64,000 bases of DNA, taken from the NCBI RefSeq assembly GCF_021917145.1, contig NC_061071.1, positions 7,600,072-7,664,071 of the forward strand. The letters are read 5' to 3'. This document shows, piece by piece, positions 1-64,000 of the stretch (the stretch's first letter is position 1; every line of letters begins with the position of its first letter). The translations under genes were made by a program, and so were the position numbers. The DNA is from Hypomesus transpacificus. Lineage: Eukaryota > Chordata > Actinopteri > Osmeriformes > Osmeridae. The notes below the pieces were generated by a model. It ran no database searches. It was not told where the DNA came from and saw nothing but the letters and a program-made list of their open reading frames with translations.

Positions 1-188
1 AATACAGGGCAATGGGGGAGCTTCAGAAACAAGGGTTCTGCCTCTAAATGTCTAGAGTACGCCTTCTGAACTTGGCAATTTGGTTGCCTGGCAAGGGGGA
101 GACAATTCTGTGTGGGTGGGTATGTGCATGGAACAATACAATACGAGCAGTCAATGCCGCAAGGTCCTGCGTATGAGGGGGAACTTAC

Positions 189-255
189 AGTGTAAACCAT
201 CGGCAGACTGGGCAGAGTTTTGAGGGTTACGGTAAATGTTCAAGAGGGCAATGGT
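189..255 (-). other. u2af1: U2AF1 alternative exon 3 ('a' isoform)
   Basis: A 67-nt exon with acceptor TTTCAG before 255 and donor GTAAGT after 189. It encodes [20 protein letters not shown], which matches the U2AF35a isoform. It has the same length and phase as the exon at 1394-1460, so exactly one of the two can be used per transcript; including both (134 nt) would shift the frame. Confidence 0.93.
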
Positions 256-2897
256 CTGAAATACAAAACGCAAACGCATGTGATACAAGTCAAGCAGAAA
301 TGAGAGGGAGGTGGGGTGGGGGGGGGGGAGAAAAGGTAAGATTAGATTATGGGTAGGGACCCTCAAGTCATAGTCCTAAAACGAGGGGACACATTTGCGT
401 CAGCGACGGGTGTGCGTGTTAACAGTCTAGCCTCGTAGGCTGCGACCTGTCCTACAGCAGTCATCGCCTTCTTGAACTACAGAGCTCTGCTGTGAAGGAA
501 AAATGGCACTGGGCGATCGGCGATGGAGGAAGTCGCTGCAAGAGACCGGACACTGTGGAGGAAACTACAAGAAAATACTGCCACAGAGTCACAGGAAGCT
601 GCAATCACAAGGATCTCAGAGCCAGTCACTTTAGCACGTCAGAATCAGTGAGGTCTGAACTACATCCGTGACCACAAATCCAAATGGACGTCATTTGTGA
701 GGGTGGTCATCTTGAAAATAGGCCACGGCCATGTGGTTTGCATGACTGGTTCTGATATCCCTGTCAGGAAACAGAAGTGGAGATCAGCAGAGTGTAGCAG
801 AGGAGTGCCACAGCCATACCCACAGCGGTACCTACCTGGGTGAGAAGCAATGCGTCAGCTCTGCTAGAGAGAGCTCAACCCTAGCGACTGTTCACACTAA
901 AGGAAGCCATAAGGCTACACTGAGCACTACTTGTACCTACTGTCCGAACGAGGCCAGTCGTTTCCGTGAGGTCACATCGGACAAGTCTGGATTACAAGGT
1001 AGAAATGGATGTTTTCGAGTTTATGGGTGAGGCCTACCTTTAGAGGAAAGGGTGAGAGGTTGTATACAACTAAAACTGAATGGTGTCAGTCTTAGACTAA
1101 GGAAATATAATTAAACTGTAAGTTAGCCATGGGCATGTGATAAACTATTGTCAAAGATCTAAAGATTCAATTTTTTGTATTATTTTGTTTTCATGTAGGC
1201 TAGGCGTAATCTACTTTAAAATCTGAAAGTAAACTCGTTCCAGTGTGTGAAAGGTAAAAGTTGGCTTTCCTGCTAACAGTGCTGAGGCAATCCCTCACTG
1301 CTGAGCTGCAACATGACCTATATTTGGGGGATGGGATGGGGAAAGAAGGAGGGATTTCGGCACCTCTGAGGCTGACAAATCTGTTGGACTTACAGCGAGA
1401 GGCGTCGGCCGTCTGTGCACTGTTTTGGGGATTACGGTAGATGTTTTGAATCAAGATGGTCTGCAGAGGGAAGAATAAAAACATGATCAGATCAACTTCC
1501 TTTATGCGATTTAGCTCCCTGTGCATAGTTTGTCAATGAAGAGTTACTATTGCGAATGCCTAGAATTTTAAAATGGAATTTAAATGCCTTTTTTTAAATG
1601 TATTATTATTCTCGACGGCTTGTCAACTATCCGTGAGCTGTTTTTAGTTTGGAGAGATAAAGCTAACACCTTTGCAGCTGCCTTTAACAACCCTACTACT
1701 AAGTGTCTAAGATGTTGAACAGCACTGAGTGAACTAAGTAGCAAGTGTCTTCATTCCCAAAAGACCTCCCCCAGTAAAGGATGGGTGTTAAGTGTGTCCA
1801 TGTGTTCTGCAATCCAGTTAGAGACTTGGAGGAACATAATTGTTCTGGATACATGAGGTTTTGGTGCATTCTGTTAAATGCCAAAATGCTTGTAGATATG
1901 TTTCATAATCAAATGCTTCTGATGGTCACGATCTAACTCAAAGCAAAACATGAATCCTATTTTTTACTCAACAGAACGTGCAGTATCTCTGAAAAAGAAC
2001 AAAACACAGGGTTAACAAAAACTAGCTGCATGATCCCCAGCAAGAACTCTGAAATTCAAATAAAGTACTGATTCCTCCAGCAGAAGCTGTTACACAAAGA
2101 CAAATGAGGTTCATGCAATCCTGACATTGTAACGGCAAATCAAACGTGATTCCTGTCGAGTGTGGTCCAACAAAGCAACTTTTGTTTTTTACACATAGAC
2201 ACTCCCAACTGGCATCCCTTTCTAGCAAGTAAGATGGTTAACCAGGAATGACAGTTTGCAGAATGCATTAAAATAAGAACTGATACATACGATGATATAA
2301 TAAACCTTCCTATGCAAAACTGTGAGCCATACTACCTATATGAGTTGGGACTATCCTCATGCCATTTATGATAAGGGACTTACCTGGCTGAAAGTTGGTT
2401 TGTTGTGCAACCTAGAGCAGCGGTCTCCATGCCTGCACGCTCCAATTTTGAAATAAAATGAACAATTGACCCTAAAAGAAGAGATGTGCAGAAAAGAGAG
2501 TGTGCATTTGTGCGACTACCGACAATATAACTACTTATGTAAGGTAGCATAACAGGACAAATATTTGAGAAACTTGACGTAACTTAGCTTGCTCGCTAAC
2601 AGAGATATAAAAGGTTGGCGCAAATGCCACATTGTGTCGCTGGCTGGCAGCAGCATTGCAGTTGCTGGCTGTAACGCGTTAGCTGGCTACTGTACCACTA
2701 GAGGTAGCAATGACAGCTAATCAGCTGCCCAAAGAGCAAAAAAGACACGTCCATGGGACCCACAAATCAAAATCAATGATTAAGTGATCACAGTGAACCT
2801 AGATAGCTTATCGGTTTACATGGCTACTTGAAATAGATAATTATAAAACTTACTTGTCTTTTTCAGTACCGAAAATGGACGCCAGGTACTCCGCCAT
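189..2897 (-). CDS. u2af1: U2AF1 (U2 snRNP auxiliary factor 35 kDa), 5' coding exons, partial
   Basis: This is the small subunit of U2AF, which recognises the AG of 3' splice sites in the nucleus. Exon 1 is 2854-2897 (44 nt, starting [15 protein letters not shown]). Exon 2 is 2384-2471 (88 nt) and encodes the first CCCH zinc finger ([13 protein letters not shown]). Two alternative third exons of exactly 67 nt follow: 1394-1460 ([19 protein letters not shown], the 'b' form) and 189-255 ([19 protein letters not shown], the 'a' form). All have AG acceptors and GT donors and continue in phase from exon 2. The known vertebrate gene has the same pair of mutually exclusive exons. The RRM, second zinc finger and RS tail lie beyond the left edge. 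The start codon sits 678 bp from the start codon of the btla-like gene on the other strand. I am very sure of the identity. Confidence 0.95.
1394..1460 (-). other. u2af1: U2AF1 alternative exon 3 ('b' isoform)
   Basis: A 67-nt exon with acceptor CTGCAG and donor GTAAGT. It encodes [20 protein letters not shown], corresponding to the U2AF35b isoform, and differs from the 'a' exon mainly in the first five residues and the last few. It is the first of the two alternatives met by the transcript. Confidence 0.93.
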
Positions 2898-3574
2898 TTT
2901 TGGTTCGTCAAACTTATTGTGGTGAACGTCATCGGTGGAACACAGTTGCTGTGTGCCAGGAATGTGTTTTTCGTCAGAAGCACTTGAACTTCACATTTCT
3001 CACAGGGGCGCTGTTGTATCAGTTGCCATTAAGTATTGCATCATGGACAAAACAACAGTAAACCTTGTTATAACACGGCTGTTCTGAATTGGTGATTGCT
3101 GTGACAAATGGTAGCAACATATCATAAATAGGCAAGCAATGAGATTGTTAACTTGCCCAAAAAATAATATAGCCTATTTTAGACATTGCTGTATTTCTAC
3201 ATTCGTCCTTCATTCTTTAGATAAGACTGTAACATTTAAGTCTCGTTTTGATGCAAGAACTTATTGAGATTGAATATCTGATAGACCACAAGAGGTATGA
3301 TGCTTTTTGATTGTCAGGCAAGGGGAAAGTTGAGCCTGGGGAGAGAGGAAGTGAACTGAAGGTATGGAACCACACATGAGGTGTGTCACTTGGGGATGTA
3401 GTGACACACAAAAGTAGAACTAAGATTCACATAGTACAGTTTTTCTGGTGTGAACGCAAAGATTTTAAGGAAGATGTCATTCATGGTTTTGCTGAGGCTG
3501 TCTCCTTAACACACCTGGACTCTTATTAGGCAACCATCTGTTAATGGAACCAGACCTGCGGACTCGAAGATATC
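2898..3574. promoter_or_regulatory. Head-to-head promoter region of u2af1 and the btla-like gene
   Basis: This 677-bp stretch separates the u2af1 start codon (minus strand, 2897) from the btla-like start codon (plus strand, 3575). It must hold the u2af1 5' UTR and promoter, and probably those of the btla-like gene unless that gene has a further upstream exon. I see no clear TATA box. Sharing of elements between the two genes is inference only. Confidence 0.5.
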
Positions 3575-6245
3575 ATGAGGCCCAACAAGCTTTGGACCAA
3601 ACCCCCTGTGTTAATCCTCCTGGCTGTGCATCTGTTCCCCTGGACCATCTACAGTGAGTTAACCAACACTCTCTCTCTCTACACACACTCACATACACAC
3701 GTTGTATACTGTAAGTAGGCCTATGTCTGTACACAACTTTCACTAGGCATTGCAATAGTTGTACTCCACACTGACGATGGCTCAGGCCAAAACGCGTCTG
3801 AGAATAAACTGGTCAAAATAAGCAATGAGACAAGCATGAAAGTGTTTTTTTCTACTTTAATTTAATAGTTGTACTCCAGCCAATTGTGTCACCTTCATAT
3901 AGTCTAAAAACGAAATGTTGTCATCAGAAGGAATCATATTTTGAGATTGTAGATTAGATGTCAGAACAGGTCAATAAACTACCTGTAAAAATTAAAAGAT
4001 TTTCCAAATTATATTGACGTCCTGTCAATATAATTTTCCTTCTTACAGAATTTCTCTAAATAATTACACCTTTTTATCCAACTGCAAAGCACAGTGAGTG
4101 TTTATTTTGATTCGTTGAAAGTTTTGTTTTGTATCAATAATGCCATTCATTATGACAGTTTCTCGACATATGGCACTTTGAACTAATAAAGGTCTCTAAT
4201 ACAGCCATGTGGTTTTCCTGTGTGGTTCGAGGTAGCCCATGTGTTGCCAAGCAACCCAAGATCATTGGATAGATACAGCTTTATTCACACCATGCATGTC
4301 TTTGGGATGCCAATCCCTTAGTGATCAGATCACGTGTAGTGCTGCATAGTGCGATGATCACATGATGTTTGCCGTTAGACCAGATTGCTCATAGTACAGG
4401 TGAAGATGAATAATTCTTTGTTTCCTACAGAGCTATTTTATCTGTCTCATGCAAATTTCGCTCCCACACATAAGGAAGAAAAACGACCTAATCAGATTTT
4501 AATGCATGTTTTTTGCATGGATGCTTTTACTGAGGGGAAAATATAACTTGTTCCTCTTTCTGTCAAAATCACCTCATTCCAAGTCCTTAGTTTCACTCTT
4601 AGTCTTATACCACTGTACATTCGACAAGTTCATATTTTATTGTGTATCATTTATTATTCTCCTAATGAGAAGGTTCAATGTCATCATTTCTGTTGATGGT
4701 GTATTAGACTACCTGACTAACAGTTTAGCCATACATTCTTAATCCATTTTATTTGAAGTAAAATAACAAAATCACTTGCTTGGTCAACAAACCTTATCCT
4801 TATCCTGTTCATTGTTTTCATTTTATTCTCTGTAGCACAAGAAGCTGACTGTTTACCACATGTTAGAGTACATCGGAATACAGTTATGAACGCTTCATCT
4901 GGAGAGGATCTGAGGATGGAGTGTCCCGTTCACTTCTGCAGCGACGCACAACCAGTGATCTCATGGTGTAAACTGGATGATTCAAATAACTGCAGTCCTT
5001 TCAATCGATCTGCTCGGACTGAAACCCACTGGCAGAATTTGACATACAACACAGGGATCTCATTTCTGAATATGAAAGATGTATCTACAAACGATACAGG
5101 TCAATACAGGTGTCAATATAGATCCGACATGAGTCATAGCATCAAGATCAGAGTCTCAGGTAGGCAGAGTGTTCATCTGGTTCCAACAGCATACATCTAA
5201 TCTAATCAGCACCACACCTCCCTGTAACTGGGTACAAATTGATGTATTTCAGAGAGAACAGACATCTCCACAGTTGGGTATGAGAAGAATGAAACAAGTA
5301 AGCCAAAGAAATGTGTGCTTGCTTATCGTCACTGTGGCGGAAAGACAGATCTATGCATATACAGGGAGAGAGTGTATATCCATGAACCACAGTAATTCTA
5401 CAATATTTCCATATATTTTTCAGACAATTATTGTCTGAAAAAGCTTATGAAACATGTACATTCAACTCAAAGCTGTTAACCAACATGCATGTGAAGGCAA
5501 ACATTCTTTTATTTTTTATTTTTACAGCCAGCTTTGAACATCCAAATCCTGAATTAGAGTGGCTTTTGCCTTACATCTACCCTGCGGTAGGGATTTTAGG
5601 GCTTGTTGTCGTGGTGATAACTACATCCATCTTATTGATGCAAAGAAATCGGGGTAAAATTCTTATCATCGTTTTGTTTTCATATTGAGGATGAATAGGA
5701 TTGCTCAGAAAAATACATTTTGACATTTAGTTTCAGTATATTTGCATTGTGTTAAATAATTACCTATGTTCCAGGTCGACCAAAGAACACTGATCCAACA
5801 GAAAATAAAGTAAGAAGGCCAGCCTTTTGTGTACAAGAGTGGTCTTAGGCCACAATTTGCATCTTTGTACAATATTTTTTAAGTGATGTTAATCTTGTTG
5901 CAGTACATGGCTATACCAATGACACAACAAGCATTGCCCCACGCTAACATCAGCCCCCAGCCCTACCCCAGAGCAAGCCCCCGTCAGTCCGTACCCACCA
6001 TCTATGACAACGCACCCTCCAGGAGACCCTCCAGCGCCCATGCACCTCCCACCCGGCCCGCGGCCAATCACAAGGCCGCGCCAGAGGACAGAGACCAAGG
6101 CAACAGGAAGGCCGGCGAAAGGGAGAGAGATGAAGAGAGTCTTCTGTACGCTGCACTCGACCACCAGGCTCTTCCTGGGGCCACAGGCCGGCCCCAGAGG
6201 CCCCAGGAGGAGTGCTCTGAGTACGCAGCCATCCGCGTACACTGA
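3575..6245 (+). CDS. btla: BTLA-like inhibitory Ig receptor (B- and T-lymphocyte attenuator), complete, 301 aa
   Basis: Exons are 3575-3653, 4836-5159, 5528-5653, 5775-5809 and 5904-6245, giving 906 nt and 301 residues (human BTLA is 289). Residues 1-26 form a signal peptide (LILLAVHLFPW core). Exon 2 is one Ig domain with the BTLA cysteine pattern: an N-terminal C32, then ECPVHFC (56, 61), SWCKL (71), C79 and DTGQYRC (119). It has four N-glycosylation sequons. Exon 3 carries the membrane span (about 150-174). The tail has YDNAP (Tyr222, a Grb2-type YxN motif), LLYAAL (Tyr270, a canonical ITIM) and SEYAAI (Tyr295), in the same order as human BTLA's IVYASL and TEYASI. The tail therefore probably recruits SHP phosphatases to damp lymphocyte receptor signals at the plasma membrane. 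Proximity to CD200-type genes mirrors human 3q13.2. Confidence 0.9.
3769..3863. mobile_element. Short retroposon-like insertion with 15-bp target-site duplication
   Basis: A 95-bp segment in intron 1 of the btla-like gene is flanked by perfect direct repeats AATAGTTGTACTCCA at 3754-3768 and 3864-3878. The insert contains GCTCAGGCCAAAACGCGTCT and ends in a T-rich stretch. The duplication length fits target-primed retroposition. I cannot name the family from memory. Confidence 0.6.
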
Positions 6246-9200
6246 ACACCTGGCCAACACAACAACATGCTGAGCCACTCACTTAACTCCCTCCGATGCA
6301 CAGGACTTTCTTTACTTTATGTTGCACAGTTTGCGGTAGATGTCTTTGTACATTTAGGGTTGCTTTGAGATTTTTTGGTTCATACGTGTAACGTATGATG
6401 TCGGGTGGTTGATGACATTCCCAGTTCCAACAAACAGGAATATCAGCTAAATCTGTAAAACTGTGACAGACTTGTTTCTGTAAATCCTCCTGTTGCACCT
6501 CAGAAGTGAGAGCTGTCTGACTAATCAAAAGCCCCCATGGTTTTACTGAGGTGTTGGAGTTTTAAGAAGACATTTGTTTTTTCGCTGCTTTGTTGGTTAT
6601 GCTGGGATGTGATCCTGCCTTGCACAAACCCACATGTGCACTTACAGCCACATATCCTGTTTGAAACTTTGAGAGTCTCAACGACGTTTCACACATGTTT
6701 ATGTGAACGAAAGTGAACGTACAATATGTACAAGATAAATATGATAATGTTAATTTATGTATATGAATGTAATTTATGTATGTGAATGTACTGATCTCAA
6801 ACCAATGCACAAACACCTGGACTGCAAACCGTAAGCCAAAGGTGCTCTAGATTACTTACTTCTACAGTTACGTTACGGTAATTTACAGCAAAGGAGGCTA
6901 ACCACATATCTACCGGACTTGCCTGGGTGTTACATTAGCGTTATGAGTGATTTCATAACGTTAATTTCAGCTGCGGCAGACTTAGGGGCCCAACATTGAT
7001 GTCAAAGTGGTCTATGAAAGTACACATGAAAGTCTAATGTTGTTTTCCGTTGGTGTGATCATTCTAGGGATATTTTAAGGCTTATGTTTGCATGTGTTAC
7101 TGCCTTACTTGAACAATGACAAAACAAACTACTATTAAGTTAACTGATGAGATAATGGCAATGAAACTCATCGCAATCAATGTATGTAAATATCAAAGTG
7201 TCTGATTACAAATGTGACATACAAGTAAATTGAGTGCAGACAAGCGTGTGCTGGCCATCTCACTTCTCCAGAAACTGCTTTCAGGAAATGAGAATTTTCA
7301 GTACTCTACAGTAATGTTTGCCCTTAACTTTAAGGGACATTTTAAAACCATACATTTGAAATAGCTTTAAATGAAACTATGCAGTGAATTTCTTTTGTTA
7401 CCCGTGATTCGTACATCTTTCGTACGTCTCTCAAAAGCTACTATTAGTTTCATGGCGGTTCAGTGGTGGTCTATGCTCTAAAATACCGGAAGTAGGGTTA
7501 GAGATAAACCATTAAGAATGTAAATCAAAACCCTTGTGTGTTCAGTGTCTAAGTGGATATTTTGGCAGGCATGAAATGCGAGGTAAGACACGTCTCACAT
7601 GGTGGACAAGATGGGTTGTACTCTGTGGTTATGAAAGTGTGAAAGTGTGCCTCCCACTCTCGCCCACACACACTGTCACACTTATTGCATAAGCTTGGAA
7701 GTGCACTCACGTAACTTTGTACAATGATGTGTATGACATCAGAGAACGGGAACATTTTCTGAAAAACTAAATGCATTTGCGAAGGAACTGTGAAAAAACC
7801 CCACACATTTGATTAGCATTTTTCAATGCTATGTACGGGGACTAACAAAAAACAAACGTTTTCATACAACAGTGTTCAGTTTTCTTACTAAAGTGTTGGT
7901 TTTCTTAACACTTTTGACTTTTTTGCCAGATTTGCCCAATGGCTATTTATAAAAACATGGTGTCAGTGTTGGTGTCACTTAAAGCTTACAGTATTAAAGC
8001 ACACCTCGTAGCGTATTGCTTTAGTGGTTTGGAGCAAAGGGTAGAACATGCACTTAGTGAGGTGCAGAGCCATCTAGAGGAGAAAAATACACGCAAATGA
8101 TGTCACAAAGAAAATCAAACATAAATAGGTCCAAACTTCTAAAATGAATATCATGTTGGTAGCAAGTGTTGGAGTCTGGCAGATAAACCCTCCTCTGAGA
8201 ACAATACATGATTTGCTTTTATAATAACCATAAAAGTGGTCAAACACCATAAAAATGAGTATTTGCTTTCCTGTCATTGTTATAATGCCAAATTCGTACG
8301 TTTTCTCATTGATAGTGGCGTACTAAAAGAAGTGACAAACAGTAGGAGAAGAGAACCTGTACTGTTAAAAGGCCACTATTTTGACGGGAGTAGCAATAAC
8401 TGAGCTATTAACACTGAAGATGACTGTAATACATTCTGAGTAGTAAAATGTGAATAACGAGTCAAGCAGTGACAATACCAAGACAAACATTCCGTGGTAC
8501 ATAGCCTCTTGTATTATTATAACTCAACCTGAGGCAGAAAAGGCTGGTTCACAGTTGCACGTGTGATCATACCACATGTCTGGTTTGGAAGCCATTCATC
8601 ACAGTACCCCTTTTCCATATCTAACAAATACCTGAAATGTATGTGTCAGACAAGGAGAGTGTTTACTTTGAGCTATTTTGGAACTTGGAAAGTTAACACA
8701 CAGAATGGATGGTAGTCATAGACCATTTTAGACTAGTTGTCAACAAGCCAGTAGCCTGGCAGTCACCACTAGCAGTTGAATCACACAAGGCAGAGGTGGG
8801 AGATGGCTGAGACGAGTTTCAGTGGAGAGATCTGCTAAGTTTACCTCCCACTTTTGGGGTGTTAATGTGATTCAAATCACATTAAAAAGGGGGAAAAACT
8901 CAAAGAAGCAGACACAAAATCACGTTCATTTCCACGGCGCAGTGCTGAAAAATGTCATGTAGACAAGCACACACACACACATGCTCATTAGTGTTGTGGC
9001 TTTAAATTGTAACTATTCCGAATTTTCATAAAGAAGATAGCTGGAACCTAGTTAATGAGGAAGTCGTGCCAAAAGTTAGTTGTCTGCAGGACTGGAGGGA
9101 AAGAAAAATGTAGACCGTAATGAAGCCAAACCAAAGACAGTACAGAACCAAAAAACACGTGCTCATAAATCAGCAACATTTATCACAGCTTGTCACAAGT

Positions 9201-9867
9201 TTGGTTACCTCAAACAGCAAATAAAAACATCAGTGTAGTCAAAAGAATAACATAATGTGTATTTTATTTCACACTGTCACTGTTATACTATTTAAATAAA
9301 TAGTAAAAAGTAATGTGTAGTTTACTTTACACAGTCAGTCAGGTACGTTAGTGGCACAATATCCTCTTCCATCCTTTTTATACTACACACTGATGGCATT
9401 AGAGTTCATTGGAAACAATTTCATAAGATATCTTTAGGTTCAAACAAGTAAAATGAAAGCAGAAATGAAGGCAAACACTGATGTCTGCAACATTCAGTAT
9501 ATACTTCAATCTCTCAACTGTTACAACATACACAGACGCACATTCACCCATCAATTTGTCCAATGCACACCATTAAATCTGCATTCAATAAAATAAACAT
9601 AACTCTTTGTCACTAAGCAGCCATTACAAAGAATGTGCTTCATAGACAATGCTGCGAAATGATGCTTCAAATAAGCTTTTATGGGATTAAGAACCTCAAA
9701 CTACCTTTCGGAGAAAAGGATTTAACGTTGTATTTCCACATTGCTAAATTGTGCTTTCTAAAGGGGGTTTGGTGACGGTGGTGTTGGTGGGGAACAAACT
9801 GGAATGCTGTCTGTCTTTCTGCTGCACGTTTCATTTAAACAGACTTGGAGCTCATGGTGGTGAGCAG
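6246..9867. other. btla-like 3' UTR and intergenic sequence
   Basis: The first few hundred bases are presumably btla-like 3' UTR. The remainder is AT-rich sequence with no open frame that resembles a protein, no obvious RNA gene and no long repeat. The segment nearest 9867 may be the 3' UTR of the neighbouring CD200-like gene on the minus strand, because a minus-strand AATAAA occurs at 9263-9268. Confidence 0.4.
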
Positions 9868-9943
9868 CTAGGTCAGGCTGGGACTGGGGGGCGCTGGACG
9901 CTCATCAGGGACAGAACCCCTTGGTTCCAGGTCAAGGCTCAAT
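9868..9943 (-). CDS. Candidate last coding exon of the V-V-C CD200-like gene
   Basis: Reading the minus strand, an unusually long pyrimidine tract (about 10,040 down to 9947) runs into TTCAG. It is followed by a 75-nt open stretch ending in TAG (9868-9870) that encodes LSLDLEPRG...PPSPSLT. The open frame needs an upstream exon ending in phase 2, whereas the last confident exon (14277-14378) ends in phase 1. At least one intermediate exon of length 3n+1 would therefore be required, and I did not find a convincing one. A minus-strand AATAAA lies about 600 nt downstream. This is a suggestion, not an established exon. Confidence 0.25.
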
Positions 9944-11481
9944 CTGAAGGGAGGGAGTGGAGAGCAGAGAGATGGAGTGAGAGAGAGGGAAAAAGAGAGA
10001 AAGGGAACAAGAAACAATGGAAAAAAAGGAAAAGGAGGATAGAAATGGAGGGAAAGCAAGAGAAAGAGAGGGGAACACATATCAGAGTAAAGAAACTGTT
10101 ACTAAAGAAAAGAATGATGCCTAAGGCTGGATGAAGTTGCCACACATCCTTGAAAGGCCCATCATCCCAGCTAAACCCCGGCCTTACTCAACCACCTAAT
10201 CTCCTTTCCCCGTGCCACACCCACTGCAAGTATAGTCAGTGGCACCCTTTTCCTGATGTGACTACAAGGGGAATTCTATCACGTTTGAATCACATATCAA
10301 CAAATCAAAACCATTTCTGTTGGTTGACAAAAGGCCCTGTAGCCACATTGGTTTACCTCAGGGCGGATGTGAGTGGAGCTGGTCTTATTATTCTTCCTGT
10401 CCATGATTCGGTTCTTTGGTAAAATAATGTTTCAAGCCAACAATATCATAACTTTTTTGGAAAAAGGTGGTGGCTACAACTGTTTAAACAAGTATACCCA
10501 CACTCACTCACTCACACGCACATACACACACACCAGAATAGTTTGGAGTATGGGAATTTAGGGATACGTTTGAAAGAATAACATTTAAATGGGCACAGAT
10601 GCTCTGTATCATCACTAGCCTTGAGAGTGTGCTGTAACACAGAGCACATCCCCTGACCACCACCAGGGGGCTCTTAAAAGACCGAAGTTCCTTTAGCTAC
10701 ATTGTTTCCAGTGTGGACATGACATGGTGAATGGGGAAGATATGGGCTTTAAGTTTTTACTTTAGCTACCTCTCATCTGTCTTCCCTACCTCTCATCTCT
10801 CTTCCCTACTGTAGTGGAAATGTTGGTCATATGCATAGATGTATGTGTATGAAATCTATAATATTCTATGTTCATTGGTGAGAGACAGGAAGGGAAGATA
10901 ATTAAGTTGAGTTCAAAGGGATGTGAGGTGCTGATGGCTCTGTGGGCAGCTTGCCTTGGGGGATGGGTGAGGCATCTTATATGGCCTTCTGTCCTCTGGT
11001 TACTGTAAGGGGTCAATGAGACAGTTGCTCTGAACTTTGGCTAGAAGGATTGTGTCCTGTTTCATTGTTTGTGTTAATTAAAAGTATTGTTTGAAGATGG
11101 TCACACAAAGGACAGTTAACCATTTGACTGGTCAACTCCTGTGGCTTTATTATCTACTGCCCTGGAGAGAGATGCCACATCAAAGAACTTTGGGATACAC
11201 TGGAGATGTATTGTTTCAAACTGTCACTAAGTTGAGTTAGCCAATTACAGAGTTTGCTACATTGATTGATTGACCTTATAGAATGCCATTTGATCTTAAG
11301 TTTATATTAGGCAGTGCATGTGTGATGGTTCGCCATCACTCTTGCGAACGATCTGTGTGGATGGCACCTTTTTCGTTGAGACTGATCAGCAAAGCTTTGT
11401 TTAATCATATGTAATTGTATAGTATTGTATATAATTGACTATTCAGATCTACACAGTGCCACTCGAATGCTTCCATAGCAC

Positions 11482-11565
11482 TACCTCTCATCTCTCTTCC
11501 CTACCTCTCACCTTCTTCCCAACCTCTCATCTCTCTTCCCAACCTCTCATCTCTCTTCCCTACCT
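11482..11565. repeat. Minisatellite, ~20-22 bp unit
   Basis: Tandem imperfect copies of CTACCTCTCATCTCTCTTCC. Two further units lie at 10,769-10,808, about 700 bp away, so the array seems to have been split or locally duplicated. The fish interspersed repeat at 11,566 is inserted directly at its end, and one more partial unit follows that element. Confidence 0.7.
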
Positions 11566-11748
11566 ACATTTACATTTTAGTCATTTCGCAGACGCGATTA
11601 TCCAGAGCGACTTACAGTTAGTACAGGGACATTCCCCCCGAGGCAAGTAGGGTGAAGTGTCTTGCTCATCATGTCACGCGGCGGGGAATCGATCCGGTAA
11701 CCTTCTGATTACTAGCCCGACTACCTCACCGCTCAGCCATCTGACTCC
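11566..11748 (+). repeat. Teleost interspersed repeat (tRNA-like/SINE-type), near full length
   Basis: It starts ACATTTACATTTTAGTCATT, carries the core GCAGACGCGATTATCCAGAG and the segment GGAATCGATCCGGTAACCTT, and ends GCTCAGCCATCTGACTCC. The same element recurs at 44,357-44,563 and as fragments at 14,714-14,780 and 31,034-31,079. Its abundance in fish genomes is general knowledge; the exact family name is not asserted. Confidence 0.75.
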
Positions 11749-14276
11749 ACTACCTTTTTTCTCTCTTCCCTACGTCTTTCCCTTCCTTGAACAATCAAGG
11801 TCACCCAGCGGTATACCCTCCAAGCGACAAAGGGCCCGAACATGTTTGTGTGCCGGACAGGATGTGGTTACTCCCTATACTTCCTGTGGTGTTGCAGATT
11901 AAAGGTGCCCTTGGAAAATCTTTCATCAAAAATAAATGTCTTATCTGGCACTTCCTCCTTGGTGATTTTTTCCAAAGCATCAATCATCATGATCAATTCA
12001 AAATAAGTCGCATTGATTGCTTAACATTTCTCAAACAACCTCCCCCCAAAACACTCTTCTATGATTACATGGGTCACACATGACCCAGACCCACACGCCC
12101 ACAGAGGACTGAGGTTTTTCCCGTAAAGTTGGTCTATTTTTTGACTCTGATCGAAGTAGACAGAGATTACAGTCCCAGTTCAATAAGCAGAACCACAGAC
12201 ACCCACCCGTGGTTCCACGGTGCACTCTGATCGTCCACACTGAAGACAGAGGCTCCCAACCCCCAACTCTACAGCACCAACACGTCCCAGAAGAACACAC
12301 ATCAGCTGGATGGCACTCAATGAAAACATTTGCAAAGTACAAACACAAAGGAAAGTTTTTCTGCGCATTCCAAATATTTGGAATAAGTTAACAACGTTTT
12401 ACACAAACAAAGATAGTCTAGTCATTCTTCATCTACAGAGCCACAGCTGGCTCTCTGTCCACAAATCATCCTCAGTCCGAGTTGCATAAACACCACAGCC
12501 AAGCCTTCCAAAACCATCTTTCGACTCCAAAATGTGATTAGTGAGAGGGAGTCTCTACAATGTCGGCCAGGGCAGTGATGAATGAGGCCCAGGCTGCAGT
12601 TTGACAGACCCGTTGTTGTCCACTGGGCAGGGTGTCAGGCCTGGGTGTGCACCCCCTCCTCCTTCCCTCTGCCACTCCTGTGAATCGGGCTCAGGGAACA
12701 CGATTAGAGAGCGTTCCTTTCCACTAGCACTGGGCAACCAACACAAACCACTTGTTCACTGATTTTCTGAGAGTGGAGAGTGGAATCCAGAAATGAAAAA
12801 GAGGCCGTTGTTAAACGTTTTCCAGTTCAAGTCTTTTTGCCAAAGTGACATCAAGACAGTGACTGCATCCATCAAATGTTATCACAGTAGAGTACTCTGA
12901 TTATGACTTCAAACACTGCAGGTCTCAAAATCACTTGGAGTGAAACAGCTGCTGTGAGGAAATCTCAGAAAGCTTTTTTCTTGATTGCCGGCAAACCAAC
13001 AAAGCATAGTCTAACACTTATAAAAAGGTTCTGAGTAGAGTTTTTGGAACAAGTATGAAAGAAATCATTGAGCACCCAAGATGACAAGATATACTGTATC
13101 TGGCAAAGTTGAGATGATTCAACCAAGTTAACACCCTCAGACAACAATTACAGTTCATAGACTACCCAGATGATGTAATGACCAGGCTCTGTTCTAACAC
13201 AACCCCTCATCTATGTGGTAAACATACTCCTCTTGCCTACCACTACAGCTTATCATGCAACATTACCACCTGAATTCCTATCGGTACTATGTCTGAGTTT
13301 ATGAGGGCACACCCTGCCAATGCACCACACTTCTTCACTGCGAGCACCCACTGGACAAACATTCTAATGTGGACGGTATCAAGAGGTAGGTCTTTCTGGG
13401 GTTTACAGCTACCTAGAAGTAAAGATAAAATGGATATTATGAGGACAACCTTCCAGAGAAGTCTCACAATTTCAGTTTCCTGTCCTTTTAAAGGCATTAT
13501 TGTTCTATTCTGACAACACATCCTGTAAGTGGCGTGGTCTGTTTAACTTGGGGACTGGGCTAGCATAGTGTGGAGGGGCATAGATCCACATGCCACAGTA
13601 AGCTGGCACCAGGCTGCTTCCCCCTACGCAGGCACTTTACTGTAAATGCAGGATACCCAGAGAGGGTCATGGGAAAAGCTGTTAACAGATATTCTGGCAG
13701 TGAATGTGACACAGGTCTGGAGTGACTTCTGTCACTTTCCTGTGAAACTCCCACCTCCGTGACTAAAAGACCACCATCGCCATCCTTTCCCACAAGTTTT
13801 CCATTTCAGTCATATCCTCTGTCCTGCTGAAACATGTCAAACCCCAGAAGGATCTACCCATAATTTTGTGTAAAGGAAAAAAAACATATTTTTAGCTAGT
13901 TTGGCCATGAAACTTTGAGAATGTAATAACTTTTCATTATATAACTAGTAATGGGATTTGACCCTGAATGTCCCCCCGTTCCTTCTTATAGTTCATAATA
14001 ATTGACCCTACTTGTGCTCTCACATGATAAGCAGTGAGAAAACACTACCCTGTACCCTTTGAGACAGAGGATTCCATGTGTGTTTACTCTCGTTCAACAT
14101 TTGGAAACAGTCGCTGCAGTGACAGACACTTCTGAATTGGCAGGCTAACCGGGTCACAGCATGACCTCTGAATATGAGCGATGAGGAGATACTGTGTCCC
14201 ATGACTCTGTCAGACAGGGGGTTTCATAGTGTGCATCAGTCTCAGTGCCGCGGCTCGCTATCGATTGGTTACTCAC

Positions 14277-16340
14277 CGTCGCGGCAGAGAAAACACTTGC
14301 AGAGACACACGCACAGGCACAGCAGGAGCAGAGCTGCTACACAGGACACAGAGATGACGATTGCCAGAGCTGGTCCCACTGCAACACACACACACACACA
14401 CACATCTACTGTGACACATTTATCCTAATTGCAAATGGCAGTACATGAATGAAAGAGGGAGAAACATGAACCATCTGGCGATCAGGTGCAAGGATTGAGC
14501 TTGCCAGTTTTCTTATTTTAGAGGCCAATTTAGCCGAAACGGTAAAGAATGCTTCGTCATCCGTCAAACTAGCCATAATTGCACGTCACTAAAATAGCAG
14601 AGAATCCACTGGGAAGAGAAACCGAGATTCGAATGACTGCTTTGAACCTCAACACCCACCGGAAACAAGAACCACTTGGGCTTTGCAATGCAGAAAACAT
14701 AACCCAGTGCTATGCATTTAGTCATTTAGCAGACGCTCTTATCCAGAGCGACTTACAGTAAGTACAAGGACATTCCTCCCTTATGCACACTGAACCACTT
14801 AGAATGAACCCTTGAGAGACATCGAGGATGTGAAGACAACACCATACTGGGGTGCGATCATCTGCTGCCCTCACCGTTTGTGTTCAGGGAGACAGACATG
14901 GGCGTTTCAAGGCCTCTGTGATGCACCAAGCATTTGACGGACAGGTCGTTGAGCAGGCCTGATTGGAGGAGGAGGGTGCTGGTGACCCACGTGGTGCCGT
15001 CTCCCTGTTCGTAGGAGGAGGAGACGGGTGGCCCCAGCGTTCGGTTGTCCCCCTCCACGTTCCACACCAGCTCCGCGGGCGGGCGGGACCGGGCCGTGCA
15101 GTTGGCCTCGATGACCCCGGGGGACGACGTCACGTAGGTCACCTCCGGTTTAGGCAGCACTGAGGTCAGCATCCAGCATGCAGGAAGATTTACCAGGGTT
15201 TAGATCATGCCGGGGAGGTGAAAAGAACACATTCAATTAATCAAAATGTCAAATCACAGTAGGGCTTCTTCTTGTTTCTTCTTCTTGTGTACTGTTTTGT
15301 GTGTTTGTGCAGTATTGTGTTATATATTTGATTATTTGGCCTGAAACTGCTTGTCATTTTGTACAGTCTGAACTTTCTGATCCCAGACAACAAACAGCGT
15401 GTTTGTTTCCCCCCTGGCATGACAGAAAACGGAAACAATGCACACAGTCTCTATCTCTCTTTGACTCTTTCTCTCTCTCCCTTTCTCTCTTTCTCTCTCT
15501 GTCTTCATTGAACACAGTCCCACATCCCCATCCAGGACCTTCACATATGGAAGAGAGAGAGTGAAAGAGGACTGAGTTCTATGTGGTGCACTGGGAGGCT
15601 GGGAGACTGGGAGGCTGTTAGTGCCTGGGTGTTGACTGGACAAGATCTGGGCTGTTTGGCTAGGATGGAAGCCGAGGGACAACACTGGACACCCACACGC
15701 ACACACGCACACACAGAGGCCCTGTGTCCAGGGAAACAGTGACCCACTCTTCCCCTGAGTCCTCGCCACAACTGAGTCACCTCTTTCCCCTTGACCATCA
15801 CCTCTCCCTCTGTCAACTTTATCACTAGCGAGTGGCTCAACGGGTAGAGTGCCAGATTGGCTGAGGCCCTAACAGCAGCCAAGGGTCGTTTCTGGCTAGG
15901 CCCATTTCTACCTCTCTCTCCCCGACATTTCCTGTCTACCTCTAACTGTCTCTGGACAAAATAGGCAAAAAATAAGTTTTAAACACGTTGCAAACACCCA
16001 CACACTAGGAGTGAAATCGATGACCACTTGTACAGCAGCACCAAAGATATTTTAAAGCATAAAGCGTGAAACTCAGAAGCAACAACATGCAAATGGGAAA
16101 TGTACTGAATGTTGAACTTTTTGGGTACAAAATGACCTGAACAGAGCATCACACTATAGGATTTCTGAGGGACGGGGGAACAAGGGTTAAGACATTGAAA
16201 AGAAGTGTGTACAGTCAGCACAGTAGAATTACTGGACCACACTTGCCACTGTGTAAGTACAATCGTTTATTTACTCAAAGCTCTTCCCCTTCCTGTACTA
16301 TCTTCCTGTATGAATACACAACAAGCACACACACACACAC

Positions 16341-16381
<41 letters not shown>

Positions 16382-18063
16382 AACATAAAAGTGCCTCTTT
16401 CCTTCCAACCAATACCTCTTATTCTTAAACTTCACATGACCTTCCGGACCTTCCAATGACCTGCAGAGTGTGTGGAGAACGACTGATAACACTCAGAACG
16501 ACTGCCAACACTCCCTCATCTCCCGCCTCCAGAGATGAGCTCTCAGCCTGGATCTGGGTCGCACAGCACTTTCGAACCAAAGCCATTGTGGTCATCAACT
16601 ACATCTACAGAATTCATTCTCAGTCATGAGGATTCTCACATCCAATCAAGCACATGTCAGCTTCCCGAAAAGGACAAAGTATAGTTTGGTTGAAGTCACA
16701 GTGTCTGAAGCAGTTTATCGTATCGGTTCAATTACAGAGGCATGGACGATCTCTGGCGGCCCACATACCCACCATATACAGAGAGACAAGCCGTGGCCCT
16801 CCTGGTGCCTTCTGGGTAGGTGTGGAACTCGCAGCTGTAGCATCCCTCATCCTCGGTCTTGACCGGCCGGATGGTCAGCTGGCTATCCCCCAGGGTGGGG
16901 CTGAGGGTCACGCGGCCCAGGAAGGGCCTCTCGACGGTGGGTTGGCCTCGCTTGGCGTACGAGGCCACGCTGGTGGTGTCCCCCTGCTCGGCGGTCTTCC
17001 TCCACAGCACCTGGCGCACCCTCTCCTGCAGGCCGTACCAGCAGGACAGGGTGGCCTGCTTGCCGCTCACTGCTGTCTTGTTGCCTTCCAAGCCCACTTC
17101 GCCTGGGGAGAAACACACATTGACATTGATTAAAAGGTTTAATGCTCTGTGAACAGCTTAGAGGAATGTGACCATGGCTAGTAAAGGGAAGTCTTCTAGA
17201 CCATCGAGGGTTAACTTAAAGCAGGTCTCTTGTGATGGTTCAGTAGAGACAGGAAAAGGTCTGTTTGGGAGCCGGCCTGAACTCTTTGCCTTGGCAAGTA
17301 CAATCTGACCTCAGCCTACTTCCTGTTTTCAGACCATTAATGCATTGTGGACTTTAGGTTGTGGGGTTGGGGGTCAAGTATTGTGAGTATTGTGACTCTA
17401 ACAAACATTCTAGCAAACATTGCAAAATCTGAGGAGAAAGTGAAGCTGAAAAAGACCTCAGTCTCCAAGATCCGAATGCTTTTAGGCTTTCAAAGTATGA
17501 GGGTTCTGGAACTCACCAATTATGTTTAGGCAGGTCTTTCCCTCCTGACCTCCACTGGGGTAAATATCAAAGATGCACTGGTAGCATCCCTCGTCCTTAG
17601 GCCCCGCCCTCTTGATGGTGATGATGCTGACGTTGTTGCGGGAGTCTGTAAGTGTCACATCGTCGCGCTGTGAGGAGATGGTGACAGGCTGTCCCGGTTT
17701 GTACGCCAGGAGCACCTGCTTGTGTTGGTTCAGCCAGCGCACCTGCTTCACCGTGTGGCCAGTTTCCATGGTGACGTTACAGCCCAGTGAGAAGGGAAGA
17801 CCCGCGATGGCGTTCAGACTGGAGGGGGCGATCACCTCACCTGACACGTGATAAACATGTCAAACAGTGAGAAGAGACTTCACATGATATCTCACCAATC
17901 AGGTAGAGGTATTCTCTGTATTGTCTCTTTAGATGGTAAAACGCAATAAAGAAGCTAATCCAAAGGAATGCCTGTTCTGAAACACACCTCGAGTCAAAGA
18001 CGTCACCATCACCAGGATCCAGAGCTGCAGGGCTCCAGGCAGGGCAGATGAACACATGTTTGG
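14277..18063 (-). CDS. CD200/OX-2-like membrane glycoprotein with V-V-C architecture (tail not resolved)
   Basis: Exons in transcript order are 17988-18057 (signal peptide, MCSSALPGALQLWILVMV), 17517-17840 (V1), 16773-17102 (V2), 14875-15159 (C-type) and 14277-14378 (membrane span). All Ig exons are phase 1-1 with good GT-AG sites, giving about 370 residues before the unresolved tail. Both V exons show the CD200 signature in the F-G region: DEGCYQCIFDIYP...KTC and DEGCYSCEFHTYP...TAC, compared with human CD200 DEGCYMCLF...TACL. Known CD200 is V-C, so the second V is extra. The membrane exon is rich in cysteine (CLCVCLCKCFLC), possibly palmitoylated. CD200 proteins act at the cell surface as ligands for inhibitory CD200R on myeloid cells; that role here is inferred. 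The first coding exon appears to begin at 18063 (acceptor CTGCAG), with a 5' UTR exon at 18273. Confidence 0.8.
14714..14780 (+). repeat. Fragment of the teleost interspersed repeat
   Basis: The 5' part only: a CATTTAGTCATTTAGC start, the GCAGACGCTCTTATCCAGAG core and the following TTACAGTAAGTACA. It lies in the intron between the C-type and membrane exons of the V-V-C gene. Confidence 0.7.
16325..16379. repeat. (CA)n microsatellite
   Basis: About 55 bp of CA repeat with two CG interruptions, in the intron between the C-type and V2 exons of the V-V-C CD200-like gene. Confidence 0.9.
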
Positions 18064-18272
18064 CTGCAGGACATTCATTAACGCTTACTCAGGAATGGAC
18101 ATCCAGATCACTTCAGAGAAAACATCAATTTAGCTGGACATGTACTTGCTTGAGAACATACAGTCAGATTATTATTTGCTCCAAACTGCTTTTTGTATTT
18201 ATCACGTGCAGTTTATCTAAATAATTGATCAGAAGGATGCCAGTGTGGTTAGATTCTATCTGACAGACTCAC

Positions 18273-18400
18273 CTTGGCGGTTGTGTGGTGTGTATGGCTT
18301 GTCTTTGCGGTCTTCTTCAGGGTCAGGGCTGCGATGGCATCCTCCTTCCGGCACACCTTCACTGTAGCCGTGGCTACGCCCAGGGATCAGATAATGACAC
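18273..18400 (-). other. Probable 5' UTR exon of the V-V-C CD200-like gene
   Basis: The minus strand carries a good donor (GCCAAG|GTGAGT at 18273) about 200 nt upstream of an acceptor (CTGCAG) that directly precedes the signal-peptide exon. An upstream ATG in this exon opens a five-codon frame only (M-P-S-Q-P-stop), so the exon is non-coding for the receptor but may hold a short upstream reading frame. The upstream end of the exon is not defined by the sequence. Confidence 0.45.
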
Positions 18401-21230
18401 GTTGGGAACATGCTACTTTCTCAGTCTTGTTATTGTCCATTTACTGAAATCAGCCGTTGAAAAACATAACAGCTTCCTGCTGTTGGAGCTTATGTTGTGA
18501 GGTGGGTCACTACAAAAATGTTTTTAACGTGTATTAAACATACGTTATGTCTATGAATGTGAAGAAAAAAAACATAGAAGGTGAAATATGACAGAGTTAT
18601 GTAAAGCATTATTAGTAAGTTCAACTAAACCCTGTGGCTGTGAAGAGTTAGAGAAGGGCACAGTGAAAGCAGAGCACAGCACGCTGCACCAGAGGTGGTC
18701 CCTAAGTCCCATAACAAGGGGTCGACACCAACGGCTTTCACCATGGTGACTTAACTCCTCAACAACAAAAACAAGAATGTATAAGATTGATCTAACGGTT
18801 GCTAAGTCCTGGGATGTTTCATATCTGCCCCCCGTCTAGCACCCTACCTACACAGACCATAATCACCTGGAAACACTGTTTGACGTCTTTGATGTCTAGA
18901 CTGCACCGACCCACACAATTTCAAAAGGCACATTTCTGAGGAGCTGAAGGTCTATGTTGTAAACAGTAGCAAAGACATCCAGTAACCAGGTTGTAAACAT
19001 GTGCCAGTAGAAGCTGTCATTCATCATACCATGTTAAGTTAGGCTTCACAGATGGAGATGAATGCACAGTGGCAGGGCTACTGTAAGAACAATGATTCTG
19101 TACTGCAGTGGAGAGGGCTAATGTTAGCCAAGCTCAGCGGTTGGGTCCCTATAAAAAAATACGCTTGTGGTTGTGCCCCTGTCTGCCTTGCCGGGAAATC
19201 CACTTGTTTTAGAGTGACAGTGGGAGGCTTCAACAGTGCTAGAGAATGTAAGTATCTGCCTAAAAGCTGCCCTGAGATCAGATTTCGGAATCTAAATCCA
19301 AGTGCTTTAAGTACGGAGTTTGAGTAAAACTGATCTTAGATTATATTTTACCTAACTTAAGACTCTGCAATGTAGCCTCATGCCAGACCAGAATTTAACA
19401 GCAGAGCTTGAAGGGTATTTTATGGGGTCTTTAACAACATGAACCATCTGGGTTCAAGTGTGCAGCCTGCCTCTGTTGGGATAGATTTCAGTTTATTAGA
19501 AACAGTTCTGCTGTTTTTCCACTACACAAGTAAAAGACAAAAAAACTACACATTTACATGGCTGCTCATAAACAGGATGTGTAAGTAAGGCATAGCAGTC
19601 TTGATACATAGCTACATGTAAAGACTGGGTGATAGAGCCTTTTCCATGTCCGTCTATTTTAAGGCGCAGTCAGATCATCATCTCCTGAACCAAGAACAGG
19701 TCCGTTTACTGTTTCTAAATATTTGGGGTATTAATTATGGTTACACTTGACACACTATATCAAGGTGCAGGGCAACAAAAATCTGTCACTTCAGAAAAGC
19801 CTTGGCCATTCAAAGGCTTCGTTACTTCACTTGTCACTTCACTAACTAGTAAAGTATGTAACTCGAGAAAATCTACGTGCAGGTGTGCGCGCAGTTATAT
19901 ATTCAACAGATGCTGAGTTCAGTTTTCCTCAACAAGATTTGAAGATCTGATAACAAAAGGTCCCATCTGTTCTACAATTAGACTGCAGAAGAGATAGATG
20001 GGTGTCATTGTGATGTTTGGTTAGTTGCGGACGACATACAATTCGGTATCTGCATGCCGTACCTGCAACAAACAACTAAATAATCCATGAAAACTAAACT
20101 TGAATCTATTTCTGAAAAAAACATGTTATCAAAATGACTAGGCACTATACTTTTAATAACATATCCTATTATAAAATTAAAGTGTAAGACCAAAAGTAAG
20201 TCTTCATTTAACATTAACTTACCCGTTAGGTGGAGCATGCAGGCGGATTTTAATTGGCTTACGATCACGGTGAACAGCGCAAATGGTAAGTCACAGTAAA
20301 ATCCATTTTCTAAAGTCTTATCATTCTGGTGTAAGGTCTCCAAGAAAAGAGTTAAATCAATTATGCCGATAAGGTTGTCAAGTTACACAATGGTGACCTC
20401 TGGTGGAAATTTGCAAAGCTTGTTGAAGTAATGAGGCGACAAGAAAAGCGTTCAGAAGGCTTTAATACAATTGACAGTGAAAGAATAACTTAAATAACGT
20501 TGACATTTAAATTACATATAGTTACTTGTAAACAATTAATCAATTGTATGCATTCAATCAATCAGAACACTGTCTGCTTTCGGATGGTTCACCTTAGGTA
20601 GCATATCGAACCACCAAACATGAAAAATAAACTATAAAACAATTTATGAGTAGTAATTTCTGATTTAGATAACAGCAAATTAACAATTTAATCAAATGTA
20701 CGAGTGTCTCCATCTCACTGGTAAATGTCAGCTCGGTGAATTGATCACATCAGCAGGAGCAAGTCATGTTTAAAAACTTCCTGAAATGAAAAAAGGATTA
20801 CTCAGGAACAGCATGCGACAACAATAAGACCTGAACATATTTAAAGAAAAAAAACTTCTGACTGCATCTTTAAATACTCTTACCATTCACCATTATCATT
20901 ACCATAATCAGGATTCATTGAGACTGTACTAGACAAGAATACACTGTTTGATCAATTCATTTCAAGTTGTATTATCTATCAATTAATTTATTGTCATTAC
21001 AACTGCATTGTTCTATGCATTATGACTTTCTATAAAAAAAGATCAACATAAATTGAAGACAAATGTTATGTCTCGATTGTACTCATTAACAATATGTTTT
21101 ATAGTTTTCATGGTGTGTAATTTTGTATTATACAGTATTACAAAGACCATGGGGGTATTACAGTAGTGTTGGAATATTTCCTTCATGACCTTTGGCTGCA
21201 ATATGTCCCCAAACACACTTACCTTGAATC
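18401..21230. other. Intergenic sequence between the V-V-C and middle OX-2-like genes
   Basis: No coding exon can be supported. At 20,222-20,343 the minus strand has a start codon followed by an open frame that runs into a good donor (CTAACGG|GTAAGTT). It has no family resemblance and could be a non-coding first exon or chance. The part near 21,230 is 3' UTR of the next gene; a minus-strand AATAAA occurs at 20,987-20,992. Confidence 0.4.
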
Positions 21231-24029
21231 CTAATTAAAGTCATTGGAGAGACTGTAGAAGAGGAAAATCAAGTATATTTATTGTTCATTTATGGGTGTT
21301 TTAGGGACTAAGCAAACAGTGGTATAGCTTAATCAGTGCAATAATGTAATCAGCTTGAATACTGTAGCCCAAAACACCATTCACTTTCTATCTTAATTAA
21401 ATAATAAAGCAGATAAAATAACAAGATGACAGCTTACTCTCTTTTGCAGTCACCAGTTGAACTAGGTGATAGTTTTCTGAAAAAAGAACATTTATGAAGT
21501 TGTTCACAAATGTGTGTTGTAATAAAGCAGAGCAGAGCTGAGCAGAATCAATGAGGATGGCTTACTTATCTGGCAGCATTCGTTGATTCAAAGTGTTGCT
21601 GAAAACCAAAATAATGACAAGAATGAATACCTTCAAATGTGTATATAAGACATAAACAGTATGTGATGTATCAGAAGTTACAACATGCCGTAAAGTGTTC
21701 ATGTTACAGCATGTAAAGTACAGATGAAATGCAACAAAGCACCGTGTAGTGTCACTCTAGCACAGTAAACTGTATATCCTGATAGTATAGCAGCAGTTGT
21801 ATATGCTGGCATACTTACTTTCCATGTGGAGTGGTAATGGTTCTGGGGGGAATAAGTATTAACCATATTAGGAAAAGAGCCAAAGCACCTGTTTTACAAT
21901 TCACAAGTGATTTATATTGTTTAAAAAGGCACTGACATTTGTTGGTTAATGTATCCACAAAATGCTATCCTTAAATCATCGATCATTTCCTTGTCAAGAC
22001 CACTAAATGCTTTCATTCATCATGACTTACTGGGTTCTTGGCGTCGCCTTTTGAGGAGTGCATATGTTTTCATGAATGATGGAGTCATTGAAGGACTTAC
22101 TGTGTAAAACAAACCAGTTATAATCAGCTTGAATAATGAAGCCCAAAACACCAGTCACTTTCTATCTTAATTAAAGAGTAAAGCAGTAACCAGTCTAACA
22201 TTGATTAAGTTGTTGACATAATAAAGCATAACAAAGCTGACAGAATCAATGAGGATCAGGACCACTAAATGCTTCCATTCATTATGACTTTCTGGGTTCT
22301 TTGCGACGACTTTTTAGGAGTGCGTATGTTTTCATAACTGTCAGAGATATTGGAGATGGACTTTCTGTGTGAAACAAACCAGATGATGTCACCCTCTGAC
22401 CCCAGGTTACATCACTGTATCACTGTATGTCGGATAGATGTATTCAGTCATTTACATTTAACTTTGTATTGTTGTCTTGCTAAGCTTTAAACTTGACTGG
22501 CTTAGTTTGACTTAATATCTGGGTTAGAAAACAATCCCTTTTCTTTTCTTACCTCTGTTTCTTCCATCTCACTAAAAACAGTATGACGAAAACCATTAAA
22601 AAAAGCGTTGCAAACACTGATATAATCACTATGCCTGTGGACACAGACATAAATGAGAGATGAAGGTAATGGTACAGTACATGTAAAGGTACATTACAGC
22701 TGGTCAATGGGTCAATTAAACAGTCAACAATGAAACATGACAATACTTACGACTTCTCTCTGTGACCTGATCCACATGTTCAGCTGGCCAACAAAAAAGA
22801 ACATAAACATGAACATTGCGCTACTTTTCAACAGACCCCTTTACTTTATGTATATGTGTGTAGTGATAGCACATGACATCAGCTTATCTTACATGGAACA
22901 AACGCTTGGTCAGTAGCTGTAATCAACATGGACGCCTCTTTGCTGGCTCCCCCTGGGGACTGTGATGCCACACACCTAACCAACGTGTCTGGGGCCACTT
23001 TCACCCTGACGGTTGAGGTGACAGTGATGGTTCCATTGGGGTGAGGGATGTGGATAGTGCTGGAGTTTAACAGAGGGAGATGTTCAGGGATCTCCCACGT
23101 CACAGTTGGAGCAGGCCGTCCAGTGGCAGAGCAGGAAATGAATGAGTCGCCATTGGTGTTGTTTGTTTGTGTTGTGAGGAGACTGGGTTCATACAGCTCT
23201 ATGGACCAACAACAACAACAACAGTGGGGTCAATAATAGTATCACCCAAATGTGTAAAACTGATATTAATGATGAAGTACACAGGAAATGTACACAAATA
23301 AAATCTTACCATGGATTTTGATACAATGCTTCTCCGAGATGTCTTTGTATGGGTAGATGATAAACAGACAGTTGTAGCAACACTCATCCTTCCGTGTCAC
23401 GTTCCTGACAACAATTGAACTGTTGTGCAGTCCAGGGTTACTAAAGTCAACCTTCCCCTTAAAAGGAGAGTTGATCACAGGACCAAAGCGTGTATTACAG
23501 GTGCCCACATTTTGTTTAGTCTTTGCACTTTCTTTATTCCACGTGACCTGAAGAACCTCAAGCTGTTGCATGAGCTTGCAGTTAAGGACTGCATCTTGTC
23601 CAAGGTTAACAAAGACTTCATGACGAGTTTCCAGTGACTCAAGGTACCCTGTAGGAAGTTACAAAAACAGTTATGACCATTCAAACTATACATTATGTCA
23701 ACAATAACTAGTTCTGAATTTAAGTAAGTTCTTAAGTTAAGTACTTAAATAGCCTAGTAATTAAGTATTTAAGTGTTTCCTTTATGTTGATTCGGCAACA
23801 TTTCTGCCGACACGGTATCAGAAATATTGCTGTACAAAAGGCCGTAGACCCAGAGAAGAGAATGAAGACTAAACTGTAGATACATGTTCTGGGTCAGGTT
23901 AGTTTTAGTAGCATATCAACTCACTCACAGCTATTACACACAGTATATTTTATTTAAAAAAAATAAAGAAATCAGCTTACCTATAGGAAGAAGAAGTAGA
24001 ACAAAAAGAGACGCATGTGCTGCAGGCAT
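21231..24029 (-). CDS. OX-2/CD200-like membrane glycoprotein, V-C type, 331 aa, with a multi-microexon tail
   Basis: Exons are 23981-24029 (signal, MPAAHASLFVLLLLPIG), 23310-23648 (V), 22893-23198 (C-type), 22751-22783 (11-codon stalk), 22553-22634 (membrane span, GIVIISVFATLFLMVFVILF), then tail exons 22031-22099, 21819-21842, 21566-21598, 21438-21476 and 21231-21252. The sum is 996 nt, exactly 332 codons. The V domain has the CD200-type DECCYNCLFIIYP...KHC pattern, and the C domain has SFISCSATGRPAPTVTW with RCVA at the second cysteine. All internal tail exons are phase 2-2, so each can be skipped without changing frame. This spliced tail contains no tyrosine. A second copy of the first tail exon at 22293-22364 has a defective donor and is left out of the model. 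Likely an inhibitory-ligand family member at the cell surface. Confidence 0.82.
21340..22380. repeat. Partial tandem duplication inside the tail region of the OX-2-like gene
   Basis: TAATCAGCTTGAATA...GCCCAAAACACCA...CACTTTCTATCTTAATTAAA occurs at about 21,350-21,405 and again at 22,120-22,180. AGAATCAATGAGGAT recurs at about 21,543 and 22,241. CCACTAAATGCTT...ATGACTT with the following exon recurs at 21,999-22,116 and 22,261-22,382. The second copy is shortened and lacks the three microexons. Confidence 0.7.
22293..22364 (-). pseudogene. Duplicated cytoplasmic exon of the middle OX-2-like gene, splice donor lost
   Basis: A 72-nt near-copy of the tail exon at 22031-22099. It keeps the acceptor (CACACAG) and an open frame with the motif DSYENIRTP. 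The position matching the donor reads CCCA|GAAAGT instead of CCCA|GTAAGT. Flanking sequence is duplicated too (see the repeat entry). It is probably not spliced as an internal exon in this allele, although a sequencing error at two bases could mimic the defect. Confidence 0.65.
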
Positions 24030-24111
24030 AGTTAGATCTATTTGAATTTGAATTTGCCGATATGACGCAGCCTTTTCTATTCGTTGTTCAGAGTTCCTCC
24101 TCTTCCTTTTC

Positions 24112-24123
24112 GAAAGTGAAAGT
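24112..24123 (+). promoter_or_regulatory. Interferon-stimulated response element (ISRE/IRF-type)
   Basis: GAAAGTGAAAGT (followed by AAAAC) fits the GAAANNGAAA core bound by IRF/STAT complexes. It lies 83 bp upstream of the minus-strand start codon at 24029, next to ETS-like TTCCTCCTCTTCC. Position and match suggest interferon control of the OX-2-like gene; not tested. Confidence 0.6.
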
Positions 24124-24874
24124 AAAACGGTGCAACGTTGAAATAATGAACGAGACATTTTGTTTGAATACAGTTAATATCTTTATAAAAAATATATTAA
24201 GGTGTGGGTGTGCTTTTGAATATTTTATACATTCATGTGTCAATCTTGCATTGAAGTATTTGCATTTTATGGATTTCAATGAACAAATATACATTTACAA
24301 TGAAAACATTTATAATTTTAAATATGCGAAGGAAAAACAGGAGCACATTGCACATTAAAATATAAGAATCTTAAATTAAAGTAAACTACACTGCACTAAA
24401 ATGTTTTGAAGACATGTTAGGTAATATGAAACTATTCATGCAATGACATGACAGTGTAAATAAAGTGCAAAAAGTGCCAATCATGTTGATTTTTGAATTA
24501 GAAATGAGAATTCAACATTTTCAATTGTAAACAGTAAAATAATAACAGTTTGCCTCGATATAATCAAATGCTAAACATTTTAAAACTCAGATCTGAGGCG
24601 ATTATTACATTTATTTGCCACAAGGGAGAGCTGTTGAATCGTTGTCTTGGTTACCTGGTTGAGGGTGACAGATGATGAAAACATCTTCTGTAGCCAGGCT
24701 GCATCACTGTGTCCAATATCAATGAATAAATGTATTCACCCAATAACCTATAGTTATTTACTTATTTAAAACTTCTATCTATCCACACAAAGGTACGTAA
24801 ACACTGCAAACACTACTATTAGATTAGTACATTTCACATCCAGTTGTAGCCTATTAGATGAGTTGAACACATGT
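24124..24874. other. Spacer between the two V-C OX-2-like genes
   Basis: AT-rich sequence with no coding potential. It contains the upstream region of the middle OX-2-like gene and the 3' UTR of the next one (minus-strand AATAAA at 24,610-24,615). Confidence 0.5.
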
Positions 24875-27031
24875 TTACACAATTCCTTTTCCTTTTACAC
24901 AAAATGATACAGATTGACCTTTTAGTATCCTCTTTATGACATAGGAAATGAGCAAGAGAAAAGGAACGCAGAGGATGATTGTCAATGCAATCCCACCATG
25001 AAACCGGCCGTCATCTGGAAAGTGAAACAAAAGGTTCCAGTGAGGTGAGACAGCATTTCCAGTGAAGAGGGACATGGGATTTGCTTGCTAGATAGTCAGT
25101 AATATTAAGAGGCACTTTCTCTGGATTCTAGCCTGACGTTGTCATACTCATAATTCTAGTCAGAATATGAGTCTGAAAACTCTCCGTTGGGCTGTGACTA
25201 TATGGGGCGTGTGTCAACCGAGCTCGTAAAACAAATGCCTCTTCTTGTTGGGTCATTATGCTTCAAATTGCTGCAATTAGTTAGTGAAAATAAAACCTAA
25301 TTGCCCAGATAACAACACTGTATTACCAGCATAGTACATGCTGGTTATGATGCTGTACAAGTTTGCTTACTACTATAATTTTACTGTACACTACCTGAAA
25401 TGGACATGCAATGAAATGAAATTAAACGTACTGTAACTAAATAACATAAACATGTATTGTTTTTGTTATTTAGTCACAGGAATCATTATTACGGCTGTGT
25501 GATGAACTTCAAAACACAGTATTGATGTTCTAATGTCCATTGTAGAGATAGCTGTACTTCACTGACCCACTGTCACAATGTGTATCTGGATATGCATCAT
25601 ACACATTACATACCCTTGTCATTCTCTGTCTGCCCTTCATGGATGATGGGCAGCAGGATCCTCTCATGCTTTTGTCCTTTCGTCCCATTGTTTACAAGAC
25701 AGTCCACAAAGCCCCCTGACTGTGGCGACAGGCGAAGAGTGAGGTTGCTTGTAGTGGTGGCTGTTTGGTCGGCATTCAAAACTGTTCCCTGGCTCGGTTC
25801 TGTGTTGGCTGACGTAATCCAGGTGATAACAGGAGCTGGTTTTCCCGTGGCTGAGCATGACACTACAACTTCTGTGCCTGTCTTAAGGTGAGGGGGAGTC
25901 TGTGACTTTGCGGTTTTCACTTCAGATATACCTTCAGATAATATAAGAAAGAACGTGTTTAAGTGTCATCCGAATAATTAACAGCGTATAGGTCGTATTA
26001 TTAGCTTAATGACCTACACTGAGAGCAGGCAAAACAGTCGGGAAACTATTACTAATGAGTGTTTTCATTGAATTCTCTACATCTATAAATGTTAAGCCAA
26101 CCTTAGTGTATATACAGTTGGAGGATATTTCACTATCACTTAATCCTTACGTACACACAGACACACACACGTCATAGACACACACACACACACATATAGC
26201 ATGGATAGGTATATTTTACATATACATGTTTTCATATATAACTTTCTATATAGCCTATCCATGCACTTTTCTCACAATAAATGATTTAAACGTCAAAAAT
26301 CATTGAGAACAAAAATGATTATCCCTAACGACTATTAGAAAAGCTGGTTAATTCATTAACACACGTCAAGCTCTATTTAAACACCTGTTTTACAATATCG
26401 GCCCTTGCAATTTACACTTTCAATTAAAGAGCTATACGGTAATGCACAGCAAGGGCTAAATGTCTGCAGTCAAATCAAATGGAACAGGTGAATTGTGCCC
26501 CTTTCAGTGAAATACCTTGTACAGTGAGGCAGGTCTGCTTCCGTATAGATCCACTGGGATACACATTAAAGCTACAAATGTAGCAAGCCTCGTCGTTCCA
26601 TGTTACGTTCTTTACGATTATAGACGTTGAGTTGAGAGATGCCTTGGTGAGAAGTACCCTGCCTTGGTGTGGGCCGATGATTTGCGTTCCAAATCGTTTA
26701 CTAAATGTTGCCAAGGTCTCCACGGAGTCGTCTGAAAACAACCTCTGCCAAGTTACCTGTAGAACACCTGTCGAATCCGCAAGGTTGCAGCTGAACGATG
26801 AGGCTTCGCCGAAGACCGACGTCGTGTCTCCATTCGCCACGACGTTGAACGACAACGCTGTAAATTTGGAAATGCATTTTTTTAGTTTAATTGGCCAACA
26901 CGACTAGCTTTATTTGAGAGGTGCCATCTTAATTGGGCTTTATAAATGGACATTAACATTTTGACTCGACTAACCAATATAAATGGACAATTACCTTTCG
27001 ACAGTAAGCAAAATAAAATAACAGACTTCAT
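24875..27031 (-). CDS. OX-2/CD200-like membrane glycoprotein, V-C type, 278 aa, short tail
   Basis: Exons are 26995-27031 (start of signal peptide, MKSVILFCLLSK), 26516-26857 (V), 25614-25931 (C-type) and 24875-25014 (membrane span and tail to a TAA stop). The total is 837 nt, 279 codons. The V domain ends NDEACYICSFNVYP...KQTCLTV, the CD200 signature; it has SFSCNL at the first cysteine and LQVTWQR in strand C. The C domain has VVVSCSATGKPAPVITW and FVDCLV. The membrane segment is IALTIILCVPFLLLISYVI, followed by KRILKGQ and about 14 more residues with no tyrosine motif. The last exon contains a possible internal donor (TTTTGT|GTAAAA), so a spliced longer tail cannot be excluded. It is the third CD200-type gene in the cluster and points the same way as the others. 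Confidence 0.8.
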
Positions 27032-27625
27032 TCTTCGGTAGACTGTGCCTTTCTATATCCTGTATACAAAAACATTGGACCTTTAAATAACGAGTCAATC
27101 AAGAACGGAAAAGCCCTATCACTGTGCCTTACTGTCATGTAACCACGGTATTTTCCCGGAAAACTCCTGAGTCAGAGCTTGTTGACTCACTGCATGATTA
27201 GGGTAGATTTATTGGTCATTGCTATAGATTTCAAAAATGATACTCAAATATCACGTGACAGTGCTTTTATAATGGTCGAGACTCATCATAATGAAACTGA
27301 ACGCACGTACCATGTCGGACAGATCACACGTAACAGATACTTGAAAGAAACAGGATTAGGTTAAATCATTTTTGAATTTGTATTTTTTCAAATGTGTTAA
27401 CATTTAGAAAGGTACATTAATACAGTATTGTGTCGTTTGTTGTATCCACAAAGTGTCTGTAGGCTATATCCTGACCTCTACAATTCTGCAATTCTACATG
27501 GACAATACACATTGACAGGGCTCTCAGTCTCACGCATTTGCCGTGAGACACGCATTTCACCAATTTCTCACGCTCTCACACAACACCGCATTTCTCACGC
27601 TGAGAAGTAAGGGATACCTTGTCTC

Positions 27626-28955
27626 CAGTGGCGTAACTATAGGGAGTGCAAGGAGTGCAGCTGCACTAGGGCCCGTGGCGAAAGGGGGCCCGTCCTCGAT
27701 CTCACCGTTAAATTGAGACAACTTGACCGGGCCCCTTGAGGCAATCTGACCGGGCCCCTTGCACCGCTGTAAAACCGTAAGTTGAAGATCCCATATGATC
27801 CAGTGTTATCAATTCGCAAACATTTCTCAATTATGGTGTCAGTTATTCAGAATTATGAGCTATCACCTGCCCAATAAACATTTTAAAAACAGTCAGTGTT
27901 AACAAAAGCAAATAATTAATTTTTCCTCATTTGCCTTTTGCTGAATGAAACAAATGTCGTTTTTATTAAGTAATATTGCCCTCGAAAAATAGCAAGGATG
28001 TCTGGGTAATATTGTTGTCAAAGATTCCCGCCCACCCACACACGATTGTTCCCATCCAGTTGTTGGAATACCACAGACAGTTGTTGTTGGGATACTACAG
28101 TTGTGTTGCATTAGCGTTTTGAAGCGAATTAGGCTACCCCATGCCATGCCCTTTAACATAAAAGTGGCTCCAGAAAGCGGCAGGAACGAAAAGAGCAATT
28201 TGTAAGTGGGGCAAAGCTGTCAAAACTATCCTCATTTGGATTGTGGCGAAGCGTGTTGAAGAGGACGCTACGTCTGACCCCCAGCTCGGCAACAGCAATG
28301 AGTGTGAAACTCAGCCACCAGGGTAGGCTAATAATTACATAACGTTTACTGTCTGGTGTATGCAGTTGACATGGCTATTAAACGTCATAAAAATGCACAT
28401 ATAGGCCTAGGCTACCAGGCAGCGGCCAGGTTAGATATAGTAAACTATGTGCAGGATGTAGTCGGAAAATAGCTGAAGCTAGATAGACTAAATGTAAACT
28501 AGCATATTTAACGAACATAAAATCAAATATTCACCATCGAAGTGACAGTTTTTTTTACTAGTACCCAGATAGCACACATGACAGATCGAAACGTCATTCA
28601 TAACGTTGGATAAGCCTTGGTAAATGATCAGATTTTCTTCTCATCTCTGTGCTCTATTTCAAATGTCGCAGATACGTCGGCTCATGACTGACTGTTCCAT
28701 TATACTCATTCCGTGTTGTAGCAAGCATAATCTAGAGCCAGAGACTCGCGAGTCAGAGCCGTTCACTTTTGAAAACCGTAATCTATCTTCACATAGAAGG
28801 AGCAGTCGTTACCCTTAATTGTACATCATGAGTAGCCTAAATTTCCTTGCGCATCGCTAAACTGAAAACTCAATAATTTCGCCTGACGATAGGTCGGTAA
28901 GGGGCCCGTTGGTGAGATCTGCACTCGGGCCCGCCAAGTCCTTGTTACGCCGCTG
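27626..28955. mobile_element. hAT-family DNA transposon, 1330 bp, internally degenerate
   Basis: The element starts CAGTGGCGTAAC and ends with the inverted GTTACGCCGCTG, and is flanked on both sides by the perfect 8-bp duplication CTTGTCTC (27618-27625 and 28956-28963). Eight-bp duplications and CAG..GGCGTA ends are typical of hAT elements. GGGCCC-rich sequence lies just inside both ends. Around 28,155-28,315 the plus strand encodes a basic stretch (SGSRKRQERKEQF...KLSKLSSF) reminiscent of the N-terminus of ZMYM1-like hAT transposases, then needs a frame change, so the element is probably non-autonomous. Confidence 0.85.
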
Positions 28956-28963
28956 CTTGTCTC

Positions 28964-29475
28964 GGCTATTAATAGACGAGGCGCAGTTTTCTGCTGAGTT
29001 GAGAGCTTTCTAGAGTTATACAGAGTTAAATGCGCATACATTATGTGATGTCCAAATTATTTGTAAATTTATTGAAGGCAGAACCATTGATGCCAGCGTT
29101 GGCAGGAGAGTATACGTCATTTTGCTTTGCACCTCGATAAAACACATTTCTAATTTACCTAATCCTCTATTGGATGTCTCATTGACAGACAATTCAATCT
29201 GAAAAAACACCCACCAAACAGAATAAAAACATCTGATTTACACAATTTCTGTCGACAAGTTTATCCGACCCTAACGCATGTTTTATGATATGAGAAATGT
29301 TATGTAGCGTAGTTAGTTAGTATATTTAAGTGACAACCCACTGACCACCCAGAATAATAAATCGTGGTTAGCTGGTCAACCTGAAATTTCACTTTCATTT
29401 CTATTGCTCTTCTCAAGGGCTTGCCATTTTGTGGTCAAGAGAATTCTCAAGGGTATGTGGAGAGAAGTTTATTGT

Positions 29476-29506
<31 letters not shown>

Positions 29507-29968
29507 GGGAGGGGGGGGGGGATTGGAAGAGAGACAAAGAAGTAATGTTACTGGCAATACAAAGTTTAGTATATAAATTCCCATCTGAAAGAAGGAAGTG
29601 ATTCTGTGACTCAACTCACAAAGCTACAGTAGCAGGAGAGGCCACACCACAATTTATGTGCCAGGAAAATACAGGTCGTTCCTTGACACTGACTACTGAA
29701 CTATGCTGTTCTGATCTTTGACTTTCTGCTGCACTTTCAATATATTCAATTTGTATGTAGCTTAGAATCAGCAGAATAGTTTTTAATGTAAAATGTATGA
29801 GACTGACATCTGGTGGCGAGTATTGATACTGGAGTAATTTGGTACACAATAATCACAAGAATGTGCTGTAGACTTTCCCATTCTCCTGAACATAGTGTGT
29901 CCCAAACCAGTGAAGTGGACCATGCTAAGAGTCTAAAAGAGTTGTGACCAGTGTGTATCTTGTATCAG
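28964..29968. other. Spacer between the hAT element and single-Ig copy 1
   Basis: Contains a second ISRE-like motif (TTTCACTTTC at 29,387-29,396), a GT microsatellite running into a G tract (29,474-29,521) and sequence from about 29,520 that matches the 3' flank found in each unit of the single-Ig array (AAGAGAGACAAAGAAGTAATG...). No coding exon seen. Confidence 0.5.
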
Positions 29969-31846
29969 TCAGTCATCATCAGCACAGGGAAAGTCCAGTT
30001 GGACAGTTGAGTACAGCCCATTGGTTGTCTGTATGAATGTGCTGTACGGCTCAATATCTTGCACCTCCTAAAAGACACAAGCAAAGAAGACTCATCAATC
30101 AACAAGTATAAACACATTTCATGTATTCATGGAACATTTAAAGGCATAATCATTGATGCCATGTACTGAAGTGCTGTGAAATCACTTGAGCTCATAAAGA
30201 CATCATGTTTTACTTGAAACTCAGTGGAAGGGACACAGTTTTGCTGGTGAAGTTTCCTTTTGAGCAAAAAAAAGAAAAGAGAAAAGAATGAACACAGTGG
30301 TAAATAATAGGCTTATGTAACAATGTCTCTAGCACTGTTTGTCTGCTAGACAAACTAGACAACAAGTGAAAAGACCTATAGTGGTTAAGATTGAGATGGT
30401 AACCTGTCACTCAACAAAAGTAGGTCATTTATCTTTCATGCATGTCTTCAAGGTGCCGTGTATGTTGGCACCTTGTATGTTGGCACACAAGTTAGCAGGT
30501 GCGTTGTATTTGCAAAACACAAATGTATTTACTATATTAAGGCAAGAGCTAATGAGTGGTCATTAACAAAGCAAGATCATCTGGTGACTTGAATCACCAG
30601 TTTACAGAATGAGTCGTCATTGTCATCCTTTTCTGTTCTTTTTGAGTGAGCTAATCTCTTACCAGAGATGTATTTTCTTCAGAGTTACTCCAACAAAGAC
30701 AACAGCAACCATGGTCACTGCCAAGCCTCCCATCATCATCATCATCATCATCACATTAGGGTAGGGGCCTTCTTCAGTCATAGATGCATGAAATTCTGCG
30801 TACGGCAAGCAAGGTTATGTGTTTTACACTATTTATGTTGATCTTGTTTGTCTCATCAATAATGATTATGATCATAATTATTATATTAACTAACTACATG
30901 CTCTTATTGTTCTTCTCTTTGGGACTTATTTGGTTTCACAATGTATGCTACATGTTTGGCTACCCGCAATGTTTGGGGCTATCTCGTTGTTATGATCAGT
31001 GACCTATGCACTTTTGTAAACTCTCTCCTGGAAGTTGCTTTGGATAAAAGCATCTGCTAAATGCATACATGTAAATGTAAATATTACTGAGAACTTGATG
31101 ACAGACTGTACAATGTATGTTTTACACAGAACACAATGCAGTAGCAGCAGTACTTAATAACTTTAATCTATGGAACACTTACCTTTGTAAGAAACACTGA
31201 TATTTGTGAAATTTGTTCCTCCATGAAAGACACACTGACATTTGTAGTTCCCTTCATCAGATGCTGTTGGATGTATGAAGTGTAAAAATGTTCTTTCCTT
31301 CTCTACGTGCATGGTGACTCTGGAGACACAACTTGTGTGTATTTTATTAATGTCAAATCGATACGAAATTGCACATCCATATGTCAAATTATTCACTGTA
31401 TGTATCTCACAATTGACAGCAAGCATTTCCTCAAATGATAGGTGGGTGCATATAGGAGTGGAATTTGACATTTCTGAGAGCACAAAATAGAGAGTTTCTG
31501 GAAAAAATGAATAAAAGGCACATCGATATTATTAGTGGATGATGGGATAGACTGGGAATACTCTATGCTCAAATCATATTTGTTAAGTAAAACGATATTT
31601 GATTATCTACTGTTATCATTATTATAGGCATTATCTGTGTGTTGCTTTGTTCAAAAGTGTCAGCTAAATTAATACAATGTAAAATGTATGTGTACTGAAT
31701 CTACAGGGACAAGAATGCAGGAACAAGTTACAAAGAAAATGCAGGGAATCATTCAAATGAAACTATTATCTGGACTTACCCTCAATGGCTGTGTACATTC
31801 CCTGCAGTCCCAAAAGCACAACAAACCTGAATGCACTTTTCCACAT
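29969..31846 (-). CDS. Single-Ig-domain type I membrane receptor, array copy 1, full tail, 218 aa
   Basis: Exons are 31780-31846 (signal, MWKSAFRFVVLLGLQGMY), 31183-31497 (Ig), 30663-30795 (membrane), 30214-30256 and 29969-30067 (tail). The total is 657 nt, 219 codons. The Ig domain has six cysteines (39, 52, 64, 79, 109, 111) and ends SDEGNYKCQCVF. An N-terminal cysteine plus a strand-C cysteine recalls BTLA, but overall similarity is low and I do not assign orthology. The membrane exon carries seven consecutive Met codons from an ATG repeat. Only in this copy does the last exon encode a full tail, EVQDIEPYSTF...NGLYSTVQLDF, whose GLYSTV is ITIM-like with a non-canonical Gly at -2. A fish interspersed-repeat fragment (31,034-31,079) is present only in this copy's intron. 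Confidence 0.78.
31034..31079 (-). repeat. Fragment of the teleost interspersed repeat, reverse orientation
   Basis: Contains TTTGGATAAAAGCATCTGCT and ends AAATGCATACATGTAAATGTAA, the reverse complement of the element's 5' end. It lies in the intron between the Ig and membrane exons of array copy 1 and is missing from copies 2-4. Confidence 0.65.
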
Positions 31847-32371
31847 TCTACCCAGTAAAACCAACTAACCAATATATTATTCTGTGGACCTGTCTGTCTG
31901 GATGTCAACTCAAAGTTTCAGGCTAAATATTGATGCAGAGCAAGACACGTTCACCCTTGAACAAGCTCCGTCTCCCCAAACACACAAACTAAGGGGTTAT
32001 GTTTTAAGAGTCTCAGCACTGTCGCTTGTTTCCGACCTAAAAAACACGTACAGAAACTTGTGCAGGAGGAAGTGGTATTTGATGTATTGAGGAGTCTGTG
32101 GGTCTGTGGGCTCTATAAGTATATGACAATGGGGTAGATAGCTGTGCAGCCCTGGCAACTACTATTCACTGCTCAACGTTTATTTTCAGTTTTAGCAACA
32201 TTAGGAAACCACATGTGCACATGTTCTTGGTAACTCAGATGAAGGGTGCAAAGTCACTTTTATTAATAATAAATGAGACAACATTGTATTTGTTAATTAC
32301 ACATGTCACAGTAAACAATTTAGGTGCAACATGATTCTGTGATTATCAGAAATATTGATTATTGAGTGGGT

Positions 32372-32388
32372 GGGGGGGGGGGGGGGGG
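32372..32388 (+). repeat. Poly-G tract flanked by G triplets (array unit; also 34,794-34,807 and 37,213-37,227)
   Basis: Runs of 17, 14 and 15 G sit at the same place in each unit, with GAGTGGGT before and AGTGGGGCGG after. They could form G-quadruplex on the plus strand. Length differences between otherwise identical units reflect slippage or homopolymer miscounts. Confidence 0.8.
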
Positions 32389-32593
32389 AGTGGGGCGGAA
32401 ACCAATATTGATAAGTAATGAAGTTGGAAGAGAGCCAAAGAAGTAATGTTACTGGAAAGTGGTTGGGAAGCAGACTATGGTAAGAGTCAAAAAGAGTTGT
32501 GACCAGTGTGTATAGTATAAGTCAGTCGTCATCATCAGCACAGGGAGTTCAACTGGATGACCAGCTGGGCAGTTGAGTACAGCCCATTGGTTC

Positions 32594-34268
32594 TCAATAT
32601 GAATGTGTTGTACGGCTCGTTGGCTCAATATCCTGCACCTTCTAAAAGACACAAGCAAAGCAGTCTCACTGAGCAATCAACCAACATGACTTAGAATAAA
32701 CACATTTTATGTACAGTACCAGTCAAAAGTTTGGACACATTTTGGGAAAATGTGTCCAAACTTTTGACTGGTACTGTATTCATGGACATTTAAAGGCATA
32801 ATCATTGATACCCTATACCGAAGTGCTGTGAATTCATTTGAGTTCATAAAGACATCATGTTTTACGTGAAACTCTTTGGAAGGGACACAGTTTTGCTGGT
32901 GAAGTTTCCTTTTGGGCAAAAAAGAAAAGAGAAAAGAATGAACACAGTGGTAAATAATAGGCCTATGTAACAATGTCTCTAGCACTGTTTGTCTGCTTTA
33001 AGGGGTATAAGCATACTGTTCTCATAACCGCTCTGACACACTAGACGAGAAGTGAAAGGACCTATAGTGGTTAAGATTGAAATGGAGACCTACAACCTGT
33101 CCATCTCTAATTATATCTTAGCATGTGCGTTGTATTTGAAACACACAAATGTATTTACTATATTAAGGCAAGCGCTAATGAGTGGTCATTAACATAGCAA
33201 GATAATCTGGTGACTTGAATCACCAGTTTACAGAATGAGTCGTCATTGTCATCCTTTTCTGTTCTTTTTGAGTGAGCTAATCTCTTACCAGAGATGTATT
33301 TTCTTCAGAGTTACTCCAACAAGTACAACAGCAACCATGGTCACTGCCAAACCTCCCATCATCACCGTCACATTAGGGTAGTAGGGGCCTTCTTCAGTCA
33401 TAGACGCATGAGATTCTGCGTGCGGAAAGCAAGGTTTTGTGTTTTACACTATTTATGTTGATCTTGTTTGTCTCATTAATAATAATTATCATCATAATGA
33501 TCATAATACTGAGAACTTGATGACACACTGTACATTGTAAGTTGAACACAGAACACAATGCAGTAGCAGCAGTACTTAATAACTTTAATCTATGGAACAC
33601 TTACCTTTGTAAGAAACACTGATATTTGTGAAATTTGTTCCTCCATGAAAGATACACTGACATTTGTAGTTCCCTTCATCAGATGCTGTTGGATGTATGA
33701 AGTGTAAAAATGTTCTTTCCTTCTCTACGTGCATGGTGACTCTGGAGACACAACTTGTGTGTATTTTATTAATGTCAAATCGATACGCAATTGCACATCC
33801 ATATGTCAAATTATTCACTGTATGTATCTCACAATTGACAGCAAGCATTTCCTCAAATGATGGGTAGGTGCATATAGGAGTGGAATTTGACATTTCTGAG
33901 AGCACAAAATAGAGAGTTTCTGGAAAAAATGAATAAAAGGCACATCGATATTATTAGTGGATGATGGGATAGACTGGGAATACTCTATGCTCAAATCATA
34001 TTTGTTAAGTAAAACGATATTTGATTATCTACTGTTATCATTATTATAGGCATTATCTGTGTGTTGCTTTGTTCAAAAGTGTCAGCTAAATTAATACAAT
34101 GTAAAATGTATGTGTACTGAATCTACAGGGACAAGAATGCAGGAACAAGTTACAAAGAAAATGCAGGGAATCATTCAAATGAAACTATTATCTGGACTTA
34201 CCCTCAATGGCTGTGTACATTCCCTGCAGTCCCAAAAGCACAACAAACCTGAATGCACTTTTCCACAT
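32594..34268 (-). CDS. Single-Ig receptor, array copy 2, truncated tail, 199 aa
   Basis: Exons are 34202-34268, 33605-33919, 33289-33415, 32866-32908 and 32594-32641, summing to 600 nt (200 codons). Signal and Ig exons are almost identical to copy 1. The membrane exon reads GPYYPNVTVMMGGLAVTMVA without the Met run. In the last exon an 8-bp insertion (AACGAGCC after GATATTGAGCC) shifts the frame, so the tail ends KVQDIEPTSRTTHSY-stop. The LYSTAQL-encoding sequence still exists downstream in another frame but is not translated. It is probably expressed as a membrane protein lacking the tyrosine motif seen in copy 1. Confidence 0.75.
32714..32776. mobile_element. 63-bp Tc1-type terminal-repeat palindrome (array copy 2)
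   Basis: CAGTACCAGTCAAAAGTTTG... forms a perfect 30-bp inverted repeat around a GGG loop, flanked by TA on both sides. The arm resembles the terminal repeat of Tc1/mariner elements common in fish. The homologous site in copy 1 (ATGTATTCATGG) is empty. It lies in the intron before the last exon. Confidence 0.8.
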
Positions 34269-35012
34269 TCTACCCAGTAAAACCAACTAACCAATATATT
34301 ATTCTGTGGACCTGTCTGTCTGGATGTCAACTCAAAGTTTCAGGCTAAATATTGATGCAGAGCAAGACACGTTCACCCTTGAACAAGCTCCGTCTCCCCA
34401 AACACACAAACTAAGGGGTTATGTTTTAAGAGTCTCAGCACTGTCGCTTGTTTCCGACCTAAAAAACACGTACAGAAACGTGTGCAGGAGGAAGTGGTAT
34501 TTGATGTATTGAGGAGTCTGTGGGTCTGTGGGCTCTATAAGTATATGACAATGGGGTAGATAGCTGTGCAGCCCTGGCAACTACTATTCACTGCTCAACG
34601 TTTATTTTCAGTTTTAGCAACATTAGGAAACCACATGTGCACATGTTCTTGGTAACTCAGATGAAGGCTGCAAAGTCACTTTTATTAATAATAAATGAGA
34701 CAACATTGTATTTGTTAATTACACATGTCACAGTAAACAATTTAGGTGCAACATGATTCTGTGATTATCAGAAATATTGATTATTGAGTGGGTGGGGGGG
34801 GGGGGGGAGTGGGGCGGAAACCAATATTGATAAGTAATGAAGTTGGAAGAGAGCCAAAGAAGTAATGTTACTGGAAAGTGGTTGGGAAGCAGACTATGGT
34901 AAGAGTCAAAAAGAGTTGTGACCAGTGTGTATAGTATAAGTCAGTCGTCATCATCAGCACAGGGAGTTCAACTGGATGACCAGCTGGGCAGTTGAGTACA
35001 GCCCATTGGTTC

Positions 35013-36687
35013 TCAATATGAATGTGTTGTACGGCTCGTTGGCTCAATATCCTGCACCTTCTAAAAGACACAAGCAAAGCAGTCTCACTGAGCAATCAAC
35101 CAACATGACTTAGAATAAACACATTTTATGTACAGTACCAGTCAAAAGTTTGGACACATTTTGGGAAAATGTGTCCAAACTTTTGACTGGTACTGTATTC
35201 ATGGACATTTAAAGGCATAATCATTGATACCCTATACTGAAGTGCTGTGAATTCATTTGAGTTCATAAAGACATCATGTTTTACGTGAAACTCTTTGGAA
35301 GGGACACAGTTTTGCTGGTGAAGTTTCCTTTTGGGCAAAAAAGAAAAGAGAAAAGAATGAACACAGTGGTAAATAATAGGCCTATGTAACAATGTCTCTA
35401 GCACTGTTTGTCTGCTTTAAGGGGTATAAGCATACTGTTCTCATAACCGCTCTGACACACTAGACGAGAAGTGAAAGGACCTATAGTGGTTAAGATTGAA
35501 ATGGAGACCTACAACCTGTCCATCTCTAATTATATCTTAGCATGTGCGTTGTATTTGAAACACACAAATGTATTTACTATATTAAGGCAAGCGCTAATGA
35601 GTGGTCATTAACATAGCAAGATAATCTGGTGACTTGAATCACCAGTTTACAGAATGAGTCGTCATTGTCATCCTTTTCTGTTCTTTTTGAGTGAGCTAAT
35701 CTCTTACCAGAGATGTATTTTCTTCAGAGTTACTCCAACAAGTACAACAGCAACCATGGTCACTGCCAAACCTCCCATCATCACCGTCACATTAGGGTAG
35801 TAGGGGCCTTCTTCAGTCATAGACGCATGAGATTCTGCGTGCGGAAAGCAAGGTTTTGTGTTTTACACTATTTATGTTGATCTTGTTTGTCTCATTAATA
35901 ATAATTATCATCATAATGATCATAATACTGAGAACTTGATGACACACTGTACATTGTAAGTTGAACACAGAACACAATGCAGTAGCAGCAGTACTTAATA
36001 ACTTTAATCTATGGAACACTTACCTTTGTAAGAAACACTGATATTTGTGAAATTTGTTCCTCCATGAAAGACACACTGACATTTGTAGTTCCCTTCATCA
36101 GATGCTGTTGGATGTATGAAGTGTAAAAATGTTCTTTCCTTCTCTACGTGCATGGTGACTCTGGAGACACAACTTGTGTGTATTTTATTAATGTCAAATC
36201 GATACGAAATTGTACATCCATATGTCAAATTATTCACTGTATGTATCTCACAATTGACAGCAAGCATTTCCTCAAATGATGGGTAGGTGCATATAGGAGT
36301 GGAATTTGACATTTCTGAGAGCACAAAATAGAGAGTTTCTGGAAAAAATGAATAAAAGGCACATCGATATTATTAGTGGATGATGGGATAGACTGGGAAT
36401 ACTCTATGCTCAAATCATATTTGTTAAGTAAAACGATATTTGATTATCTACTGTTATCATTATTATAGGCATTATCTGTGTGTTGCTTTGTTCAAAAGTG
36501 TCAGCTAAATTAATACAATGTAAAATGTATGTGTACTGAATCTACAGGGACAAGAATGCAGGAACAAGTTACAAAGAAAATGCAGGGAATCATTCAAATG
36601 AAACTATTATCTGGACTTACCCCCAATGGCTGTGTACATTCCCTGCAGTCCCAAAAGCACAACAAACCTGAATGCACTTTTCCACAT
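35013..36687 (-). CDS. Single-Ig receptor, array copy 3, truncated tail, 199 aa
   Basis: Exons are 36621-36687, 36024-36338, 35708-35834, 35285-35327 and 35013-35060, 600 nt. It is nearly identical to copy 2. Differences include TISYR in place of AIAYR and CQCVF in place of CQCIF in the Ig domain, and AIG instead of AIE at the end of the signal exon. It carries the same 8-bp insertion and early stop in the last exon. Confidence 0.75.
35133..35195. mobile_element. 63-bp Tc1-type terminal-repeat palindrome (array copy 3)
   Basis: Identical in structure and relative position to the palindrome at 32714-32776: 30-bp arms, GGG loop, TA on both sides. Present because the whole unit was duplicated. 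Confidence 0.8.
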
Positions 36688-37432
36688 TCTACCCAGTAAA
36701 ACCAACTAACCAATATATTATTCTGTGGACCTGTCTGTCTGGATGTCAACTCAAAGTTTCAGGCTAAATATTGATGCAGAGCAAGACACGTTCACCCTTG
36801 AACAAGCTCCGTCTCCCCAAACACACAAACTAAGGGGTTATGTTTTAAGAGTCTCAGCACTGTCGCTTGTTTCCGACCTAAAAAACACGTACAGAAACTT
36901 GTGCAGGAGGAAGTGGTATTTGATGTATTGAGGAGTCTGTGGGTCTGTGGGCTCTATAAGTATATGACAATGGGGTAGATAGCTGTGCAGCCCTGGCAAC
37001 TACTATTCACTGCTCAACGTTTATTTTCAGTTTTAGCAACATTAGGAAACCACATGTGCACATGTTCTTGGTAACTCAGATGAAGGGTGCAAAGTCACTT
37101 TTATTAATAATAAATGAGACAACATTGTATTTGTTAATTACACATGTCACAGTAAACAATTTAGGTGCAACATGATTCTGTGATTATCAGAAATATTGAT
37201 TATTGAGTGGGTGGGGGGGGGGGGGGGAGTGGGGCGGAAACCAATATTGATAAGTAATGAAGTTGGAAGAGAGCCAAAGAAGTAATGTTACTGGAAAGTG
37301 GTTGGGAAGCAGACTATGGTAAGAGTCAAAAAGAGTTGTGACCAGTGTGTATAGTATAAGTCAGTCGTCATCATCAGCACAGGGAGTTCAACTGGATGAC
37401 CAGCTGGGCAGTTGAGTACAGCCCATTGGTTC

Positions 37433-39097
37433 TCAATATGAATGTGTTGTACGGCTCGTTGGCTCAATATCCTGCACCTTCTAAAAGACACAAGCAAAGC
37501 AGTCTCACTGAGCAATCAACCAACATGACTTAGAATAAACACATTTTATGTACAGTACCAGTCAAAAGTTTGGACACATTTTGGGAAAATGTGTCCAAAC
37601 TTTTGACTGGTACTGTATTCATGGACATTTAAAGGCATAATCATTGATACCCTATACCGAAGTGCTGTGAATTCATTTGAGTTCATAAAGACATCATGTT
37701 TTACGTGAAACTCTTTGGAAGGGACACAGTTTTGCTGGTGAAGTTTCCTTTTGGGCAAAAAAGAAAAGAGAAAAGAATGAACACAGTGGTAAATAATAGG
37801 CCTATGTAACAATGTCTCTAGCACTGTTTGTCTGCTTTAAGGGGTATAAGCATACTGTTCTCATAACCGCTCTGACACACTAGACGAGAAGTGAAAGGAC
37901 CTATAGTGGTTAAGATTGAAATGGAGACCTACAACCTGTCCATCTCTAATTATATCTTAGCATGTGCGTTGTATTTGAAACACACAAATGTATTTACTAT
38001 ATTAAGGCAAGCGCTAATGAGTGGTCATTAACATAGCAAGATAATCTGGTGACTTGAATCACCAGTTTACAGAATGAGTCGTCATTGTCATCCTTTTCTG
38101 TTCTTTTTGAGTGAGCTAATCTCTTACCAGAGATGTATTTTCTTCAGAGTTACTCCAACAAGTACAACAGCAACCATGGTCACTGCCAAACCTCCCATCA
38201 TCACCGTCACCTTAGGGTAGTAGGGGCCTTCTTCAGTCATAGACGCATGAGATTCTGCGTGCGGAAAGCAAGGTTTTGTGTTTTACACTATTTATGTTGA
38301 TCTTGTTTGTCTCATTAATAATAATTATCATCATAATGATCATAATACTGAGAACTTGATGACACACTGTACATTGTAAGTTGAACACAGAACACAATGC
38401 AGTAGCAGCAGTACTTAATAACTTTAATCTATGGAACACTTACCTTTGTAAGAAACACTGATATTTGTGAAATTTGTTCCTCCATGAAAGATACACTGAC
38501 ATTTGTAGTTCCCTTCATCAGATGCTGTTGGATGTATGAAGTGTAAAAATGTTCTTTCCTTCTCTACGTGCATGGTGACTCTGGAGACACAACTTGTGTG
38601 TATTTTATTAATGTCAAATCGATACGCAATTGCACATCCATATGTCAAATTATTCACTGTATGTATCTCACAATTGACAGCAAGCATTTCCTCAAATGAT
38701 GGGTAGGTGCATATAGGAGTGGAATTTGACATTTCTGAGAGCACAAAATAGAGTTTCTGGAAAAAAAGACACATTGATATTATTAGTGGATGATGGGATA
38801 GACTGGGAATACTGTATGCTCAAATCATATTAGTTAAGTAAACAGATACTTGATTATCTACTGTTATTATTATTATAGGCATTATCTGTGTGTTGCTTTG
38901 TTCAAAAGTGTCAGCTAAATTAATACAATGTAAAATGTATGTGTACTGAATCTACAGGGACAAGAATGCAGGAACAAGTCACAAAGAAAATGCAGGGAAT
39001 CATTCAAATGAAACTATTATCTGGACTTACCCTCAATGGCTGTGTACATTCCCTGCAGTCCCAAAAGCACAACAAACCTGAATGCACTTTTCCACAT
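37433..39097 (-). pseudogene. Single-Ig receptor, array copy 4, frameshifted in the Ig exon
   Basis: Exons by homology are 39031-39097, 38444-38756, 38128-38254, 37705-37747 and 37433-37480. The Ig exon is 313 nt instead of 315. Two bases are missing seven bases after the acceptor (AAACTCTATTTT against AAACTCTCTATTTT), so joining it to the signal exon in the usual phase reaches a stop within about 20 codons. The last exon also has the 8-bp insertion and early stop. An open frame entering from an upstream ATG through the acceptor (MCLFFQKLYFVLSEM) could rescue the Ig domain only by using a different start. I call it a likely pseudogene, or a copy with altered 5' splicing. Confidence 0.65.
37553..37615. 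mobile_element. 63-bp Tc1-type terminal-repeat palindrome (array copy 4)
   Basis: Third copy of the TA-flanked palindrome, at the same place in the unit as in copies 2 and 3. Confidence 0.8.
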
Positions 39098-39814
39098 TCT
39101 ACCCAGTAAAACCAACTAACCAATATATTATTCTGTGGACCTGTCTGTCTGGATGTCAACTCAAAGTTTCAGGCTAAATATTGATGCAGAGCAAGACACG
39201 TTCACCCTTGAACAAGCTCCGTCTCCCCAAACACACAAGGTAAGGGGTTATGTTTTAAGAGGCTCAGCACTGTTGCTTGTTTCCGACCTACAAAACACAT
39301 ACAGAAACTTGAGCAGGAGGAAGTGGTATTTGATGTATTGAGGTGTAAAACGTCTGTGGGCTCTATAAGTACATGACAATGGGGTAGATAGCTGTGCAGC
39401 CCTGGCAACTACCATTCACTGCTCAACGTTTATTTTCAGTTTTTAGCAATATTAGGAAACCACAATGTTCTTGGTAACTCAGACTAAGTGTGCAAAGTCA
39501 CTGCAATTAATAATTAATGAGACAACATTGTATTTGTTCATTCCAAATGTCACCGTAAACAATTGAGGTGGAACATGATTCTGTGATTACCAAATCAGAC
39601 GTCATTACAGATCAACAAACACAGTGTAAATGGGTGAGTATTAAAATAACATGAAAAGAATCGTAATGTTCAGAAAACACGATTGCTCTCTTTTCTCCAC
39701 GAATGGCTCCTTCATCATTGAGACTCCCATCTATGATTGGTTGGTAAGTGCTCTGCCCCTCAACGTTACATCCATGTTCCATACACAGGCCCAGTTCTCC
39801 ATGGTCCGGTGCCG
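39098..39814. other. Spacer between single-Ig copy 4 and mospd2
   Basis: The left part is the diverged upstream flank of the array unit (up to about 39,560). The rest is the 3' UTR and downstream flank of mospd2. No independent coding sequence is supported. Confidence 0.6.
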
Positions 39815-42800
39815 CTACTGTGCATTGACCCCAGTGTACAACATGTAGAAAGCAGCGAACCCCAAGCCTGTCAGTGCCGTCACCATGGCTGTCAGAACCT
39901 TCTGGGACCACAGGCATCGCTCCAACTTCTGCTCCAGCCTGGTGCTGCTGGCCAACATGTGCAAGAGCTGCAGGGAACAGAGGATGCAAGGAACGGCTCG
40001 TTCAACAACGCAAAACACAGAGGTTTAGATAGGTTCTAAAATGCTTTGACACCTCTGTATTAACGTATTCTGTAATACTTTCACACTTCGAAACGCTAAA
40101 TATCCGCTGAACACTTCGACCACATGAACTAATTGCACTGGTGACTCACAGTGGTGTGCATGTCTTGGTACCCGTTGGCCTCCTGTATTTTGGGCTGTTC
40201 TTTTTGGCTGTTTCTTACTGGGTTGAGGGCAGGCTTGAGGCCTTCCAGGATGTGACATTGCAGCCTACAGGTACAGACAAGCACTTTATCAATGCACATC
40301 TGAGGTATAATTGTCTTTGGAGACACATAAACAACCAACACTGTTCTTAATTGTTACATTTTCTACAAATACTTTAGTAGGGCACTTGATGTTTGTGTTT
40401 TGTTCATCTTAATAAAAGTGGACAATCTCACCTGTGCTCCATCATTTTGTTTCGTTGGATGCCCTTCCAGAAGGAGGTCAGATCTGGGCCTGTCCCACTG
40501 TTCTGTTCCATCTCTGCTGCCATGATCAAGAAACGGTCCTGAGGCGAGGGCACAGAAGCTGCACAGCCAATCAGAAGACATGCAATCGGGTCCAACAGCC
40601 GATCAGAAATAATCTAGGACTAACAGATTTTTTCTCCCATTTCTATATATATATTAAATACAGGTCTACAGATCCTATTCATGTTTTTATATTGCATACG
40701 CAGTGTAGGACTTTACAGAGTAGGACTAAAGGGTTGAATGGGATAGATGAAGCACCTCCATGCAGGGACACCATGATCTCTGCATTAGTCCCTGGCTCAC
40801 AGCTACTGTTGCTGGGCTTCACCCTGTACTTGTTTGGTGCTGTGGTGCGTACCTAAAACCATAGATAGGAGGGTTGTCAAATAAGCCAAAAATACATCTA
40901 TGTATGCATTCATTTATGTATACACATGTATACCTAAATATGGCGAACAGCAGTGAAGTGATGATTGTCTGGAGCCTTCCTTCCTGTTTTTTTTAACTAC
41001 TTTAGTACTAAATTAGTTACTAAATTAGTTACTAAATTAGTTTCTAGTGTATAAGTAAGCACTTGATTTTCTACTTGCTTTTGTTGTTTCCACTTTTCTG
41101 GTATTGTTTTGGTTGTGATTGGATGTACACGGATGAACACATAGGTTATCCAGTGTTTAAAGAGGGACATTCTAGAGTCCACTGAGCAAGACTTACCTTA
41201 AAGGCCACTGGGTTTTTGGTGACATTATTAAGGACGATCAGACATTTCTTGTCGCTCTCTTGGGAGCCAAAGCACAGCTCTTCAGCAGGACTGCAGCAGG
41301 AAAATAAACAAGATCAAATGCTGAAAACCCCATTTCTGTGCTTTCCTTTTCTCTCTGTCTTGTCACTTCACTTCAAAAACAAGTGGTTTAGCCCGTGTGC
41401 TCACTCTGCAGAAGCGTGGTGCGCCAAAGTCCCCATACATATTCCAAGCAGTACACTGTACATGCACCTGCAAATTATATTGTGTGCATAACTGCTAAAT
41501 ATTCTATTCCATTTTAAGTTTGTAACATCAATGCAAAATATAACCTAATATGGAGTAAAGCATGGTGACACTGTACTACACCACAGTAATGATGTAGGAC
41601 ATAGACAAAAATATGTATTACACTGTACATTCAAATGGATACAAAAAAGTCAAAACATGAACAAAATAAATGAGTACAGTCTTTAACCTCAAAGTCAACT
41701 CTAACCTGACATGGAGCAAACAGCCTTTCCAAGTCGTCGTGGGTCTCCTAGCTGTCCTGACTCTGCTCACAGTGTCCATGTCCCCATCCTCAGAAAAGGA
41801 CACCTGCTCCTCCAAATGGATAGAGATGGAGAACAAATGTATCTGTTATCTATATGCTATGCTATTATCCATGCTCGCTACATATGACTAGAATTGGACA
41901 GTAGGACGGCTCTGAACTAGGCGGTTTGTCGGATGAAGGCATGGACGGCGGCACCTTTTTGGGGATGACGGCTGGCTCTGCCATCTCACCATCCTGCTCT
42001 CCATCTTTCACCTCCATGTCATCCTCATGTCCAGGATCGGATATGGACCGCTGGAAGTCATCGTCGGGCAGAGGTGGATAGCTGTATTTGAAGGGGTCCT
42101 GTGAATTCGACGTTAACAGAAGAGATACTTTGGCCAAACCAGATCCCAGGCAACACAGAAGCGATCACGTTCTTTAGTGCAACTCACAGCATTACCTGAA
42201 CCTTCCAATTAGTGTATTATGAGTGTTGTATGCTGTCAGCAGACGCAGCTGTAGGCTGTCTGTATTGTTTTCATTGAGAATACAGTCCCTTTAGGTGTAG
42301 TCATACATAATATACAGCTGTGGCTACATGCTAATGAGGCTAAATATGTGTGAGTGTTTGTGTACTGTATGCACCCAGCATCAATGTATATTTTAATCCA
42401 ATGGACAGAGGAATTATGTGGACAGCATACATTGAAACTAAAAAACGTTTAGACAAGCAGAAAGGTGTCTTCTGAACTGTATGCAAAGCAGAAAGTAGAT
42501 GTGGACTCTGTGTAGATACTGTTAAGGTGTGTCTGGTACTGCAGCTGTATGGAACGTACTGTTCCTCCCATGTAAGAAGGTAGGTGTTCTGCGTCGACGT
42601 AAGTCTGGATGTCACTCTTGGAGACAAACTTCAGCTTGTCGATGGCGTCTGGGTCCAGCCAGGTCTTAGTGACCCTCCAAGCAGCTAGGGTGTAGATTAG
42701 GCAACTGGGATTACAAACAGAGCTGTGATATAATCAGTGCTAATGGTGGTTGTTGAGATGGGCAGGCCAGCATGGTCTTGAATAGACTTAAATGAACTGA

Positions 42801-45480
42801 AATACTCGCCATGACTCACCATTCATGATCCATGGCATGTCATACATGAGCATTTTAGCTGAAAATCAACAGAATTAAAGAAACACAAACGAGACATGAG
42901 CTTTCCCTTTAAGGGCGATTATCAGATGGGGGTCCCATGCAGGTTAAACATACCATATGATTTTCCAATAAGTTAAAATGTTTTTGAAATGTCAAAGAGA
43001 CAATGCAAGTCCAGCACATTAAAAGGAACATGATCCTGGATTACTAAAATGCCACAAATCATAAACAAGAGGGACAAAAGCACTGTATTATCCTCAGCTA
43101 CTTACAAAGCAATCTTGGGTAATATACCTGGAAGCAATTAATGATGTACTTCACAAACTCCATGTCCTACAAGAGAAGGGACAGAGCAGATACTGATCGC
43201 ATAAAGACATCATTTGGAGCAATAAGAGAGGAAACATGTTCAGTAAAGACGCAGCTGTATATCTTTCTGAACAGACTTAGAGCCCCAAGCTAACGCCTGA
43301 CCCAGATAAGACAGAGAAGCTAACTTTGGCTCTTTGCACTCACATACTGTTTCTGTTTACTCAATCATATGACCCGTAATACCCCCAAGAAAATATCATA
43401 GCCTTTTATTATACAAACATTGTGATGTCCTAACACTGGATAGTCCACTGTGTGTGTGTTTGTGTGTGTGTGCAAAAAGCCAATATTGCAGATATTCTCT
43501 TAAAAAAGGAACTAATAGCCTATCTAATTTCTCTTTCAACAGCTTTTGTTTTTCTAGAAGTTTTTATGGTCCAAGATTACCTTTGAGCTCAACATAGGCT
43601 AGTGTCTAATCATGCCACATTAGGCCATTGGGTAGTTTTTTTGGAGCATACATAAGCACAATCATAAAGAGAGGGATAAATTGACTTACAGTAATGATAA
43701 CCGAAACTCATCCCTGAGTAATACCGAGATACAGTGAAGCTGTACATTTCGAAAGGACATTGGGTTTCACGAAAGACGCATTCACGTGTCCCAAACAAAT
43801 ACTAAAAACCTCCCATGATGTTGAGATTGAGTGAGTGAGAGAGAGGAAATGAGTGAGAGAGAGGAAATGAGTGAGAGAGAGAGACAGAGAGACAGAGAGA
43901 GAGAGGGAGGGAATGAGTGAGAGCAGAGGGAAGGGGTGTGGAGAGCAGTTTCTTACGACATTTCCTAGACCCGACTCAGACATGTCGAACACCACAGTGA
44001 GGGACATTCCAGGTTCTCTCTTGGCGTAGCGCTCTAACCAGAAGGCCACATACCTCTTCCTCTCCTGCAACATCCGCGGGTCTTTCACATGTAACTTCAC
44101 CCTAAACCAGACTGGGGACAAAACCGACTGTTTACTGCAGCATGAACACAATGTTCTATTTGGATTTTAAAAACGGCCACATTCAGATTGAGTTCCTCTT
44201 CAAGACAATAAACACATACACAGTTTGTTGCCTTCTTTATCATAGCCATGGAGGTAGTGCACACCGGACTCGAAGAGAGTATTCTGGATACAGCTTTCAT
44301 TTATGTCTAGAAGAGGAGAGATTCATCAATTAGAGAAATGGGTATGCTGATTGAAACTACATTTACATTTACATTTAGCAGACGCTCTTATCCAGAGCGA
44401 TTTACAGTAAGTACAGGGGCATTCCCCCGAGGCAAGTAGGGTGGAATACCTTGCCCAAGGACACAACGTCATTGGGTGTGGCCGGGAATCACACTAGCGA
44501 CCTTCAGATGACTAGCCCGATTCCCTAACTCGATTCCTTTGCCGCTCAGCCACCTGACTCCCAAACTAACCCGAGGTTAGTCTGAAAATGAAAGTGTCTT
44601 TGTGTGTGTGTGTTTGTGTGTGCATGTGGGACCTACACACGTGGCCCACATAGCCCTTCTGCATTCACTAAACAGAGGGTTCTCTATTGTAGTAGTTACA
44701 ATTATTTTCATTGTAAACCAGCCCAGGGTCTAACTTCATGCCATTGTAAAAATCTTTAAATAATCCTTCCCCACCTGTCTATATCTAATTTCCAAACAGT
44801 GATCAATGTTTTCTTACCCCTGGTATGCCATCTTGAATAACTGGTTTAAGATGGTTTACTGTAACCAACATGTGACGTTTGCAAATGGTACAACCAGTTT
44901 TGGATCAATCTGATGATGGCAGAGTGTTCCTGGAACAGAGATAACCCACCATTCAGTTCGAATTCCTTTCTCCACTTTAGGCTCTCATCGATCATTTTCA
45001 AGGTGTCTTCCAACACATAGTGCCTCCAGTCCAAATAACCGTCCACCAAAGCGTCGTCATTCAGTAGCCTGTCCACATCCCTGATGTCATACTTGTCACA
45101 TGAATCTGTGACACATGTAAATGGAATGCATGATTGCCCCCTTTTTTTTCGACACACGTTTCTTGTCTAAGCTATCTCTACAATGTATTAACTTTTGATT
45201 AGAAACACTTGTAACTTTCGTTACAGGCTATACATTTTGTATTATATTTTTAATTATTATTCTCTTCACAGCGCATTCCACATCTCACCTTGTGCATATT
45301 CCGAGCTGAATCTTTGTCTTATTTCTGCTATTTTCTTTTGAAAAAAAAAAAAGTTTATAAAAAGTTATCAATACGTCTGCATTTCATGTTACATCCAAAA
45401 TGCATTGTCTGATCAGATTTTTAAAAAGTGCTGTAATTTGTGTTTACCTTTTGTGATTCAGTTGAACCTGCGTCCGCCAT
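39815..45480 (-). CDS. mospd2: MOSPD2 (motile sperm domain-containing protein 2), complete, 511 aa
   Basis: Fifteen exons: 45448-45480, 45289-45334, 44950-45105, 44220-44306, 43957-44111, 43106-43166, 42820-42858, 42560-42684, 41955-42098, 41706-41809, 41197-41290, 40756-40852, 40432-40558, 40150-40264 and 39815-39967. The total is 1536 nt, 512 codons; human MOSPD2 is 518 aa. An N-terminal CRAL-TRIO domain (AFWLERYAKREPG, VVFDMSESG, MPWIMN, DPFKYSYPPLPDDDF) is followed by an MSP domain (about 310-425; SPAEELCFGS, VAFKVRTTAPNKYRVKPS) and a C-terminal anchor (VLTAMVTALTGLGFAAFYML). The protein is ER-anchored; its MSP domain binds FFAT motifs of partners at organelle contact sites. The acceptor of exon 10 is ambiguous by one codon. 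The start codon lies 803 bp from that of gemin8. Confidence 0.95.
43831..43925. repeat. GA-rich microsatellite
   Basis: About 95 bp of GAGAGA with GAAATGAGTGA interruptions, in mospd2 intron 5. Confidence 0.85.
44357..44563 (+). repeat. Teleost interspersed repeat, full length
   Basis: ACATTTACATTTACATTTAG start, GCAGACGCTCTTATCCAGAG core, a GGCCGGGAATCACACTAGCG segment and a GCTCAGCCACCTGACTCCC end. Same family as 11,566-11,748. Inserted in mospd2 intron 3. Confidence 0.8.
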
Positions 45481-46282
45481 ACTCTACTCCCGAGTCCCGA
45501 CCAGACAGTGTAAATACTAGGCTAGAAGCAGTAACAGAGGGGCGGGATTGAGAGAATTGCCATGTTTTAGTTGACGAATGTACGCGATTCACTGAAGCTA
45601 CAGGTATGACATTTGAGCGAGAGAAAGTTGGAATGACTGTCTTACTATTTGAAGCTTCAAACATGTATTGTTAAATTATTCGATTTTGATTGATTGTATT
45701 TCGTGCAGATAAATCAAACAGGGTACGCGTTTTTCCTTGGAAATGCAATGCACCTCAAGTGGAAAGGTTATTCCAAGTCCAAGCAGGCATAGGTAGACCT
45801 GTCCATCTTATTCAATCCACTAGGTGGTGGCATACACGCAGACATGCTTTTGACAATAAATACTGTAGTCAACTAGCGTTAAGTGAGCTCATAAGGTACA
45901 TAAGGTAGCTAACTAGTAATGCAAGTTTGATATACGTGTACAATACACTGTCAAATGATGCTTTGTATCAATAATTTCTGTTTTAACTAACGTGCGTTCT
46001 CTAGCTGGCCTCCATAACATGAGACGGTGACGTACGTAACGTTGTTTGTTAGCAATAGCTACTAGCTAGCTGACGACTACCCTCTCGCATGCCATATCGT
46101 GAACTTCTGTAGCCAGCTGTTTGGGGCATGCAGTTAATAAGCTTAGCCAGTTACACAAAGTTATCTTCATAGTGATTGCTCTTGTGCTAATTCACTTGCG
46201 TATGTTCAAGTTAACAATTTGTATTGCTTTAGGTCCGGCAATGAAATAAACTAAGCACCAGCAATCAAGTCATAACATCAGC
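45481..46282. promoter_or_regulatory. Shared head-to-head promoter region of mospd2 and gemin8
   Basis: The two start codons are 802 bp apart on opposite strands. The interval must contain both promoters and the gemin8 5' UTR, which appears to include an intron ending CTTTAG before 46,233. No TATA box was recognised. Confidence 0.6.
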
Positions 46283-47488
46283 ATGGTAAGTTAGCTAGCT
46301 AGCTAGCTAGTATCATAGCACAACTGTGCAGTGTGGTAGCCTACTTCACAGCATAGTCTCTCGATGAGCTTTATTGGTTTGTAGTTGCTACTCAAATGTC
46401 TTCTTCATGTACGCTAGCGCTAACTAATACAGAAGGTAGCTGTGTAGTTCTGATACGTAAGACTTTCTGTGACATACTTTTGGGGCATAATCTAATCTCT
46501 CATACCATCTCTCATGCCATAAATAGGAAGAACTGGGGAAGGATTCCACCTGGTTTGCTGACCCAATGTATGGCCGGTATTGGCAGCACTATCAGCAGGC
46601 TATGCGGTGGCACCAGAGGCACAGGCATGCCTACACGAAGGCTCTGGAGGCTGCTTTTAGCCCAGGCTACAACTACCAGTACCCCAAGACCCCCGAGCGC
46701 TATGCTGACTGGCAGAATGAAGGGAGTGGGTGTAAGGCCGATGAGGGGCTCACTGCTAAGGGACTGAGGGAGGAGGTAGGCCATGATTCTGAGAGCGAGA
46801 CGGACGGCTATGGCTCGGACACTGATGGTTCGGACAGCGAGATTGAGTGCGATGTCAGCAACATGGAGATCACTGAGGAGCTGCGCCAGTATTTTGCTCA
46901 GACAGAGCGGCACAAGGAAGAGCTTAGTAAGTATGTGTGTGTGTGTGAATTTGAAGCAAACCAAAACTAGTGAGCGCACAGGGCTGTTTAATTGGTAGCT
47001 GTTGAGTCAAGGTGTAGAAGCCGTGTCACTTCATAACAGCTCAGACGCTCTGACAAAAGAACCTTTCCCCGAAATACACCAGCACGGTAATCAACCTCTC
47101 TTCTGGAATAGGAGCATTGCACTGATGGGCTTGGTTAGTGTTTCAGTAGGTGACACGGCTTGCTGAATAATGAATCGTCGTGAAGCTCGCACGTAAAGCC
47201 TCCATTTCCCCCCCCCCCCCCTCCCCTGCAGAGAAGCAGCAGCAGCTGGAGGCTGAGCAGGCGGAGAGCTATGTGATGGCCGACCAGGACATGCACAGGG
47301 TGTCCTGGCGCAGCGCGCTGCCTCCCTTGGAGCGGCCAGGCGAGCGCCGCGGGGCCGAGATGAAGAAGCTGTACGGGACAACCGCCGCCAAGATCCAGGG
47401 GATGGAGACGGCCATGCAGCTCACCTTCGACAGGAACTGTGACAGGAAACAGCCCAAGTACTGGCCCGTCATCCCCCTGAAACTGTAA
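46283..47488 (+). CDS. gemin8: GEMIN8 (SMN complex subunit Gemin8), complete, 219 aa
   Basis: Exons are 46283-46285 (the ATG alone, then GTAAGT), 46527-46926 and 47232-47488, giving 660 nt, 220 codons; human GEMIN8 is 242. The N-terminus has [19 protein letters not shown]. The middle is acidic, then [20 protein letters not shown], and the C-terminus is [15 protein letters not shown]...[15 protein letters not shown], all closely matching human. Gemin8 bridges Gemin6/7 to SMN in the complex that loads Sm proteins on snRNAs, in cytoplasm and nuclear gems. The start codon is the last codon of its exon; a tiny upstream frame (ATG AAA TAA) lies in the same exon. Polyadenylation signal AATAAA at 48,127-48,132. 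Confidence 0.95.
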
Positions 47489-48126
47489 CTCAAAAGTGGA
47501 TCTCCCCCGAGGCCTGCTGGGGGAAGTACTTGTCTGGTGTTCTCGTTGACTTGGTGCACTGCTTTGAACTGCTGGTGCTGACATCTGGGCATTGGTTTGG
47601 TATGTTTTTTTAGCGTCTATTTTACAAATTACCCACCCTGCCACATTTGGGATGTTGACCAATGTCCAAGGGCGGAGGTAGTTGTTTCTGTGACTCTTTG
47701 CCAAGGTTTTTTGAGCCAGTGGTTCCATAAATGGATTATACATGCTTAAGTTGCACACTCAACAGGTCAGGACAGGGGGTAACATATGCATACATGGGTT
47801 GGTGTGGAATGAACAGGGAATTTTCTAGTTCATGTAATCAGATTCTGCACAGATCAGGTGTTCCTTGACTAATTAATTCTAAGAATGCTTCAGACGGTTC
47901 TCTCCTTCTCTGGCCTGAGCTTTTATCCCACAGGAATGAAGCAACTGCTGTTACTTGTGTGGTAGACCTGTTATATTTGATTCATAGATTAAATTAAAAT
48001 TCTCATCCCAATGTTATCTGCTTCATTATTGAATGGTTTAAACTAGTCACAACTTTTTTGGTGTCTCCAATGCCTTGGTTTTTTAAAGATGTAATTTTTT
48101 TTAAGAATATTGTTGATATTGTTTCT

Positions 48127-48132
48127 AATAAA
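48127..48132 (+). terminator. gemin8: gemin8 polyadenylation signal
   Basis: AATAAA about 640 nt after the gemin8 stop codon, followed by the T/G-rich TTTTCTGTGATC. It is the first clear plus-strand signal downstream of the gene. Confidence 0.55.
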
Positions 48133-51100
48133 GTTTTCTGTGATCAAGTGAAGTTTCCTGATTAAGCCTGTGATTGACGCCCTCTCCTTATTTTTATGCA
48201 AATGGAATGCAGGTTGTTTGAAAGCCAATAGACTAGTAGGCCTACTGTGTAAATTCTTCATTTGACAATTCTAAGAGGAGTAGGTGACGTTAAGGTTACA
48301 TTCAGACCAAAGGGCTTGCATCATTTAACAATAGCACTAGACCTAGGTCACATTATTGCAGTGAGAAGCAGTCTACTGATCAATTACTACGGTAATGTTA
48401 TTTTGGGGTGAACGGTAATCATAATGTTATCTGACTCCAAATTGGGTCCCTACCAGTTCTGGCAAAAAAAGAAAAGGTGTTTGGGAAAGAAAGACGAAGA
48501 AACCTAGACCCAATAGTGACGACACCGTCCCATTCCTAAGTGGGGACCTTTTTTGAGACCGATCAACTTTTGGTGCGGTCGTGGTTGTATGCATACTGTA
48601 GCGCACATCTTTATCCAGCAAAAAAACTTCCCTGCCTGCTGAATTTGTCACATCTTCCCAGTCCGAAGTTCAAGTAACGCTATGGGTATGTAGTGAACAA
48701 TACAACTCGACGCATTTGTTTGCAATTTTATTTCTAAATTGGAGTTTAGGTTTATTTGTTTTTGTAATAATTTAGAAAGTCGCACAATTTTATTTACATT
48801 GTGAGCTCATTACTTTCCTTTCAATGCAGATTGGGATGTCATTTTGTAATCGGTTGATGAGATTAGATCGAAACTAAATGTATATTATTTTCGACTGAAG
48901 GTAGTTTTGTTGTTTCACTTAAACATTTCACATACTTCCTTAGACACATTTCATATGTCCCATAGCTTCAGGTAGGTTAGCATATGTTCTAATAAGGTGA
49001 CTCGTTAAATGCAATATTTACTTTAACTACCATATGCCATTTGTTATTATCTATTTTTTACTGAAAGCCAATGAATTGCAGCAATGTGGTTTTGGGGGCC
49101 AGTCGTGGAGTGCTCACGTTTTACAGAGTGTAGCCTATTTGTGTGTCAGTGTGTTTGTGATCACAGTCTGATAGACAGTGTAATGGATGTGCATGTTTGT
49201 GACCTTATGTAGCTAACCTTCTAATGTGCAATTCTAAGTATATGTCCAGGGAGACAAGTCATGTCACCATTGGTTTATCACGCGGCTCAGAGCAGCATGA
49301 CATAGGAGGTGCTCTCAACCACACACTTAAACAGGATGATGTGACATCACTCTTAGGATCCCGGATTATGATTCCTCTGTATCATGGACCTGTGTGTTAC
49401 ACAATGTTCTCCTAATAGTCCCTAGTGGATTTAAAATTGGATCCTAAATGGATTAGAACCAAACAATCTACTTGGTGATCAGCCTGTGAGTTCTCAACCT
49501 GCACAGTGGGCTATACATTTTCTCCCTGAAACCAGAAAATCTAAAGAGGCAGTACTGAGTCTGTCTTTGGGTCTGTTACTTTGTGTCAGTCTGTCTGTTT
49601 CTCTCACATTCTCAACATCTGTTTTGAATAAGCCGTGGTAGAGGTGGAGGTGCCTATCGAAGGTTCTGACAGGACAGTTTTGTTTCAGAACAGGCAGACA
49701 GGATGTCTCCCGGTGACCTGTTTTACCTGAAAGAACACAGCCTCCTTTAGCCTGGAGCCAACAGACAATCTGCCTCCATTTCCCTTCCTCCTTCTCTTTT
49801 TCTCTCCCGTTTCTCCTTTTATTTCCTTTCTGCCCGTAGGTTTTTAGCACAGAGCAGGTTGTGTTCCTTATCAGCCTGCAGGGGGCACAGTCATTGACAA
49901 AGGGGATCATTGTTTATTGTGTCCAGGAGGGAGAGGAATCTAGTGAGTTAGCTTGCTAAATGAACACACTCACGCTCACACACTCAAACACAAGCATGAA
50001 GAAATAATGCATGTCTATTCTCACACTTTTCTTTTCTTTAGACACGAAAGTGATGATGCGGATTTCACCTTGAGAACGACGCACGGTTTTGCTGTCCTGG
50101 CCAGTAGTGGGGGCTGTTCATTTGGAGATATGTATTCAACCCTTGGCTCCTGCGATCAGCTAGACCCAACTGAAGTCCATAGAGAGGGACCTGTTGCTAT
50201 GGTGACAGCTATACAAAGGGCTTAAGGCATCATCTCAATCCTGTCACGTGTTAGATCTTATGTGCGTGAGTCAAGACACACCCAAGCAGGCACACATGGG
50301 CACAATCACAGACACACACACACATGCAGTACTTATAGCAATTTGTGTACATTTTTGATAATGATGTGGACGTGACAATGATCGGCGACGCTGCAGTAAA
50401 GAAATGGCTTAATCCCTTGCCTTCTCTTTGAGGCGAAACCTGTTTGCTGAATGAACCCCTGCCCTGAAAGACTCAGTACATGGATTGGTACTGGCATGCC
50501 GGGCGCAGGTGCAGGACATGTTGAGGCGAAGGCCCCTTTCATGTGACCTGGGTATTCATGAAGGGTGGGGATGGGGGTTGGATTTGATGATGCGACATCA
50601 TCACATGGAGCTGTCATCCAGCAGAATCTGGGCCAGAAGGATTATGGGCTAGTCAGATAAATCAGTGGGGGGTTGGGGTGGGAGCAATGGCCCTGCCTCG
50701 ACCCAGGCTAAGCATATTTACAAAGACACCCGTCACGTATGGGAAATAAACAGACGTGCTACACACTTGTCCTCCAGCCTCGAGTTTTGTTTCCGGATTC
50801 CTCTATGGGTTTTCAGTAGGTGAATTTCTACTGCACACATTGCAAGGGATTGTCCAGTCTGTGTCAACCATTGTTGGTTCGACCTAGTCCTTTAAGTAAG
50901 GGTGAGGGTTAGTGTCTTCCTGTCTGCCATCTCCCTGTTTGTCTAAACGTACATTGGACTTCAAACATGGCTTGACTTCAACTCAGTTCGGAAGGAGCAT
51001 CTTCTTGGCTGTTTACCCGCATCTCCAGTTCATGCAAAGTTGAGAGGAAACAGGTGGTATGACGAGTTTGAGTTTGCATGAGTTTACCATTTATTAGTTT

Positions 51101-51628
51101 TAAATGGCTAGTTTCTGTCAATGGGCCTACATTGTATTAGGATAGCAAAATATTTACCCTCCTCCCCCTGTTGATGTGTGTATGGTTTTAGTGTGTGTGT
51201 GTGGTGTGTGTGTTTTTTGGTAGGATTAACTTAACTCGGCATCCTCCCTCTCTCAGTCCCGTTCTCTGATGAGACGGAGGCGTCTCCTTGGCGACCGCCA
51301 TCGGTGGGCGGTGCGGGGGGAAAGTGGGTCACCCTGGAAGATTAGGACCTGGATCTGTCCGTTTGACATCAGGGATCTGGAGTTCCTGTGTCACACCCCT
51401 CCACATCCCCACATCCATCCAGAGGGCAGTATCGGTATCTTCCTGGGCCCACAGACAACCACAAAGATAGGAACAGCATGGACGAAATACTGAATACAAT
51501 ACAAGGTGCAGCGGATTGGTCTCTGCCAGCAAAGGTTTCGCTTTTAGGGGAAGTGGAGCCCATTAAAATGGCAAGGATTAGACTAAAGCGTGAGCAGGAG
51601 GTTCTTAATGCCCTTTCAGAGATAATGT

Positions 51629-51663
<35 letters not shown>

Positions 51664-51708
51664 TGAGAGACAGAGAGAGAGACAGACAGAAAGAGAGAGC
51701 CAGACAGA

Positions 51709-51760
<52 letters not shown>

Positions 51761-54700
51761 GAAATGTTAACGATGCATTTACTCATTTCCCTTCGCGTTT
51801 GACCACATACACACTATCCACACAGATAACATGCAGATAACTTAAAATAAGCAGCAATGCCCTTTCAACTCGGGCTACACTCAAAAGGAATAAACATAAA
51901 AAGGAACCCTGGCTGTCTTAGACACATGTTGAGGTCAGAGGTGTGAATATGTATCCTGATAGGAGGAGACCTAAAAGGACAGAGAATAGGCCCTGACAAC
52001 TATCCGGGAATCTGGTTGTACAGTGTGCTGTATGTGCTTGTTCCTTATATTTTCATAAATGGCAACCTGCCTACTTGAACTATTTGTCCCTTTTTTACAC
52101 TACCACCTTTAGAAACAATGTATAATCAAGCCTAAAATGTTTTGGAAAAAAGAAACTCTGATAGTAAGTAAATTAAGCAAGTAAATTGAGAACATGTTCT
52201 TGGAACTGTTATCGGTATGTTAATAAATTGTTGCCATAGCAACAACGGAAACATGTTCCTTATCGCTGCTGTGGGACATTTCCACTCCATGAGAGAGATC
52301 TGATCGAGCTCATGTGTGTAATGGCAAGTCTGTTTCACTGAGTTCACTCTGACCGTTCTCTCAAAAGTCCTTAACTTTGAAAGACAGTCCGAGGACGTGT
52401 AATTGCACTTTTGTTTACAGACGCATAAGACCAGGGACCAGACTGTCCTCGTTTCCCCTTCTCCCTAATTAACTCCCCATCTGAGAACATGAAGGAGCCG
52501 TAATGGCCTCATTACAGCGAGACGACCCCATTGTGGTTCCAGTGTCCCTCTGTTCCACATTAATGAGGCAGGACAGGCATCCAGGGGCTCTCCGCAATGG
52601 CCGCCCACAGTTCTGTGGGCATGAGAGAGCAGAACACTCAGCAGAAGGAGACAAGGCTCGGGTCTCCCATAGTTCAACTCGACTCTTTATTAAAGGGGGA
52701 TTGTGTGTGTTGGGGGGGGGGGGGGTGTCTGTGTTTCACCAAAAATTGGGCCATCTATTGACTCTGGCAAGAAGAAGAAAGCTCAATTATGGGACATAAT
52801 GTGAGTCAGCACATTCTGATTGCGATCACACATGCACACACTGACCAACTCACACACACACAGCAACCTATTTTCCAGAGGTTGTTTTGTCTTGTTTCTC
52901 CTCTCTGGTTCTTGCTTTGTCTCTGCTAAACCGTTTCCTGGCCTCCATCTAGACCCCGTTGTTCACTCTGGGTGGATAATACACTGCATATAGAATGTGG
53001 GTTTAGTCGTATGGCTACAAGGGATTATATTCAGAGGACATTGAATCCCTCATGCCCTCCTTTCCATTTCACATTGAAAGCCACAAGCACAGAGAACTAC
53101 CAAAGTAACATTAGAAATATTATTATTTATTTTTTTAAGTACAGGTTTTATACTATGTACAGACATGGTTCAGGTGTGATGGGACTGTATCATGATTTTT
53201 TGGCAGTGGATTGATGGAGCAGACACTGGATGACTTACAGTAGAGCTGAGACCGTGTATTGCCCTGGATAAAGCAACTGTCCTGTTCAGATCCCTCCATG
53301 TTTACTGATGAGTTGTAATTGACCTCTGTACACAGAGTTAGAAACATAAGCTTACCCGGTTTATGAAAAGCAATGTGTGAGTGCATGTGGATGTGTGTGG
53401 ATGTGTGTGCGTGAGTGGATGGTGTGTGTGTGTGGTGTGTGTGTGCGTTCCAGAGCTACAGGAGGTGGGAAGGAGTGCCAGGGACCACTGTATCTCATCT
53501 TCTGGACAAGTGCTTAATCTGTGACCCAGCAAGGGATTATGGGGTGCTGGGGGATATGGGCCTTAAGATCCACCCAGGAGGACTTCTGTTGCTCCCCTCT
53601 CTGTCAACTGGTGTGTGGTTGGTGTGTGTGTGTCATTATGTTTGTGTGGGAAGCCACTATGGGACCAGACCCAAGGTTTACATCAGTGTGTGTGTGTGTT
53701 TGTCAGTATGTTTGTGAAACTGAAACCACGAAAATTGCACAGACCCAGAGCGCCATACCAAGAGCACACATCGCTTTCAAGTGCTGACGACAAACATACC
53801 TTCTTAAATGTACCTCTGTCAGTTGTGAAAGGCTCTTCCTGGATGGTTGTGATGCAGCGCTAGTGGCAGGCTTAGTCTAGACAGCATTTTGAGCTGCATT
53901 AAACCACGTGCATGAGAATTAATACTTTATTTAAGAGGATTCAGGGCAGATGGCCTCCCTTTGTTTGAGGATGTGTTTATTACTAGAAAAGGAGGTGAAC
54001 ACTAGTGCACACAGCCATGCCTAAATTCAAATTGAATTGTGTGTTTTTTCCCTATCGCTTTTGTTTGTTTTCTGGATAATTCCTCTTTGCTGCATGAAAA
54101 ATATGATCGGCTACCATTATCTCATAACTACTGGATTGTTTGATATGCTGAAAACCTCTTTCTCCCCCAGCACAAACTGAGAATAAACATAAAACAGAGA
54201 CTTTCCTTCTCTGTTGACAGAATACTCTTTTCATCTCTAGCACTCACTTTCATCCACACTCCTCCACAACACTCAGTCAACGTCTCTCCCTCTCTAATTC
54301 TCTCCCGCTCGACAGATGGAGAGTGGGTGGTGTGTGTATATGTATGTTGCTGTGAAATTGCTGCTGCGTGAACTTCATCGGTGCATATGTGGACTTTTTG
54401 GAGTGTGTACTCTACAAGACTGCCAGTGTATGTTTAAGTGCAGGCAGTGCACATGTATGACTTGGTCTTCTGTTATACTTCTCTCTACTAAATCCCGTCT
54501 GCACGGTAAAGACATCTTACTTGCACCTGTGTTGGTGGGAAGGGGTTGGATGGGGTTCATTGGATGCGTGAAAATCCTCAATAGGACGCACTCAGAAAGC
54601 ATCCCACCATCATCACAACCAGTTTATTAATCGCCAAAGTAGGATTGCAAGTGACGTACAGTCAAAGCGTTAGCTGGCATCGTTTAGGGACCACTAATCT

Positions 54701-54953
54701 GTGCAGAATTCAATCTGACAAGACCTTTGCATCGTCAAAAGGGATTGTGATATATGCAGAGGACCTAAACTTGATAAGGAAAGAGGTTGAGGGAGAAGAG
54801 AGAAGGCGTGAGTGTGAGAGAGGGAGAGATAGTGGGAGAGAGAGAGAGAGATATCAAGCACGCATTGAGGGAGAGAGCGAAAGAGAGAAACAGCAACAGC
54901 AAAGTCAGAATACAGAAGCCAGTGAGTAAAGTATACAAAGGAAAATATTCCAA
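48133..54953. other. Intergenic stretch between gemin8 and gpm6b
   Basis: No exon with family resemblance was found on either strand. It contains GT then GA repeats at 51,628-51,761, a poly-G at 52,713-52,725 and GT-rich segments near 53,390-53,450 and 53,610-53,710. The last part should hold the gpm6b promoter and 5' UTR. Confidence 0.5.
51628..51761. repeat. Compound (GT)n-(GA)n microsatellite
   Basis: (GT) for about 25 bp passes into a GAGAGACAGAGAGA tract of more than 100 bp. Intergenic. Confidence 0.85.
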
Positions 54954-55023
54954 ATGGATGGGACGAAGCCAGCCATGGAAACTACCGCTGAAGAGAACCA
55001 AGATGAGAGCCAAGAAAGCAAAG
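54954..55023 (+). CDS. gpm6b: GPM6B (neuronal membrane glycoprotein M6-b), first coding exon, partial gene
   Basis: ATG at 54954 opens MDGTKPAMETTAEENQDESQ and reaches a donor (AGCAAAG|GTAGAG) after 70 nt, in phase 1. This matches the N-terminal extension of the long human GPM6B isoform (KPAMETAAEEN...SQERK). M6B is a four-span proteolipid-family protein of neurons and oligodendrocytes that influences membrane trafficking and the cytoskeleton. The membrane exons are not in the window. The exon is preceded by a purine-rich GA tract (54,781-54,880) that is likely promoter or 5' UTR. An in-frame second ATG (METT...) is an alternative start. gpm6b neighbours gemin8 and mospd2 on human Xp22.2 too, which supports the call. 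Confidence 0.85.
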
Positions 55024-56187
55024 GTAGAGAATATTATCTGCCGTTCTAATGTGCGCGTTTTCAAGCTTTTCAGCTGCGCTGTTTACTGAGCGGTTTAACC
55101 TACTTGCTATGGCTTCGTTTCACGCGACACAAAAGCATGTTTTATGCCCGCAAGATCTTGCTCGACCACCGGTTAATTGTTTGCTGTTTTAGAATACAAA
55201 TTAATTGCGTACTTAAAGGAATAATGATTTCATGTGTTTTTGTGTGTGTGTGTGGACAGAGGACATTTTGCGCGACAAATAGAGGAGATGAAATAGGGTG
55301 TGCTTGGGCGCACGCTCTGCTTTATGGAGCATAGTTAATTCCAATTTGCTTTGGCTTGCTGAAATCATGTAGACAGACCATCATTACCCTATTTGTCTAC
55401 AGTATGGTTATGATAAACCATTCATCTTGTGCGAAGACTGCAGACATTTTGGTTTGCTTGGTTGAGGTGTGTGTACCCTTGCTGTGAATACTATTGGTCA
55501 GGTGTACAGTACGCTATTTTATGGGCCGCTTTCAACAAAAGGTGCCAGAACAAATGGTTATCAAGGATTTCGATGACCATGAACGTCAATGTGTTTTTAC
55601 CTTTAGTACAATTGATCGTCAAACGAAAAAGCTGGTGCATTGTCCAAATTCGTTTTACATTTCATCATGGTGATACGCTGATTTTGATTAAATGGTATTC
55701 TCATTGGATCAAGGATCTGAATAATGACGTGTCTTTACACTACACTCATCCTAAATGGAGAAATGGTAGATCATAAACACTTGTCATTTTAAACCAACCT
55801 CAGTCTATTGTTTGTTTGGACTGATAAAATGCATGGATGTCGTGCGGGAAGGCTGCTGCCTTTGTCCATCTTTTAAAAGGCGGGGACACGGGTCTATGGG
55901 AATTTCATTTGTTTTGATAGAGCCGTATACGAAACGCCCTATCCCTCAATAATTATGTAAGACTACATCAAATCTCGTCCATAAATATTTTTTTCGGGAG
56001 CTTTTAGGTTAATGCTTCCAAGGTGGTGGCAGGTGACATTGTTTTGGTTGTCTTGTTGTTAAGGTCGAGAGTTTGATACACACAGCTGATCCCATGCCTA
56101 AGGGGGCGTTGCAGCTGAAGCCTCCTCAGGGGTAGCCTGTAAGCCCCTGCACCCCCCTTCCTTCTGCCACAGTCCCTGTCTTATCAA

Positions 56188-56301
56188 ATCCTCACTCACT
56201 CACTCACTCACTCATTCACTCATTCACTCACTCACTCACTCATTCACTCATTCACTCACTCACCCTATTTCTCTCTCCCCTCTCTTTCTCACTCGCTCAC
56301 T

Positions 56302-56356
<55 letters not shown>

Positions 56357-56365
56357 TCACTCACA
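56188..56365. repeat. (CACT)n followed by (CA)n microsatellite
   Basis: About 75 bp of CACT/CATT tetranucleotide repeat, a CT-rich bridge and then about 55 bp of CA repeat. Confidence 0.88.
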
Positions 56366-57620
56366 CACACATACAGACGTCTTGTAATTCCAGTCAAAAG
56401 CATGTCAACAAATGAAATGTTCGTTTGTGGCGTAGAGCTTGTATGTACCGCGTGGGTATTTAGTTGGTGTTTCATCGTAAGCTTCACAGCATGCCTAAGA
56501 TGGCTAAGATCTCTACTGAGGGGAAGGCAGCTTCCATGTCGTGTCATGTAAGGAGCTTGCAATAGGAATGTGTCACCAGCTTTGGCTGTGGGACCCTCCA
56601 CAGTGGATTTGAACACTCTTATGGCAGTAGTGAAGAGAATAGCCAGCCTAGCTGGGATTTATATCCACCTGTGACACCTTAACTGAGGTGTCAGCAAGGA
56701 CCTGACATTTGCTGTCTTCATAGCAAGCAGTGAAGCTCAGCCTTCTTCTTCTTCAGTGCTTTTTGGGTAGAAGGTAGGTGATGTTTTTGATACGAGAATC
56801 AGTCAGCTGCCATGATGGACAGGTGTGGTGCTGTGTTACCGTGACAGCCAGACAGGTCACATGGTAAGGATGGCTCTTGATTTGGAGTCCAGCCAACATG
56901 TCTTCTCAAAATGCTATTAGGGAATTTTCTTGTGTCCCCATATGGTGTTTAGCTTTAACTTAATCAACCCTCAGGGTGATGCATTCTAATGTGCTAATGC
57001 TTGCACAATTTCCACATAAACGAGTAAGTCCTTCTTTTCCTACTCCCTGACTGGAGACAGGCGTCACCAGAGAGGTTGCACGCATGCAAGCGTAATTACA
57101 AACGGGAAAGTGAGCACACGTGCCAATGTCCTCATCGACAGTATAATCCCAACAACAGGATTGATATTTTTGTCTGATTGTTTATATAATCTCTAATCTG
57201 TATTCCTATAGTTTTGCCCATTGACACGATTCTACATATACAAATAGGTCTACACACACTGGATTTAACCAAATGGAAACCATCACCATTATTTTGATTT
57301 CCTTTGCGGAACAAAATGTTCTCAGTTAATTGATACTACATACAGATATGTAAAATAATCTATGCAGACTGTGGTCATGTTTTATCCATACATGGAAGAT
57401 ATTCTGTCAGAACCTAACCCTAATCTGGGTCCTGTGCCCTCCCTGTTCAGTTGAGTCCAGGCTGCAGTAGGGTCTGGCCCCTGACTCTGTGTTGAGTACT
57501 GAAGGAAAGGCCACACCACTGTCACTGTGGGAGCTATCCCACCGTGACGAGAGAGCAGAAAGATAGGGGGATGGGTTTTCTCTCTTCTCTCCCCTCTCTC
57601 TCCCTCTCCCTTTCTCTGCC

Positions 57621-57756
<136 letters not shown>

Positions 57757-57940
57757 TTGCTCATTCGCCTTTGCTTCTCCATTGTTTCTTTCCGCTGGGC
57801 TTCTCTGTCCATGTCTTCCTATTCTTTCCATCTCCTCCCGCCTCAAAAGATGATGACACGCGCACGTGTACGCAAGGAAATGGTTCTGTCTTCCACTCCC
57901 ACATGCATGGGAATGAAGGCGCAGCGACTGCATGTGCGTG

Positions 57941-57960
57941 CGCGCTCGTCTGCGAGCGCG
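57941..57960. other. GC-rich perfect hairpin in a CpG-dense patch
   Basis: CGCGCTCG and CGAGCGCG form an 8-bp perfect stem around TCTG. It lies in a CpG-rich, alternating purine-pyrimidine segment (TGCGTGCGCG) that differs from the AT-rich surroundings. It could mark an alternative promoter within gpm6b. Confidence 0.4.
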
Positions 57961-59099
57961 TGCGGTCTTATGTAACTCTCGTCGGGCTCGCCATCGTAGG
58001 TTACGCACATCTCCAGAACCGTGAGGGATTACATCATCGCCGTGGCGATGGGGAGGGGAGCTCGGCAACGGAGGCCTGATGATTCTGTATGAGAATGGAA
58101 CACTGGAACATTGGACTCCACGCTCTATCTCTCCAGCTCAACACACACACATGCACACGCACACACACACACCCTGAACAAAGCTCACCTGTTTGCAAAT
58201 CTCTTCAAGCTGCTCATTGCCGTGTATCCTACCATGCATATTAAATCAATGCCATATGAATTGAGCACAGACCACCATACACCAGGCACACAAGCTAGAA
58301 CCTTTTTTTGCTGAGACCCGACTATTACTTTCCATTCAACACTCCTTTCTGAGGGACCATCAAGGCTCGTGGTGTCGCGAGACTTGCTACACGAGCAACC
58401 GCCACAGTCTGACGAGGCGATCTAGTGGGCCAAGGTGGCTAGCCAACGAGGTGACAGAAGGGGGCAATGTGCAGGGGAGAATGGGTAGGGGGTGGGGGAG
58501 AGGGGGAGGCGAGGCAGGGGGAGGGGGCAGGGGGAGGGGGCAGGGATCATGCCGGTGTCAGCCCCACGGAAGAACCCGGAAAGGCCCAGCTGAGGTCTGG
58601 CCTTGTCCCTGGTTCCCTGTGGAAGCATGTCGCCTGATGACCAAGGGCAGGGTCTGTGGGAAGGGGAGGGGGAGGGGGAGAGAGAGAGAAAAAGGGAGGG
58701 ACAGAGAGGGAGGAAGCAAAGGGCAGCTCAGTGCAGCTACAGTGTGTGTGGGTCGTCTTTAGCAGCATCCTCCTCTCGGTATCCGGCAGACATCCTCCTT
58801 ATCTCTCGTCTCCTTTCCCTCTTCCTTTGAGTGATCTCCTTTTCGTATCGATGTTTCCTTGATTTCCTTCTACGTTGAGGCATTGCTAGTCGTGATCTTA
58901 CATTTTGGTTTCACAAATCTTCTCAGCTCCCGCACTGCATCTTGAGCACATTTTTTGTCATCTCCCTTTACCTCACTCATTCACCGCCACCTCATTTACC
59001 CTTGCTTTCCATCTCCATGAATCAATCTTCAACCTCTTAACCCACTCTCATCATCGTGCTACTTCTCTTTTTTATTCACTCACACTTACACCCACCCAC

Positions 59100-59115
59100 T
59101 CCCTCCCTCCCCCCC

Positions 59116-59184
<69 letters not shown>

Positions 59185-59185
59185 A

Positions 59186-59216
<31 letters not shown>
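59100..59216. repeat. Compound (C)n-(CT)n-(CA)n microsatellite
   Basis: A poly-C run is followed by about 55 bp of CT and 28 bp of CA. Confidence 0.92.
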
Positions 59217-62200
59217 CATGCTCGTGCACTCTCCCTGAAGGTGTGTGAGGTGGTGAAAGGATGTGAAAGCCCTCACACTCAGGGAGTGGCTCATGTGTTT
59301 CTCATTTGGGCCGACCTGCCCAGAGCATGCTGTCAGCCTCCATCTGTGTGTGTGTACATGTACATGTGTGTGTACATGTGTGTGTACGTGTGTGTGTGGC
59401 GGTGGTGTTTGTTTACGTGTCAGTGACCAGGCATTTGCATTCAAGGGGATGTCTGTGTCAGGGTAGGGCTAAACACTGCAGGAAATGGCTATTTTTGTAG
59501 ACGAGAACATATGACGTTTTCATGAGTTCATGCATTGTTCCACATGCCGAATATCTGCACATGAATGACATGACAGTTTGGCAACGGACTCGCTTCGCAA
59601 ATGTATTCATTTGAAGAGTCCTGGTCCTCTTGAGTGCGTGTGTCCTGTCTCTGTGTGTGTCTGAAGGTGTGCTTGCTCTGCCTATGCCCATTAGTCCATA
59701 GTACATACATGAGTATGTATAGCACTGGGTGGCAGGTTGGCACAGCGTGCTCTGTTCCTAGACATTGCCAACCTCATACCATCCTCCTGGCCCTCCTCCA
59801 TCGCCCACTGACAACCAATCTGCTCGCTCCACGCCTTCCTCCACATTCCTCTCTGTGTCTGATTAACTCTCGTCATCATTAACCATGACATCAATGCTTC
59901 CACCATGATAGACACGGATTACTGTCCCTCCTGCTGTTTCATCTGAGGAAAAAGCAAGGTATAAATCAATAGGGTGTAGTACTGGGCAGCAGCGGAGGAT
60001 TGTGTTACTGAATTATTGACATTTCTTTGTAACGAGAGCCCATGTGTCAAGTGTCCTGGATGCCTTTTGTCACTGCCACACTATTATGGGTACGGAGCAG
60101 TTCTCAAATCTTGAATCAGGTTCCCAAACGTTTAATTACATTCGAAGCATACATCTGGTCCTGGGTCACTGTTCCTGCTATGTACAGGCCCTTGTCTATT
60201 ACTTTGTCTCTACCAAGGTCAGTATGGAACAGACAGGAGACCTTCCCTCTGAGTTCTGTGTCTGTGGTCATGGTGAGACAGAAGGAGCCACAGCACTGGC
60301 ATCAAGTTAGCAACATTAGCCACATGAGTTACATAATCCCAAAGCCATTGACATAGATTGCGCCAGACCCTTAGCTAAGGGAAGCCATTTTATATTTTAG
60401 GGGGAATAGTGGGGAGTGACGCAGCTGAAAACCGCCTTCTGTCCTCTCCTCTGAGCTGTCCAATCACATGGCAGTACAGGTGTTGTGAGCTTCTGGCTCT
60501 GATGGGCGAGACAGCGATGAGGTCATTATCTAGTGAAATTCAGACTGGTTTCTAGTTTGACACTGATACAAAGCAACTCCAACTCCAAGACTAGAGCAAA
60601 AAGATGCATGTTTCGGTCAGGTTATGTAAAAGCTCTCATGCTCCTCCACTTTACTCTCCTAAGACAAACATGGAAAAGCTCCCTAACGTCAACATGGAAC
60701 AATGCATCTTTAATGTTATTTGGATTCTTTTGAGTTCTAAAGCAAATATGCACTGGTGTTTCTAATTTGGACAATTATGCATGTTTAGTTCTGGGTTCGT
60801 ACGATGCCTTTTATTACACCTTTGGAATGAAAACTGCTGTGTGTGGATGTCTGTGTGCGTGTATGTGTGTGTTTGTGCATGTGTGCGTGTGTGTGCAAAC
60901 TTAGTGTATGGGACGGGCTTTGAGCCTCCTGCACAGCTGACAGAGTTTAGCCCAGATTCCCCAGTGCCAGTAAGGGATGGTGGTTGACAGACAGTAGTGT
61001 GCTGGGCAGGACCTAGAACCAGAGGATCTCTGGGATAAAGTATTGATCACACTGGGGAGCGTTGCAGAGGATTTAAAAGCTGCTCACTTCATTACACACA
61101 ATTACTCGCAGGCAGATGCTGACTTTACGCCCTCCATAATGCTCCATACTATCCTGTTAGCTCACTCTGGGTATGGGCCAGATTGGGCTTAGTTAGGAGA
61201 CATTTTTTGATTTTGAAGCATAAAACAATCATGAAGGGCACAAGCTTGATCCTCTTACCTTGCTTTTATACAATGTCCAGGCTTATTGTCGTGTTTAACA
61301 CCTGGGTTTTCATAAGACTTTACTGCAAATAGACAGCGGTGCATGAGAATAGTTACTCATGCATGTACACACACACATACGTCCACGCAAACATGTAGAG
61401 ATATTACTGTATGGTATGTACATATATACATATATAAGAAAGAAACACTATCTGAATATGTTTCTCACCCTCATTTGTGAAGTGATGCTGAAATCATGAC
61501 GAGTGTGTGGATGTGTGCTTTTTCTGCAGCCTGTAGTTATACAGATGGGGCTCCTCTTTCATCTCCTGTATGCCTCAGTGAAGAAGGAAGCCATCTTTTT
61601 TCTTTTTTTTTGTTGCTTTTGAGAAGATGAGTTTTGTGATCCAGAGCTCTGCTGGGAATTTACCCATAATGCACAAGGAGGAAATTGCACTATAACGAAT
61701 ACAAAGGTCACAAATTGGCATATGACCCGAAGTGAAGCTCGAACGTACAGTTGAAATATTCCCCGGGCATTATCAAATGTTTCATTCGATATAGTATAAG
61801 CATAATGTTGCTTGAAGTGTTATAATGTGATTAATAGTTTTAGCAGGAAAATCCCCTTGGAAATATATCAAATTGTTAAAACAGTCTGTTAAAGCTGATC
61901 GTGTGCGGTTCTTTATGTATGACGTCGCAGTCGTTTTTCCCTCTGGCTAAACTTGACCCATTTTCCGAAAACCAAATCCAAATCACCTGCTATAACGTGC
62001 AGAATAATGCATGTAGTCTCTTTTCTCATTTGTCTTCACTCAACATCAGACCAGGTTCCCTCTGCTCTCAGGGGCACTGCAAACACTCCTGGACCACCAT
62101 GTTGTATTTATGTTAAGGTTGAGCTCAGGTTGTTTTAAGATTCCTGTCCTCTTCGTCACCCCACAGGTCTGACACGGACGTGTGTGTGTGTGTGCGTGCG

Positions 62201-62997
62201 TGTGTGTGAGTTCACAGCCCCGTGCTGTGTATGAACGTGTGGGAAGTGTGGGGCCGCTGTGACAGACTCAGCTACGTGGCCGCTCAACTGGGTCGGGGGT
62301 AACACGTTGCCATGACGACCACTATTTACCGGCCCCCGGGCCGAAAAATGCTTTTTCCTCTCAGACTCTCTTCGACTCTCACTCTGACTCCCTCGCTCTG
62401 ACTCTCTCTCTCTCTCTCCTCTCTTGCTTTCGTGCTCTCACTCTCTCTCTCTCTCCTCTCTTGCTTTCGTTCTCTCACTCTTTCTGGTGTCACAAAGAAG
62501 TAGGCCGAACTTTTTAACGGCATACTGTACTGAAGAGTCCAAAGCGGAGACCATTTTTTACATACTGTAGAAAATACCGGAACGTTAGGAGCTTCACAGC
62601 CAGCTTATCAGAACTTTGATACTTTTGCGTGCCTTGCTTGGCAAGTTAGCGAGCCGTTTACTAATGATGCTGTTGACACTGTGGGAAAGCGATGTAATAG
62701 GATATCCAAATCACTTGCAATGGCCACGTTCATCCACTTGTTTCAGGGAATATTCTAGGGCAGCAGGGTTCGTACTGGAAGAATGATCTTTACAATGTGC
62801 CAAGACTGTTAGTGTCCGATTCTGTCAAAATAACATCAAAATCGATGGAGGTGAAGAAGTATAAAGGGCCTCTGTAGAACCTTTACCAGCTGGCTATTAC
62901 TTTAGAGGAGCCGTGGACTCATATTTCACCCTGGGGATGGAAGAAGAGGAGAAAGAGAGAGACGGAGAGAGATGGAGAGAGAAGGAGCGAGAGACAG

Positions 62998-63005
62998 AGA
63001 GAGAC

Positions 63006-63075
<70 letters not shown>
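62998..63075. repeat. (GA)n microsatellite
   Basis: About 75 bp of GA repeat inside a longer purine-rich segment (62,938-63,110). Confidence 0.92.
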
Positions 63076-63077
<2 letters not shown>

Positions 63078-64000
63078 AGCGAGAGACAAAGAGAAACAGC
63101 GAGAGCGAGACGTGCCACCTAAATTCCACTCTAATGAATAGCCCATCGATTTGTGTTCTGGCTGACCGGGGCTGTCCGCTCCTGCCTGAGAACCCCTCCA
63201 TCCAACTGGGGGGCATGAGTCTAGCTGGGAAGGGAGGTGGGGGGGGGCATGTCTTATCGACTGGTCGCCAGTCTGTGTGAGTCCAGTTGGCATCCAGCCC
63301 CATCATAGTATAGAGCTCACCTCTTCTGGCCCTGTCTCGTTACTTCATTAACATTTAATAGGATAGAGATCCATTATGGAACAGCCTGTGTGTGTGTGTG
63401 TCTGGTTACGCAACGCCTCATCCCTAATTCCTCAGTATTTCACCTAGCAGCAGCAGCCATCTCTTAGGTCTAACCCTTTGAGTTTTTGTAGGCCAACCGC
63501 TGGCATGGAAAGGGGAGATGAGACACTGTGGATTCCCCTGGATGGGCACTATCAGATCATGTACATGCGATGAGTCATGTGACTTCCTGACTCCCTGCGG
63601 TCAAGAGTAAAGAACCTCTTCTATGTCTCTCTGAGAAATGTCCTTTACATACAGCTGCAAATGCTAAGTGTTGTCAGTTGTGCTTTTCATTTGTTTTTGG
63701 GACTGTTTCGTTGTCGACTTCAGTTACAGAATTGGAACATGGAGGTAGAGATTAGGCTACAATCGACAGCATTGAGAATAAATGTGTTCTGGTTTGGTTT
63801 GTATCTCTGAGCATGACATGCACCTGTGATGTAAAGGGACATTACACCACTAAAGAAACTCAGCTGCCAATTGGAAGGCGTTGTCATGGCAACACCAAAG
63901 TGGCACACGCAAGAGAGTGCAATTCTCTCAGAGTAACTTCCCTGTTTGTGAGGGGTGGCGCTATTTTTATCAACGGTTATATAAGCGTTAATGCTTGTGT

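Follow-up and report, generated by a model that had tools for sequence, protein, structure and literature searches.

A tandem array of four putative single-Ig receptor copies lies on the minus strand at positions 29969..39097 of the 64,000-nt stretch of DNA analysed here (the window), and its copies 2 and 3 are, by their sequence, chimeras in which a promoter and start of the copy 1 type precede an Ig body and a broken tail of the copy 4 type. The copies switch type inside the Ig exon, the array consists of three near-identical units, and copies 2-4 carry an indel in the last exon together with early stops. A single indel appears to have been spread to three copies via unequal crossing-over. 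Taken as sequence, the array is what unequal crossing-over ordinarily produces where immune genes are clustered.

Four tandem receptor copies

All four tandem copies recognised in a preliminary description of this DNA were recovered, each on the minus strand, and the gene models agree with the exon 4/5 junctions proposed there. Copy 1 (the A gene; 29969..31846, exons 31846-31780, 31497-31183, 30795-30663, 30256-30214 and 30067-29969) encodes an intact single-Ig membrane protein of 218 aa, with a signal-peptide-like start, one predicted Ig domain, a transmembrane segment and a tail containing YSTF and YSTV. Copy 2 (32594..34268; exons 34268-34202, 33919-33605, 33415-33289, 32908-32866 and 32641-32594) and copy 3 (35013..36687; exons 36687-36621, 36338-36024, 35834-35708, 35327-35285 and 35060-35013) have an A-type head and a B-type body, and each encodes an intact 199-aa protein with the C-terminus THSY*. 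Copy 4 (the B gene) spans 37433..39097 (exons 39097-39031, 38756-38444, 38254-38128, 37747-37705 and 37480-37433). A sequence search of the window with matches listed to E 10 gave no convincing match to a further copy, and none of four pattern matches to the array in viral contigs was confirmed. Among the titles and abstract openings listed by literature searches no description of the array was found, which is a weak negative.

The encoded proteins have the predicted build of type I membrane receptors, that is, a start (MWKSAFRFVVLLGLQGMYTA) judged by eye to be signal-peptide-like and one hydrophobic segment; the top 19-residue hydropathy windows (2.26 in copy 1 and 2.30 in copy 2) lie within residues 142-166. 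A DEGNYKC strand-F motif occurs, as does a 315-nt phase 1-1 exon. In a Pfam scan of the Ig exons of copies 1-3, I-set matched with E 0.0069-0.02 and V-set with E 0.018-0.06, none of the three reaching the gathering score, and an AlphaFold2 single-sequence model of the array protein had a mean pLDDT of 33.9, too low for fold assignment. A BTLA gene, which likewise has a single Ig domain, is located ~24 kb from the array (4757-6245 of the window; best PDB match BTLA, E 3.3e-09). The array protein matched it over 19 residues only (E 0.26 for the Ig exon and 1.2 for the whole protein). In a doubtful alignment that left the strand-B cysteines unaligned the identity was 18%, and a mixed alignment of the array, this BTLA and one CD200/nectin-like domain was of unusably poor quality.

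The switch point and the repeat units

Among ungapped alignment columns, all 132 substitutions in which copy 1 is the odd one lie at or left of 31444, while the 49 in which copy 4 is odd lie, without exception, at or right of 31518. In exon 2 of copy 1 the switch interval is thereby placed at 31445..31488, bounded by 31444, the last site at which copy 1 is odd, and by the first copy-4-odd difference, a 2-bp indel at about 31489; equivalent intervals exist in the other copies. With its boundary inside the Ig exon, the array divides into three amplified 2.42-kb units that are 99.67-99.92% identical and differ by 8 substitutions and one G-run: U3 (31467..33888; copy 2 body and copy 1 head), U2 (33889..36307; copy 3 body and copy 2 head) and U1 (36308..38727; copy 4 body and copy 3 head), the ends being placed within the switch interval. 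In the upstream region, copies 1 and 2 differ at 2 of 494 sites as against 29 of 486 for copies 1 and 4.

We infer the following order of events. The array would have started from an older tandem pair of receptor genes, with B upstream and A downstream, where B is the source of the copy 4 head and of the body common to copies 2-4, and A the source of the copy 1 body and of the head common to copies 1-3. The tail exon of B would have differed from that of A by 8 bp and carried an early stop. Unequal crossing-over within the Ig exon would then have produced copies 2 and 3 as A-head/B-body chimeras, and would also have supplied the B body with a head free of the copy-4-type exon-2 deletion. Considered by itself, this history of two genes, unequal exchange and chimeras is very probably right. 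Three minority substitutions (30167, 31231 and 31366) join copy 3 with copy 1, and therefore the history must include a further exchange or recurrent mutation as well.

It is very unlikely that the arrangement stems from the assembly, with a two-gene locus enlarged because the assembly looped via its near-identical Ig exon. The switch does lie at the edge of the tract in which A and B are nearly identical, and at most 0.3 kb away the two match exactly over 134 nt (31232-31365) and over 258 nt (31730-31987), but exact identity at the switch itself extends over only ~44 nt. Moreover, the units have private differences (the 8 substitutions and the G-run), some of which are unique to copy 2 or to copy 3, and such differences would not result from a simple assembly loop.

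Copies 1 and 4 have been homogenised over 31124..31439 (59 intron nt and most of exon 2), where they differ at 2 of 316 sites, a likeness that was not reached in 3,000 permutations. The divergence between A and B amounts to 7.0-11.8% in exons 3-5 and to 8.7-16.4% in introns 2-4 outside this tract; since these exons diverge about as much as the introns, constraint on the tail is not visible.

The 8-bp difference in the tail exon

Exon 5 of copies 2-4 contains 8 bp, AACGAGCC, that are missing from copy 1. On the minus strand they occupy 32614..32621 in copy 2, 35033..35040 in copy 3 and 37453..37460 in copy 4; because GGCTC is repeated, the placement is ambiguous, to 32619-32626 in copy 2 and likewise in the other two. 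In copy 2, 6 of the 8 bases agree with the preceding ATTGAGCC. As described earlier, copy 1 has a full tail, reading EPYSTFIQTTNGLYSTVQLDFPCADDD, and translation of the copies with the 8 bp stops after THSY; it is this difference that makes copies 2 and 3 terminate at THSY*.

That one shared event lies behind the 8 bp, as the preliminary description held, is well supported by the identity of the tail exon in copies 2-4 (no substitution in 116 aligned exon-5 columns between copies 2 and 3, or between copies 2 and 4), set against 10 differences in 98 columns plus 3 gaps between copies 1 and 2. A 64-bp palindromic, TA-flanked, MITE-like insert in intron 4 lends further support, as it marks the same three bodies (32715..32778 in copy 2, 35134-35197 and 37554-37617); its empty site is found in copy 1 intron 4 near 30126. 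Three independent losses of the tail are ruled out by the identical tail exons and the amplification of one body by unequal exchange. Intron 2 of copy 1, and of copy 1 only, carries a SINE-like insert of 198 bp (30883..31080) whose end is UnaL2-like.

The term insertion used for the 8 bp says more than the four copies can prove, and gain or loss would each fit. If the polarity were reversed, the short tail of B would be the older, and an 8-bp deletion in A would have turned what was once 3' untranslated sequence into the tyrosine tail. We consider this quite unlikely. A deletion between two GAGCC repeats would yield the copy 1 sequence, and codon changes between the A and B tails give no sign of constraint in the tyrosine frame; against this, when exon 5 of copy 1 was shuffled, only 2 of 20,000 sequences gave an open frame with Yxx-hydrophobic motifs at ITAM spacing, although the motif was picked after the fact. 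The lost motif was also said to be readable out of frame as LYSTAQL. It is, but only the first of the two motifs is kept (YNTF), the second having become YSTA, which no longer matches Yxx-hydrophobic. The tyrosine motif may be ancestral, a proposal that is plausible but weak: among 20,000 dinucleotide shuffles of the copy 2 region, 1,054 were open over at least 25 codons with two Y-x-x-[LIVMFA] motifs, 251 of them at ITAM-like spacing.

Restoration of the tyrosine tail in copies 2-4 by alternative splicing seems exceedingly unlikely. We enumerated GT/AG combinations from exon 3 to 110 nt into exon 5, with exon 4 either 10-400 nt long or skipped, introns of at least 60 nt and, for copy 4, the downstream acceptor (see below). 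In each of copies 2-4, 88 combinations formally bring back the tail, and the exon 4 donor of these copies is weak (2.8 compared to 4.4 in copy 1), so other isoforms are possible. The best restoring splice, however, had a summed score of 4.8 in copy 3 and of 5.4 in each of copies 2 and 4, compared to 19.9 for plain copy 1, on consensus matrices suited to ranking alone. In these copies every AG in the first 18 nt of exon 5 falls, by eye, at a multiple of 3 and therefore does not restore the tail.

The copy 4 lesion and the ectodomains

A 2-bp deletion near 38749, missed earlier, leaves exon 2 of copy 4 at 313 nt instead of 315. Spliced at the same acceptor as copies 1-3, copy 4 reaches a stop after 43 aa, and its frame is held only with an acceptor 22 nt downstream, at 38734, which scores 9.4 as against 11.9 for the usual site (consensus matrix, for ranking). 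The equivalent acceptor in copies 1-3 lies 24 nt into exon 2 and is in frame too. Copy 4 may be non-functional. The near-identical ectodomains previously ascribed to the whole array, a mark of paired receptors, are accordingly borne out for copies 1-3, with Ig exons 96% (copy 2) and 97% (copy 3) identical to that of copy 1, and for copy 4 on condition that the 38734 acceptor is used.

Tail motifs and known receptor systems

Neither an ITIM nor an ITSM, defined as (I/L/V/S)xYxx(L/V) or TxYxx(V/I), was found in the tails of copy 1 or copies 2-4, whereas the same scan of the BTLA tail, our control, gave the ITIM LLYAAL. The array tails also lacked a match to the strict ITAM, (D/E)xxYxx(L/I)x6-8Yxx(L/I). 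The copy 1 tail has YSTF and YSTV separated by 7 residues, two Yxx-hydrophobic motifs at ITAM spacing, and thereby fits the CEACAM endocytic/ITAM-like definition Yxx(L/M/V/I/F), of which the tails of copies 2-4 as read contain no instance. The earlier view of copy 1 as signalling-capable is only partly supported: its tail has these two motifs, but no ITIM, ITSM or strict ITAM. An SHP/ITIM reading of the tail does not fit the published motif definitions; since Yxx-hydrophobic motifs at ITAM spacing are all that the tail offers, recruitment of SHP is a weak prediction and not the foremost one.

Near-identical Ig domains with different tails have precedents in CD300A/C (PMC12447643), SIRP-gamma (PMC12975943) and CEACAM (PMC2832619). 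CD300A and CD300C resemble the array in having a single Ig domain and in pairing a long tail that bears tyrosine motifs with a short one, and their near-identical ectodomains are ascribed to gene conversion (PMC12447643). CD300A, however, bears classical ITIMs, which copy 1 does not, and CD300C has a charged transmembrane residue for adaptor pairing (PMC12447643); this trait of short-tailed paired receptors is absent from the highest-scoring hydrophobic windows in the two copies examined, 1 and 2. SIRP-gamma, with a short tail devoid of a signalling motif, is traditionally regarded as a decoy, and as in the array its ectodomain resembles that of a signalling relative, SIRP-alpha, although SIRPs have three Ig domains and the gamma tail 4 aa (PMC12975943), compared to one Ig domain and ~35 tail residues here. 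The CEACAM1/CEACAM3-type receptor and decoy families consist, like the array, of tandem genes with Ig exon similarity kept by conversion and recombination, and with an endocytic ITAM-like tail of the Yxx(L/M/V/I/F) type (PMC2832619, preprint PMC13278318). In that system the decoys own the ITAM-like tail and their target has ITIMs (PMC2832619, preprint PMC13278318); in the array the sole tyrosine tail, that of copy 1, is ITAM-like and the other copies have none.

Competitors or redundant copies

If transcribed, copies 2 and 3 would yield Ig receptors that are anchored in the membrane but lack a tyrosine motif, under an upstream region almost equal to that of copy 1. Such receptors would be SIRP-gamma-like, competing with copy 1 for its ligand but not signalling, and copy 1 would signal or be internalised through its two Yxx-hydrophobic motifs. 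Such non-signalling competitors are plausible: the idea is slightly strengthened by the copy 1 promoter region and first exon in copies 2 and 3, and slightly weakened by the possibly broken state of copy 4 and the neutral look of the tails. For the array history and competition upon expression taken jointly, we lean modestly in favour.

Neutral birth-and-death would leave an identical sequence picture and fits equally well. The B body would then have lost its tail and been amplified by chance, leaving copies 2-4 redundant or decaying and with no decoy role, which is quite possible though short of probable. It agrees with the second frame lesion of copy 4, with tail exons that diverge like introns and with the inter-unit substitutions, 5 of 8 being coding and all 5 of these missense. 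The open frames that copies 2 and 3 retain for the signal peptide, Ig domain and transmembrane segment speak against it, but mean little because the amplification looks too recent.

Selection could instead have kept the tailless copies because they dampen signalling by copy 1 or capture a ligand of a pathogen, with the ectodomains held alike through gene conversion; we find this unlikely. The Ig tract homogenised between A and B, the upstream region and head in common and the ectodomain homogenisation published for paired or decoy receptors (PMC12447643, PMC2832619 and preprint PMC13278318) are in line with such selection, yet homogenisation is expected from exchange in any tandem array too. 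It is also conceivable, but distinctly unlikely, that expressed decoys arose in one step, the Ig-exon crossover having put the tailless body behind its signalling neighbour's promoter, signal peptide and unbroken Ig start. Amplification of that body, as part of the same doubtful scenario, would have set one ITAM-like copy 1 against two or three non-signalling competitors, which would turn the CEACAM scheme round.

Expression of the four copies would make the array a clear example of tandem exchange producing non-signalling copies that have the upstream region and the ectodomain of the signalling copy. With the breakpoint placed to ~45 bp and private sites in the copies, this is open to direct testing.

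Gene models of the four copies

The array is made up of four genes in tandem, all encoded by the minus strand of the window (copy 1, 29969-31846; copy 2, 32594-34268; copy 3, 35013-36687; copy 4, 37433-39097), the Ig domain of which, scanned in copies 1-3, gave Pfam matches below gathering scores only. Copy 1 is split into five exons, and its unbroken frame of 218 aa encodes a signal-peptide-like start, one Ig exon, a hydrophobic segment and a tail terminating in EPYSTFIQTTNGLYSTVQLDFPCADDD, in that order, while copies 2 and 3 have unbroken frames to 199 aa and end in THSY*. The preliminary description gave correct exon junction coordinates and stops, and comparison of the copies confirmed its claim that an 8-bp difference in the tail exon, AACGAGCC (32614-32621 in copy 2, ambiguous to 32619-32626), is carried by copies 2-4 and missing from copy 1. 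Its array of four copies stands as far as copies, junctions and stops are concerned, but the loss of 2 bp from the Ig exon of copy 4 had been overlooked. This exon is 313 nt long versus 315, the missing CT belonging to a CTCTCT run around 38749. If copy 4 is spliced at the same acceptor as its neighbours, the frame breaks after 43 aa; it is recovered by an acceptor at 38734, 22 nt into the exon, which scores 9.4 compared to 11.9 for the usual site at 38756 (consensus values, used for ranking). The failure at the usual acceptor and the rescue downstream suggest that copy 4 is either a pseudogene or a gene slightly shortened at the N-terminus. Copy 4 alone also has Lys for Asn before the transmembrane segment (38211), with loss of an N-x-T sequon (NVT) that copies 2 and 3 have and copy 1 lacks.

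Origin of the array

In a four-way alignment, all ungapped substitution columns in which copy 1 is the odd one (132/132) lie at 31444 or to the left, and all those in which copy 4 is odd (49/49) lie at 31518 or to the right. Indels obey the same partition, the one exception being a G homopolymer at 32372 whose length differs by 2 bases. Eleven events show other patterns: eight substitutions, two events at the edges of the alignment and one further event in the G-run. Three of the substitutions (30167, 31231 and 31366) unite copy 3 with copy 1. The array is most simply accounted for by a pair of old genes, with B lying upstream of A, and by unequal crossing-over inside the Ig exon that produced copies 2 and 3 as chimeras of an A head and a B body. 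A 64-bp palindromic MITE-like insert with a TA duplication occupies intron 4 of copies 2-4 (32715-32778, 35134-35197 and 37554-37617), the site being empty in copy 1, and a 198-bp SINE-like insert with a UnaL2-like end lies in intron 2 of copy 1 (30883-31080; similar ends occur at 14715, 44358 and 11565). The former marks the B bodies and the latter copy 1, and both support two old lineages. The three 2.42-kb units (31467-33888, 33889-36307 and 36308-38727) differ pairwise by 2, 6 and 8 substitutions (0.08-0.33%) plus the G-run. The 8-bp event is, judged from these alignments, one occurrence that was copied afterwards. Among the eight substitutions in the three units (31467-38727), five are coding and all five missense.

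The likeness of the ectodomains is better explained by gene conversion or exchange than by constraint. Copies 1 and 4 differ at 2 of 316 sites in the tract 31124-31439, whereas their divergence outside it is 8.7-16.4% in introns 2-4 and 3.3% in intron 1; equal conservation at that length was seen in 0 of 3,000 permutations, independent sites being assumed. The tract takes in 59 intron bases with zero differences. A second block (31730-31987; exon 1, a bit of intron 1 and proximal upstream sequence) has no substitutions in 258 sites, exceeding the longest run among 5,000 permutations (221). Exon 2 of copies 1 and 2 shows four nonsynonymous and no synonymous differences over 65 synonymous sites, and at the intron 1 rate the absence of synonymous changes would not by itself be striking.

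Polarity of the 8-bp difference and the tyrosine tail

The 8 bp equal the preceding 8 bp at six of eight positions, and random 8-mers show as good a match to one or the other neighbour with a frequency of 0.008. Either a tandem duplication followed by divergence or a deletion between GAGCC repeats in copy 1 would fit this pattern. As to the proposal that the lost motif is ancestral, the lost frame of the copy 2 region still reads EPYNTFILRTNGLYSTAQL. When this region was shuffled, at least 25 codons stayed open in 6,623 of 20,000 shuffles, 1,054 of these with two Y-x-x-[LIVMFA] motifs and 251 at ITAM-like spacing. Most codon changes between the copy 1 and copy 2-4 tails alter the amino acid, so the tail shows no visible constraint. 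On balance, the tyrosine motifs were probably ancestral.

The full tyrosine tail of copy 1 was borne out, but SHP recruitment was not, as no ITIM, ITSM or strict ITAM was found in it by the definitions given in PMC2832619; as a control, the same scan of the window's own BTLA tail returned an ITIM (LLYAAL) and no ITSM. Two Yxx(L/M/V/I/F) motifs do occur in the tail, separated by seven residues as in an ITAM. When copy 1 exon 5 was shuffled 20,000 times, 2,830 shuffles were open, 35 of them with two such motifs and two at ITAM spacing, the motif being picked post hoc. As a first guess at the role of the tail, an endocytic or ITAM-like function is preferable to SHP recruitment.

An alternative splice restoring the tail of copies 2-4 had been considered previously; candidates formally exist, but the best scores 5.4 where the copy 1 model scores 19.9. 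A weak donor at exon 4 of copies 2-4 (2.8 versus 4.4 in copy 1; all consensus values, used for ranking) makes other isoforms possible.

Neighbouring genes

BTLA lies at 4757-6245 on the plus strand (best PDB match of the Ig exon BTLA, E 3.3e-09), and its tail exon contains SEYAAI as well as the ITIM. V and C2-set_2 Ig exons clustered on the minus strand (14858-26903) resemble CD200, nectins and CD226, the PDB comparison covering two of the four V exons. Only one element in the window reaches the Rfam gathering score, a UnaL2 LINE 3' element (14716-14769, minus strand); together with the genes present, it suggests a bony fish. A minus-strand CRAL-TRIO gene (PF00650; 39818-45166, above cut-off at 42452-42733 only), which we take to be MOSPD2-like, lies beside GEMIN8 (46527).

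Predicted function

Were copies 2 and 3 expressed, their products would be ectodomains anchored in the membrane, with tails of about 35 residues in which the motif scan found no tyrosine motifs as read. The hydrophobic windows of copies 1 and 2 contain no charged residue that could serve in pairing with an adaptor. The predicted products of copies 2 and 3 thus resemble SIRP-gamma, as portrayed in PMC12975943, more than CD300C, whose charged transmembrane residue (PMC12447643) has no counterpart in copy 2. Upstream regions differ at 2 of 494 sites both between copies 1 and 2 and between copies 2 and 3, compared to 29 of 486 between copies 1 and 4; from this near-identity, co-expression of copies 2 and 3 with copy 1 may fairly be inferred. 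The tailless copies had been put forward as decoys, but neutral birth-and-death is no less likely than selection for such a role. The array is a well-resolved tandem case with one copied tail lesion, a kind of event already known; expression and shared binding, if true, would lift it above modest importance.
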